Shown: piece by piece, positions 1 through 64,000 of the stretch | Numbering within the stretch: the first letter of the stretch is position 1 | Layout: every line of letters begins with the position of its first letter | Origin: Colletotrichum lupini | Taxonomy: Eukaryota; Ascomycota; Sordariomycetes; Glomerellales; Glomerellaceae | Reading direction: 5' to 3' | Assembly (NCBI RefSeq): GCF_023278565.1 | Contig: NC_064678.1 | Coordinates: 3,224,001 to 3,288,000, forward strand | Length of the DNA stretch: 64,000 nt | Notes under the pieces: model-generated | What the model saw: the letters and a program-made list of their open reading frames with translations, nothing else | The model's database searches: none | What the model was told of the DNA's origin: nothing | Program-made: the position numbers and the translations under genes

Positions 1-3000
1 TGACGGCGGCCTCGGCGTGCCGACGGTTCAAGCCTAAAGCTTAGCGGGTCTCTCGGGAACATGTTTGAAAGTTTTGTCTTAGACTCGCCAACGGGCGACT
101 CTGCAACCTTAAGTGCCGATGGACAGGGCTTTGCCGGACGAGAAACCAAATCTTCCGGATGTTTCTTTGTGAAGGAATCGTTGAAACCGAGAGCGACGCT
201 AGCCTGAAGGAAACAAATCCAGGTTGCTTTTTCCCCTCGGCGTCATGCCACCAAAACGGTGGTGCGGCTCAGCTTCCAGAGGGTGCCTCACCGTCGTGGT
301 TCCCACCTCACCTGAAGCATTGGTGCGCGCAGTAGTGGTTTTTTTTGGGTAGCAGAGCCTGTCAATCATAGCAGGGCCAATAAGCGCTGGGATGATGGCG
401 TTTGGGTTGCATCCCGGAAGTGTAGCCCTACGAGCTTCCAGACTGGCAGCGCTGGAGCCCGAATGACATATGCCCGCGCTAGGCCCAGGAGAGATTCGAG
501 TCCAGCTTTGAAGGTAACAGCTCGCGAATAAAATGCCGGGGCTGTTTTGCCAGTCGCCGGCAAAGCTCGTATTGTGGTCCGCGGATTAGGCAACTCCATA
601 ACAACGAGGACCAATGTTCAGCCCACAGAGAGGCAACAAAGCCAAGATTGCGCACAGCGTACGAGATCGTGGGGAAAAACTGGATCTGGTACACCCTCAG
701 GATTCAGCGATGGAGCTGGCGGCGTTCACTCAGCTTGGGAAGGCTTGCGGGACAGCTCAAAATGCGCCGTGTCTCTTTTGGCGGGCCAATCCACGGCTTT
801 TTAGGTACCTTGGCTTGAGCCGGTGGGCGTACAAAGAGCACAGGAACTTATGGAAGTGTGTGGACGTGGAGTCGAACCGCATATAGCCGTATCAACAACG
901 ATACGAAGTGGGTTGGGCTTGAGAAGGCGGCACACCTATGCGAAAGGAGAAAATGTTCGGCGATATTTGTGGCAGTAAGATTTGCAAGGACGGGCAGAAG
1001 GGATAAATCTTGCAACCATCATAGAACACCGGACGAACGCCTCTTCGTAAACAGATATGGACAGTTGGAAGCGAGGGGGGTCAGAATGGTCTTCAAAACG
1101 CGCCGTCAACGAGACCAAACATGCCATACCCACATGTTGGATCTGAAAGGGCAATGATGTGACGTGAACGATGGCTCGGACTTCACCTCGGAAGTCCTAA
1201 GGGGTGCCGGCAATTGGTGGACCTGATGGAAGTAAAGATCGCAGAACGGGTAGGTCGGCTGGCAGGCTGAGGTGAGAGCGAGAAAAAAGTCGTTCGGCGC
1301 CAAAAGGCAAAAGGGCAGCTACGAACGGCAGCTTTGCCAGAAAGGAGATGGGCGATCGCCACGGCCGTGATGTGGGCGGGTTGAAAAACGGCGCGGAATT
1401 GTGGCTGTCAGCATATCAGTCTAGCCGTGGGCTGTATGTACTATGTAGGCCGTCATGCTCCGTTGGAGCATATCTGTGGTCTGTGAGATTCGGCCGAGCT
1501 TCGCAGGTAAAAACTGGGGGTGAATTCGATCTATTGAAGTGTGCGTTATGCGCTGTCAGCGGAAGAGAGTGCGAGGAGTGCGAGGCCTAGATAGACGGTA
1601 GAATGTCTCGTGTTGTTAACGGTCGTGACCCTGAGACATGCATATGCCTTGCCAACGTCGATGAGAGAAGCGAAAGAAGAGCGGTGGGTTGATTGAGGGG
1701 AATCGAGGCGACATGAGGACTACTGCAAGCAGCAGCAGACATTAGCCAGGGGATGGAGAGGCGATGGCATGATGTTGACGGGCCTCGTCGGATTTGGTGC
1801 GTCGTGTGATTGATGCTGTATAATCGCTGGTGTTGTAAAGTTGGAGGAGGTGTCGCCCGGCAGGCAGAAGCCACGCCCATGGCGCTGTCAAGGCACGCCA
1901 CACGCCTTCGGGCGCCCCAGGAGGGAATCTGCAAGAAGCTTGCGGGAGAGGAAAATTCCGGGTAGGTCGAATGGCGGCAGAGAAAGAGAGCGCGATGAGC
2001 GCCTTGAAGTTTCCTGCTTTCTTGTTCGAGCCAGCGCCCGACTCTCTAGCGGTGAGACCCACCTGGCTGACAATGTGAGCAGAGCGTATGAGCGCAAGGT
2101 AAGGTACCTTCCAGGAGAACAATAATAAGCGTGAGATGTTGAGTGTGAGTTGTCTGTGGCGCACGGCAGGCGCTAAGCAATTCCTGTATTCTCAACCCGG
2201 GGAAGGAGGAGGAGTTGGTGGAGAAGGAGCAGCGGAAAGTTGTGGAAGCCACACTTTACCTCTAAAAATTGTCCGTGGAAGGCGCACGCACAGTGCGGAT
2301 ACCCCAATGTGGAAACTGCCGTCACCTGACAAGTGCGGGCAGTAACACAGTAAGATACAACAAGTGGGACTGTACATGCAGGCGCTGCAGGACCGCAGGG
2401 CAGGCAGGTAAGCTCCTCCCTGGCTCCTTCATGTAAGATTTCCCCGACCGCAGCATCGTATGCCTATCCCGATGCCGCTTCCCCCGTCTCTCTTACACCG
2501 TGCCACCCTCAACAACCCAATCCCGACCTCGTAGCACGGCTATCTGTCGACTTGGCTTACCTCTTTCCATCACATCTCTCTGTTCTCATTCGCCAACTGA
2601 CGATACCACATCCTGCAGCTCATCATCCATCTTCCATGTCCTTGGAATTCTCCCAGACCGTCTCCAAGGTAATCCCGGCCGAGATAATGCTGACTCTGAC
2701 TCCTTTTCCTCCCAGAGTTCCATCAGACCATCGCCTGGCCCGGCTCTCGTTCATCTAGAGTGTCCACTTGAGACTTTGCTGCACGCCATCTCAAGTCCCC
2801 AACAACCTCGTGGGTCCCTTGAGCTTCTTCCCCTCCTCATCTTTCTGCGCCGGCTGACCCTAAAAATAGCCCCCAACTACCATGCGGCCGGGGCAATACT
2901 CTAAGCAAGCCGGTGACTCTTGCTATGGAGAAAGTATACTACGAGTTTACGGCACATTTCGATACGAGCCGCCCGATGATGTCGTTGAGCCCATGACCAA

Positions 3001-4525
3001 GATAGGCCCGACCAGCTCCGGTTATCCTGCACATGCTCTGTGTACTACCTTATTCCATGAATGATTCGCCCACCAACCGCGCAGCTTAGTCAACCGACGG
3101 TGCCGCGCTCTCTTGTTACCTCATTAGTCCCTAACCTTCGTCTTGGCGAATCAGATGCTCCGTCTCCGTACTGGCTCGGTCTGATCGACCCTGGAGACAG
3201 CTCGCCGGTGAACGCAACCCAAGAAACGCTTTTTTTGCTTTTTGCACCGTTCTGCATTCGTATCCGCGAAAGTTCCACGTACCCCGACCGACCCGACTGT
3301 CTCTGGCGGATGCCCGGCCAGACGAGCCTCACCGCCGACTCCAAGACTGGTCTACAGCAGCATCCTAGCAAGAAGCCAGGTCCTTGTCGGGTGCGTCGAT
3401 CTGCCTTCTCGCTTAGATACGCTGGCAACTGAGCCATGCCCTAGAATCTCGACAACTCAATGGGTCCCTGGAGCGCCGGAATACCTCCCGTGCCAAGCAG
3501 TGGAGTGCCCGAACCGTACGAGCCTTCCAGCTGAGCTCAGACGGTCCACCGTGACTGTTGTCGTTCCATCTGGATATACTACGATCTGGTCCAACTTTCA
3601 GGCCTCTCGCGGTTGTGCTCCAGTCAGGTCGCACGTTTCCTGGGTGCGGTCAGACCTCTGCCTGCTAGCCTGGATACATACCATCCATATCACATCAGAA
3701 CCTTCAATGTGTCATTGCAAGCTGGCAGTTGATAGTGGAAATTGTGCTGACATGTTGCATGTCAAAATACCAAATCAAGCGCCCTACGATGCACTGCAAA
3801 CCTATCGGCACACGTCTGGGCCATCCGCGAGTACCGAACCATGACATATAGCTGTCCTCCAAGTGGCCCGTCAGCCTCATCCTTCACCTATTCTCAGCCT
3901 GTGTCACACGAGCCCGTCGTAGCCGTCGGTGCAGCTCATAGGTAGACATAGGGCAAGAAATTAGCACCTCCAAGGCAGATCTTGGGTCCAATTTGGGGAT
4001 CTGACATGATCCGCACCACCCAACCAGCTTTGTCGCATTCCGTCTGCCTGGCTACTGCCACCCATGACAAGCCGGAGCTCAGCCTCATCCCAGACTTGTC
4101 CCTGCTTGGCTTTTTCCATCCTTTCTTAGTACGCATCTTCTCTGCCCCGTATCGGTATCGCTAGCTCGACCCGAACGACCTGAAGCATGTTCCATCTACC
4201 TCCACATGGCACAACAAACATACCTTCTTTCTCCACAACGCACGATCGTATCCACCATGAAGGGGACTTGGCTTATTGTTCCCTCCATGTCAGAATGAGG
4301 CATGGTAACTGCCCAAGGGGCAGGGGTAGGATGCACCTCACTTCTACTCACACCTCACCTTCTTACTCGCATCAAGATATGCCTGGAAAGCTGCCGGTCT
4401 GTGTAGACGCCACCCCGAGGCCTTGGACATGCAAGTGCACCGAGACTATTGATGTCGACTTCCCGAAAGAGGCTAAGGCCTTGAAGGGCTGCTCCAGGCA
4501 AGACTTCACATTGATACACAAGTTG
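1..4525. other. No supportable gene; long noncoding region upstream of the laccase
   Basis: I see no reading frame here with recognisable domains or protein-like composition; the open frames are short, overlap on both strands and change register freely. Roughly 2470-2900 is rich in C/T on the plus strand, as fungal promoters and 5' leaders often are, so an untranslated leader or noncoding transcript is possible. Nothing here looks RIP-degraded. Confidence 0.5.
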
Positions 4526-4532
4526 TATATAA
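4526..4532 (+). promoter_or_regulatory. Candidate TATA box of the laccase gene
   Basis: TATATAA lies about 91 bp upstream of the laccase ATG, a plausible distance for a fungal core promoter. Seen by eye only; no transcription start is known. Confidence 0.4.
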
Positions 4533-4622
4533 TTCCAACTCTCCCTTCGGATATCTCGACGAAAGCACACAACACCAAGTCAGTCGCTCATCTCCTACCA
4601 GTCTTGTGCTTTCACGTTCATC

Positions 4623-6450
4623 ATGCTTTCCACCTTCATCAGCTCCAGCCTTGGGGCTTTCCTCCTTGCTTCCCTCGCCAATGCCAACCCCATTCGTTCG
4701 GTTGAGCAAAGGCAGACAGGCTGCGGTACCAACGGTATCGGTAACCGAGAATGCTGGAACGGAGACTTCAACATTGATTCCGATTTCGAGATCTTGACAC
4801 CGCCCCAGGGAAAGTTGAGAACCGTGAGTATCTTCTCTGCTTGATATTGAACTTGTTCTGACGACTTGAGTAGTTTGACTTCACCCTAAGCAACTTGACC
4901 GACGTCGCGCCAGATGGCGTTCACAAGCCGGCCATGTTGATCAACAACCAGTTCCCGGGTCCCACGATCGAGGCGGACTGGGGTGACACCATTCAGATAA
5001 ACGTCCACAACCAACTCCAGACCAACGGTACCTCCTTCCACTGGCATGGCATGCATCTGCGCGGCCACAATGACCAAGATGGCGCCAATGGTGTTACGGA
5101 ATGCCCTATCCCCCCTGGACAAAGCAAGACATACTCCTTCCAGTTGACTCAGTACGGTACATCATGGTATGTTAGCTTCTTTGTTGTTGCAGACTTGGAC
5201 CCACCGACTAATGCGTCTGCTTCAGGTATCACAGCCACTTTTCCGCCCAGTACGGCAACGGCGTTGCAGGCGCCATCCAGATCAACGGACCGGCGTCCGC
5301 TGACTACGATATTGACCTCGGTCCATTTGTTATCAGCGACTGGTACTACGGAACTGCAGATAACCTCTTGCGCCAAGCCGAGCTTGTGCCAGCCCGTCCC
5401 CCGCCTAGTGACAACATTCTCTTCAACGGCAAAAACATCAACCCACTTGGCGCTGGCGGTCAATACCAGAAGACGAGGCTGACCCCGGGCAAGAAGCACC
5501 GTCTCAGGCTCATTAACACCTCTGTTGACAACACTTTCACCGTCTCCCTGGTAGGCCACAGCTTCACCGTCATTGCTACCGATCTCGTTCCCGTGAAGCC
5601 AGTCAGCAAGGACAGCCTCTTCATGACTGTCGGCCAGCGCTACGATGTAATCATTGAAGCAAACAAGGAAATTGAGAACTACTGGTTCAACGCGACTGTT
5701 GGTGGCGGCGGTCTTTGCGGCGAGACCAAGAACCCTCACCCCGCTTCAATCTTCTTCTACGATGGATCTCCGGATAGACTGCCAGTTGACCAAGGTACAC
5801 CTCCCGCCAACCTGGGATGCGCTGATACCACCGGGTTTACTCCTGTGCTCTCCCGAACGGCCCCCTCAGACAAGTTTGATGCGAGCAAGACACTGGACAT
5901 TGCTTTGGACACGCCGACTATCAACGGCGCAGCGGTCTATCGCTGGAAGGTCAATGGGAACGACATTGACGTTCAGTGGGACAAGCCCACTTTGGAGTAC
6001 GTTGCTGAGGGCAACAACTCCTGGCCGGAACGTGCCAACATCATTGAGATCCCCGAGGCCAACGATTGGACTTGGTGGGTGATTGAGAACACTGGCGCTC
6101 TGCCGCATCCCATCCATCTCCACGGTCACGACTTCTTGCTCCTCGGTACTGGCAGCGGCACATTCAGCGGCTCAGAGGGCCTCAACTTTGAGAACCCCAC
6201 CCGCAGAGACGTTGCACAACTCCCCGGCTCTGGATGGATGGTGATCGCATTCAAGACAGACAACCCGGGCGCCTGGCTGATGCATTGCCACATTGCCTGG
6301 CATGTGAGCATGGGTCTCAGCGTTCAGTTCCTCGAGCGAAAGAGCGAAATCGCTTCAACGCTCGACCTGGCATCGATCAAACCGACCTGCGATGCTTGGA
6401 GGAAGTATGAGCCAACCGCCGTGTGGCCCAAGCATGATTCTGGATTGTAA
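4623..6450 (+). CDS. Secreted laccase (multicopper oxidase), ascomycete type
   Basis: Predicted to oxidise phenols with reduction of O2 to water outside the cell. Exons 4623-4823, 4874-5166 and 5226-6450 give 572 aa; both introns (50 and 59 bp) have GT..AG ends, and the second splits a Trp codon. A signal peptide ends near residue 21. All four copper signatures are present: HWHG 123-126, HSH 167-169, HPIHLHGH 459-466 and HCHIAWH 518-524. The type 1 axial position (Leu529, ten residues after Cys519) is non-coordinating, as in medium-potential laccases. The protein stops exactly at DSGL. In ascomycete laccases such as the Melanocarpus enzyme this is the mature C-terminus left after removal of an extension, so here the extension seems absent. 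Physiological substrate (pigment, lignin, host phenolics) is unknown. Confidence 0.95.
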
Positions 6451-9400
6451 GAAGAACGCCGCCTTGGGCTGGCTGAGAACACAAACAGCATATGTGGCGT
6501 CCACTTACTGAGAGGACCAACTGCGGTGTGGTGGGCAGTCAACCAACACGAGAGCACCAAGCCAGCCTGGTGCCTCAGCCTTCAAGGTCATCCTGCTTTT
6601 ATTGGCCTTTTTTCGGCTATGACTTGATTTCCGGGCAGTCACCCAACCCTCCATGATTGCCAGGGTTTGGTGCGGCGCGGAATCCGGGCCTCTCCGGTCC
6701 TGTCATGGGTCACCGGCGCGCATGACAGGTACACCACCTCTTCGCAGCGGACTTCCGGGCCTCACAAGCATTTAGCGCGCACGCGCACTAATTAATGATC
6801 GACTTACGCAGCAAGGATATGGGAGGAGAACATTTACTTTTAGCAGGCGCAGGCATTTCATTGGTGTTTTTCCTTATGCATGGATTGGAGTTGTCCGGTT
6901 GCTGATACCTATTTTGTCCGCTCCGCTTCATCGATTGGTCTATTTTCATTTACATGGGTTAAAAACATGCATAGAATTGGGTGAGCAGGGTTACAACATG
7001 ATTTGCTCGGACTTTTCTACAGAAACATGCCTAATTCATTTGTTCTTTTTTCCGTCAAATTTCTCAAGTAAAGTAATGATGTTTTCCGCTCACACACATT
7101 TTCAGCCCTATGACCTAAGGCGCATGCAATGCAGTAAGCAATATTTTCCTGCGCGATGAGCTGGGAGCAGAGCAGAGAAGAGCAGGATCTCGGGGCGGGC
7201 TATCAGCGGAAAGTGGGAGGAGCTGTGCAGGAGTCGGCCGGAGGTAGCGGAATCCCGTTGCACACCAGCAAGCACGCGACTATTGGGACGGGACTCGAGG
7301 TGGCTAAGGTGATTAGAGTACTGCTTAGACGCAACCCTCAAAATCGCCAAATGCCGAGGACTGCGGTAGGGGCGGATGCTACGTCTGGTAGTGGTGTGAC
7401 CTCAGCTCGCATCGCCCCCAATCTGGCGATTCCCCTAGGCTCGGGATTTCTGGACTTATGTCAGCTTCGGTCGTCGGTCTTGGTGTGTCCGGGTGTGTGG
7501 TGCCGGTGGTGTGATTTGAGTGTGCGGATGAGTGCCGCCTTGGCGCAGCTGGATGGGATTCTGACAGCGGAAGGCGACAGACAGTGTCTGGATCTCGCCA
7601 TGGAGTGCAATGGATGGGTTACATGTGCGATGAAGAGATCTTGCCTGCTGCGGATTCCCGAGACGGGCGATGGCATGAAGACGGAGACGGAGGGGAACGG
7701 GGATGGATGCGGGCGGGGGGTCATTGCCAAGATGCAGCCAATGTTGATCTCGGAGCTTGGCGGGGTTTGGGGGGGACTAGGTTAGAGCTGTCTATCCGTA
7801 CCGCCGATGGTGTGGGGGTGGTGTCGGGGATCGCTGTGGAGATCTTGTGGGCCCGGGCTCGGTGGAGTCCCGGGTCTGGAAGCTCAACGTCGTTCCTTCC
7901 CTGAGACCTCTCCTTCCTCCGGGCATCTTTGGTAATTGTACACGTGACCCGACGTACCTTCCCACCTTCCTTCACCTTACCTTCCATGGCTGAAGCACCC
8001 TACCTTACACAAGGAGCCTATTCACCTCATTCTGTCACCAGCACACCCATCCGGCCACTTGGCCGGGTGGGTTAGACTCTGACGCAGAGTCGATAGTAAA
8101 TGAAATACTCCAATGAAGCCGTGCTGACCTGAGGGGCGCGCTGTTCAAATCCGAATAGGGGCGTGAATTATCGAGTAAGTTATCACCAGCCCCATCCCTT
8201 GTTCCTTTCTTTTTTGCATTTTTCTCGTAATTCCAGGTTAGGGATCTGCATCACCAGTTACAGAGGGCTCACATTTTTGATGGGAATCGACTTTGGAGCA
8301 TGAAATTTGAGGCTGCATGGTAGATATATGTGGGAAGTTTGTGAGTTGGACCTATGCTTTGCTAAGATAGTTCGTGATAAGCGGTTAACTGACTCCGTCC
8401 GTAGTGAGGTAGGTCATGCTTGGAATGAATGGTCGGACAGCACTTGATAATCCAAGCCACCTACCAGGGAAATAACTGCAAGATACTATCTATCTCATAC
8501 CGAAACTCTGCCCCCCCAGCCTCCTTCGTGGCAGAAACCGCCGCCCCTCCGATAACACTCACGACTCGAGTATCCCGGACCATATGCTCTGCCCCCAGCG
8601 GGTTGTCCCCTCTCCCTACGGCACCTCCTCATAGACTATGCGCCTCTCAACGACCAGCAGCCACCTCCAGGCGCGGTCCAGAGACGTTCTACGCCCCTGT
8701 CTCCTTCAAAAAGATGGTAGTCGCCCGGTTGGGGATCCAACCATCGGAAGAGGTACTCTGATAGAAGGAAGATCAAGGTAGAGGAGCTTGTGCGACGGCC
8801 CGACGAGCGTTTTTCTGTTCTACGCGCGGAGATCCGAAAGCGTACAGGTTGGCGAGAGCTTCTTTGATTGCTACTTCAGTCAGAGGAGTATAGGATTTGA
8901 AGGAGAGTGGGAGCTTGGTTAGGGCGTTGATCAGGTGTGCTGCTGATAATCTTGTGCCGCCGTCGCTTTTGACTGTAATGAGATGGAATGATGCCCGTAA
9001 AATTCAAAATAACAGAACTATCAGCGATCTCTGGTGAGAACCGTCACCCCATGTTCGGTCATCTCGACGCTGACTGCGCGTTGATTCGGGAGCGCTTTCT
9101 TCCTGTAACTGCGGCTATCGCATGCAATCTGGAGGCGCCTCGGTCTATCCATCCATAGATACTGGTTGGCCCTAAAAGCAAGCATCTACATGCGCTGCGT
9201 GGATACGACAGCAACTATACGGGAAGAGGTAACATCTCTCTTCTTGCATATGCTCGGAGATTGCGACATGCCCTGAGGAACGTAGGCGCCGGCCGCCGAC
9301 TTCTCTGCATTTCATGAGATGGAGCCAGTCCCCTCGCCAGCTCGGCTCTAGGATTTCCCTGTAGCATCTGAGTTGCTTGAGGATGCGCAGACCATTGAGA

Positions 9401-11086
9401 GGAGGCCGATGCTGGCACCGTACCCATTTGAGGTGCGGTGGAGGGGTAGGCTTCGAGAAGGGTGTAGTCCATGTTGTTCAACATTTCAATCATGTTTGCT
9501 AGGGCGAGAGCCGCTACACTTCCGGAGAAGGTGACAATTCTGAGGCATATGGTGCGTAGTGGCGATGATGATGGTGGTGGTAGTGGTGAGGGGGGCGCGT
9601 GGGTGATCGAGGGTTCGGTGTAAGTGACGGCAACACTGCTGGGATATCGAGACATCGGCTGAAGGCAAGGATTCATTTATGGACAAACATGGAAGATTGT
9701 GGAGTTTTCTTGGTCTCGTATAAGTGAGAGTTGACAACGTATTCGCTACGGTTAAGTCATCCTATGGCGGAGCTCGAATCTTGACAACTTGCACTTGCCC
9801 GATAGCAGATCTGATACCGGACATAATCACAATCTGTCTTTCATCTAAGTGGCATGAGAGGAAGTGGGTTTCAAGACTAGTAACATACAATCTCGCGTCA
9901 AAGACTTGAAGGGTGACGTGTGGATCAGAGGACGAGGTCTTTTGGACTCAGTCTCTCGTGGATGTCGTGCTCGTGCGACGACCCACGAGCCAGCTGTACG
10001 GGAGATTGAAAGTGAAGTACAAGAGTGATCAAGTGCGCTTGTAGCCATGAGAATTCATCTTCGGGCGTTCGCAGACCTATCAACACAAGGCAGCTGTGAA
10101 TACTGTGGCTACTATGTCTTCGCAGGGAGACGGAGCCGAGCTGGATAAGGGCTTAATGCGCAGCGTGTTGTGCTTCCCATGGCTATGGCGTCGAAGTAAG
10201 GACCTTAATTCTGGTACATATTCCGTAGGAAATACAGTTTGTGACCTTCTGCACGCGAGACCTGCGCTGCAACCCAGCTTTCGAGCTTCTCCATAGGTCA
10301 GGTACAGTCACCCGGAATCGATCTTCCTCTGTAAGCGGTGGTGGCTGCGTCTTGCCCGCCTCATCTCACGTACATGCGAAGCTCGAACAATTTCCAAAGA
10401 GCTTGTGCAATAATAACAGATCAAAGCATTTCATCCTTCGCTGCAAATAATTACATGCCTAGCTATAAGATTAGCTGAGAGTTCCTGGAAACCACCCAAG
10501 ACAGACAGTAATGGAGCACTTGACTTTTGTCAGCGCATTGGGCACACCTATTCTCGCTGTACTTCGAGGCGATTCAGGCGCCTTGTCCGCGCTAGCAACA
10601 TGTAAAATTGGGTGAAGTCACTAGGTTTATCGGCAAAGAAAGAAGCATGCCATCAGACTACATGCCCCCCTCCGCTGACAACTCTGGAAGAGCCCATTGA
10701 ATTTCCAGAAAGCATTCTCCCGAGAGCTTCGATGAGATGTATTGCGTGGATGCTGCATTCCTGCACAACATTGGGGTTTCATCGCCCTGACTCACAGTGA
10801 CCTTCACAACTAGACATCTTACCTCGCAATCATGGCTGGGGATTAGGACTATTGGGTAGCAAGCTCGACAACATCTTTATCCCTGTTCAGAGACTGAACG
10901 AGTGGACTTTTCGAACGTTTTTCAAGCATTTCTTAGACTAAACGATATAACTCCGCCAGTACAGCGTTTGGACCCGCCCATGCAAAGTATGTAGTTACTA
11001 ACAGCATTATAGGAAAATAGCGACTGAATCTCTCACAGCGCTAAAAGTCTCGTTAAATATTATAAAACACACTATCTTCTACAATA
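6451..11086. other. No supportable gene between the laccase and the first Copia element
   Basis: Base composition is normal up to about 11.0 kb, then becomes AT-rich next to the retrotransposon. Open frames are scattered over both strands without recognisable domains. The plus strand is G-rich at about 7400-7900. A degenerate tRNA-like pattern near 8053-8163 was examined and rejected. A genuine gene of unknown family with several short exons cannot be excluded. Confidence 0.45.
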
Positions 11087-11091
11087 GATTT
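11087..11091. repeat. Left target-site duplication GATTT
   Basis: GATTT directly precedes the left 177-bp LTR and is repeated exactly at 18671-18675 after the right LTR. This shows the element inserted as a unit and that both outer ends are intact. Confidence 0.9.
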
Positions 11092-11268
11092 TGTCACGAG
11101 TTATGGCACGCAGCAATGGGCATACGGAGTGTAGTAAAAGTGGCTTAACTATCAAAGTAGAAATAGACAAAAGGAGAAGGTCTATATATACGATATCTAA
11201 GATAGACACGTAATTTAGCACGTAACGGGCACTTTATGAGGTACGATTACTATCCCTATTACGTAACA
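11092..11268 (-). repeat. Left LTR (177 bp), family 1 Copia
   Basis: Begins TGTCACGAG and ends TTACGTAACA, the TG..CA ends usual for LTRs. It aligns without gaps to 18494-18670 with 15 differences, all transitions in TpG/CpA context. Because pol is on the minus strand, this is the 3' LTR of the element. Confidence 0.93.
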
Positions 11269-11879
11269 CACCCCCCAATTACTACCGCTAAGGAGCTATT
11301 ATACCCAAAATAGAATCTCTAAATACCCTCATAAAGGCCTAATTTAGTCAAATATAAATAAAGGAAAATTAAGCATAAAGGATACGCGTCTTTTAAACCG
11401 CGTTTATTATAAATATATCCCTTCGTCTAAAATAAATAGAATCCTAACCTAGAATAGCGCGTATTCTACTATTTCTAGTATATAAATTACTAAGGGCGAG
11501 GCTGCCTAGCCGCCTTACGTATATCTAAATTCTCGCGGCGTCGCCTAGCTATTATTTTTCTTTTTCTTTTTAACCTCTCGTAGTTATTATAAGTACCCCT
11601 ATTTACTACGCGCGCGCGCTTATACCGTCAAATCGTTTACTAATTTTATTCTAAATATAAATATTTAATATATCCGGAAGTAATAATAAGTTTTGCGTAA
11701 TTTCTATAATACCTCTTATATATATATTATATAGTTTATTAAGAGTTTAGATAGGTAATAATACTAACGAGCCCCTCTAGGTCGTTACCCCCCCCCGCGA
11801 CCTCTTACCCGCCTACTAGGGCCCGGTTACTAAGCTCTCCCTCCCTAACTAAAAGGATATCGAAGCTACTAGTCGAGAC

Positions 11880-12877
11880 GCCGAGGACTTTATTAAGTTC
11901 GAGGCTCTCCTTAGCGGCCGTAATAAGGGTAATAATAAAGTAAATAGTAATAATAAGAGCTCTAACGGGCTTTTACTTATCCCCCCCTCGGAGTTTAAGA
12001 GTAAGGATAAGACTAGTTTAGATAATAAGCCCTTTGAGAAGGGTATATCGTATACTTATTATCTTAGGAGTTTATATTTAATATTATTTTAAAGTCTAAA
12101 AAACGCAAGGCTAGCTCTTTTTAAAAGGGCGGTAAGAAATAAAAAAGAACGCCGAGAGGCTAAGGTACCCCCCGCGGTAAGTATAGTTCTTTTCGCTATT
12201 CTAAACCTATTTAACGTATACTTAATCCCTAAGAAGCTTAAAGGAGAGGCTCCCGAGGAACGGGAGATCTAGTACCTACCCTATCTTAAAGTAACCCTCT
12301 AGTATACCGATACTAAGGATAATAGTCGTTATTTTATAAAAAGTAATAGCCGGTATGCGCGCTACTTTAACGGCCGTTCGGCTAAAAGGTATATTAATAT
12401 ACTAATCGTTTTGCGGCTAATAGCCTAGGCCCTTACCGAGGCTATTATAAATAGCGCTCCCTCTCTCGTAAGTATATTATCCTTTTCTATTATTAAAAAG
12501 CGCACTTCTAACTATAGTTTTAATAAAATATTACTAAGCTCCGTAATATCGTCCGCTAAATATATAATAACTAGAGGATATACGAAAACTATATCGGCTT
12601 CTATATAGAGGACTTCCTCAACGCGCACCCCCGGTCCTCTCTCGCGCCTATTATAGTCGTTTATAACTAACTTCTTATCGCGCCGCCCGCTTCCGTACCT
12701 TAAGTTATTAACTTAACGGTCGTTCCGGCTCTTACGCCCCCCGCTACCCTTACTACTCCTAGTTTTATAAACTTCGAGGCGCATAAGACGCGTTTCCTAG
12801 CGCGCATACTAACCCTCCTCCTTAGTAACGCTATACTCCTAGCGATCGCATACTTCGTAAACTAAGAGTTTAAATAA
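11880..12877 (+). pseudogene. Degraded extra reading frame on the strand opposite to pol, inside family 1 Copia
   Basis: Read on the plus strand, 11880 to about 12600 and 12572-12877 give protein-like stretches interrupted mainly by TAG codons, as CAG-to-TAG RIP would make. One part includes the basic stretch SKKRKAS; the last part has a Pro-rich segment followed by a hydrophobic run (ILTLLLSNAILLAIAYFV) that could span a membrane. The two parts lie in different frames, so at least one indel or intron is needed to join them. The region sits between the RNase H end and the LTR, where a standard Copia element has no gene. Family unknown; it could be an acquired gene or a relic of an older insertion. 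Confidence 0.45.
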
Positions 12878-13109
12878 TAAGCGCAAACCCGGGTCTTATT
12901 TTTATATACGTATACCCTACGGGGTAAGGTTATTTTATTTATTTTAGGCCTCTAGGCCGCACTCTAAGTTCTATCTATCGTCTACCTTCGGGTATTAAGT
13001 TTTTCTAAGCGTGGCCTAAATTAATTATTTTTAACTATTTTAGCTATTTATAATAGCTTCTCGCGTATCGTAGAGGTTAAGAAGTATATAGAAATATTCG
13101 AACTTAGCT

Positions 13110-14560
13110 CGTAAAAGGTTTTTAGTAAGTCCATTTACTAGCATGTTTTCTATTAATATATAAGTAACCTCGAAGCTACTTCTAGCGTGCTCTTATCTTA
13201 GCTACATATTCTATATATCGATATAGTAAAGTCGAGTAGCTATTCTTTCTCCTTCCCCTACGACGAGTTAAATCGTCTACTAATTATCGTAGTTAACTAA
13301 CTATACTTCTCCTAGGTTAAGGGCAATATCCTTAAAAAAGCGCTTTAGAGCTATAGTCTCTTTTATAGTTTCTTTAAAATAAAGAAGCTTAGCTTCGGTA
13401 GTTAACGTCGTAACCGTCGCCTAGCGTACTAATTTCTATTAAATTAGGCCGCTAAAAAGGAATATTATATATCCTTAAGATAATCGTCGTATTACCTCGT
13501 TATTTACGAAGCTAGTATCTCTAACTAGAAATAATAATTACGTACTCAGTATACTACCGTAACAGAGCGCAAAATATCTCGTTATATAAAAATATCGGAT
13601 ATAGTAGTTAATTACTTTAATATAGGTTACGCTTAGGTTAGTCAAGAACCGTAATAATTACGAGTAAGTAAAGGCGACGTCTAGTCTAATTATAATAACT
13701 ATATAAAGCACACTCCCGACCTTCTCTTAGTAGCTCTTTATTTCCTCCTTTATTACCTACCCCTCGTTTAGTTTAAACTCTTCCTAAGGAAGAGGGGTAA
13801 CTAGATATAATAAATCTATAAGGTCGAAGCGCTTAATAACTCGCTCGATATATACGTCGTAAACAAAGTAAACCTTGCGAGTAGTACGGTCTCGTAAAAT
13901 CCGTACTCCGAGAAAGTAATTAATCGGTCTATTCTCCTTAAAGTTAATATATTCTTTTATACCGTCGACGATCCCCTAAGCTACCTTTCAATCGTCTTAA
14001 TAGTATAAAATAATAAAGTTATCGACGTAGAATACTAATATTACCTTCCTATCTATAGTTTAGTAAATATAGATCTCCTCATAGCTATATATTATATTTA
14101 TATTACGGAGTATAGAAGTAAAAGTTTAGAACTAGAGAATTAGTAAGTCTTAGAGGCTATATAGAGCGCGTTAGAGTTTACTTACTTTATTAATAACCTT
14201 ATATCCCTCTAAGAGTTTAATAATCACTAGCTTCTCGCTCTTAAGAAGCGCGTTAAGGAATGCGTTAATAGTATTATACTAGTCTACCTTAAGGTCGAAT
14301 TAGGTAGCTATTATTATTATAAGCCTAAAAGCCTTTGCGGCGAGCGTCGAAGCGTACGTATTTTATAAGGGGTTAAGTAGTTATATATCCCCCCTTATAT
14401 ATATACGTACTTTTACCTCGCTAACCTCGTTATTAACGTCGTGCTTATAAGTATATACCCACTTTAATAGAAATAGGATCCCTTATTTAGGATTACGGTC
14501 GACCTCTTCCTATATACTAATATCCCTCAGCTTTTTTATTTTTACATCTATAGCATCCCT
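13110..14560 (-). pseudogene. Remnant of Copia reverse transcriptase and RNase H
   Basis: Minus-strand translation shows ILFLLKWVYTYKHD (about 14405-14490, matching the WVYxxK box of Copia reverse transcriptase), YVDN (about 14018-14038, the catalytic YVDD box with the last Asp changed) and EVTYILIENMLVNGLTKNL (about 13117-13175, matching the conserved YIPTxxMxADxxTKxL end of RNase H). About 430 bp separate the first two boxes, close to normal for this family. Stops and substitutions leave it inactive. Integrase and gag should lie at higher coordinates up to about 18.4 kb but are too degraded to read with confidence. Confidence 0.85.
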
Positions 14561-17500
14561 AAGCAACTTCTATAGTTACGGTAGGAGATATTTAATATTA
14601 CTAAACTTCTTTAGTAAGCTCTAGAAGTTAACTTTAGTAAGTCGTAGTTTTTAAACTCCTCTGGAGCGCTCTAAGTAGGTCCTATAAACTACTCCTTTTA
14701 CTACTTAATAGAGTATTATATATCCTATACTACTTTCCTTTATAGCTTTTTACTAATTAGGTATAAAAGTAAAGAAAAAGTAATCCTAGAGACGGTTATA
14801 GTAATCGCCGTCTCTTATATTTAAATATAAAAGCGTCGCGAAGATACTACTATTAAAGCGTTATAGAGGTCTACGGGCCCGGTTTAAACGTTTAGGACCT
14901 AACGGAGCTTTACTTAGTACTTAATAAGGCGGTTCTTATAAGCTCTATTTTTATATAATAGTAGAGGTTTATTATAAGGGTTCCCTACTAACGTCGACTT
15001 TAGTATTAAAAATTACTTCCTTATAATCAGTACCTCGTTTACCGCGTGCTCTAGCGTTTTACTAAGAGCCGTTAAGAATTAAAAGCTCGAGAACCTCCGT
15101 AATATATATAAGCGCTCGTAGAGAGGACTATAAACTATACAGAGCCGTCTATAACCCGGTTACTATATCCCCTTCTTTACCCCTACCCCTAAGCTCGCGC
15201 AAGGGGGTTATTTTAGGGGTTAGTAATAATAGCAAGACTATATTAGCCTCTTTAGCCTCATTTACTATACCCTAAAATACGTCTATCGGTTACTTAACGT
15301 CCTAAATAGTTAAAAATCTAATAATAATACTATCCTCGATTATAAAGTTATCTTAAATATTAGCATTTTTAAAGTCCAGATCTACTTCCCCGAGTGCTCG
15401 AATTAACTTATCGTTAGTATTAAAAAGTTCTTATATCTCTTAGATTACTAAATTTACTTACTCGCCCATAATAGCTTATTCCTCGTATACGGGATTATAA
15501 AAGACTTTTTTATTAAACCTAATATTCCTCGTAATAAATACTTACTCGAGCGCGGGTACCTAGACCCTATATAAGTTATGCGTTTCTAATATATATCTAA
15601 CTAAGTATCCTATATACCCGCGGGGAAGTACTTTAAACTCTTTTTAATATATACCTCTCTTACGATCCCTATAAAGAGGGTATACTTAGTAGCTATATAC
15701 GTAAAGGCTACCGAGATACGGGGTAACCGGTTTAAAATCCCGTACTTAGTAACCCGTCTACTACTAGCGTTAATACCGCTTCTACTAATTAATTTCTATT
15801 ATAATAAGCGAATCTCCTTTATTAGCCTCCCGTAGGGTAATATTATAAATAAAGATTACCACTAGCACTATTTCGTCCTATAAATTCGTAAAGAGGTTTA
15901 TAAAAAGGCGTATCTTACGAGCTTTAGTAATTACGAGTTAACTTACTCTTTTAGCGTTACCCACGGGTTCCTTTATATATAAAAATAGAAGTTCTATTCC
16001 GATTCCTAGCTTGCTATACTACGTTTTATATACGCGTTTAACGTTTATAGTTAAGAGAGCGGTCTTATTATTACTTCTAAAAAAGTAAATTAGAATCCCT
16101 TTTTAATAACGAATCGCTACCTCGAGGCTCTATAGTACGAAAAGCACTTCCTCCTCTATTTTTATCTTTAAAAAGAACCCCCTAAACTACCTACTATATT
16201 CGTTAAAAGCTATAAGTATATATTATCGTTTACTAAGAAATAGTTCGAAGTAAAAGAGATCCTAGTACACACGGTACTATAGCCATAAGGCTCTTCTCGA
16301 GGGTAGTCCTTTTAAAACTACTATCTTAGCTTCGGATAATATACATACTTCATACTTAACTTATAATAGAGGTTTAATACGCATACCTCGAGTCTTATAT
16401 AGTAATCGACAAAGAGTATTAGGTCCGAGATAACCTATTCTAAGGTACTAAAAGAGCGCGTTATTAAACCTCTTACGGGTACGTTAATATAAGTAACGGA
16501 ATTTTCTATGGCTAACTAGTAATATAATACTAGCTAAGCTCTATAAAATACGCTTAAGGTTTACAAAAGAAGGATAGGATTAGAGGAGCTTATATTCAAA
16601 AAAGACTAGATTATTCTTTCGGATAAGCTACTTTTTAATAGTACTCTTATAAAGCGTTCCCTATTACAAAGTATAATCTAGACCGTAATACCAGAATACG
16701 CTTCTATTTAGCAAAGTCTCTAAAACTATATTAATATAAAATCCCTTAACGTAAGCGACGTTCTAGAGCTTTAGATCGCAAGTTCCCTTTCCCTTAGGTC
16801 CGTCTAGGACGCCCTTTATAATACGAGTACCGCGTGTAGTAATAGGTAGTATAGTAGTTCCTAATTTAACGTAATCTTTATTACCTAATAGTACGCAACT
16901 CTCGGGTTTAAATAAGCTCTTATCGTTAACTAAATATATTACTCCATAGCTATCTATTACCGTACTCTAAGAAAGGGGGTAAGCGCCACCTATAGGGGTA
17001 CTAAAAATTACGTTTACCTCTAAGTCCTAACTCTTTATAAATATAGCGACTACGTAGCCCTCGTCCTAGTTTACTAATAAGCTCGCTATAGGTTAGTTAG
17101 AAAATCCTTTTAGAAACCTAGGTTTTTTAGGAGTTCTATCGTTCCTTAGCCAACCAGCTTTCTTAAGCTCACTATAAAATAATTTCTACTTACTTAATTT
17201 AATAGCGGCGAGGACTTCCTCTACATAGCTCCTTAGCATTCGCATTAGTAACCCACTAGCGTTTCGGCCTATAAGTACCTATTTTAATTTTTAGCACGCC
17301 GTAGGGCGCTACGGGTATACGTAATTACAAGGGTATATAACGTTACCCTTATTATTTACGTCGTTAACTAAGTCAGAGCGTCTAATAAAAATAGAATAAG
17401 CCCCTCCTTAACCTAAAGGTCGTTTAGTATATATATCCTAGGTTACTAAGCTAAATATATACGCAATCTCCTCGAGGGTCCTCGTATACGTTCTAAAGGC

Positions 17501-18493
17501 TATTAATTCGCTAAAAGTCTTATATATACGTTAGCCCTATATAGGGTTAAGTCTAGACTTAACTATAACTAAGAAGTTAAGTACGGCGATCTCTCTACTA
17601 ATTTCTAAAATATCGTACGTTTTAGCTTAGAAATAAGCGGACTACTACTCCTTATACTAGCGTTAGGGATTAATTCTAGTCCTTGCTTTATTAAGGGCTT
17701 GTTAGTATTCCTCTCGAACCGCATTCCTTACTACTAGTTCGGGGGGCGCAAATTCTTACTTTAAATATCTAACGATTCGCTATATACTAAACTTAGCGCC
17801 GTTCTTAGTAGCTTTTTAGAATACGTATTTATATAGTATAGCGTTAACTAATTTTACTAACTACTAAGCGAGGACTTTAATATACGTATTAATAATATTA
17901 CGTTCGTAAGCTATAAGTTACTTATATTTAGCGTCGAGCTCCTATTATTTTTAAATACTCTCGAGCGTATAGATCCTCTTTACGGGTGCGGTATAAAGAT
18001 AAATTTATCTACGTAAAGTAGGTAGCATAGCTAGCTTTATAAAAAAAAACCCGGCTTAGTTCTATAAGTTACTTATACTTAAAGAAGTTAAAAGGTTCGT
18101 ACTAAGAGTTATATCTAGAAGCTACTAGTAGAGGATTTCCTAGTTTCTTTAGTCGTTTTTAAACGCTTTATAACGGGCCTAGTAGGCTCGTAGTTCTTCT
18201 TTATTACGGGTCGTAACTAATCGTCTAAATTCTAAGGGCAAAGTAAGCGCTATAGAGGGGTCGAGGAATGCGTCGGAATTTAGAGCGTCTAGGTCGACGT
18301 ACTTCTAAACCCTAACGCCCTTACTTATAGCACAAAGTGCGTTAAACTATTTAATCTAACTATCGTAGCTAGTTAGTTTAGCTTAGGCTAAAGTAAGTAC
18401 GAGTAAGTCGGTTATTTTAAAAAGATCGTAAGAATCGTATTAATAAGTACGTTATCGTAGTATAGGGTCTTAACTAAGAGCTAGGCTCATAAC

Positions 18494-18670
18494 TATCACG
18501 AGTTATAGCACGTAGTAATGGGCATACGGAGTATAGTAAAAGTAGCTTAACTATTAAAGTAGAAATAGACAAAAGGAGAAGGTCTATATACACGATATCT
18601 GAGATAGACACGTGATTCAGCACGTAACGGGCACTTTGTGAGGTGCGATTACTATCCCTGTTACGTGACA
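18494..18670 (-). repeat. Right LTR (177 bp), family 1 Copia
   Basis: Aligns gap-free to 11092-11268. Its first base pairs read TATCACGAG, the RIP product of TGTCACGAG in the left copy, and it ends TTACGTGACA. Given minus-strand pol, this is the 5' LTR. The flanking GATTT follows directly. Confidence 0.93.
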
Positions 18671-18675
18671 GATTT
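18671..18675. repeat. Right target-site duplication GATTT
   Basis: Exact match to 11087-11091 on the other side of the element. Confidence 0.9.
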
Positions 18676-18894
18676 TCTATCGCTTCAGTCACCTCTGCCT
18701 GATCACTCCGCGACTACTATACAGATGGGTAAGCCGAAGCCTTTGACCTAGGAGACTTCCCTGACTCTAAATGGAAATCTTGATCCTGAACTAACTTACG
18801 AGAAGTTGAGATCGAAACACCACAATGACTTTGGGATACTCGGGCAAGGCCAGTAAAGTCCGTTCCCTCGAATGGTGCAAAGGCCCTATTTCTC

Positions 18895-18924
18895 TAGTGG
18901 GGCGACCAAAAGTCTGAGAACACC
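18895..18924 (+). repeat. Candidate 5' terminal inverted repeat of a Tc1/mariner-like element
   Basis: A sequence starting TAGTGGGGCGACC and running through AAAAGTCTGAGAACACC resembles ends of fungal Tc1/mariner transposons, including a TA at the outer edge. It lies about 100 bp upstream of a transposase-type HTH frame. I could not find the matching inverted end downstream, so the element is probably truncated. Confidence 0.45.
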
Positions 18925-18993
18925 CCGCCTGCCCATCGGCACGTCCTGACGCGTCTTCCTCAGTTCACCTCAAACGCTCTTGACCATAATTAA

Positions 18994-19299
18994 ATGAGCG
19001 CCGATACCGGATTGCGCGCCTTCGCGGCCCGGCTTCGAGGAGAACGGAGTTCTGGCTTCGAACTGAAAGAACAGGAACGAGTAGCAATTATTGCTCTTGT
19101 TCTGGGCGGCCGAAGCTATCGCAACGTCGCAGCGATTTTCGGCTGCTCGCTCGGCGCGGTCGCATCGACGGTTCGGCGGTACAATAAAGATCATACTTTT
19201 AAGGTAGCACCCCGGAAAGGCAGGCCGAAGAAAGTCTCGGGCGACACGTACGTGAATCTGGTACACATTCCTGGTTCTACAATCTTAACACTTGAATAG
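18994..19299 (+). pseudogene. N-terminal DNA-binding fragment of a Tc1/mariner-type transposase
   Basis: The 101-aa frame starting MSADTG has a helix-turn-helix of the Tc1/paired type at about residues 25-60 (ELKEQERVAII, GRSYRNVAAIFGCS, STVRRYNKD) followed by an AT-hook-like basic GRPKK at about 75-79, the usual N-terminal layout of Tc1/Fot-like transposases. The catalytic DDE domain is missing: after about residue 85 similarity ends and the frame closes. It is not RIP-degraded, unlike the adjoining Copia element, so it was either never duplicated in this genome or arrived after the RIP. A domesticated DNA-binding protein is possible but unproven. Confidence 0.6.
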
Positions 19300-19592
19300 A
19301 CAACCAGTAACATTATGATTTGAGTCTGGATAATGGTTGGATTTGCTCGTCCGCTTGTCGCCAAGATTCCAATGGCGGCTCAGGCCATGTGCTTATACTG
19401 GGCTTTCAACAGGCTTTGAAGTCTTGCACATAGACTGGATTCAGAGGAAACTCTTCACCAAGCTTAGTTCCGGGAATGCAGATCTGCAACGCATGATCTT
19501 TTCGAAGACATCACTTGTTGCTCGACACCAAGAATGGGAAATCTTTTTTCTCATTAATCGGTGACCTCGTGGAGTTCTTCAACCAACTCTCT

Positions 19593-20020
19593 TTACTCAT
19601 CCGCATCACTTCCCAAGTCCTCAGCGAAGAACTCCTCGGCGGCCTGCTCGCCTCTCTTGGCCACGACCTCCACGGGCTCCTCCTCGTCCTCAGGCTCGGT
19701 GGAGACGCGCCTCTCAAGGTCGCCTGCCTCTTCGAGATCGGCCGCCACGAGGTCGGCGTTGGAGAGCTCCTGTCTCTTGATGACGATATCGGGCAAGTCG
19801 GCTACCGCCGCTCGGGCGAGAACGGGAGCCTGTGGGATATGGTATTAGTGACACGGCTCAGATATGAGAGATAAATGCAGGGGAGAGCGTAATGTGCAGC
19901 GTGGAATGCGGGATGGATTTTGGGACTACTCACCACGGTGAGGGCTACGCCTGAGAGGCTGAGAGAGTTCACACCAGTAACGGCGACCAGGCCGACAGCG
20001 AAGAATGATTGAAGCTGCAT
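19593..20020 (-). CDS. Small acidic secreted protein with three dibasic (Kex2-like) sites
   Basis: Exons 20020-19934 and 19829-19593 (intron 104 bp, GTGAGT..CACAG) give 107 aa. Residues 1 to about 19 form a hydrophobic signal peptide (MQLQSFFAVGLVAVTGVNS). The rest is strongly acidic and cut by dibasic sites at KR 47-48, RR 69-70 and KR 87-88, which a Kex2-type Golgi protease could process into three short acidic peptides. There are no cysteines, so a disulfide-stabilised effector fold is unlikely. The segments between sites are similar in charge and length but not clear repeats. TATA-like sequences lie about 35 and 130 bp upstream on the minus strand. Function unknown; a secreted propeptide is one reading, a plain acidic cell-surface protein another. 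Confidence 0.65.
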
Positions 20021-21279
20021 CTTGAAAAAGCGAATTGTAGATAGTGGTATTATAAGTCGATGGTAATATTAACTGGATTGAAGAGAAGCAGATCTGGGTT
20101 GGAAACTTGACACGCAACCACCACAGGAAACGCACGAACTTTGACCTGCCTATATATCATCCATAGACCCGGGAGGTTTTTGGAGAGACGTGCGGTCGCC
20201 CACATGCCGTTCAAGCGAACATCTGAAGTTTTGCCAGATGACGAATTCGACACTGTTGGGAAACCAGCGTCAGTGTCAAAAGCATAACCGCAACAGTCCG
20301 TTTCACATGTTTTGACCAACCCCCCAAAAGGACAGGCCTAAAGCGCTGCAGCCCTGGCAAAGGTCCAGGCATGCCCGCCGCGAGGGAGCCAGCCTGAGAG
20401 GGGAACAAGGTCCCAGTGTACAGCTGCAAAGGACGGGCAACGCGGCCAAAAACTCTGACTGCCCGCGTCGCGGTGCTCTCGACCTGTCAGATCTTCGTCT
20501 CATGGGTGGTGAGCGACCTTTCACAGAACTCTCAAACCCACTGACATCCTTCAGAATTCGCTCACTGTTCGGACGGGGGGTCACTGAAGCTACGCGGGCC
20601 CTGTCAATCCTCCCCTTCCCCCTCAGTAGCCCCCGGGCCACTCGTGGCCCCCCTAAGAGACTGGTGGGAAGAGGTGGGATGAGACCAGAGATTCTATGTT
20701 GGGAGGGGCCTTGGGGGCCAACTACACTGCACATGGGCAGATGTGGTGAAACAAGACAGGTTTCTGACGGAACTCTCGTGGTGCGACGTTTGTGTGAGAG
20801 TGCCAAGCCTGGGTTGCGCTGTTGCACGACCTCTCTCCAGGGATCCACTTTCGCCCTCGCCGTATCCGTAATCGTCAGATCGATTGCGGGAATTTGGGGG
20901 TGACAGTTGCCGGTTGCCGATTGAACGTCGGCATATCGGCATGGTTGAAATGCGTCGAAAGGCCTATCACTGTCGGCAATTGAGTTTTGTCGAGGGGGAC
21001 TGTTGCTGAAATAGCCACTCAAGTAACGTTTTCCAACATAGCCCAGCCAATTTTGTCTGAGGTTATAAATGCGTTCTATACATCAATCAGACAACATGAC
21101 ACAATGCACTGCAGTGTGTAAAAAGCGCCTCAATCGTGAATTCATGTTCATGAGTTCGTAATAGTTCTCTTCATCATTCCAAGATGCCCAACGCTTAAAA
21201 AGTGTATGTGATGATCGCTACTCTAAACCCGTCTAAACCATCAAGGTTCTCTCTGAGCTCCTATAAGATGATGATGATT
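20021..21279. other. Noncoding interval between the acidic secreted protein and dCMP deaminase
   Basis: A 239-codon minus-strand open frame (20303-21022) overlaps other frames and has no recognisable domain; its Arg/Pro/Ser/Cys-rich composition is that of random GC-rich frames. I see nothing else supportable. Confidence 0.5.
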
Positions 21280-22765
21280 CTAGTACAACTCCATCTTTTC
21301 TAAATTTTCAAGATGGATCAATCCATTGGCAGGCTATTAATTTGTCAGTACTGGATCAACGAATGCTAAGCATCACTGAAAGAAACTTACCGGAATGTAT
21401 TGCCTCAACTTGACACCCGCTTGCCGGAACACCGCTGCCGTCTCCGTATCCATGCTGTATCCATGGGCATACACCACCTCGTCGATGCCGACCTGGCAGA
21501 TCTTGATGCTACACGTCAAGCAAGGGCAAGTATCACAGTACAGCACGGCGCCCTCGCGGATACGCTCCCGGCCAGCCTCCAGCAGGGCATTCTCCTCGGC
21601 GTGGATGCACAGGCACGTAGCCAGGCCGACGCCAGACGAATTACCCGAGTTGCAACGGGAGCAGCCGCCGTCGGAGCAGTTCTGCAGGCCGCGGGGCGTG
21701 CCGTTGTAGCCGGTGGAGATGACGCGTTTCTCGCGCCCGACGAGGACGGCCCCGACGCGGCGCTTCATGCAGTTCGAGCGCAGGGAGGCGAGCTCGGCCA
21801 GAGACATGAAGTAGGCGTCCCAGGTGGGCCGGAGGCGCACCGGGTTGGCGAGGTCGAGCTTGCCGAGCGTGGCGTAGAGGTGCGCGATGGAGGAGGAGGT
21901 GTTGAGGAGGCGGACGGTCGCTCGCGAGATGAGCGGTTGCAGGCCCTGTTTTGGGTCGTAGAGGTGGGTGTCTGAGGCGAGGGCGAAGGACTCGAGGGTG
22001 CAGTGGGGATTGTGGAGGGCGCGGAAGCGGGCGTGGCGGACTGTCAAGGGAGCGTCGACGGAGATGAGCATGAAGAAGGGGCGTCTGGAGAGGACGTCGA
22101 GGATGGCTTCGTTGTGGACGTCTGTGGTGACGAAGCGTGATTGCCATCGGGTAGTTACGTATTCCAGCAGGGCGTCGGCGGAAGAGAAGACGAGCTCGTC
22201 GGGGTAGTGAGAGTAAATGCCGTTGGTTCGCGGTTGTCCGCTCAAAATAGTTAGGGGAGCGGGAGAGAACGCAGGTTTCTGCTGCTGTTGTTTTGGCTCT
22301 CTGTCGGCGTTGCTGCTGATAGCCACGGCGGTATCTATGCTCCCTTCAGGGGCCCATTGAGGATGAGGGCATTCAGCCTTGGTATGGCCTTTCTCGTTGC
22401 AGTTGAAGCATGAGCCCGATGCCCCTCCCTTGTTCTTCTTCTTCTTGTTCTTTGAAGAAGATTGCTGCTGAGAACCGGAGGCATTGGTGCCGTTGGTGAA
22501 CTGCGGGTCAGCTCGCTCCGGCTCTGGCCGTGGCTCCGGCACCGGGTCAGGTTTGGAGACCGGAGCCTCATCCCGGGGTGGAGTTGCGGCAGGGTCCGTC
22601 AGGCGGAGCAGTCTGAAGCCATGATGCTCGACCAGATATTGAGCAACGCTCTTCTTGCCGGCACAAATGCCTTACGATTGTCAGAATAATGTTCGCAGTT
22701 GCTGAAGTGGATTGAGTTTTGACTCAGGAGTCGGTCGACTTACCACCACAGATTCCAATCAGCAT
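21280..22765 (-). CDS. DCD1: Deoxycytidylate (dCMP) deaminase with an inserted CCHC zinc knuckle
   Basis: Predicted to convert dCMP to dUMP, feeding thymidylate synthesis. Exons 22765-22744, 22670-21391 and 21333-21280 give 451 aa; introns of 73 and 57 bp have canonical GTAAG donors. The N-terminus carries a P-loop-like GGICAGKK (residues 7-14), as in other fungal DCD1 proteins. The C-terminal deaminase has HAE (His364-Glu366) and PCLTC (Cys391, Cys394) for the catalytic zinc. Between them a Ser/Lys-rich linker holds a complete zinc knuckle, Cys95, Cys98, His103, Cys108 (C-X2-C-X4-H-X4-C). Without splicing of the last intron the frame would stop at 21373, seven residues after Pro; splicing gives the end IPPANGLIHL, which fits the family better. 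The upstream region is shared with divergent ATG7. Confidence 0.93.
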
Positions 22766-23664
22766 CTTGGCCCAGGTACCGTACCAGACGAGATTTTATT
22801 GTAAGAGTAAGCACCTCAAAGGGGGAAATCGGAAAATTCGATCGAGTCTGCCTTTATCCGTCGATCGTCAACCTCCGATGTGCAGCTCTGCCGGTTGCGT
22901 AAACTCCTGAAAACCAACCTGGCAACAAGTGTCCAATGGAAAAGTCGCGATCTGAATTCTTTGCATGAACGCGTCTCCACGCGTAAAGCCGTTTTTGCAG
23001 CTCGGGCCAGATCATTTGGGTGTCCCCCGCGGACGTCGGGTCGAATTACTCCGATATTTAGCCGGCGGGACCTGCAGAGCATGACACAATCATCTCCCGT
23101 GGCACCGAGCGAGCTCCCGTCCCCCACCTTTGGTCGTCCAGCTGAGGTGGGCAGCCTGGCGGGGGAGAAGCTACCCGAACGGGCACCTGCCCAAGGTGTT
23201 TGCCCTATCATGCCTCACCTGTTAGACAACCATCTCACCCTCAAAGGAAGCTCTCACCAGCCTTGTTCTTGTGACTTCCTGACTCCGACAAGCCGCCGCT
23301 TGACTGCCTGTTCTCGTGACTCTTTTGAACTTGACATTTCCAAGCATCCCTCAGGCACAGCGACACCGCCCGGACCCCTCCGCTTTGTCCGGAGACGATA
23401 CGGAACTGCGACCTGCCTGTTCCGTCATACTGAACCTAAGCCCTCTACGCTTTTGAGTCATTTCGACCTAAATCGCGACCTGCTTTCGGTTTATTCTCCT
23501 ACATACCCAAATACTTGGAACACACCTAAGGGCTACAACGTTCTCCTGGAGTAAATATCGTAGCATAGCCCGAATACCGAGTCCAGGCGCAAACCATCGC
23601 GAAGACTGCCTGCATTTCCCCATACGAGCGCCAAAAAGCGCGCGTCCGCCACAGCTTGTCCACC
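22766..23664. promoter_or_regulatory. Shared intergenic region between divergent dCMP deaminase and ATG7
   Basis: About 900 bp separate the two start codons, which point away from each other. A 224-codon plus-strand open frame (22880-23554) lies here but shows no domain and is probably spurious. The stretch must hold both promoters; I cannot identify specific sites. Confidence 0.5.
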
Positions 23665-25937
23665 ATGGCAGCAATCCAATATGCGCCCTTCTCCTCCGAG
23701 ATCGAATTGCCGTTTTACGCAGCCCTCTTCTCCTCAAAGCTCGAACATGACAAGCTAGACGACTCAGCGCGCCGCGTGCTTGGCCAGTACACTGCCCTGC
23801 CTGTCGAGCCAGGCCAGAGCTGCAAGATGTCCATTCTTGGGAATGCCCTCACTAGCGACCAGTAAGGCGCTCTCGCAGATCTTTAGGACTGCTTCACGTA
23901 GATCAGGCTGGGACTGACGGGGAGAACAGGCCCAACGATGAGCATGTCCGCGCCGAGGGCTTCATCAAAAACGTCAATACGATCGAGGACTTCAAGAATA
24001 CGGACAAACAAGCCATGCTGAAAATGGCAGCGAGACATGTAAGCCGAAATCGTAGTTGCATTAGTACTTGAGCGAGCTCTGACGATTGCCTTCCCAGGTA
24101 TGGGACGCCATAAACGACGGCACCATCTACTCCGTACCCTCCCTCCTCTCCTCCTTTACGATCCTCTCATACGCCGACTTGAAGAAATACAAGTTCACAT
24201 ACTGGTTCGCGTTCCCAGCGCTGCACTCAGACCCTCAGTGGAAGCGTACAGGACCGATCGGCCGCCTTGACCCTAAGGAGAGCACGGCACTGGTCGATCG
24301 AGTGGGCACATGGCAAGCCAACCGCGACAAGAGGCAGAACGGATTCTTCCTCGCCAAGAAGGCGAGAGGTGTGGATGTCAGCGATTTGGATAAGGATGCG
24401 AATAGCGACCTCCACGACCTCAACGATACGTTTGGCTATGTGTGGGAAGTTGCCAACCTCGGAGAGTTCGAGAATGGCTTCTTCGACGACGTTGCCGAGG
24501 AGGACCGATATGTTTCATTTGTCGACCCTTCGACGTACCCCGAAAACCCTTCATGGCCACTGCGAAACCTTCTCTGGCTTGTTCGGCAGCGGTTCCGGCA
24601 GACCAAGGTCCAGATCTTGTGTTACCGCGATATCAGATCTAGCAGGCATGCGGCTAGAAGCATTATTCTGCCGTTGGAGATGGATCCAGTTGAGCCACTT
24701 GCGGTGGCTGAAATGCCCAAGGTCACAGGCTGGGAGCGAGACGGAGAGGGCAAGCTACGAGCTAGGATCGCCAACCTCGGGGAGTACATGGACCCAACGC
24801 GACTGGCCGATCAGTCCGTGGACCTGAACCTCAAACTCATGAAATGGAGGATTTCACCAAACCTGGACCTGGATACTATCAAATCCACCAAATGTCTATT
24901 GTTAGGTGCCGGCACGTTAGGAAGCTACGTTTCCAGAAACCTCATGGGCTGGGGTGTACGGAAGATTACATTTGTGGACTATGGACGCGTATCGTATTCG
25001 AATCCCGTGCGGCAGCCTTTGTTCGAATTCGAGGACTGCTTGGAAGGCGGAAAGTTCAAGGCGACGCGGGCGGCAGATGCCCTCAAGAGGATCTATCCCG
25101 GTGTTGAGAGCGAGGGTCACGTTTTATCGGTTCCCATGTTGGGCCACCCGTTCACGGACGAGGCTAGGAGTAAAGCGGACTACGACAAGCTGAAGCAGCT
25201 GATAGACGAGCACGACGCAATCTTCCTTCTGATGGACAGCCGAGAGTCGAGATGGCTCCCAAGTGTTCTGGGCAAAGCAAATGGCAAGATTGTGCTCAAT
25301 GCAGCGCTGGGCTTCGACTCTTTCGTCGTGATGCGGCACGGCGCTGAACCAACCGATGTTCAGCCAGAGGACAAGGAGCGCAAGACACTGGGTTGCTACT
25401 TCTGCAACGACGTAGTCACACCAGCCGACGTGAGTATACCGTGACTTCTCGAGTTTTCCTCCCACTGACAACTTGCAGTCGCAAAAAGATCAGACCCTGG
25501 ACCAACAATGTACAGTAACCAGACCCGGTGTCGCGGCGATCGCGTCAGCGCTGCTCGTTGAACTGTTCGCGAGTCTGCTTCAGCATCCCCTCAAGCAACA
25601 CGCACCGGCGCCCCAGACGTCGGCAGACGAGAAGGACCCCGTGGATCATGCCCTTGGACTTGTGCCTCATACCGTCCGCGGCTACCTGCATAACTTCAAC
25701 AACAAGGTCATTCGCGGAGAGTCGTACCCTTGCTGTAGTGCGTGTGGCCCACCGATTTTAGAGGCTTACCGAAACGACGGCTGGGGGTTCGTCAAGAAGG
25801 CGCTTTTGGAGAAGGACTTTGTCGCCGAGTTATCTGGGCTCGCAGAGGTTCAGCGGGAGGCCGAGAGGCGAGCGGCATCTATGGATTGGGAAGAGGAGGA
25901 AGATGGAGCGGATGACGGGGATGGAGAGTTGATTTGA
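23665..25937 (+). CDS. ATG7: Autophagy E1-like activating enzyme ATG7
   Basis: Activates the ubiquitin-like proteins ATG8 and ATG12 with ATP and passes them to ATG3 and ATG10 during autophagosome formation in the cytosol. Exons 23665-23861, 23930-24038, 24098-25429 and 25479-25937 give 698 aa, the usual length for fungal ATG7. The N-terminal ATG7 domain runs to about residue 330. The adenylation domain has GAGTLG (372-377) for nucleotide binding. The catalytic Cys557 lies in QQCTVTRPG, matching the conserved active-site motif. Zinc-binding pairs are CYFC (535-538) and CSAC (632-635). The acidic C-terminal tail fits the region that recruits ATG8. The ATG has a good context (caccATGg). Introns are 49-68 bp. 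Confidence 0.98.
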
Positions 25938-27077
25938 GAAGTCAGGCTCTCGTGCAATATACCAAGTATGGACGAATCTTACAATGAGCTTTCACGGCGG
26001 GATAGACGAGGCGTTCGAATTCGGGATAGGATACTGATGGCGTTTGGCATTCATAGAGTCCCTGTTGAGACTTTCTTTCCCGAGGATTCCAACTCCTAGT
26101 TTAGCCAGATGGGCGGAACATCATTTTCAGCTCATGGATGAATACTTTTTGAGCAGCTGATAGACATTATTTCAGTCCACCCATCCCACGGTGATTTCTC
26201 ATCCACCGAAATCCACGCATGTCCACAACAGAGCTCAGCGCTCACTGCTCTATCTGTAGGAACCTGCGGATAAGCATTGCGCAAACTTCGGGCCTTGATG
26301 CGAGAGGTGTGCAGATGACAGGGTTCCCCACACTAGCTGATCCTCTGCTTCCCGCCCGTGACCGAGAATGCAACCGTTCAATGACCCCCGAATCCTCAAA
26401 GTCCTGTGTTGGACTAACACATTTATGCGGCCGATACCTCCGACTCTGTTAACGACCTCGAACCTTTCAGGTACCTGCAACCTCCCCCGGCTGTTTTTCC
26501 ACAACAGCCGCAGCTTCCCCCTGACGGCACGCCCAGGGTCCCGAAGGCGCTATGGGCTACCTGAGCGTGGCGGAGGATTACCTAAGTGCGCTAAAGCACG
26601 GGGTGTGCATTTCTTTTAGTCAGGTGTGCCGGGAGGTAAGACAGAGAGCCAGCGACCATTCCAGGTTAGATGTAACACTGTGTTCCGTCCGTATTCATCT
26701 CGTCGCCGGCCGCTCTTGTGCTCTTTTTTGATATTATACCATCATCTGTATTTCATGACTCTTTTCATCCGCGTCTGTTAACCCATCTTTGCTCTTGTTC
26801 CATCGGAAGATGTAGAAAAGCCGTCGAGAGCCTGGATTCTACGTCTCGAATGCTTTGAGACTGTGTTTGGGGAGCGTGGGACGATTCTGGTGATTTGAGG
26901 TTGGAGGAGAGAAGGACGACGACCAGCGGCGGATTCATCGGGAAACTCGTTTCTGAGTTCGAGACTCATCGCCATCGTGTGTGACAGAGGTTAAGTTCGC
27001 GTTTTAATCACTACGGGCACGGGAATACCATCTCTGTGGCTCTGCACTCGCTGCAAAAGACGCTCACATCCGTGGAT
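25938..27077. other. Intergenic, no supportable gene
   Basis: About 1.1 kb between ATG7 and the MFS gene. Short frames only, with no domain or splice pattern that I can join. It should contain the ATG7 terminator and the transporter promoter. Confidence 0.5.
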
Positions 27078-29063
27078 ATGCTGCGCTCCATCATCCGGCG
27101 CCTGGCGTCGGATCAGCCCGAGTCCGTCAACGACTACATCGGCGTCGTGGTACCGCTCGAAGAAGCCCACTTGCATAGTCACTCGGCCCGGACTGGCAAA
27201 TGCGAATTCGAAGAACGGCCGAGTGAGGACGAGGACGACGACGGAGAGGATGACGGCAAGGACCAGAGTGAGAGCGCGGGGATGCTGGAGATGAGCGCCG
27301 CCGAGTATACTATCGAGGGTCTCAGAAAAGAGGTTAGGAGAGGTGGGCAAGGACGATGGACTGAGTATGAGTGTGAGTTTGAGATCTTCGACGAAGCATT
27401 TAAGAAGAACCCGATGGGTCGGTGAGATTGGTACTGATGTGGGGGACAGTGAAATCGAAGCTCATCAACAAGGCGATTCAGGATATTGGCATGGGGCGGT
27501 ATAATTGGCAGCTCTTTGTCCTTTGTGGATTTGGCTGGTTTGCGGATAAGTGAGTCTCTCTGTCACCTTATGATGAGGATAATGCTGACCTGTTTGCTAG
27601 TTTGTGGATGCACGTAAGTTCAGCTTCAGCCTGATTCCCATAAGCAGCCATGGAGTCTCCAAAGGTACTGACAACAATTTCAGGGTGTTGCACTCACTCT
27701 CCCTTCTCTGTCAGCGGAGTTTGGCATCTCAGAACAGCGTGTGCGCTACACGACGTCGTCAATATTTCTTGGACTCTGCTTTGGGTCCTTCATCTGGGGC
27801 ATCGGCTCTGATGTCTTGGGTCGTCGCATCGCCTTCAACCTCACGCTTCTCATCACAGGCGTCTTTGGCATTTTGTTGGCCTTCGCACCGACATGGGGCT
27901 GGGTGAACTTGCTCTTTGCAGCCCTCGGTTTTGGCGTCGGCGGAAATCTGCCAGTGGATGGAGCACTGTTCCTCGAATTCTTGCCGGACGCATCGAGTAG
28001 TCTACTGACGTTGCTGTCGGTGTGGTGGCCGGTCGGGCAGCTGTCTTCGTCGCTGGCGGCGTGGTATTTCATTGCCAACTGGCCTCCCGAACAGGGATGG
28101 CGGAGATTCGTTTTGACTATCGGGCTGATTACGTTCATCATGTTTATTGTTCGGTTCTTCGTATTCCGTTTGTTTGAATCTCCAAAATTCTTGCTTTCGA
28201 AAGGGCGCCAGTCGGAAGCTATTGCCGTCGTACATGGCATCGCCTTTCGCAACGGTGCGAAGACTTGGTTGACCGAGGAGGTCCTGGATGCAGTAGTCGA
28301 TGGCGTGGCAGACGAGGATGAAGACCATTCAAGGGCTGGCCGCTCAGGAGTGTTCCGCGGGTCCGGCGTCGCCGCAAACGCTCTCCGCGAGAGAATGAAG
28401 GCGTTTTCCGCAGACCGACTTCGGCCACTCTTCAAGACTCGGACCCTCGGCCTTGCCACTGTGGTGGTCTGGTTCGTTTGGGCGACAATTGGCATGGGCT
28501 ATCCCCTCTTCAACGCCTTCCTCCCGCAGTACCTCTCCCATGGCGGTGCTGCCCCTCCGCCCGAGGACTCCCCAGATGCAGGAGCGACACCAATCACGCC
28601 AGACACATATCGAACCTACGCAATCACCTCCGCCGTAGGGGTGCCAGGCAGCCTGTTGGCAGCCTATCTAGTCGATCAGAAGTCCCCCTGGCTCGGTCGC
28701 CGCGGCACGCTCGCCTGCTCGTCTTTTGTCTCGGCCATCTTCCTCTTCATGTTTGTCAAATTCGGCACCTCCCCCGCTTCTCAGCTCTTCTTCTCCTGCG
28801 TCGAGGCCTTCTCCCAGAATATCATGTACGGCGTGTTGTACGCCTTCACGCCGGAGATCTTCCCCGCGCCGGTGCGCGGGGCCGGAACCGGCGTGGCGAG
28901 CTTCTTGAACAGGGCCATGGGGCTTTTGGCGCCGTTGTTGGCGGCGAATATGCCCGGGGATGGGGTCACGACGCCGATTTATCTGTCTGGGGCGTTGATT
29001 TTGGCGGCGTTTGTCGGGATCTGTCTGATTCCCATCGAGACGAGGGGTCGGCAGAGGTTGTGA
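27078..29063 (+). CDS. Major facilitator superfamily transporter (SV2/sugar-transporter-like)
   Basis: Exons 27078-27372, 27450-27549, 27601-27613 and 27684-29063 give 595 aa. The third exon is only 13 nt. About 100 N-terminal residues are cytosolic and highly acidic (EDEDDDGEDDGKD), followed by NWQLFVLCGFGWFADNLW, the typical first membrane helix of SV2-like MFS proteins. The loop after helix 2 has the MFS motif (GSDVLGRR), and ESPKFLL after helix 6 is a sugar-porter feature. A long charged central loop joins the two six-helix halves; the second half contains PEIFPAPVRGAGTG. Start chosen as the first ATG in frame; a GTG upstream at 27036 is not needed. Substrate unknown: organic anions, carboxylates or sugars are all possible. 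Confidence 0.9.
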
Positions 29064-29193
29064 TTGTTGGGCTGTTTGAATGTAAGGGTAAAGGAGGTGT
29101 GGAAGTTCCCTGATATACAAAATTTCTTCGAAACAAGCTTTGAAGACCTGCGATTGAGCACCGAGTGCCTCGGTCTTTCTTGTTCTACATGAT

Positions 29194-30126
29194 CTACATC
29201 AATACCTTCGCAAAAGCATCCCCTAGTCCACGTTCCACCAACCACCCCTCCACAGCCTTCATATCGCCCCTGTTCGCCCTCTGTCCTCTCCTCTCACCTA
29301 CAGAGTCCGTAATCTCTGACATATCCGCAAAGACCCTCTTCGAAATGTCCTTTTCGCGATGCCTCTCGCTAACCTTTTTATGATGTGCAGGGATATCGCC
29401 CCAGCTCTCCGTCTTGATGAACTTCATGTAGTCGTCGATGCTTTGCGACCCGCCCTCCAGACACAACAATCCAGGTTTCCCGGCGTAGAGGAAGCCCGTG
29501 AGGTGGTACGCGGGCGCATTGATGATGAAGTCGTCGCGCTTGGAGCGGGTTGAGATGGAGGGGAAGTAGAACCACACCCGCACCATGGGACCTGCGTCAG
29601 CTGTGGCAGCAGCATTGGAGACTGCGGACTCGGCTTCTGCTGCTGTTTTTGCTTCTTCGAGGTACGCTACTGCTGACTCGTTTATTGCGTCTATGATGCT
29701 GAAGAGGTCGTCGTCGCCGTCTGGGATTTGGGTGTTGAGGTGGGCGGTTGCTGCGCGGTTGAGCCATGCTGGTTGGAGTATTCGGACTCTTATGCGGGGT
29801 GCTTCTTCTGGTGGCTCGTCGGCTTCGTATGAGAAGGGTACAGTGATGTCTAGTTGTAAAAGTTTTGGCGATGAGGGGTCTTGGTCCGGTTCTGGGACGG
29901 TGAGTGTGAGTAATATGGTCACTGTTGGTGCGCGGCTCAATAACAGATTTGTGGTTTCATCGCCTTGTTCTATGTGTGTTTTGAGGAGTTGTAGCGATTG
30001 TTCGGATTCCTTGTCGATTGAGACCTCATCCTCTGTGGGGTACATTGCTGTGAGGAGGTCGATTTGGCCGATTTGGTGTTCGATTAGGTCGGGTGGTAAG
30101 AGGTGCCATGATGATGCGACTGCCAT
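29194..30126 (-). CDS. RWD domain protein with C-terminal DUF1115 (RWDD2-like)
   Basis: Intronless, 310 aa. The N-terminal half (about 15-130) fits an RWD domain: IGQIDLLTAMYPTEDEV followed by alternating strands and an RILQPAWLNRA segment. The C-terminal half (about 180-260) contains WFYFPSISTRSKRDD, YHLTGFLYAGKPGLLCLEG and ESWGDIPAHHKKVSER, the conserved blocks of DUF1115 found in RWDD2A/B. RWD domains usually mediate protein contacts; the function of RWDD2 proteins is not settled. It ends 130 bp from the convergent MFS gene. Confidence 0.88.
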   Translation of the reverse strand: MAVASSWHLLPPDLIEHQIGQIDLLTAMYPTEDEVSIDKESEQSLQLLKTHIEQGDETTNLLLSRAPTVTILLTLTVPEPDQDPSSPKLLQLDITVPFSYEADEPPEEAPRIRVRILQPAWLNRAATAHLNTQIPDGDDDLFSIIDAINESAVAYLEEAKTAAEAESAVSNAAATADAGPMVRVWFYFPSISTRSKRDDFIINAPAYHLTGFLYAGKPGLLCLEGGSQSIDDYMKFIKTESWGDIPAHHKKVSERHREKDISKRVFADMSEITDSVGERRGQRANRGDMKAVEGWLVERGLGDAFAKVLM

Positions 30127-30614
30127 TGTGAATTAATCGCTGTTAACTAGCCGTTGAATATTGAAGTTCGCGACTGCTAGTTCCAGTATCTTGGTTCTCA
30201 TGACTTCCTCGTAGTATTGTTCAACGTGCCATGACTTGGTGAGTAATAGTTCATTCTGAGATATTTTCGAACCTCATTTAAGCCACACCTCTCAGCCACA
30301 TACGCCACACTTGGGAGATTCTCATGATGCTGGGCAGCTTTATGAATTATATCATTAATTGGCTGCTGAAGTGGCCTTGGAGCTTATGGAGAAATATCTC
30401 TATATCACTGAGATTGTGGATTTCACCGGTTGTAGAGGCAACGTCTGACCGCGTCCCCGTCTCGTAAGGGGCACAAGAAACAGCCACAGCAAAAGACAAG
30501 CAGTCGGATCTCACGCGGGAAGCGAGAAATTCATCCAAGTAAAGTGTGAGGTGGTGTGTCGATCGCCGAATGATGATTTCTAGCAAAAAAGTACACGGGC
30601 GTTTAATGTCTGCT
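30127..30614. other. Intergenic, no supportable gene
   Basis: About 490 bp upstream of the RWD gene and downstream of the J-domain gene; both are on the minus strand. Nothing specific recognised. Confidence 0.5.
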
Positions 30615-31772
30615 CTATCTATTACCCTTCGCACCAGCTGGTGCATCGACCCTGCGTTTCTGGAATTGCTTGCCAATCGCATCTCTGACCATCGGGTCCG
30701 CCCTGATGGTGTTCTGAACCAACCAATCTTTGACCTTGGCACGCACGTTGCTGAGAGCCTCCTTATCGCCGATGAACGGCGTCATCTCCATCTCCAACAA
30801 CCTGCTCGTCTCGCCGTCCAGACCGCGGGCCATCATCTCGAGTCGCTGTAGGCCTTCATCGACTGCGGCCGCCGAGCTCTCGGCCGCTTTTTGCGCCGCC
30901 TGGCCCTGAGAGTTCAGCAGAGGACCGAGCTGGCCGAAGGCGATGTAGATCGTGACAGCGGCCTGACGAGCGAGCGAAACCAACTGAAACTGAAGATAGG
31001 GTGGGCGGCGCAGGGCTGTGCTCAGCACTGTGTTGAAGATGGCTAGAAATGGCGGCATCTCGGGCCGAGTAACAACGATGAGCTCCGCGACGAAGAAGGT
31101 GAGAAGGGTAATCCACCGCCAGTATCGTCCCCAGTCGAGGTATCCCAGCAGACTCAAGCCGTAAGTAGCAGCCGCCGCGATGCCGTAGTACGGGATCGTT
31201 CCCTGCATAATGCCACGAGCGACAAAGTCGTGAATGGTCTTGCAGCCCTGCCAGGCGCCGACCTCAGGACCGAAGCGCTCGTAGGCGAAGCGACGGGCTG
31301 GGTCGGAGAGGGTCTCTGAGGCGGTCTTCAGGTGCATGAAGCGTGCAGCGGCGGCGCCAGTGTCAGCGCCATTTGTGCCTGCCTTGTCTGGATGGTAGAC
31401 GGCCGCGAGCCGGCGGAAGCGAGACTTGATTATGCGGACGGGGGCACTTGCAGCGACGTCGAGGTCAGTGTAGAAGGTCCCTTGCAGGCGGAGGGTGCGG
31501 TCGGCCTCAACAAGGGTGTAGAGGAGGTAGAAGGAGACGACGAGTATGTGGATTCGGCGGCGGTGGATGGCATACTTCGCGGTTCCGGGCTGAGGCTTGG
31601 GATCACCGGCGCGGATTGCCAGACCGTAGTAGATTGCTTGGACCCAGCCGGTGACTAGCTGTGAGGGATGTCAGTCGTTGCGATGCTCAATATGGAGGGG
31701 TTAGGTCGTGCGGCAGGTATCACGTACGTTGGGCAAGAAGGCCCAGCCTAGAAGGGAGAGAACATTTGACAT
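30615..31772 (-). CDS. J-domain (DnaJ-like) integral membrane protein
   Basis: Exons 31772-31728 and 31658-30615 (intron 69 bp, GTACGT..CACAG) give 362 aa. The first 15 codons form a tiny exon carrying a hydrophobic start (MSNVLSLLGWAFLPN). Membrane segments follow at about 50-70 and again between about 180 and 270. Between them lies a J domain with YHPDK, the HPD signature that stimulates Hsp70 ATPase, then FMHLKTASETLSDPARRFAYERFG, typical of helix IV. The layout (membrane anchor, J domain, more membrane segments) suggests an ER-resident Hsp40 acting with an Hsp70, with the J-domain side inferred only. No specific named orthologue can be assigned from sequence alone. Confidence 0.85.
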
Positions 31773-32830
31773 TGTGATGATCTGCGCATCCCTTTGAGGC
31801 GGTCCAAATATCTTGTGGAACGACGAGTAAGGAAGAAAGATCGCGACGTTGTCGACGGAAACCTGATCAACAGTCGATAGTTGTGATGTCAATTCGCGAC
31901 CGAGCTTACTGACTTGCTGGCGTTTTCGACCAGTGTCAACTGCCAAGAGCTGACCTCATTATTTGTGGGACCTGAAGCCAGGGCCTGATCCCTGCCATAT
32001 GGGGGACCAGCGTCTCGCTTATGTCATCTGAACTCATCATCTCATCTACCATCTGCATGAATATTCAATTTCGCAAATTGGAGGTCATCACGTGGCTATT
32101 TGACATCCTTTGGAAAGCCCTCGTCTTCCCTCGTCTCCCACTCTGAATTTTATGGAATGTTCCGTTGCTTTCCAACTTTTTATCCCTTCAATCCAGAATT
32201 TGAGCGCTGGTCAGGGGAACCGGGGCCCCAAAACTTTTACACTCGTCTTGTGTCCCAGATTCGTCGATGGCGATATTTGTTTCTCGTCTACACGTAATGC
32301 CAATCATCGCGACCTTTGAAGTGTAGAAACAGACTTCTACCAGGCATTGATTCACTAATCACTTCATGCTTATTCGAGCAATGCTTGACCGCCAATTCGA
32401 ATGTCAGACTGGAGAGTTCGAAGCTAAGGTACTCCGCAAAGCCTATGTTAGCAGTCCCCACGATAGAAGTGGACAGCGAGACATTGGGGAAGATGAAAGC
32501 TTTGATCGGTCATAGGACCTTTTCAACTCTTGGCGGTCTTCATTCTACCCTAATCTGCGGCGGAAATATCGGCCGAATCTGTTTGACCGCCTAGGTATAA
32601 TAACTCAGAAGTGAATACGACGAACCTTCTGCCCACCCTTCAAACTTCTCTATGCTCCAAGTTAAATTAGCGGAGATTTGTCCGACTAACTCGCTATCTT
32701 ATACCTCACAATTCAAGAAAGGAAAAAAGCAAGTCTATGAGCGATTGGCTTCTGGAGTCTGGCGGGGCGATAAAGCTTGAGACAAAGCTTGGCACTGGCC
32801 TGTGTATCCTGCTTCGTGGTCAGAAGGTTA
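31773..32830. other. Intergenic up to the second Copia element
   Basis: Normal base composition until about 32.8 kb. Only short unsupported frames. The boundary with the AT-rich element is abrupt at 32836. Confidence 0.5.
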
Positions 32831-32835
32831 GTTTG
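32831..32835. repeat. Left target-site duplication GTTTG
   Basis: GTTTG precedes the left LTR and is repeated exactly at 40258-40262. Confidence 0.88.
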
Positions 32836-33040
32836 TGTTAGTATCCCTATTATAGGGTAGTTAGTTCGAACCGTAGTTAACGAAGAGATTAATTAAACTA
32901 TATAAATATCTGCGTAGTAGGTATAAAAAGGAGGTTCTAACCGTAGGTTAAGCTAGCTATAATAATCATAAATAGGGCCCCTAATTAGCCCCTATATAGT
33001 TAGTTATATACCGTAGTTAAATTAGATTTCTAATTTAATA
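32836..33040 (-). repeat. Left LTR (205 bp), family 2 copy A
   Basis: Begins TGTTAGTATCC and ends TAATTTAATA; the other LTRs show that the end was probably CCGACA before mutation. All four family 2 LTRs are exactly 205 bp. A TATAAAAAGGAGG block in it is unchanged in every copy; it contains no CpA/TpG and so could not be hit by RIP. Confidence 0.9.
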
Positions 33041-34339
33041 CTAACTTTCTCTTTTTTTTATTAATTTAACCGCTATAATTAGAGGTATAATTTAACCTCG
33101 GGCCCGTTTACTAAGTCGTCTCCCTTTCCCCCTTTTCTTTACTTTTTTTATATAACTTATCCCTTTATTTATATAATAGCTTTTTTACTATTTATAAATT
33201 ACTCTAATCCTTTATTTAGTATTACTTTTATAAAAACGTTTACGAAATTATTTTTACTATTAATCTAACGGATTTCGAATATCTCGTGCCTTTTATACGA
33301 TTACTTAAGGGCTATAATATTAATTATAAGCCTCTTTTTTTTCGTTGTTCTTAATTTAACGAGGTATTTATATAATAAGTAAGAATTAATATAGATAACT
33401 ATTAAAATAAGTAAAAGGCTAATTCGATTAATAATCTTTTTTAGTATTATTAAAATCGTATAAGAGAGGTTAACGCCGTTAATTATACTATAAACCTTTA
33501 ACGCTAATATACTTCTTATTACTTACTTATTTTTAGTTAATAAGTAGTAAATTATATTATTATATATAATAAATTCGCTCTTACTTATACTCTCGTTAGC
33601 TAAGATAATAATATACCCTAATTATAAAGTAAGGTCGTTATTATTTATAAATAACTTATTAATAAAAACGTAGAGCTTACTAATTATAAGGTTAATTAAG
33701 TAATAAATAAGACCTCGATCGAGATTTATTTATTACTATTTAAGCCGTTTATTAAGTACTTTAACGTCCTATTTAATTAGATTTATAGCCTACGCTACCC
33801 TAATATAGTTAAACGTTACTTCGGGCTAATAAATACTTATAATATATACCCCTCGCATAAGCTTAGCTTTATATTATTTTTTAATATTAATTACGTTTAG
33901 ATCGACGAGGTTAATTTTCTCGCCCTACCCCTTTTATTAAAAAATAACAGTTTCCTTTTTAATTATAAAAATCCTATTATTAAATACTAAGGGGGTATTT
34001 ATTATAAAGACCTCTTTTAGCTTTATTACGAAGCCCGCTTTTTAAAGCTCCTTATTCTCCTTCTTTATAAAGTTAATATTAAATAGGCTTAATATATTAT
34101 TAGTCTATATTCCGACGATCCTAAATTAGTCGCCTTCGTACTCTATAATTAATAAGTACGGGTCGTATATAAAAATAACTATTAATAATTAATTAATATA
34201 AAAATCGTAATAAGTAGCTTATTAATAAGTACCCGATTCTACGAGCCTATATAATAACTTAAGTACTTTAATAATCGTACTTTCTAAGTACTTACTAGCT
34301 ATTTCCTTTAGTAAATAAGCTAGGATTTTCTTTATAAGC

Positions 34340-35580
34340 CCTATGGCCGATTAGGTATAGGCCTAAGTAATATTACGGCTCTAAATCTCGTATCCCTTTT
34401 TTTATAATAATACTATTAGTACTATTATTAATCGTTAGCTATAGCGCTATATAATAAGTAATTATATAAGTAGCGTCGCTTTTTTAACGTTACTATACCC
34501 CTAAATTACGTATTTAAACTTTTTATATAGCTAGGGTATTCCTTTCCTTTTAATCTTACGAACTATTCGTAATTTAAATATATAGAGGTTTATATATTTT
34601 TTTAAGTTATATAAGATAAATTAATAAACCCCTCGATCGTAAAGAGTATTTACTTCGATAAGATCTAATCCCTTATACGGCTTTTTAGTAGTTATAATTA
34701 CGCCTTCTTTACGTAGTTTAACTACTAGCTCGAAATCGGCTTTCTCTTTTACTATATAAAAAGTATTAATTACCTCGTTACTAATAATAAATTACCGTAT
34801 TAGGGCTTATTATTGTAGTCTTTTATAACGTCTTACTAATAATATTAGTACCTTTTTAGCAATTTTCTTTTTCTTATCGTTTATTAATATTACTATAACG
34901 ATTTTATTAAAGATAATTTCTTATACCTCTACCGCGGGTTATATAGTTTCCCCTAGCTTTTCTTTTTTTTATAAATTAAAAATTACCTCGTTAAGATCTA
35001 TATAATACGGTCTAATTACTATAATTAATACTTCGAATAGCTAGTTACGATCTCTCGTAACTATATAAGAGCGCTCGTTAATAAAAATTAATTTATATAG
35101 CCTAGCCTATTATTAAGTAATTTTGTACTATACTCGTATATCCGAATTTAGTAATATATCTAAATTATCCCCTATATCGGGCCTATTATACGTAGTAATT
35201 ACCTTATTAACTTACCTTTTTACGCTCACTTTACATAGTACCTATATTACTTTTTTAATTACTTAGGCTCGTTAGCTTATACCTAGCGACGGTAACGAGG
35301 CTAAGGTCGTTCTTAAATATACTTTAAATATTAATAATATTAATATAAGTCCGTTAGGCCCTATAATATCGTTATAATATTTAAGTACTATTTAAAAGCA
35401 TTCGTCGTTAATAAAATCCGGATTTTCCTCTTTAATAATTCTAAACGCCCTTTTTAATTACTAGTATGCCCTCTCTACCTTTTTAATACTATAGTACGCT
35501 TTAATAAGTACGACTTTTAGCTATATACTATAAGCCGTCGTATTATTCCTAAATTTTACTAACTTAAAGCTAGTATTAAC
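34340..35580 (-). pseudogene. Copia pol remnant (integrase end and reverse transcriptase), copy A
   Basis: Minus-strand translation keeps recognisable blocks between TAG/TAA stops: an integrase C-terminal part with KKVERAY, KEENPDFIND, YYNDIIGPNGL and VIRPYYIDL, then KLRKEGVIITTKKPYKGLDL and KYINLYIFKLRIVRKIK of the reverse transcriptase. Stops and lost glutamines and tryptophans follow RIP expectation. Confidence 0.75.
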
Positions 35581-38500
35581 GTCGGTTCTAATACCGTCTA
35601 GCGGTCCCTAATATATATCGATCTAGCTTTTTCGTAAAGCTACTTATATTATTTTTATTTATAAATCCTAAAGGAATTACCTTATTTAGAAGGATATAGC
35701 TACGTTAATTATATATAGTACTAGCCGACTATTTAAATAGAAAATATTAATAACGATTTCCTAGTTAAAGTTAAGCTTATTACGTAATTTAAACTTAAAT
35801 TTACGTAAGCTCTGCGCATTTATTTAATATTAATAATATACTTTCGTTAACTATTCTAGCGCCCCTATTTTAATATTATTATTACTTAATTACTTTAAGA
35901 GGTTATATAGCCTCGTAACTAACGGGTACCCGAATCTCTAATATAATTTTCTAAGCTCACTTTCCGTTAAATAATTAATTAACTTCGTATTATTAATAAG
36001 CTTTATAAATATATACCCCTATTGTTATTTAACTATTTTAAAATACTTATTACTAAAGATTTTATTCCTTATATTATTAAATATAATACCTAGTCGATTT
36101 ATATCTTTTAAATATAAAAAAAATGGGGTATTAATAAGTAAAATATAGAAAGTTATCGTTCCGGAGTACGTCTCTACTTCTACTATACCCAGGGCAACGA
36201 TTTCCTTACTTAGGCCGAAACTAATCCTTATAATACCCGCTATTAACGTATTAAGCGTTATTAATACAATCTTCCGTAGCGCTTAGAATTACCCTTTTTT
36301 TCTAATTAATTATTATAATACCTTAGTATTTAAAATAATCTTATAAAAATCGTCTAAGCTATACTTTTTGCTCGTATAAAATACTTATACGAGCTTAGTA
36401 TTTAAGGGATCTAAGTAGTATAAAAAGGACCCCTCTAGCTACCCCTAAATATATTTAGTACTATATTCCTTTTTTTTAAATATTAAAAGAAATAGTATCT
36501 TCTCTTTAATTATTAAGAGAATAGGCTTCGGCCTTATTAAATTTACCCTTTTAGCCGCCTCCGTATCTATTATCTAAAGGACCTTCCCTTACTATTTATA
36601 AATAAAAGCCTACTTATTAAAAGCTTCCGCTACCCTCTATTCGTTTAGCCTCGTATATTTTTTAAAGGCTAATAAGGTAAAAAAAGAGTAGTTAATATTA
36701 TCGATTTTATTATAATCTAATTCGTTAGTATAGGGGGTAAGATCTTCCTTATTTTCCGAATCTTTTATAGGGGGTATATATTTAAAGCTGCTATTTTAAT
36801 TACCGTTACTAAGTTCTATACCCCCAGATCTTCTTTTATATATAATAAGGAATTAGTTAAACTAACGAGGGTTAGTTTTATTATTTATTACCCTCGATCT
36901 TTTATACTATTTATATAATTTAATACGCTCTTTTTTAAAGTAGTTACTTAACTAATATCTATCTTTTTTATAAATATAGTATTACCTCTTTTATTACCTT
37001 ATTTATAAATTAAATCTCTACCTATTTAATAAATCTAGGCCTCCTTATTAACGATTACCGTATCTAGCCTCTTTTCCTTTTTTATTATATATTCGATTAA
37101 TTTAATATTATTAATAAGGGCCGTTGTATACTTAAAAATAAGTTTAGCGCGGCATTTTTACCTTAATATTAAAACTAAATCTTAGCCTCGAGTAAAGCGT
37201 TTTGTAGTTTTTAAGTACTTAGTATAGGGTTATTTTTACCTCTAGTATACGCTAAACTATAATATAAAAATATCTAACTTTCTGCTTATTTATCTTCTTA
37301 TTTAGCTAGGTTTTTCTTAACTTATTAATTTAATTAATAAGCTCTTTAAAGATCTCTACTCGCAATTTACCCTCTATTATCCTAACTATAAATATAAAAA
37401 AAATCGCTCGTAGCTTAGATAGGAGCTCTAGGTTCTTATTATAAGTCTCGAAGCGGCTTCGGATTACGTTAATTATATTAAAAAAGTCGTTTCGATCGAG
37501 ATTACGTACTACTTCGTAATAATAATTAGAGACTTTATTTATAAGTATAATATTAATTACTAAATAGTATTAGTATTCCCTAATTCCGACTTTTTTATAA
37601 TAATCGTAAAATATCGTTAGGGTTTTTTATAAGACCTTATACTTCCCCCTAGAGTATAATTTCTCTTTTAAAAAGATCTTTTTAAAGTTTATAAATTACT
37701 TCGTATTTATTATTAGATTTTCGGTCTCTATATACGATCTTTACGTCGCTATGTATTATTAATAACTTCGGGTCGTTTATTTCCTTTTTATTAGCTAATT
37801 AGTACCGAATTTCGTATTAGTAGCAGTAGCGAGTTATAAATCAAAATAGGTAAAATTATTAATTATCGTACTTTTAGTACTATATTTTACCCCGGTATAT
37901 CCTTTTATAACGATAGATTTCCGTTAGTAATTATAAAAAAGAAATCTAGGTCGTTTACCCTTTTTCTAAATTCGTTAAAACGATTATATACTTTATTAAC
38001 TTATACTTAGTTCTATAATACGAATTCCTCCTCTATAATTATCGCTATTAATATTTTATATAGCTCTCGTAATTATAATTATATTAGTAATACCCCTCGC
38101 CCGTAAAAGAATTTATTAATTACTTTTATAATTCCTAGGCTTATGCTTATAAACTATTCGTTTAGTTAATAACTAAGGTCGTTTACGATCTTATAAAATA
38201 GGGGTTACCCCTATAGCCCCTTTTTTTTTATAGACCTTAGTTAAATAGATTAATATTACGTTAACTTACTCGTTATTAAGCTAATCCGCAATTCTATATA
38301 TCCACGTCCCTTAATAATCTAGGTTAATATTTATTTATTTATAAAGGATTAGGATTCTATTTAGGATTAGGTTTTGTCCTTTTCTTCTTTACCCTAACTC
38401 GCTAAGGGTCGTACTCTAGCTTATACTTATATTAATAATTACTAGCGTATTTAATTTTAATAAAAATATATTTAATTCGCGCGCTAGTTATAGTAAATCC

Positions 38501-40052
38501 GTACTTTTATTACCTAACGAATTTATTAAAGTCTAAGAGATTCCTACTTCCTCTTACTATCTCGTTATTACTCTCGTTTTTACTATTTTTAATAATTACT
38601 ATTACCCTTCTAAATCGCTAACTATCGTACTTACTAAGATCCTCCTTTTTATTTAATATAAAAAGGTAAGTTTTAATAGTTCCTTTTTATAATAGTAGTA
38701 ATAGACGTTTATATTATTATAAAAAAATATAATAATTAGTCTCGGGATCTTTATTAATTACTAATTTCCGCTATCCTATATACTTCTAGCCTCTTAAGCC
38801 TTATACTCTTTATAATTTTTAAATAGCTTCCTTCCTTAACCTACCTCCTTTAGGGTAATATTTTATAAGAATAATTAAAAATAAACGCCGGGTAGTTTAT
38901 AAAAGAGCTATATAAGCTATTAAGAACTATATAGGTTATTAAATACGGTTAATAAAGTTAAGCCCTCTTTTTTATAAAATCGTATATTTTAAGGACTTAT
39001 TAAAAATACTTACTTATTATTTATACGTAGTAAAGTTAGATATTTTAAAAATTTTATTTTTTATAGCCTCTCGGTACCCTATTTTATATCTTTTAAGTAG
39101 TCCTTTTTATAACCTAATTATACTTAGGTAATTATCGCTTACTAACGATCCCTTTTATTATTTAGTTAATTTTTTAAAATTAATAATCTTGCGCCGGGAG
39201 CTAATATAAAAAGAAGCCCTTAAGCGGCTTTTTAAAAGATTCTTTTTTTTCCCCTTAAATCCTCGTCTTTTTAGCCTTTTCTTAAGCTAATAATAACTTT
39301 AGTAAGAGGTTATAGGACTATTTTAGGGTAGTTACTTTTTTTTTAAGTTAATCTCTAAGATCTATAATACTCTTAACTTAATATTATTAAAACCTCTAAA
39401 TCCCCTCCTTCCTCGTTAAACCGTCCCCTATATTATATTCCTAAGTAATACCTAGGGGGTAATTAAAAGAGCTATAAAAAGGTCGTTTAAATTATAAACT
39501 TAAGGTCGTACTTATAAAATCCTCGTAATAATAAACTTTTTTATATATTATAAATCTCTTAGCTTAATAACTCCTATAGGGTTATTTTTATTACTAAATA
39601 AGAATATTTACGTTTAGAAATCCCCTTTTTTAATCGTATAGTTCTTTTTTATATTATATTATTAAGCTCGTTCGTCGCGCTAATTAATTAAGTAAGTAGT
39701 CGTTACGTAAGTATTTCCTTTTACTAATTTAACTAGTTAATTTCTAATTACGGGCCGGTTATAAAAAAGTTATTTAATAAAAAAGCTACTTAGGGTAATA
39801 ATAAAAGGCTAGTTATTTAAGCGGTTTTATTAATTAACGTAATTTAACATAGTAAACGTCAACCTCTTATAAATAATAAAGGGCTACGATTACTTAATTC
39901 CGTATAATATTTAAAAATCGCTTCTTTTTTTATCTACTTTTATAAAGTTAATTAGTACGAATCTCCTATCCTATATAGTATTAAAAAGTCGTCTTTTTTA
40001 TATAATAAAATACTTTACCGATTTATAATAATAGAATTTAATTATTAATTAG

Positions 40053-40257
40053 TATTAATATCCTTATTATAGGGTAATTAGTTCGAACCGTAGTTAACGA
40101 AGAGATTAATTAAACTATATAAATATTTGCGTAATAAGTATAAAAAGGAGGTTCTAACTATAGGTTAGGCTGGCTATAATAATCGTAAATAGGGCCCCTA
40201 ATTAGCCCCTGCGTAGTCGGCTATATGCCGCGGTTGAATTAGACTTCTAATCTAATA
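40053..40257 (-). repeat. Right LTR (205 bp), family 2 copy A
   Basis: Begins TATTAATATCC, the RIP form of TGTTAGTATCC, and ends TCTAATCTAATA. Its outer half still holds several CpA/TpG sites that are mutated in the left LTR. Confidence 0.9.
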
Positions 40258-40262
40258 GTTTG
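40258..40262. repeat. Right target-site duplication GTTTG
   Basis: Exact repeat of 32831-32835. Confidence 0.88.
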
Positions 40263-41151
40263 CCTTAGCAAAATGTCTGTGTCATTAGCATAATATCTCT
40301 AAAAGACGAATATAGTCTTTAAGGCTAATGTCAGAGTCGGAGGCTAAAAGTCTGCATTGAGTCTGTTAAGATATCGAGACAACCCAGTTCTTGTTCATTG
40401 GTATCGACGATTGCTGAGAACATATTGGCCGTGATGACACATTTCGACCGGAACATCCTCACTCTTCTTGTTGATGAGACCTTTTCGGATAGTTCCAATC
40501 CTCACTTCGTAATAGTCAATTTTACCCGTCACCACGAGGTTTTGTTACTCAAGGTAGGTAAAAACCTGAAATGGGTGGGATATCACAAAGTGTCATCGAA
40601 GAATGAGATGGTGGAGCTTGCTGCGGAACTTCTTGAGAGAGCTGTCTGCCTTTATTAGAAGATCTTAGTTTTGGAAAAGTCGAGAGAAGGTATGTGGCCT
40701 CTTGGCAATTTGTTGCATCTGTGAATCGTGCGAACTTTTCCGCCAACGATGTGGACTTGAGCACATGTCTTGGTGCACGAAGATAGGATCAGTCACTCAG
40801 ACAAGAATGCATTCTCCCCTGCAGAGTAAGCATGATTGAGAGTCGAGATACCATGAGAAATATCAGATTATATGATCACTAGGTTCTGCAAGTCCAGAAA
40901 TTTGGTAAGATGTAAACATTCAGCATTAAAAAAGTCTGTCAAAGACTTTTGCAACAACGCGTGCTTATCTCAGGCCGTGAATATCGAGTCTAAGACTCAT
41001 GCTTCTCAATCATGTACCGTTCCGAGTCAATCCTCCTATACAACCTGACTGGCTGAAATCACTCCAACATTTCGGTCGACGCTGATGGTATCATTTCTAC
41101 ACTCCGTGCTTACTCAGCCCCTCTTGTTTGGTATCATATTAAAATCCAAAA
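40263..41151. other. Noncoding flank between Copia copy A and the 8-Cys secreted protein
   Basis: Normal composition. An in-frame stretch from an ATG at about 40434 to 40658 (about 75 codons) has no recognisable domain; I do not call it a gene. Confidence 0.45.
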
Positions 41152-41627
41152 TTAATCGCACTTTGAGCCAATAGTACCACTGGCGTCGGCACATACACCG
41201 GAGTTCTGAGCCTGGATGCAAGAGTCCTTGAACTCGTTGCCGCCAAATCCAGAGACGTACCGTGTCCGGCCGCCATCCTTAGGAGCAATAGTTGCGCAAA
41301 CCTGATGACAATGTCAGAATCATGCCTTGAAATCAATTTGAGGAGGTCCTATTCGACTTACGTGCCACAGCATTGTTGTGTTAACGTTTTGCGGGTTGTC
41401 ATTCTCGAAGATCTTTTGCGATGTCCGGTAAACATCGCAGGCCTTTTCCGTGAGACACTTATGAGATACATCATTGATAACACAGTAGCATTTGGCGTGT
41501 TCGTTTGCAAGCGCACTGGTTCTGTCAGTCATGATCTAACTAAGCTTGGGTTGCGAGCGGTGCTGACTTACACCGGAAAGACGAGGAGCGTCAATGAGAA
41601 ACAGAAGAATAAAAGTCTCGTAAACAT
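41152..41627 (-). CDS. Small secreted cysteine-rich protein (8 Cys), effector-like
   Basis: Exons 41627-41572, 41521-41362 and 41301-41152 give 121 aa; introns are 50 and 60 bp, both with GTAAGT donors and CAG acceptors, and the reading frame is open only after splicing. Residues 1 to about 22 form a strong signal peptide. The mature part has eight cysteines (30, 32, 41, 47, 74, 100, 109, 120), an even number that could make four disulfides, and ends SKCD. No known domain recognised. Size, secretion signal, cysteine content and position 0.9 kb from a RIP-degraded retrotransposon fit a candidate effector or secreted antimicrobial. That role is inference; what is seen is the signal peptide, cysteines and splice structure. 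Confidence 0.8.
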
Positions 41628-43048
41628 GTTGTTGGATGGTGTATTTAAGGTTGACCACGAGAGGAGCGAGGAGAGCAACTGAGGAAGGTGAGAGTTGAGT
41701 GTAAGACACAGTGATCGGTTGCGGGAATGATGTGAGGTTAACAAGTACTGTAGGGCTGGGCCAAACTGTGGTCTAGACTAAACTTATGTACCTGCATCTG
41801 GTATTTGGAGTGGACGCGGGCGTAATTTAGGAAATGCGGGAGAGTTCAATTGCCATTTGAGTAGCTCGACAACTAGACCAGATAAGGATGGTCCCTGACG
41901 CGTGGATCAATTCGACTTAATAAACTAAGGAAATGTCAGGATAATGGCAGCAGCTTGGCCATTGCTCTGGGGAGTTCTCCACCACGATAGGGAATGATCC
42001 GACCTGAATCATGTTCCCCCCGTGGCATCCGATGATCCCGCCGTTCCATGACGCCGGGCGGCTACTGCACGCCGCCTTGTCATACTACCTCAATTAACAA
42101 TATGCGGGTCATGACGGACGAGACCGCCCCCAGTCGTTGGTATTCTAGTTCGGTTTCTGGAAAAAATCTCGTATCGCGGGGTGATGTGACAGCTGAGAGC
42201 CTGAAAATGATAGAGATGGGACGGCGTTTGCGCGAGTCAAACTAAGCGGACACTTGGGCAGAAGCTTGGTTGCGGCTCAGACAACGGCCGAGTGTTTGAT
42301 ATAGAAAGGCAAAATAAATTGCTAAGCCACTTAGTACGAGCAGCATTGATCAACAGATCACGGGACCTGAGCGAGACCGCTTATCACTTGAACCATATTC
42401 CGCAAATAATCTTCGCGGAAACAAGCAGGTTCCCAGATCCATTCCCTGGCGACGCGTGACTAGTTGGTCAACTCCATCAGTTGTCACGCGGCGATATTGG
42501 ATGACACATGTTAACCTTACTCGTATTTTCCCGTGCCTTCCTATCAAGCTTGAAGCAAGTCAACAAAAAAGGGGAAGACGTGGAGTTGATGTCCGTGCAT
42601 GCGGAGGAAGATAGTCGCGTGACAATGCGGGCAGAACGGAACAGACTTGAGAGTTGATCAAAAGCAGAAGATGGCAGGCAGGAGAGTAAGTCGGCCGAAA
42701 GTCCCAGTTGCATCTAGCTGTCGACGCGAGGTTTAGGAAGTCAGAACGAGGCTGGTGATTCAGTAGTTCTGACTCATTGCATACGTAATTGAATGAGAAA
42801 GATGTAGCACTGAGACATCATATCATTAGGAATCTGGGATATTCTGCGAGCATTCATGCACATGGAAAAAATAACTCCGTCACTTGAGCAGCCGTTTTCA
42901 AGGCTCTCCATTACACAGTCCAACGACCTTTCCTCCAGCACAATGGCTCTAGCTGGTTCTCCAATAACTTTCGCACTCCTTAACCTGGGTTCTGGATGTT
43001 GTTAGAGAAGCCTCAATCTATGGACAACCCAGACTTCTTACCTGTAGT
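41628..43048. other. Intergenic between two secreted-protein genes
   Basis: About 1.4 kb without a supportable frame. The part next to 41627 must hold the promoter of the 8-Cys gene; TTAAATA on the minus strand at about 41645 could be its TATA-like element. An intron-like stretch just downstream of the next gene (GTAAGA.. to ..ATCCAG, about 43041-42989) could be a 3'-UTR intron. Confidence 0.4.
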
Positions 43049-43465
43049 CTATGCCGAGTTATCTTGGGTACAGGCGTCAAGTCTTTGCGTCGTGAGGTCA
43101 TGGCCTTCAAAAAGATTTGCTCCCCAGCCCTCCCATCCAGTAACGACCTGATCGCTAGGCAAAGGGTCGCAGCTGTTGGGGTTGATGCCAATGCGGAACT
43201 TGAATGGTGCGGAGTTACCGCCAAATGTGACGTTTGTCAACGCTTGGAGGTTGCCCTTTGCGTCCTTGGAGTTTTCGATGGTGCATTTCGTACCGGCAGG
43301 GAATGTTCCACTCAAGCCGCATCTAACGACTCCTGCAGGTTCGTCCCATTTGAGCCACAGCCAGTTGGTATCGGCCCAGTTGTCACCCCAACAGCAACTG
43401 TCAGCTGCTGCAATAGCAACGTATGCTGAGGTCGCAAAAATTTGAAGAATAGACGTAGAACGCAT
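43049..43465 (-). CDS. Small secreted Trp-rich protein with six cysteines
   Basis: Intronless, 138 aa. Signal peptide 1 to about 21 (MRSTSILQIFATSAYVAIAA). The mature part has six cysteines (24, 25, 49, 61, 99, 132), starting with a CC pair, and seven tryptophans (26, 30, 35, 37, 40, 111, 114), five of them within 15 residues. The middle part (GTFPAGTKCTIENS, LTNVTFGG, PFKFRIGINPNSC) looks like a compact beta-rich domain. I do not recognise the family. Lies between two other secreted-protein genes in the TE-bounded island. Possible roles are effector, lectin-like or wall-binding protein; none is shown. Confidence 0.75.
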   Translation of the reverse strand: MRSTSILQIFATSAYVAIAAADSCCWGDNWADTNWLWLKWDEPAGVVRCGLSGTFPAGTKCTIENSKDAKGNLQALTNVTFGGNSAPFKFRIGINPNSCDPLPSDQVVTGWEGWGANLFEGHDLTTQRLDACTQDNSA

Positions 43466-44160
43466 GATGGAAAATAGAAGAACTAGTGCCGAAGGAAGTT
43501 TTGGAGAGTTTGGTGATAAGTTCGACGACGGAGGATAGTTCCGGCTTTGAGTGTTGGGTGCTGTAATACTCTTATCAGACTAATGACGCTTGGACGGGGG
43601 AAGAACGTCGGACGAACGGTAGAGGCTGTGGGAACGGGAGGCCTGGAAGGCTGATAGCAGGAGATTGACTCAAAGTGTCTCTGGGCAGCAATTAACTAGT
43701 AAGCCTCGAAATAAGTTGTCGAGTAATTCGCAGTTTGGACCGGTTCCGAGGAAACACGAGGGACGTTGAGGCGTAAATTCGCGTTGGCAGTTTAACTACT
43801 TCAACTCATTTGGCTCCCAATCTACCTGGACACGCCGCGTTATCTTTAATCAAAGAAAGTTGAACGCCGATCTTATGTGTACCTGATTCATGTCAGGATA
43901 ATACTTGCAAAGCCATCCTTCATCAAACCTTGTTCCTGAAGGCTGGGTCGTGGCTTTAGCGCAGTTTGCGGGGAACCCGAAATCATGCGAGCACGTCCCC
44001 AAAGAGGCATCGAGCAACGGCGGCAACTCGCCAAAGTGGGTGAAGGTGGCTTTTATTTACTATGCCCTGGCTTCTTGCTGTTTTCCGAAAGCTAGTGCTC
44101 GACACTATTGTCTGTCTTTCTCTTGTTCGTTCGCGTTGCAGCTCGCAACATACAATCATA
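43466..44160. promoter_or_regulatory. Intergenic region between two divergent secreted-protein genes
   Basis: About 700 bp separates start codons pointing away from each other. It must contain both promoters. No clear TATA box found; several open frames are not supported. Confidence 0.45.
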
Positions 44161-46285
44161 ATGGTTCTCTTGAACCTTGTCACTCTCTTTTCACTCGCCG
44201 TGAGCGCGTCTCCGGTTGCATCGATCCCGCGTATTGAGGCTCAAGTGCTTGATGAACGCGCAAATCCCACCGTTGACAGTTGTTCCTTCCATTCCGAAGA
44301 TGGGTACGATACATAATGTTTCAAGAGTTATCTATAGAAGTGCCACAATTGCTAATGTCTTTGTCACCAATATAGCATTCAGCCTGGGTGTTGGGAGACT
44401 CTGCAGATGAACAACCATCTTAACGTAGGCTGAGATTCATAACCGTGTCTATGGTGTCCATACTGACAATATGACTAGGACTGGTGGTCCAAGAACTCTG
44501 CTAGATGCAAGACGGCAGAGAAGGGATTTGCTGAATGTTATCTCGATTCAGCTGTATGTTACACTAGACCACCATGTTCGTGCCCAGTTGCCCCGACTAA
44601 CACCAGCACAGGGTTACATAACGTGGAGCTGTGACTTCATTGCCCTCAATGGATGCACGCCGCCCCCGAGTGGCCGCAACGCCGATTATGCTTCATACCA
44701 GGAGTTCTACGTAGGTTCTACAAGCTTTGCAAACGCTCCAACTTTGCTAATAAAGTTTTGATAGGTCTTCTGGAACATTTATTGTGAGCACTCGTGCTAT
44801 TGGCGGCCTGTGAAACTTCACTGACATCATCGCGACATTAGCCATCAATCTTTTCTTCACTAATTATCACCAAGCCCTCCTGAACGGCCAAGCTACCGCA
44901 ATGTAAGTTCGCGTTGGTGATGATATGATGCTGGATTGCTGACTCTTCACCAATAGTGGTGCGGTCGCCGAGATCGTGAAGACTGTTTCGCCACCCAAGA
45001 CTAAGAACCCCAAAACCCCTCTATTCGGACCTATCTATGCCGTTGCACTTGGTCAATTTGCTGTAAGTATCATAACTCATCATATACGAGAAAGCGATAG
45101 TCCTGACAACCAAAAAGGCTCTGGGTCCTTTGCTCGGTAGCTCTCTCGCCGCTAGCATGGTCTTTGCTCCTCTCATCGGTGCCCTCGGTGGTGGAGCCGG
45201 TTTGTTCAACATTTTGTTCCCCACCAAGCAGGTCCAGGAGGTCCCCTGGGAAGGTCTCTCAGCTGCTCTTTCAGAGAACGTCAACGAGTACCAGAAGAAC
45301 GTTGGCGAGGCATTGACTAAGATCCAAACCGACTTCGACACATTCTACTCTCTAGTTTCCAACGGCGGTTTCAGCCAGGTGGGAAAACACATTCTACAGC
45401 CAACATCGACTCGGAGCGCTTAGACTGACCGTTTTGCGACAGAAAATGAACACCAACCTGCCTGAGAACACCGATTTCATGTACCACAACCTTCTAAAGT
45501 GGACGTTCAACCAGGCGCTGCAGCAAGCAGACTACTTTGCCGTCAAGAAGTGAGTTCACGACTCTCCTCGGAATAACCCAAATTTGCTAACTAGTCTATA
45601 GCCCTGGCGTTGATCCCCGCAAGATTCCTATCGGCCCGTACGACTGTACTAACCTGGATACCTACGGCACCTGCGGCCCTATCTGGTACGATGGCAAGGA
45701 TTCCTATGGCCTTGCGAGAGCAAATGGTACGTTACATTTCCACGGACCGTGGCCGACGCAACTCTTACCCATACTGACATTATCTACAGACATTGGCATG
45801 GACCAGATGAAACCAATTCTGGACGTCGCATTCTCCAAGAACTGGACCACGCCGCATGAGCTCTACATCGACTCCCAGCAATGCCAAGGCAAGAATGGCT
45901 CCGAATCCTTTGATGTGAAGGATCTGTCACTGAGTTGCGCCGTAAGTGCTCATCTGTTGAATGCCCCTTCTCTTGACCTTTTTCGCTGACCGCAATATGC
46001 AAATAGTCGAACATCCCCGTCTGCGAGTTCAACTTTGACTACAACCCGTATCAGTCGCTCATTGATCGCACCAACCCGCCCGAGTTCAAGAACTGCCCCA
46101 ATCAGAGAGGCTATGGCACACCCATGTTTTACAGCGATGATGCCGGTGTTCCTCTTTCGTATCTTGGCCCCTTTTTGGTACGTGCTCCTGCAAAATATCA
46201 TTAACTCAACCCAACTCCTGAGTCATGACACTAACAATCGAGTCAACAGATGTCCGGTGTCATCTATAATGAGAAGAGTGGTTGA
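44161..46285 (+). CDS. Secreted protein of unknown function, 13 exons (possibly the DUF7872 type)
   Basis: I assembled 467 aa from exons 44161-44303, 44376-44424, 44479-44553, 44612-44710, 44765-44783, 44842-44902, 44957-45062, 45118-45378, 45443-45549, 45602-45726, 45790-45941, 46007-46177 and 46250-46285. All 12 introns are 52-72 bp with GT..AG ends, and every junction keeps frame. A signal peptide ends near residue 21. The N-terminal third has paired cysteines and Trp (PGCWETLQ, DWWSKNSARC, ITWSCDF). A Gly/Ala-rich hydrophobic stretch (GPLLGSSLAASM, PLIGALGGGAGLFNILFP) lies near the middle. The C-terminal part again has cysteines (GPYDCTN, TCGPIWYD, NIPVCEF). The layout recalls a fungal secreted family I believe Pfam calls DUF7872, but I cannot verify this. 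One exon is only 19 nt. Confidence 0.8.
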
Positions 46286-47078
46286 GGCAGATTACTTTAG
46301 TCGGAATTCCTCAAGACATCATAGATACCAGGGATTCTCCTCGAGAGTATTAGACGTACGTTGCGAATACTGCGAAATGACTCAAATGCTGGAAACGGCC
46401 GAGATAAATTGATATGTTTAATTTTTGAGTTGTTCCATCTCGTTTGCAATACTGTGGTATGACTGAGTACAGTTGCGTAGTCTGCAACACACTGGACTAG
46501 GAACCAGAAGTATGCCATAATTAGTCATTCGATCATCGCTTCAGGTGTGTGTGTCAAGATTATTGTTAGTCGCTAGGTGCTACATTTCTGCGATTGCCAA
46601 TGCAACGGGTGAGAACACATGCTTCACCAAGGGAAGAAGAGATCGCCATCCGGTTGAGATTGATCATAGCCAGGTGAACATTAAGACCACGCAGAGCGCT
46701 CTACGCGTTTGAAGGCTTAGTCAAGAAATGATTGTAGCAGAGTAGACACCTCAGATTAGACATAAACATAAGTACTACTGAAAGCGGAAGTTCGATAGAT
46801 GTTGTAGAATAGAGAAAGACAAATGGTGATTCCGCTGCTGGCAATGAGTCAGTAATAGTTGTCCCAGAACTGCAGACTGTTTCTCCGCAAACGTTATCAC
46901 TGAGGTGAGAATTACATTTGCATCATGACTTCTATTTGAGGATAAATTACTTAGTGTATGCTCGGAATGTCCTCACCAGTCAAAAGAAGCAGCCACTAAG
47001 GCAGAGAAATGTATCACAGTCCGAAAACGAATGGTTTGTGTTACAGAACGTATCAAGATCGTAGACTACAATATAGAG
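46286..47078. other. Intergenic, no supportable gene
   Basis: About 800 bp between convergent genes. Nothing recognisable; it should hold both 3' ends. Confidence 0.5.
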
Positions 47079-49466
47079 CTAGTCAGATTGATCCAAAGAC
47101 CGAGCTAAGGCAACAATATTTTCCGTGCGAAATGCCACCTGCCCATTGGCATACGTGCCAACATCTTCTACTTCGGAACCTTTGACAACATTTTCATCAT
47201 CCGCAGAGTCCGAAAAGGACTTTTCCTGGTTCTCTGGCTTGCTGTCCTTGGCACTGCGCCCGATGAGCTCCAAGATGCAACCAGTCTCCTCCTCCTTCAA
47301 GAAAAACTGACGAAGACCGGTGGCAACATCGTAGCTGAGATCTTCCGCGGTAGTATTCCAACCTTTGGCTCTTACTTCAGCAAAAACGGCGTCAACATCT
47401 TCAACTTCCAATGCAACATGGTGAAGGTAAGCTCCGTCGTGACGCATCATCAGCTTGTAGAACACCGAATCAGGGTTCAATCCTTCCGTAAGGATAACTA
47501 CCCGCTTTGAATCACAAGGAATGCCCATAACTTGCATCAGTCCATCATCACTACCATCAGCAGCGGACCCAGTGTTAACAGTAAAAGTGCGGAGTGGAGT
47601 GAAACCCAACATTCGCTCGTGGAGAACCTTCATACGCTTAGTGTCGGGCATGATGGCAGCATAATGGTCGAGCTGGCGCGTCGATCCCGCTATGGAAGTC
47701 AGGACATTGGGAGAAGTTGAAAAGTCTTCGTTGGCTGGCTCTTCAGCTGGGGCCTGGCATAAGCTCATTCGGTATCCAGTTTCCTCGCGCAGAAGAACAA
47801 GCTCAGTTGAACCATCCCGGAGACGTCGATCTTTAAAAGTAATCCTTTGAGCTTCGAGAACTTGACGAGCCTTGGCGATGTTGTAGACAGAGAAACGAAC
47901 CGAAAGCCCGATGTCTCCAGGTCCGGCGCTCTCTGGAGCTTTGACAATGCTGAGGGTTGGATCGCCGAGACCTGGGAGTCTATAAAGGCTCTCATCTTTG
48001 TTGAACTTGGCGTTATAGACCTCCTTGACTGTTTGGGCAGCTCTCTCAACCACATGCGATGTAAGGGTCAAGTGAGCCATTCGCTTAACGCCGAGCAGAT
48101 TGACTGCGCCTGTTCTGCGCCGGGTAGTCGCAAGGTCCTCGCAAGCTTCCCAAAGAGCTATGTTGCTTGCTCGATATCCGACGCTGCCGAAAGCGGTGTT
48201 GATGAACGCCTTGGTGTCATTGGCGGATGCCTCGAGGTTGGATAAAGCATAGCCCTTCAGCGCGAGGCCGCTGCAGGCTCGCATGAAGAGGTTGGAGGTT
48301 CCTGAGTTGCTAATCCACTCTGGAAGCATCCGAATTGATGCAGAGTCAAGTTTGGACAGTGTTTCGTCCCTGCTCTCAACAGGGTTGAAGATGTTATTAG
48401 CGCCGGCTAGGATAAATCGGGCGCCATGGGGCACTTCAGCGAAGGTTTTGTCGCTGAGAGTGGAGAGTGCTTTGGGTGTGAGGATGTACCGCTGAGCACA
48501 GGGAACAAAGACCTCGCCCTGGGAAGCGGCGAGGAAGTCGACAAGGTGTTCTTCGTCAATTGAGCCAACTCTGCGCTTGGCATACAAAGCTGACTGTAGC
48601 TCGGCCTTTGTAAGACCAGCCTCTAGGCTCCGAGGGTCAAGTCCTGAGACAGGATTCTTCTCGGAAGCACGCCGATAAGCTTCGATCGAGGCGCAGTCTA
48701 TGCCATTGTCGTTGACCAGAAAACCGTACTGGCTGGAGATGGCAACTACCCGGCCAATACCCAGCTGGGCAGCTGCTTGGGCAAAGGTGGAACCGACGCA
48801 ACCGAAGCCCTGGAGAACCAGGCGAGCTTGCCCCATAAGCTCCGGCTTCGTGTGGGTAATGAGCTCTTTAAGAGTGACAGCCATCACGTAGCCGACACAG
48901 AACTCGCTGAGGCCCCATCCACTGTTATCAAGCTGTTCTCCGAGGAGATCGTGGATCTCCTTGGGGTTCGAGCCGCAGTAGCCAAGTGAACGACTAAGCG
49001 CGTCGAGAGCGGTCAAAGTGCCCGGAGAGCAGTAGGCTCTAGCGTGTCTGTCGATGATGTCGTGGTCTGTGTTGAGGTCTCCCCCTGTGCCCCAGTACTC
49101 GGAAAGGACAGCTGCGTTATCGCGAATGAAGCGCTCCAAGACAAGAGGAGCACGTGAGTCCTCATGAGGGAACCTAATGCCGCCCTTGGCACCAACGACC
49201 TGAGGCTGAGAAGAGACAGCGAGTTTGGCACTCATAGAGCGGGCAATGTCGCGAACCTCGTTGAGAGTTGCGTCCTCATGAAGGAATAATCCTCCACCCG
49301 AGTGAGTAGGCACGGGTGAGTCGATAACTATCCAGCCCTCTGCCGGAGAAAGCTCATCTTTCCAGTGCCAGACACTGCAGCCTTGGATGACCTGGTGGGG
49401 TGGCATTGAAGGGGAAGTCTCACTAACAGAAGTGCCGGGTTGAGTAGAGGCTGAGATGGAAGACAT
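47079..49466 (-). CDS. Fusion of an ELFV-type amino-acid dehydrogenase with a VOC (HPPD-like) dioxygenase
   Basis: Intronless, 795 aa. Residues about 25-470 are a Glu/Leu/Phe/Val dehydrogenase: Lys81 and Lys94 (in VGAKGGIRF) match the substrate-carboxylate and catalytic lysines, Asp130 in TGGDLNTDH matches the catalytic Asp, and GFGCVG (220-225) is the NAD(P) Rossmann loop. The lysine that binds the side-chain carboxylate in glutamate dehydrogenases is replaced (HSGGGLFLH), as in Leu/Phe dehydrogenases, so a non-acidic amino acid is likelier. Residues about 518-572 and 597-737 form two vicinal-oxygen-chelate modules; the second has His601, His683 and Glu733 at positions fitting the iron triad of 4-hydroxyphenylpyruvate dioxygenase. 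Inferred activity: oxidative deamination of an aromatic amino acid, then dioxygenation of the 2-keto acid. A candidate minus-strand TATA box lies at 49590-49583. Confidence 0.88.
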   Translation of the reverse strand: MSSISASTQPGTSVSETSPSMPPHQVIQGCSVWHWKDELSPAEGWIVIDSPVPTHSGGGLFLHEDATLNEVRDIARSMSAKLAVSSQPQVVGAKGGIRFPHEDSRAPLVLERFIRDNAAVLSEYWGTGGDLNTDHDIIDRHARAYCSPGTLTALDALSRSLGYCGSNPKEIHDLLGEQLDNSGWGLSEFCVGYVMAVTLKELITHTKPELMGQARLVLQGFGCVGSTFAQAAAQLGIGRVVAISSQYGFLVNDNGIDCASIEAYRRASEKNPVSGLDPRSLEAGLTKAELQSALYAKRRVGSIDEEHLVDFLAASQGEVFVPCAQRYILTPKALSTLSDKTFAEVPHGARFILAGANNIFNPVESRDETLSKLDSASIRMLPEWISNSGTSNLFMRACSGLALKGYALSNLEASANDTKAFINTAFGSVGYRASNIALWEACEDLATTRRRTGAVNLLGVKRMAHLTLTSHVVERAAQTVKEVYNAKFNKDESLYRLPGLGDPTLSIVKAPESAGPGDIGLSVRFSVYNIAKARQVLEAQRITFKDRRLRDGSTELVLLREETGYRMSLCQAPAEEPANEDFSTSPNVLTSIAGSTRQLDHYAAIMPDTKRMKVLHERMLGFTPLRTFTVNTGSAADGSDDGLMQVMGIPCDSKRVVILTEGLNPDSVFYKLMMRHDGAYLHHVALEVEDVDAVFAEVRAKGWNTTAEDLSYDVATGLRQFFLKEEETGCILELIGRSAKDSKPENQEKSFSDSADDENVVKGSEVEDVGTYANGQVAFRTENIVALARSLDQSD

Positions 49467-49963
49467 TTTGAGGCAAAAATAATGTTGAATGATGTTTTGA
49501 GATTGGATCGAGTTTTAAAATTTTCTTATTGTGGCAATGATGCTAAGAAGAAGTCCAAATTGTTGTTGTCAAAGGCACGACCATTTATAGCCAAAATTTG
49601 TCTTCATCGCGACTGACTTGCATGATACTCCGGTTTGCCACAAGAGGCAGCCCGTAACTGACAACACTTTGATCCCGAGTTTGCAGGGCGGCCATGATCC
49701 ATCAGGCCAACTCTTCCCTGAAAGTGAAAACATCTAGAGAGAACTCAAAGGAGCAAGGACGGTCTTGGCGGAGGAAGTAGGCTATGAAAACACTCACTGG
49801 GCAGACAATTCAGTCGGAGGTATAAAAGCAAGGAGCTCTGTGGGGTCTAGAGTTATCACATATCAGTTTTAGCATACTAGAGGATTCAGTATAGCTTCAA
49901 TAATTTAAGAACAAGTTCTAGCTTTGATATGTCGGAGACAGGATTTCGTCCTTAGATACATAG
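49467..49963. promoter_or_regulatory. Apparent bidirectional promoter cut off by Copia copy B
   Basis: On the minus strand CTATAAAT at 49590-49583 sits about 120 bp upstream of the fusion gene ATG. On the plus strand TATAAAAG at 49821-49828 is followed by an ATG at 49929 whose frame closes after eight codons, 14 bp before the left TSD of the inserted retrotransposon. This suggests that a second, divergent gene once started here. Inference only. Confidence 0.4.
49959..49963. repeat. Left target-site duplication CATAG
   Basis: CATAG precedes the left LTR; the right side reads TATAG (58490-58494), one C-to-T change consistent with RIP spilling into the flank. Confidence 0.75.
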
Positions 49964-50168
49964 TATTAATATCCCTATTATAGGATAGTTAGTTTAAACC
50001 GTAATTAATAAAAAGATTAATTAAACTATATAAATATTTACGTAATAAGTATAAAAAGGAGGTTCTAACTATAAGTTAGACTAGTTATAATAATTATAAA
50101 TAGGGCCCCTAATTAGCCTTTACACAGTCGGCCGTATATTATAATTAAATTAAACTTTTAATTTAATA
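49964..50168 (-). repeat. Left LTR (205 bp), family 2 copy B
   Basis: Begins TATTAATATCC and ends TAATTTAATA, aligned gap-free to the other three family 2 LTRs. Shows additional CpG-to-TpA changes. Confidence 0.9.
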
Positions 50169-51218
50169 CTAACTTTTTTTTTATTTTATTAATTTACTTA
50201 TTATAGTTAAAAATATAATTTAACCTCGGGTCCGTTTATTAAGTTATCTCTTTTTACCCTTTTTTTCTATTTTTTTTTATATAATTTATTTTTTATTTAT
50301 ATATTAACTTTTTTACTATTTACGAATCATTTTAATCTCTTATTAAGTATTATTTTTATAAAAGCGTTAGCGAGGTTATTATTATTATTAATTTAACGGA
50401 TTTTAAGTATTTTGCGCTTTTTATATAATTACTTAAGGGCTATAATATTAATTATAAGCCTCTTTTTTTTTATTGTTCTTAATTTAATAAAATATTTATA
50501 TAATAAATAGGAATTAATATAAATAACTATTAAAATTAGTAAAAAGCTAGGTTAATTAATAATCTTTTTTAATATTATTAAAATTATATAAGAGAGGTTA
50601 ATACCGTTAACTATATTATAGACTTTTAATATTAATATACTCCTCGTTACTTATTTATTTTTAATTAATAAGTAGTAGATAATATTTTTATATATATTAA
50701 ATTCGCTTTTATTTATACTCTTATTAATTAGGATAATAATATACCCTAATTAAGAAGTAAAGTTATTATTATTCGTAAATAACTTATTAATAAAAATATA
50801 GAGCTTATTAATTATAAAGTTAATTAGGTAATAAACAAGGCCTCGATTAAGATTTATTTATTATTACTTAAGCTACTTATTAAGTATTTCGATATCTTAT
50901 TTAATTAGATCTATAGCTTACGCTACTTTAGTATAGTTAAAAGTCGCTTTAGGCTAATATATATTTATAATATATACCCCTTATATAAGCTTAGCTTTAT
51001 ATTACTTTTTAATATTAGTTATATTCGGATTAATAAAATTAATCTTTTTACTTTACTCTTTTTATTAAAAAACGACGGTTTCCTTTTTAATTATAAAAAT
51101 CCTATTATTAAATACTAAGGGGGTATTTATTATAAGGACCTTTTTTAGCTTTATTATAAAGCCCGCTTTTTAGAGCTCCTTATTTTTTTTTATAAAGTTA
51201 ATATTAAATAGGTTTAAT

Positions 51219-51233
51219 ATATTATCGGTCTAT
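51219..51233. repeat. Left 15-bp target-site duplication of the nested insertion
   Basis: ATATTATCGGTCTAT occurs here and again at 52359-52373. Copy A has this site once, uninterrupted, at the matching position (about 34.09 kb). Confidence 0.85.
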
Positions 51234-51676
51234 GTGGTGGTTTTTTTTTCCGGCTTTATAGGCACAAAAGATCGACCTTAACGGGATTACGCTTTTAAGG
51301 GAAATCACACGATATAGTATACTTTTTAACTATATAATATGCGCAATGTATCCTAAGTACGCGCTTAACGTAATATAGTGATTTTGATACGAAAACTGCT
51401 ATTTAATTTAGGATGGGTAAGCTGCCGCGGCGGCGCCGGCCAGAAAGGTCGACGGTAGAGGTCGGCCGTAATAGTTAGCTATAATAGTCGGCCGCTATAG
51501 TCGGCCATAATAGTTAGAGGCGGCCTTCCTTAACTATAGAGGTTCTAAACTTTAATAGTAACGTAGAGGTTTCTAGAGAAAGGGCTAAATAGGCTAATAT
51601 CTATTACTTAGAGCTCGTAAAGATTCTTTCTATTCTTATCGCTTTTAATATTGCCTAAAACTACTCTCTATTTAAA

Positions 51677-51741
51677 CTAAACAAATCTACTAAACAAATC
51701 TATTAAACAAATCTACTAAATAAATCTACTAAACAAACCTA
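51677..51741. repeat. Five tandem copies of a 13-bp unit
   Basis: Unit CTAAACAAATCTA repeated five times in a row with one or two substitutions per copy, inside the nested insertion and upstream of its reading frame. Confidence 0.85.
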
Positions 51742-51830
51742 TTAATATATAAACTACTACTTAGATAGCTAGTTAGATAACTAGTTAAGAGGTTAGCTAG
51801 TTAAAATACTACCTCGATAAGAACTTAAAG

Positions 51831-52319
51831 ATGCCTATCGATAAGTCTACCCCTCTCGGGCTGGGCGCCCTCTTTGGCTAGCTCGACGCTATAGCTATTA
51901 TGGCTAACGTAGGTATGCTTAAGAAGTGGCGAAGTACTTTCTAGTAGTACGGAATTCGGTTAGGCGATATTATAAGCGCTATAGATAGCTAGGCTAGTAC
52001 GGATATTAAGATCTAGTATATTAACGCCGGCCTAGTTATAATAGTTATAATAGACGGGCTAGAGGTATATAGGGTTAGGGCGATAAGCTAGCGCCTTAAA
52101 TAGCTCCTACGGGACCCCCCGGGTAATAATAATACTTATATAAAAGAATAGATTATGCTAGACCTAGCTGCCTACGCGGGCTAGTACTAAGAGGTCCTGT
52201 GCGCGTTAGAGTGGGTAAAGCTCGCCCTGTAGGCGGCTAGAAGCGGCAGAAGGTTGGGAGCTGTTTTAATTAGTAGTTAGGTATGGAGCGCAATATACTT
52301 AGTTTTCCCTAATACGTAA
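51831..52319 (+). pseudogene. RIP-inactivated reading frame of the nested insertion
   Basis: From ATG 51831 to TAA 52317-52319 a single register gives 162 codons of protein-like sequence (for example MPIDKSTPLGLGALFG and LDLAAYAG) broken by 12 stops: eleven TAG and one TAA, no TGA. TAG stops are what CAG-to-TAG RIP makes in a glutamine-rich protein. I recognise no transposase, reverse transcriptase or integrase motif; it could be a structural or accessory protein of a non-autonomous element, or a captured gene. Confidence 0.55.
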
Positions 52320-52331
52320 TACACGGTACGG

Positions 52332-52355
52332 CCCCGGCGGATTGCTCCGTCGGGG
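52332..52355. repeat. GC-rich hairpin at the 3' end of the nested insertion
   Basis: CCCCGGCGGA and TCCGTCGGGG pair over 10 bp (one G-T) around a TTGC loop, three bases before the end of the insertion. Hairpins near the 3' end occur in Helitrons and in some non-LTR elements; the 15-bp TSD argues against a Helitron. Confidence 0.75.
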
Positions 52356-52358
52356 GGA

Positions 52359-52373
52359 ATATTATCGGTCTAT
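52359..52373. repeat. Right 15-bp target-site duplication of the nested insertion
   Basis: Exact repeat of 51219-51233. Confidence 0.85.
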
Positions 52374-52609
52374 ATTTTAACGATTTTAAATTAGTCGCCT
52401 TTATATTTAGAGATTAGTAAGTACGGGTTATATATAAATATAATTATTAATAATTAATTAATATAGAAGTCGTAATAAGTAGCTTACTAATAAGTACCCG
52501 ATTCTATAAGCCTATATAGTAGCTTAAGTATTTTAATAATCGTACTTTTTAAGTACTTATTAACTATTCTTTTAGTAAATAGGCTAGGATTTTCTTTATA
52601 AGCCCTATA

Positions 52610-53830
52610 GCTGATTAAGTATAAGCCTAGGTAATATTATAGTTCTAAATTTCGTATCCCTTTTTTTATAATAATACTATTAGTATTATTATTAATCGTT
52701 AGTTATAGTACTATATAATAGGCGATTATATAAGTAGCGTCGCTTTTTTAACGTCGCTATACTTTTAAATTACGTATTTAGACTTTTTATATAGCTAGGG
52801 TGTTTTTTTCTTTTTAATTTTATAAACTATTTACGATTTAAATATACGGAGGTTTATATACTTCTTTAGGTTATAAAAAATAAATTAATAGACTCTTCAA
52901 TTATAAAGAGTATTTATTTTAATAAGATCTAATCCTTTATATAGCTTTTTAATAGTTATAATTATACCTTCTTTACGTAGTTTAATTATTAACTCGAAAT
53001 CGGCTTTTTTTTTTATATAAAAAGTATTAATTACCTCGTTATTAGTAATAAATTACTACGTTAGGGCTTACTATCGTGGTCTTTTGCGACGTTTTACTAA
53101 TAGTATTAGTACCCTTTTAGTAATTTCCTTTTCTTTATCGTTTATTAGTATTATTATAATAACTTTATTAAAAATAATTTCCTATACCTTTACTACGGGT
53201 TAAATAGTTTCCCCTAGCTCTTTTTTTTTATAAGTTGAAAATTACTTCATTAGGATCTATATAATACGGTCTAATTACTATAATTAATATTTTAAGTAGC
53301 TAGTTACGATTTTTTATAATTATATAAGAGCGCTTATTAACGGAAATTAATTTATATAGCCTAGCTTATTATTAAGTAATTTTGCACTATATTTATATAT
53401 CTAAATTTAGTAATATATTTAAATTATTTTTTATATTAGGCTTATTATATATAGTAATTACTTTATTAACTTACTTTTTTATACTTATTTTACGTAGTAT
53501 TTATATTACTTTCTTAACTACTTAGGCTCGTTAATTTATATTTAGCGACGGTAATAAGGCTAAGGTCGTTTTTAAATATATTTTAAATACTAATAGCGTT
53601 AGTACAAGTCCGTTAGGCCCTATAGTATTATTATAGTATTTAAATACTATCTAGAGGTATTTATTATTAATAAAATCCGGATTTTCTTTTTTAATAATTT
53701 TGAACGCCCTTTTTAACTACTAATATACCCTTTTTACTTTTTTAATATTATAATACGCTTTAATAAGTACGATTTTTAGTTATATACCGTAAGCTATTAT
53801 ATTCTTTTTAAGTTTTACTAACTTAAAACT
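52610..53830 (-). pseudogene. Copia pol remnant (integrase end and reverse transcriptase), copy B
   Basis: Colinear with 34340-35580 of copy A; the same blocks are visible with more substitutions and stops. Confidence 0.65.
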
Positions 53831-56800
53831 AGTATTAATATCGGTTTTAATACTATTTAGTAATCCTTAGTATATATTAATCTATTCCCTTTATAGGGCT
53901 ACTTATACTATTTTTATTTATAAATCCTAAAGGAATTACCTTATTTAAAAAGATATAGTTATATTAATTATATATAGGACTAGCCGATTATTTGAATAGA
54001 AAATATTAATAACGATTTCTTAATTAAAGTTAAGCTTATTACGTAATTTAAATTTAAATTTGCGTAGGCTTTGCGTATTTATTTAATATTAGTAATATAC
54101 TTTTATTAACTATTCTAGTACCCTTATTTTAATATTATTATTACTTAATTATTTTAAGAAGTTATATAGCCTCGTAACTAACGGGTACCTAAATCCCTAA
54201 TATAGTTATCTAAGCTTACTTTTTGTTAAAAAATTAATTAACTTCGTATTATTAATAAGCTTTATAAACGTATACCCCTATTATCGTTCAATTATTTTAA
54301 AATACTTATTACTAAAGATTCTATTTTTTATATTATTAAATATAATACTTAGTTAATTTATATTTTTTAAATATAAGAGAAATGGGGTATTAATAAGTAA
54401 AATATAAAAAGTTATTATTTCGAAATACGTTTTTATTTTTATTATACTTAGGGCGACGATTTCTTTACCTAGGCCAAAGCTAATTTTTATAATACTTATT
54501 ATTAACGTATTAAACGTTATTAATACGATTTTTTATAGCACTTAGAATTACGTTTTTTCATTTATTAACTATTACGATACTTTAGTATTTAGGATAATCT
54601 TTTAAAATTATCTAAGCTCTACTTTTTATTTATATAAAATACTTATACGAGCTTAGTATTTAAGTAATTTAAGTAGTATAAAAAGGACCCCTCTAATTAC
54701 CCCTAGATTTACTTAGTATTATTTTTTCTTTTTCAATATTAAAAGAGGTAGCGTCTTTTTTTTAAGCGTTAAGAAAATAGACTTCGGCCCTATTAAATTT
54801 ACCCTTTTAATTACCTTTATATTTATTATTTAAAGGACTTTCCTTTACTATTTATAAATAAAAGCTTATTTATTAAGAGCTTTTATTACCGTTTATTTAT
54901 TTAGCCTCGTATATTTTTTAAAGGCTAATGGGGCGAAAAAAGAGTAGTTTATATTATCGATTTTATTATAATTTAATTTATTAATATAAGGGGTAAGATC
55001 TTTTTTATTTTCTAAATCTTTTATAAAAAGTAAATGTTCTAAGCCGCTATTTTAATTACTATTACTAAGTTCCGTACTCCCGGATTTACTTTTATATATA
55101 ATAAGGAATTAGTTAAATTAAGAAGGGTTAGCTTTACTATTTACTACCCTTAACTTTTTATACTATTTATATAATTTAATATACTCTTTTTTAAAGTAAT
55201 TACTTAACTAATATCTTTTTTTTTATAAATATAATATTATTTTTCTTATTACCCTACTCGCGAGTTAAATCTCGGCCTATTTAACGAATTTAGGCCTCTT
55301 TATTAGTAATTACTATATTTAACCTTTTTTTTTTTTTATACGTTTAATTAACTTAATATTATTAATAAGGGCCGTTATATACTTAGAAATAGGTTTAGTA
55401 CGGTATTCTCGTTTTAATATTAAAGCTAGATCTTAGCTTTAAATAAAGCGTTTTATAATTTTTAAGTACTTAATATAGGGTTATTTTTATTTTTAATACG
55501 TACTAAACTACGGTATAGAGATATTTAACCTTTTATTTATTAGTTTCTTTATTTAGCTAGGTTTTCATTAGCTTATTAATTTGATTAATAAGCTTTTTAA
55601 AGAATTTTATTTACGATTTACTTTTTATTATCCTAGCTATAAATACGAAAAGAATTATTTATAGCTTAAATAGGAGCTTTAGGTTTTTATTATAAGTCTC
55701 GAAATAGTTTTAAATTACGTTAATAATATTAAAAAAGCTATTTTAATTAAGATTACGTACTACTTTATAATAATAATTAAAAGCTTTATTTATAAGTACG
55801 ATATTAATTACTAAATAGTATTAATATTCCCTAATCCTAACCTTTTTATAATAATTATAAAATATTATTAGGGTTTTTTATAAGACCTTATACTTCCCCC
55901 TAGAGTATAATTTCTTTTTTAAGAAGATCTTTTTAAGGTTTATAAATTACTTCGTATTTATTATTATATTTTTAATATTTATATACGATCCTTATATTAT
56001 TACGTATTATTAGTAATTTCGGGTCGTTTATTTCTTTTTTTATTAACTAATCGGTACCGAATTTTGTATTAATAGCGGCGACGAGCTATGGATCGAAATA
56101 AGTAAAATTATGAATTATTATATTTTTAGTATTATATTTTACCTCTATATATCCTTTTATAATAATAGATTACTATTAGTAATTATAGGGAGGAAATTTG
56201 CGTCGTTTACTTTTTTTTTAAATTCGTTAAAGCGATTATATACCCTATCGACTTATACTTAGTTTTATAATATAAATTCCTCCTCTATAATCGTTATTAT
56301 TAGGACTTTATATAGTTTTTATAATTATAATTATATTAATAATACCCCTTACTTATAGAGGAATTTATTAACTACTTTTATAATTTTTAAGCTTATACTT
56401 ATAAACTATTTATTTAATTAATAATTAAGGTTATTTAAAATTTTATAAAATAGGGGTTGCCCCTATAGCCCCTTTTTTTCGTAAACCTTAGTTAAATAGA
56501 TTAACGCTACTTTAATCTATTTATTATTAAGCTAATCTATAATTTTATATATTTACGTTTTTTAATAGTCCGTATTAATATTTACTTATTTATAAAAGAT
56601 TAGGATTCTATTTAGGATCGGGCTCTATTCTCTTTTTATTTATTTTAATTTACTAAGGGTCGTACTTTAGCTTATACTTATATTAATAATTATTAATATA
56701 TTTAATTTTAATAAGGATATATTTAATTTACGTACTAGCCGTAATAAATCCGTACTTTTATTATTTAATAAATTTATTAAAATCTAGGAAATTCTTATTT

Positions 56801-58284
56801 TTTATTATTATTTTACTACTACTCTCGTTTTTATTATTTTTAATAATTACTATTACCCTTTTAGATCGCTAGCTATTATACTTATTAAAATCCTCTTTTT
56901 TATTTAATATAAAAAAGTAGGTTTTAGTAATTCTTTTTTTTAATAATAGTAATAAACGTTTATATTACTATAAGAAAATATAGTAATTAGTTTTAAGATC
57001 TTTACTAATTACCGATTTTTACTATTTTATATATTTTTAACTTCTTAAGCCTCGTACTCTTTATAATTTTTAAATAGCTTTTTTTTTTTAACTTATTTCT
57101 TTTAAGGTAGTATATTATAAGAATAATTAAATATAAATACTAAGCGGCTCGTAAAAGAACTAAATAGGTTATTAAGTATAGTTAGTAAAGTTAAGTCTTT
57201 TTTTTTATAATATTATAAACGTTAAGGACTTATTAAAAATATTTACTTATTATTTATACTTAATAAGGCTAAATACTTTAAAAATCTTTTTTTTACGGCT
57301 TTTTAGTACCCTATTTTATATTTTTTAAATAGTTTTTTTTATAACTTAATTACGGTTAAGTAATTATCGCTTACTAATAATCCTTTTTATTATTTAATTA
57401 ATTTTTTAAAATTAGTAATTACGTACTAAGAACTTAATAAAAAAAAAGCTCTTTAGTAGCCCTTTAGAAGATTCTTTTAATTTTTTTAGAGCCGTATTTT
57501 TTAGCTTTTCTTTAAGCTAATAATAATTATAATAAGAAGTCGTAAGATTATTTTAGGGTAGCTACCTTTTTTTTAAGTTAATTTCTAAGATTTATAATAT
57601 TTTTAACTTAATATTATTAAGATTTTTAAATCCCCTTTTCTTTTATTAAACCGTTTTTTATATTATATTCCTAAGTAATATTTAGAAAGTAATTAAGGGG
57701 GCTATAAAAAGATTGTTTAAATTATAAGTTTCGAGGTTATATTTATAAAATCCTCGTACTTTTAAGCCTTTTTATATATTATAAATCTCTTAGTTTTATA
57801 ATTTTTATATGGGTTTTTATTATATTTATTAAAAATATTTACTTTTAGAGATCCCTTTTTTTAATTACGTAGTACTTTTTTATATTATACTTTTAAGCTC
57901 GTCCGTTATATTAATTAATTAAATAAGTAATCGTTACGTAAGTATTTTCTTTTTATTAATTTAACTAATTAATTTCTAATTATAGGCCGGTTATAGAAAA
58001 GTTATTTACTAAAAAAGCTATTTAAAGCGATTATAAAAAGTTAGTTATCTAAACGGTTTTATTAATTAACGTAGTTTAATATAATAAACGTCGACCTCTT
58101 ATAAGTATTAAAAAGCTATAATTACTTAATTTTATATAATATTTAAAAATTACTTCTTTTTTTATTTACTTTTATAAAGTTAATTAATACGAATTTCTTA
58201 TCCTATATAGTATTAAAAAGTCGTTTTTTTTACGTAGCGAGATACCTTACCGATCTATAATAATAGAATTTAATTACTAATTAA

Positions 58285-58489
58285 TATTAATATTCTTATT
58301 ATAAAGTAGTTAATTTAAACCGTAGTTAACGAAGAGATTAATTAAATTATATAAATATTTACATAATAAGTATAAAAAGGAGGTTCTAACTATAGGTTAG
58401 GCAAGTTATAATAATCGTAAATAGGGCCCCTAATTAGCCCCTGCGCAGTCGGCCGTATGCTGCGGTCGAATTAGACTTCTAATCCGATA
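58285..58489 (-). repeat. Right LTR (205 bp), family 2 copy B
   Basis: Begins TATTAATATTC and ends CTAATCCGATA. Its outer half (CCCCTGCGCAGTCGGCC) is the least mutated version of this LTR region in the window. Confidence 0.9.
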
Positions 58490-58494
58490 TATAG
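58490..58494. repeat. Right target-site duplication TATAG (RIP-altered CATAG)
   Basis: Differs from 49959-49963 by one C-to-T in CpA context. Confidence 0.7.
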
Positions 58495-58987
58495 AGACCT
58501 CGTATTCGGTCTTTCTTATTAGAGTTTAACTTATAATCGACCGGAAGCATACGGAAGCTCGAAGTCGCCATTCCGAAATATAGAAGTGACAGACCGGGCC
58601 GCTGAAAATCTCGGGCAGCGTAGAACACTCCGGGACTTCCAATTTCTCGCTAGTATGATCGGAACTCTTCCGCTTGCATTGCGTTGGGCTTCCAGAGCAC
58701 TATCGTACCCTGCAGGTTTGGGATGTTCACGGGAATTGTTCTTGTCGCGTATCATCAGAAGAAAATCTTGAGGTTAATGCAACATCGTCCCCTTAGCTTC
58801 AGCATGGGTATAAAGTGGCGTGTTGACTCTCTCGTGGTCTCTTGCCGGAATCTCAACGGCACATAGAAACCTACTAATTTGCCTTTCAAAGCGCATGAAA
58901 TTTTCCAAGCTTTTCCTCTTGATTTGAAAAACTTATTTGGTTCTTCGTTTTATTCCGAAAAGTATCTCAATCACTATCACCGTCAAA
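58495..58987. promoter_or_regulatory. Upstream region of the methyltransferase gene with a candidate TATA box
   Basis: TATAAAG at 58809-58815 lies about 175 bp before the ATG at 58988. No gene seen in the rest of this 490-bp stretch, whose left edge is the retrotransposon. Confidence 0.45.
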
Positions 58988-60040
58988 ATGGGATCCATCA
59001 CCAACATGAAGCTCTCCTCTGAGCACGACATTGCAAAGATCTTCAACTCCTACGTTGCCGCCGGCGCCATCGGCACTGCTTGGGAACTCGGACTACTGGA
59101 TCAGGTCCGTACACAAAAGGCTGTGGATATCGACGAGTTCGCGGCCAACCGCAACCTGGATCTCGCTTCGACCCGCGCCCTGGTCTCCGCGCTCGCTACC
59201 TCTGACATCCTCCAGCGTCAGGGGGGAGCTGCCCTGCCCGGGAGGTTGCTTGAAGAGGCATACCGCACCAAAAGTCTCTTTCACTGGCTTGCTCTTGGTT
59301 CCGGCAGTTTGTTCGCGCGCATGCAATACGTCATTCGCAACGAGAATCGCGAGGGCAAATTTTACTCGCGTGATTCTGCGGCCATCGCCTACGCGTGCCG
59401 TGACGCAAACACGCAATTCATTGATCCGGTCTTCCTCAACGCCCTAAAGTCGTCTGGCCAGAACTTTACCTCCGTTGTGGACCTGGGCAGTGGGAGTGGC
59501 GAGAGGATCATGCAAGTCCTCGACCGCTATCCTGAGAGCACTGGACTTGGCATCGATATTGCTGGTCCGGCAATTGAGGTTGCTAGGTCAGATGCCGTGA
59601 AGCGTGGTTATGGTGGCCGCATCAATTTCTTCGTCGGCGATGCGCGCAAGCTCGACTATCGGGATGAGTTTGCCAACGTGGACCTTTTGACATCCTTTCT
59701 GATGGGCCACGACTTCTGGCCGCGGGAGAAATGTGTTAGCTCTCTACAGAGGCTGCGCAAAGCTTTCCCGAGTGTAAAACGATTTTTCATCTGCGATACG
59801 GTGCGGATTCTCACAAATGATCCTCAATCTCGCCATGCAGTACAAGAGGATGATGTACCTATCTTTACCCTGGGTTTCGAGTTTGGCCATGCGCTGATGG
59901 ATGTCAAGTTGCCCACAGTGGAGGACTGGGAGGGTGTGTTCGAGGATGGTGGTTGGATTTGTGTCAAGCAGCATCACATGTTGCCCCCGTCTCTCACGGT
60001 TCTTTTCGAACTTGTGCCCCGTGACGCAGATGCAATGTAG
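58988..60040 (+). CDS. SAM-dependent small-molecule methyltransferase
   Basis: Intronless, 350 aa from the ATG at 58988; the frame is open upstream but that extension starts from a non-ATG codon. The N-terminal part (10-110) is helical and resembles the dimerisation/winged-helix domain of O-methyltransferases (ASTRALVSALATSDIL-like block at about 60-75). The Rossmann methyltransferase fold starts with motif I VVDLGSGSG (163-171), followed by acidic Asp190 (GLGID) expected to bind the SAM ribose, and an FVGDARKLDY motif. The C-terminus has FEDGGW and a terminal beta-hairpin. Acts on a small molecule, probably by O-methylation; substrate unknown. Neighbours are the dehydrogenase-dioxygenase fusion (across Copia B) and a CoA ligase 1.7 kb downstream, which suggests specialised metabolism. 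Confidence 0.87.
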   Translation: MGSITNMKLSSEHDIAKIFNSYVAAGAIGTAWELGLLDQVRTQKAVDIDEFAANRNLDLASTRALVSALATSDILQRQGGAALPGRLLEEAYRTKSLFHWLALGSGSLFARMQYVIRNENREGKFYSRDSAAIAYACRDANTQFIDPVFLNALKSSGQNFTSVVDLGSGSGERIMQVLDRYPESTGLGIDIAGPAIEVARSDAVKRGYGGRINFFVGDARKLDYRDEFANVDLLTSFLMGHDFWPREKCVSSLQRLRKAFPSVKRFFICDTVRILTNDPQSRHAVQEDDVPIFTLGFEFGHALMDVKLPTVEDWEGVFEDGGWICVKQHHMLPPSLTVLFELVPRDADAM

Positions 60041-61712
60041 AGCTTCGAACAACTCTATGGAATGAATAGGGAATAGACCCAAGGCACATCTATCTACTTT
60101 AGGCAGTAGAGATAGCATGCGAATTGAACTGTTACTGTAACTGTGCAGACTAGTCGACAAAGATATCGAGGTTCAAGTTGTGCAAGTATAATTTTGACTA
60201 GGAGTCACGCTCATAACCCCTACTCAACTCAGTAGTTTGTTGGCGGAAGACTTGGGCAATGGGAATAGACATGGCTAAAGTGTGTAACTCGTACGAGAAA
60301 ATGAGGCTGGGTACTACCTCTTGGCTGGGTGCCACCAGTACTTGATGATCCCTGATCCGAAACCGTGTAGGAACTGTTCCCTCGTAGAGAGATTCCAACG
60401 GAGAGTGTTGCTAGGTTATCGGAAGTGGGCAGTGGTTAGCTTACGTCTGACTCAGATAAGTTCTCTATATCTGCTTCCGAAAGCCCAAAGACGAGTCAGA
60501 ATCTTATTCGAAATGTCAAATGAGAAGGCCACGTGTGTTTAATGGTAGGCCCTTGTCATCCCGCCCGGATTGACAGAAGCTGAAGCCTGAAGTTAGACCT
60601 GAGTCCATGAGAAATGGGGCCAGCCCGAAGATTATTGAGCCAGGATTCGATTGGTACTGCCCACACTGTCAATATTCAACGCTCGGAGTTTCCTTCTTAG
60701 TCAACGGATCAACTTTGATAGATGATAGCTCAGACACAGGCAAGTTGAGACGAGTGGGATGGACCCCGAAAATCCCGGCGATCCACCTCATGCACTTGTG
60801 ACAGCGATACTGGAACCACCGAACTCTGAAAATGACCGACGCAGATATCGAATCATCCGGCCGCAGGCCAAGAGATGATACTAGCGCAACTCTATCTTGA
60901 GGGGAATTCCAAAATTACTCTAGCCCAGTAATGCCGGCCGGATCCCACTCCAGCTTCCCGTGGTTGTTTGCCGCACATGATGCTAGCCCGTGTCTGCTCT
61001 GACTTAACCCGGGCCGCGCCGCCTAAACTAACAGGGCCGAAAACACCCTGTTATCACCCCGCAACTATCTTCGACTCTAGCCGCATACGAATCAGTAATG
61101 GCTTCTCAGCATAGTGATAGCATTTTGCTGCCCAACAGGTCTGAATGCCCCTTCTCTCCTGACCCTTGATTCTGCATCTGCCGTGGTAAGCGGCGGAGTG
61201 TCCGATCGGACCTTTTCTTGAGGCGGTGAATACAAACATTGAACGTTTGCCGCGCGTTCCACCCCAACACGGCGGAGAAAACCAGACTCCGGATGCTAAA
61301 CAAATTACGACTGAATTTCAACATAGAGAACAGTACCAAGGCCCTATTCTGATGGGGAAGGCGTAGCCGTTGCTCGAAGTTGCAGTCCTCGCTCCAAATG
61401 TCTAGCTTGAGGATTGCATCGGGGCTAAGCTGATTATTTCGGGTGAATTAAGCTTTCAGAAGTTCAGCCCCGAAGCCCGTCCGTGTAAGTGCCCCTCCTG
61501 CAATGCTGCAGACTGCTCGTAAATATCAAAGGTCTGAGGTTCTTTATTCGGCCCGACTGGGTACTACAATATAAAGATCAAACCCACAACTACGTGTTCT
61601 CTTGGAGTTGTAGTCTGCCACTCACCACCTCTGCTGGCGTTGTGCGTCTTTCTTTTAGGTTCATCTCGGTCTATCCAGCAAGTGAACACACATTGAAATT
61701 ACCAATCCCATC
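60041..61712. other. Intergenic between methyltransferase and CoA ligase; candidate TATA box at 61570
   Basis: About 1.7 kb. TATAAAG at 61570-61576 lies about 140 bp before the ligase ATG; the same heptamer precedes the methyltransferase. No supportable gene: the open frames are short and unrelated to known domains. Confidence 0.5.
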
Positions 61713-63782
61713 ATGATTTTCTCTTCTAAATACCAGATAGACATACCTCAAGTCGATGTTCTATCATACGTGTTCGGTACAGTTCATGTCGCCATGGCAC
61801 GTGTCTTGTTTTTTGTGTTTGCTAAAACAGACTGCAGGAACGTCAGCCTCGGATGGGGATTTGCCCATTTTCGTTGATGCCGAGAAACCTGCTCAAAGTC
61901 TCCGTAAGCCTGAATTGGAGACTTGCGTCAAGAGACTAGCGGGTGGCCTCCGACAAACACTGGGAATACAAAACGACGATGTTGTTCTCGCTTACACTGA
62001 GAATTCTGTGAGTAGTCCCACGGCCATGACAGGCGGCCATCCCCTAATATTGTGTCTCATCGCTCCAGGCATGGTACCCAGTTATAATCCTTGGGGCAAT
62101 CTGTGCAGGTGGGATCTTCACTGGTGCCAATCCGGGGTACACGGAGGCTGGTGAGTTACGAATTTATGATGAGATACCTCGGCACGAAGCATGGAGCACA
62201 TGAGTAACCCAGACTAGAACTGACCCACCAACTCACTGTTTCCGGCGCTAAGTGCATTTTCACGGATGCCATCCGACTCACGACCGCACTGCAAGCTGCA
62301 AGGAGTGCCGGCATACCAAAAGAATCTGTCGTCCTCGTTGACAACAAGGGCCGGCCTAGGCATGATCGCTGGCGTACCATGCAAAAGTTGTTGGCTGAGC
62401 CATACTCTTGGGAGGCAATCAGTGATCCTCTAATTTTGGCAGAAAAGTGAGCTGCTGCAAGGGAACAAAAGCATGAACGCAATGCTGATCAATTTGCAAG
62501 GGTCGCAGTTCTTAACTTCAGTAGTGGGACAACGGGAAAACCCAAGGCATGCATGATCACCCACCGCAATCTTGTTGCCAATGCGGAACAGACACTTCAC
62601 CTTGACCGAGTGAGCGGGTTGAGAGCAAAGGACCAAGGATCTTCAACTCACAATGTTCACTGTGCATTCCTGCCTCTTTATCATGCGAGTAAGTTGCAGT
62701 CCAGAACCTCAACCACACGCTACTGCGGCACGAAGCATTGACCACGAGCTCAGGTGGACTCATGACTTACTGCGTGGTCAATGTACGCAGATCTTGCACT
62801 ACAGTCACAATGCGTAAGTTCAGTCTTGAGCTTCTGCTGAGCACAATTCAGCGGTTCCGCGTCACACATCTCCTCCTAGCCCCGCCGGTAGTTGTGATGC
62901 TATTGAAAAGCAATCTCCTATCCCGTTACGACGTGTCCAGCGTGAGGTCCATGTTTTGTGGAGCAGCCCCCCTCCAACCGGAGCTATCCAAAAGATTGGA
63001 AGAGGTGTTCAGCGGGGGCAAAGCTCGCAGTCGACAGGGATGGGGAATGAGCGAAGCCACGATGGCAGTCACTTTGTTTGCCCCTGACGAGTTCGACCCA
63101 TTGCACAAAGGCGTTGGGTATATCCTCCCCAACATGCAGATGAAGATCGTCGATGACGATGGCCGCGAAGTTGCCTGCAATGAAGAGGGAGAAGCGCTCA
63201 TTCGGGGGCCAAATGTCTTCAAGGGCTATTACAAGAACCCGAGCGCATCTGGAGAAGCATGGACCAAAGATGGCTGGCTGAAAACTGGAGATATCGTGTC
63301 CATTCAGGAGAGTGGACTCTTGACTATTGTGGACCGCAAAAAGGTTTGTGCCGCATTGTTCTGAGGCCTCTCAAGCATTTGCTGACCATGTTATTCGGAG
63401 TATAGGAACTCATCAAGGTGAAAGGCTTCCAATTAGCCCCAGCCGAACTTGAGGGGCATCTCCTTGAGCATGAAGGAGTCAAGGACTGCGCGGTTATTCG
63501 CGTTACAAGGTGCGCTCATGCCTTTCCTATTTGCCGCTTACATTTGACTTACACGAACACGCGACCAGAGAGGGGCAAGAACATCCACAGGCTCACGTTG
63601 TCCCCAAAGACAGCAACGTCACCGCCGAATCGATTCTTGAATTCATGGAGAGCCGACTTTCGGCACACAAGAGGCTGACTGGTGGAATTGTTTTTACTGA
63701 GGCAATTCCCAAATCCGCATCTGGCAAAATTCTGCGTCGCTTACTTCAGGACCCTGCGACGGCTAAGCTAGCGCGCCTTTAG
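61713..63782 (+). CDS. 4-coumarate:CoA ligase-like adenylate-forming enzyme, peroxisomal
   Basis: Predicted to activate an aryl or fatty carboxylic acid with ATP and join it to CoA. Exons 61713-61776, 61838-62007, 62069-62150, 62218-62446, 62501-62688, 62754-63343, 63406-63509 and 63569-63782 give 546 aa. All seven introns are 54-67 bp. The ATP P-loop SSGTTGKPK is at 189-197, GWGMSE at 340-345, then KTGDI, DRKKELIKVKGFQ and the C-terminal KSASGKILRR with the conserved catalytic lysine. It ends ARL, a variant peroxisomal targeting signal. One intron (62447-62500) removes an in-frame TGA and uses a purine-rich GCAAG acceptor; without it the gene would look broken. Substrate unknown; the context favours an aromatic acid. 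Confidence 0.9.
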
Positions 63783-64000
63783 AGCCTGATTGTTTTAGAC
63801 CTCATTTCATGTGTCACCACACGGCCTAGTGTGCCAATAGCTATAATTCTTTAGGTCCCTGATAGGGCGCATTTTGAAACCATTGGGCTTCATTTTCACT
63901 TCCGCAACTATGAATTCTGTATCTTTGGACTTATGTTACTGTTGGATTACGAGGCAGAAAAGGGGCCCTATTAGGTAGTTAGGTAGGGGTGGTAGGTAGG
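63783..64000. other. Downstream of the CoA ligase, window edge
   Basis: Short 3' flank. The last 30 bases contain TAGGTAGTTAGGTAGG-like repeats cut by the window edge; nothing else seen. Confidence 0.4.

Follow-up and report, generated by a model that had tools for sequence, protein, structure and literature searches.

Hydroxymandelate synthase (HMS), HPPD and hydroxyglutarate synthase all turn a 2-oxo acid into a hydroxy acid one carbon shorter. According to PMC7286885, HglS is a two-substrate alpha-ketoacid oxygenase of the VOC type whose sequence has no significant identity with HPPD and HMS; the substrate of HglS/FLO7 (DUF1338) is 2-oxoadipate. In Colletotrichum lupini and scattered other fungi, we find a two-domain VOC protein fused in a single chain to an ELFV dehydrogenase. 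No title listed by literature searches, in a collection short of most subscription journals, dealt with a fusion of this design, and a C. lupini infection transcriptome paper (PMC7589765) contains none of four terms looked for.

The gene occupies positions 47079..49466 on the minus strand of the window (the whole 64-kb stretch of DNA analysed), stop codon included, and encodes 795 aa. Its reading frame covers 811 codons from stop to stop and gives the 795 aa from the ATG; the plus strand across the same interval is interrupted by stops. The earlier note was right about these positions and about a continuous, intron-free frame of 795 codons (one consensus scan of the coding sequence saw no intron-like stretch), and it left the strand unstated. 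The C. lupini database entry P0002 is identical to the product of this frame, and a profile test found the dehydrogenase and VOC halves together in 41 of 43 database matches, the window's own entry counted. On these two results, the frame is neither accidental nor a splice of two neighbouring genes, and the claim of two halves in one protein holds. The matches with named sources come from Ascomycota, Basidiomycota and Calcarisporiella. Conservation was read from an alignment of 38 of 44 proteins (P0001 plus 43 database matches), omitting P0002, which is identical, and P0025, P0026, P0027, P0042 and P0044; identity among the aligned relatives goes down to 33%. A Pfam search of the full protein, a check that the earlier note had suggested, placed ELFV_dehydrog_N, ELFV_dehydrog and Glyoxalase/Glyoxalase_4 all above their gathering scores.

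The dehydrogenase half carries sequence features of the ELFV superfamily: both Pfam domains, two active-site Lys, the catalytic Asp and a GxGxxG motif. The dimerisation domain (residues 33-132, 49071..49370, minus strand; PF02812, 29.2 bits, cut-off 25.3) is followed by a Rossmann domain (residues 192-389, 48300..48893, minus strand; PF00208, 47.8 bits, cut-off 23.4) with GFGCVG at residues 220-225. From structures of glutamate dehydrogenases (GDHs) and phenylalanine dehydrogenase, we take Lys81 (49224..49226, minus strand) to be the putative alpha-carboxylate binder; Lys94 (49185..49187, minus strand; GAKGGIR) and Asp130 (49077..49079, minus strand; GGDLNT) are presumably the catalytic Lys and Asp. 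Alignment, with GDHs in the case of Lys81, underlies all three assignments, and these residues, like GFGCVG, are present as first reported: among the rows with a residue at the position, Lys81 is kept in 35/35, Lys94 in 36/36 and Asp130 in 36/37. Where GDHs have KGGIR, the fusion has GGGLF, which removes the Lys that binds the side-chain carboxylate. The absence of this Lys had been remarked on before and extends through the family, Gly standing at residue 57 in each of the 34 rows that reach this position. The sequences thus support a catalytically complete-looking ELFV enzyme lacking the Lys for acidic side chains.

This half shares both Pfam domains, the Lys/Lys/Asp set and the Rossmann GxGxxG with GDHs and Leu/Trp-type dehydrogenases, but differs from them by GGGLF, by inserted segments and by its position in the tree, where it forms its own clade apart from six GDHs and four Leu/Trp-type rows. 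The latter make a separate 100/100 group in which none is a verified phenylalanine dehydrogenase, and they owe their name to scores of 268-387 bits to the tryptophan dehydrogenase ScyB, below its cut-off of 600. Among solved structures, GDHs are the strongest match to the dehydrogenase profile (4.5e-15), ahead of phenylalanine dehydrogenase (2e-8). The protein passes none of four NCBIfam GDH equivalog models; it scores highest with NF041398, at 34 bits where 620 are required. We found no characterised member in the clade, which does include Pandoravirus "glutamate dehydrogenases", seemingly mislabelled, as well as stand-alone proteins, rare in bacteria, that carry the name "Glu/Leu/Phe/Val dehydrogenase"; for the Pandoravirus proteins, no contig that would show their gene neighbourhood was found. 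The viral and bacterial proteins share the GGGLF and PEWVSN signatures, and the near-full-length ones are 30-39% identical to the dehydrogenase half, but they are devoid of the VOC half. A search for same-clade dehydrogenases in 396 and 398 sampled genomes, scoring at most four candidates per genome, gave E values below 1e-130 for two seeds only; the further matches, 14 and 1, lay between 2e-41 and 9e-52. For the VOC half, scoring the 7,994 candidates that shared most words returned four matches, one of them the two-half protein P0034 and the other three fragments of 172-260 aa; viral contigs yielded none. The whole fusion protein had no match among the genome contigs scanned, and no HPPD-like or family-like ORF stood beside the stand-alone bacterial dehydrogenase in six loci. 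The VOC protein next to the Ca. Paracaedibacter dehydrogenase was considered as a partner and rejected: it forms one chain with a D-threonine-aldolase-like domain, and its comparison gave no significant similarity.

The VOC half comprises two VOC-type domains. The first (about residues 462-580, 47727..48083, minus strand) weakly matches the profiles of the second domain and of methylmalonyl-CoA epimerase (MMCE), with global hhalign P of about 1e-5 to both and 0.04 to the HPPD N-domain, and none of six sequences inspected has a complete metal set in it. The second (about residues 596-737, 47256..47681, minus strand; PF13669/PF00903, the Glyoxalase/Glyoxalase_4 match lying within residues 598-709) retrieves both MMCE and HPPD chains in a PDB profile search and contains the putative Fe(II) site. 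Its candidate ligands are His601 (47664..47666), His683 (47418..47420) and Glu733 (47268..47270), all on the minus strand, a triad noted earlier that proved near-invariant (37/38, 38/38 and 37/37 rows with the residue, respectively). Gln720 (47307..47309, minus strand), present in 37/37 rows with a residue there, aligns with AtHPPD Gln379 (LRQFF in the fusion, LLQIF in AtHPPD). One could argue that one half is a regulatory or structural relic and that the protein does a single reaction, both halves being highly diverged from characterised enzymes; the near-invariance of the catalytic residues of both halves across 38 rows, down to 33% identity, makes this very improbable.

Which known family the VOC half resembles depends on the part considered. 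By hhalign, the second domain with the tail gives P 3.8e-15 to MMCE and 1.7e-7 to HPPD; its core alone gives 1.0e-15 and 2.2e-6, respectively. These comparisons used a VOC profile of 36 of the 38 aligned proteins, omitting P0035, whose VOC half is partial, and P0024. Neither family score is reached by the fusion protein, with 34.5 bits to TIGR03081 (MMCE; cut-off 114.95) and 15.9 bits to TIGR01263 (HPPD/HMS; cut-off 277), and at an E value of 0.01 these models match 37/38 and 21/38 family members. The top match of the VOC half in the PDB profile search is an MMCE, and 30 of the 55 rows are named HPPD. HPPD membership was therefore rejected by profile, as the best MMCE score exceeds the best HPPD score in every comparison made, and we keep the idea that the domain works like HPPD apart from the claim that it is a member. 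The HPPD-like half proposed initially is supported by its His/His/Glu set, by the tandem domains and Gln720 and perhaps by a C-terminal GNxxxL, whereas the nearness of the core to MMCE and the failed family score do not fit it.

The likeness to MMCE, the closest profile for the catalytic core, extends to a DH...HH...E pattern in most MMCEs examined. Accordingly, the VOC half may be an MMCE-type isomerase or epimerase, a racemase or tautomerase for the 2-oxo or amino acid on which the dehydrogenase works, without oxygen chemistry. Calcarisporiella P0043 lends this some support, the fusion being further extended there by an enoyl-CoA-hydratase-like domain, i.e. a CoA-pathway partner, although this could be a gene-model fusion. 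In the MMCE of P. shermanii, the fourth metal ligand is Gln65. That position holds Gln or Glu in 4/4 MMCEs examined and in 1jc4, but in the fusion family (residue 658) it is Ile, Val or Phe in 37/37 rows with a residue, suggesting a three-ligand rather than a four-ligand site. With the score far under the family cut-off, and tandem VOC domains and a conserved C-terminal tail that the aligned MMCE does not have, we consider epimerase activity unlikely, if still worth some weight. By sequence, the VOC half fits none of the known enzyme families compared as a standard member.

The last residues may bring the protein closer to HPPD. The tail FRTENIVALARSLDQSD (residues 779-795, 47082..47132, minus strand) resembles the gating-helix motif FGxGNFxxLF of HPPD and HMS, its family form being GN[I/M]xxLA, with modest statistics. 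(The tail columns of P0043 are unreliable, because its crotonase extension is aligned there.) In the PDB profile search, 19 of the 55 rows have their best match in the tail region; every one of these is an HPPD, and many represent a single protein. The remaining 11 HPPD rows match outside this region, several in the HPPD N-domain. An HPPD-tail window scores best within the last 30 residues in 33 of 36 family proteins, including this one and its identical entry, the other three having a better tail-like window elsewhere. The score of this protein, 17.2, is to be read against shuffled tails with a 99th percentile of 16.8 and a maximum of 34.6, and against 25.6 in one control protein. In a separate comparison with shuffles, the tail scores higher with p from 0.004 to 0.1 depending on the HPPD compared. 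As a single-sequence query, the tail found no HPPD; as a profile, it found an unrelated chain first (E 0.69) and HPPD next (E 1.5).

Beyond these motifs (two VOC-type domains, the second with His/His/Glu, the Gln of LLQIF and a putative C-terminal GN[F/I]xxL), the fusion departs from HPPD and HMS: its core is nearer to MMCE, the loop of the YYD segment is missing, the linker before the tail is longer, a dehydrogenase is attached and a four-residue network is replaced. In this network, mapped by residue spacing along the HPPD profile alignment, AtHPPD Gln293 and Gln307 correspond to Val668 and His682, and Ser267 and Asn282 are likewise replaced; HMMER and MAFFT differ by one column at about residues 644-660, and Ser267 and Asn282 are lost in both. 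AtHPPD mutants in this network lose about 12- to 3722-fold in efficiency. Given the replacement of the network, 4-hydroxyphenylpyruvate is probably not a substrate of the fusion protein. This bears on the exact proposal of the earlier note, the conversion of Phe or Tyr to an arylpyruvate and then to homogentisate or a mandelate. Phe722 and Asn783 are indeed kept in the family, and residue 784 (AtHPPD Phe424) is Ile or Met, and the HmaS-like protein from Streptomyces sp. F001 likewise has Ile there; HPPD F337I, changed at the equivalent place in the helix, is reported to lose about 98% of its activity and to form some hydroxymandelate (PMC3739788). But with the network replaced, homogentisate is an unlikely product, and the genome already encodes a canonical HPPD (454.5 bits). 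We regard the proposal as improbable, and an aromatic substrate of any kind as a guess.

We tentatively favour a more general version, a possibility that we stop short of calling probable: a bifunctional single chain taking an amino acid to a 2-oxo acid and then to a hydroxy acid one carbon shorter. The ELFV half, with NAD(P)+, would deaminate a non-acidic L-amino acid. The resulting 2-oxo acid would chelate Fe(II) held by His601, His683 and Glu733 of the second VOC domain, O2 would drive its decarboxylation, and an Fe(IV)-oxo species would hydroxylate the product in place, as in the oxygenases cited at the outset, with the tail perhaps closing the pocket over the active site. Cofactors, substrate and product are inferred, as are the succession of the steps and any channelling between them; the joining of a maker of 2-oxo acids to their possible consumer would be the simplest reason for the fusion. 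If so, the chemistry would be of the kind seen in HglS/FLO7, the precedent for such an oxygenase with a VOC sequence distinct from HPPD and HMS (PMC7286885).

ELFV dehydrogenase reactions run both ways, so the order could be reversed, the oxygenase acting first and reductive amination by the ELFV half then supplying a small-molecule pathway with a non-proteinogenic amino acid. Genes beside the related stand-alone dehydrogenases look biosynthetic, with two DegT aminotransferases, FAD oxygenases and a Trp halogenase in Streptomyces sp. F001, and an O-methyltransferase and a cupin in Ca. Paracaedibacter; the fungal gene, for its part, has an O-methyltransferase and an AMP-binding enzyme encoded at a distance of about 9-14 kb. 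However, an AT-rich, RIP-affected block separates it from these neighbours, so that a biosynthetic cluster is not established, and the hydroxy acid made by an HPPD/HMS-type enzyme would need further oxidation ahead of amination. We hold the reverse order to be distinctly unlikely. Among 14 ORFs at about 40.3-46.9 kb, Pfam gave no match above cut-off and one below. The sequence beyond the window is mostly AT-rich.

The fusion unites in one protein two uncharacterised enzyme types, a clade of ELFV dehydrogenases and a VOC metal enzyme standing between epimerases and alpha-ketoacid oxygenases. With less assurance than for the two-step reaction itself, we suggest that it might represent a third family among the two-substrate alpha-ketoacid oxygenases, distinct in sequence, with an epimerase-like VOC core permanently attached to the dehydrogenase that supplies its 2-oxo acid, patchily distributed in fungi and sharing its dehydrogenase half with giant viruses. 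Engineers build the route from amino acid to chain-shortened hydroxy acid from separate enzymes (e.g., PMC10991500); if the steps are coupled, the fusion would be a natural one-protein version of it. It could also point to an unknown metabolite derived from amino acids in several plant-associated fungi.

The uninterrupted frame of 795 codons that the earlier note had described at window 47079-49466 is present and lies on the minus strand, the plus strand being interrupted by stop codons across the same interval; its product is identical to the Colletotrichum lupini database entry P0002. The proposed joining of a dehydrogenase and a VOC half in one protein is borne out by 41 of the 43 database matches (P0002 counted), in which profiles recovered both halves, some of these proteins being shortened and the VOC half cut most in P0025 and P0035. 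Of the two exceptions, P0042 (590 aa) has the dehydrogenase half alone and P0044 (440 aa) is a distant glutamate dehydrogenase (GDH). Named carriers are Colletotrichum, Claviceps, Fusarium, Plenodomus, Pestalotiopsis, Jaminaea, Parajaminaea, Trametopsis, and Calcarisporiella, and the remaining relatives are metagenome proteins. A beta-lactamase-like domain follows in the Fusarium models P0026 and P0027, and an enoyl-CoA-hydratase-like domain in the Calcarisporiella model P0043; these extensions are possibly larger fusions or joined gene models. Catalytic residues are kept in relatives down to 33% identity in an alignment of 38 of the 44 proteins (P0002, P0025, P0026, P0027, P0042, and P0044 left out). 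The fusion is confirmed as a genuine, conserved fungal protein.

The host genome comprises 63.4 Mb in 12 contigs, with the window at C5:3224001-3288000, and a search with the protein returned only its own locus. The same genome encodes one separate canonical 4-hydroxyphenylpyruvate dioxygenase (HPPD; 454.5 bits, cut-off 277) and has two further places above the ELFV cut-off, whose translations we read as NADP- and NAD-type GDHs. The fusion gene, itself without RIP effect, sits in an island flanked by AT-rich blocks with RIP-type dinucleotide bias. Such blocks, with strong bias (TA/AT 1.45-1.98; (CA+TG)/(AC+GT) 0.04-0.22), occupy window 12001-18000, 34001-40000, and 50001-58000, and past the right end of the window the sequence stays mostly AT-rich. 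An AT-rich block separates the fusion gene from an O-methyltransferase ORF (58928-60037, plus strand) and an AMP-binding enzyme (61741-63361, plus strand), which lie in a small GC-rich island; a biosynthetic cluster is possible. The GC-rich island at 40500-46900 matched only itself in a DNA search of the genome, and no Pfam match above cut-off was found among its ORFs tested. The window also holds a multicopper oxidase (5212-6447), ATG7 (24083-25441), and an MFS transporter (27672-29060), all on the plus strand, and a cytidine-deaminase-type protein (21376-22671, minus strand).

Both ELFV domains of the fusion protein score above Pfam cut-offs. Lys81, Lys94, and Asp130, noted earlier as kept, do occupy the aligned positions of the two active-site Lys and the Asp of GDHs, and we take these equivalents to have the active-site roles known from GDH. 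The claimed loss of the GDH side-chain-carboxylate Lys also stands, because residue 57 is Gly in all 34 rows covering the position; GGGLF replaces the KGGIR of GDHs in the branch that we call the GGGLF clade. Residue 394, presumably in the region of GDH Ser380, is Phe in 38/38 rows. Among solved structures, GDHs gave the best profile match (4.5e-15) and phenylalanine dehydrogenase a weaker one (2e-8).

A profile search found stand-alone relatives of this half in bacteria and Pandoraviruses, the near-full-length ones being 30-39% identical. In a 45-row tree, for which the software warned of long branches and composition, 37 rows (19 fusion, 18 stand-alone) form one branch (support 100/99) set apart from six GDHs and two other bacterial proteins; inside this branch, a 100/99 clade unites the fusion rows with a nine-row group containing the Pandoraviruses, and the fusion rows with Calcarisporiella are grouped at just 91/73. 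A 27-row tree separates the GGGLF clade (14 rows, 100/99) from both the six GDHs and four Leu/Trp-type dehydrogenases (named from their scores of 268-387 bits with the TrpDH ScyB model, whose cut-off is 600), and leaves the Calcarisporiella row and the Pandoravirus group unseparated. A Saccharothrix obliqua ELFV protein of 384 codons (L044:1327-2478, minus strand; motifs GGTRM and GGAKAGIR) has a very long branch (3.13) in this tree and joins none of the three. Pandoravirus proteins, which group with the fungal dehydrogenase half in both trees, appear as GDH in a passage of a review (PMC9270025). Four Pandoravirus proteins annotated as glutamate or E/L/F/V dehydrogenase (P0057, P0058, P0059, and P0065) fall in the GGGLF clade, and the GDH label seems doubtful because the side-chain Lys is missing. 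In sampled genomes of two groups (396 and 398; at most four candidates scored in each), only the seeds matched below 1e-130; the 14 and 1 other matches (E between 2e-41 and 9e-52) were taken for ordinary ELFV proteins. The clade thus sampled looks rare.

In Streptomyces sp. F001 (L014:2084-13337) the clade dehydrogenase lies among two DegT aminotransferases, FAD oxygenases, a methyltransferase, and a Trp halogenase, in what looks like a biosynthetic cluster. In Ca. Paracaedibacter symbiosus (L016:7974-12634) it is followed on one strand by a cupin, a VOC fusion, and an O-methyltransferase; this VOC is joined to a D-threonine-aldolase/alanine-racemase-like enzyme and showed no significant similarity to the fusion family. 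Profile searches of six bacterial loci that carry a stand-alone dehydrogenase found no HPPD-like or family-like ORF.

The VOC half appears to contain two VOC-type domains (residues about 462-580 and 596-737). The earlier note had called it HPPD-like: the His601/His683/Glu733 triad is indeed kept in the second domain, but the scores lie nearer methylmalonyl-CoA epimerase (MMCE) and far under the HPPD cut-off. A PDB profile search gave 55 rows at E <=10, headed by MMCE 1jc4 (3.4e-7) with HPPDs next (1.1e-5). Rows named HPPD made up 30 of the 55; in 19 rows, all HPPD and many the same protein, the best stretch was in the region of the C-terminal tail (residues 779-795), at profile positions 271 or 279 to 326-328, and the 11 other HPPD rows matched outside it, several in the HPPD N-domain. 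In global hhalign comparisons the second domain matched four MMCEs at P 3.8e-15 with the tail and 1.0e-15 for the core alone, and the C-domain of five HPPDs and hydroxymandelate synthases (HMS) at 1.7e-7 and 2.2e-6, respectively. The first domain gave no clear match to the N-domain of HPPD (P 0.04) and was closer to MMCE and to the protein's own second domain. At E 0.01, the MMCE model TIGR03081 matches 37/38 members and the HPPD model TIGR01263 21/38. Against an epimerase speaks the site of the MMCE fourth ligand, which precedes a conserved Ser by nine residues: it is Gln/Glu in the four MMCEs and 1jc4 and Ile/Val/Phe in all 37 family rows with a residue there. Both models score the fusion protein far under their cut-offs, and by score the VOC half is therefore a member of neither family.

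On the side of HPPD/HMS, Gln720, Phe722, and Asn783 are by alignment equivalent to AtHPPD Gln379, Phe381, and Asn423. Residue 784, at AtHPPD Phe424, is Ile/Met in 35/37 rows, and a Streptomyces sp. F001 protein, which we take to be HmaS-like from its neighbouring genes, has Ile there. The roles of the AtHPPD residues are described in PMC6750108, and PMC3739788 reports that HPPD F337I, at the same helix position, produced some hydroxymandelate while losing ~98% of its activity. An HPPD-tail window was the top match in the last 30 residues in 33/36 family proteins (two identical), with a median best score of 19.5 (C. lupini 17.2); 67 control proteins had a mean of 11.3 and a maximum of 25.6, and shuffled tails a 99th percentile of 16.8 and a maximum of 34.6. 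Conversely, with a family tail matrix the C-terminal motif was the best window in 5/5 HPPD/HMS, at just p 0.004 to 0.1 each against shuffles. The single tail sequence recovered no HPPD from PDB; the tail profile placed an unrelated chain on top (E 0.69), HPPDs being three of four matches (E 1.5-1.6). The tail likeness to the HPPD/HMS C-terminal motif is suggestive.

The aromatic substrate that had been proposed is not established. According to PMC6750108, AtHPPD requires Ser267-Asn282-Gln307-Gln293, single mutants losing about 12- to 3722-fold in efficiency. In the fusion protein, Val668 and His682 replace Gln293 and Gln307 (alignment anchored at Ser667 and His683), and the Ser267/Asn282 counterparts are Gln645/Thr660 (HMMER) or Met644/Leu659 (MAFFT). 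4-hydroxyphenylpyruvate is an unlikely substrate because all four are replaced. Three papers report that HMS acts on aliphatic 2-oxo acids generally >=1000-fold more slowly (PMC3720870), that mammalian HPPD accepts ketoisocaproate (PMC7856465), and that HglS, a VOC alpha-ketoacid oxygenase without significant HPPD/HMS identity, uses a different 2-oxo acid (PMC7286885). The HPPD label for the VOC half is not established, and the substrate may be a different 2-oxo acid, either aromatic or non-aromatic. A two-step dehydrogenase/2-oxo-acid oxygenase is the best explanation for the fusion, a tentative reading that we hold to be plausible and somewhat short of probable.
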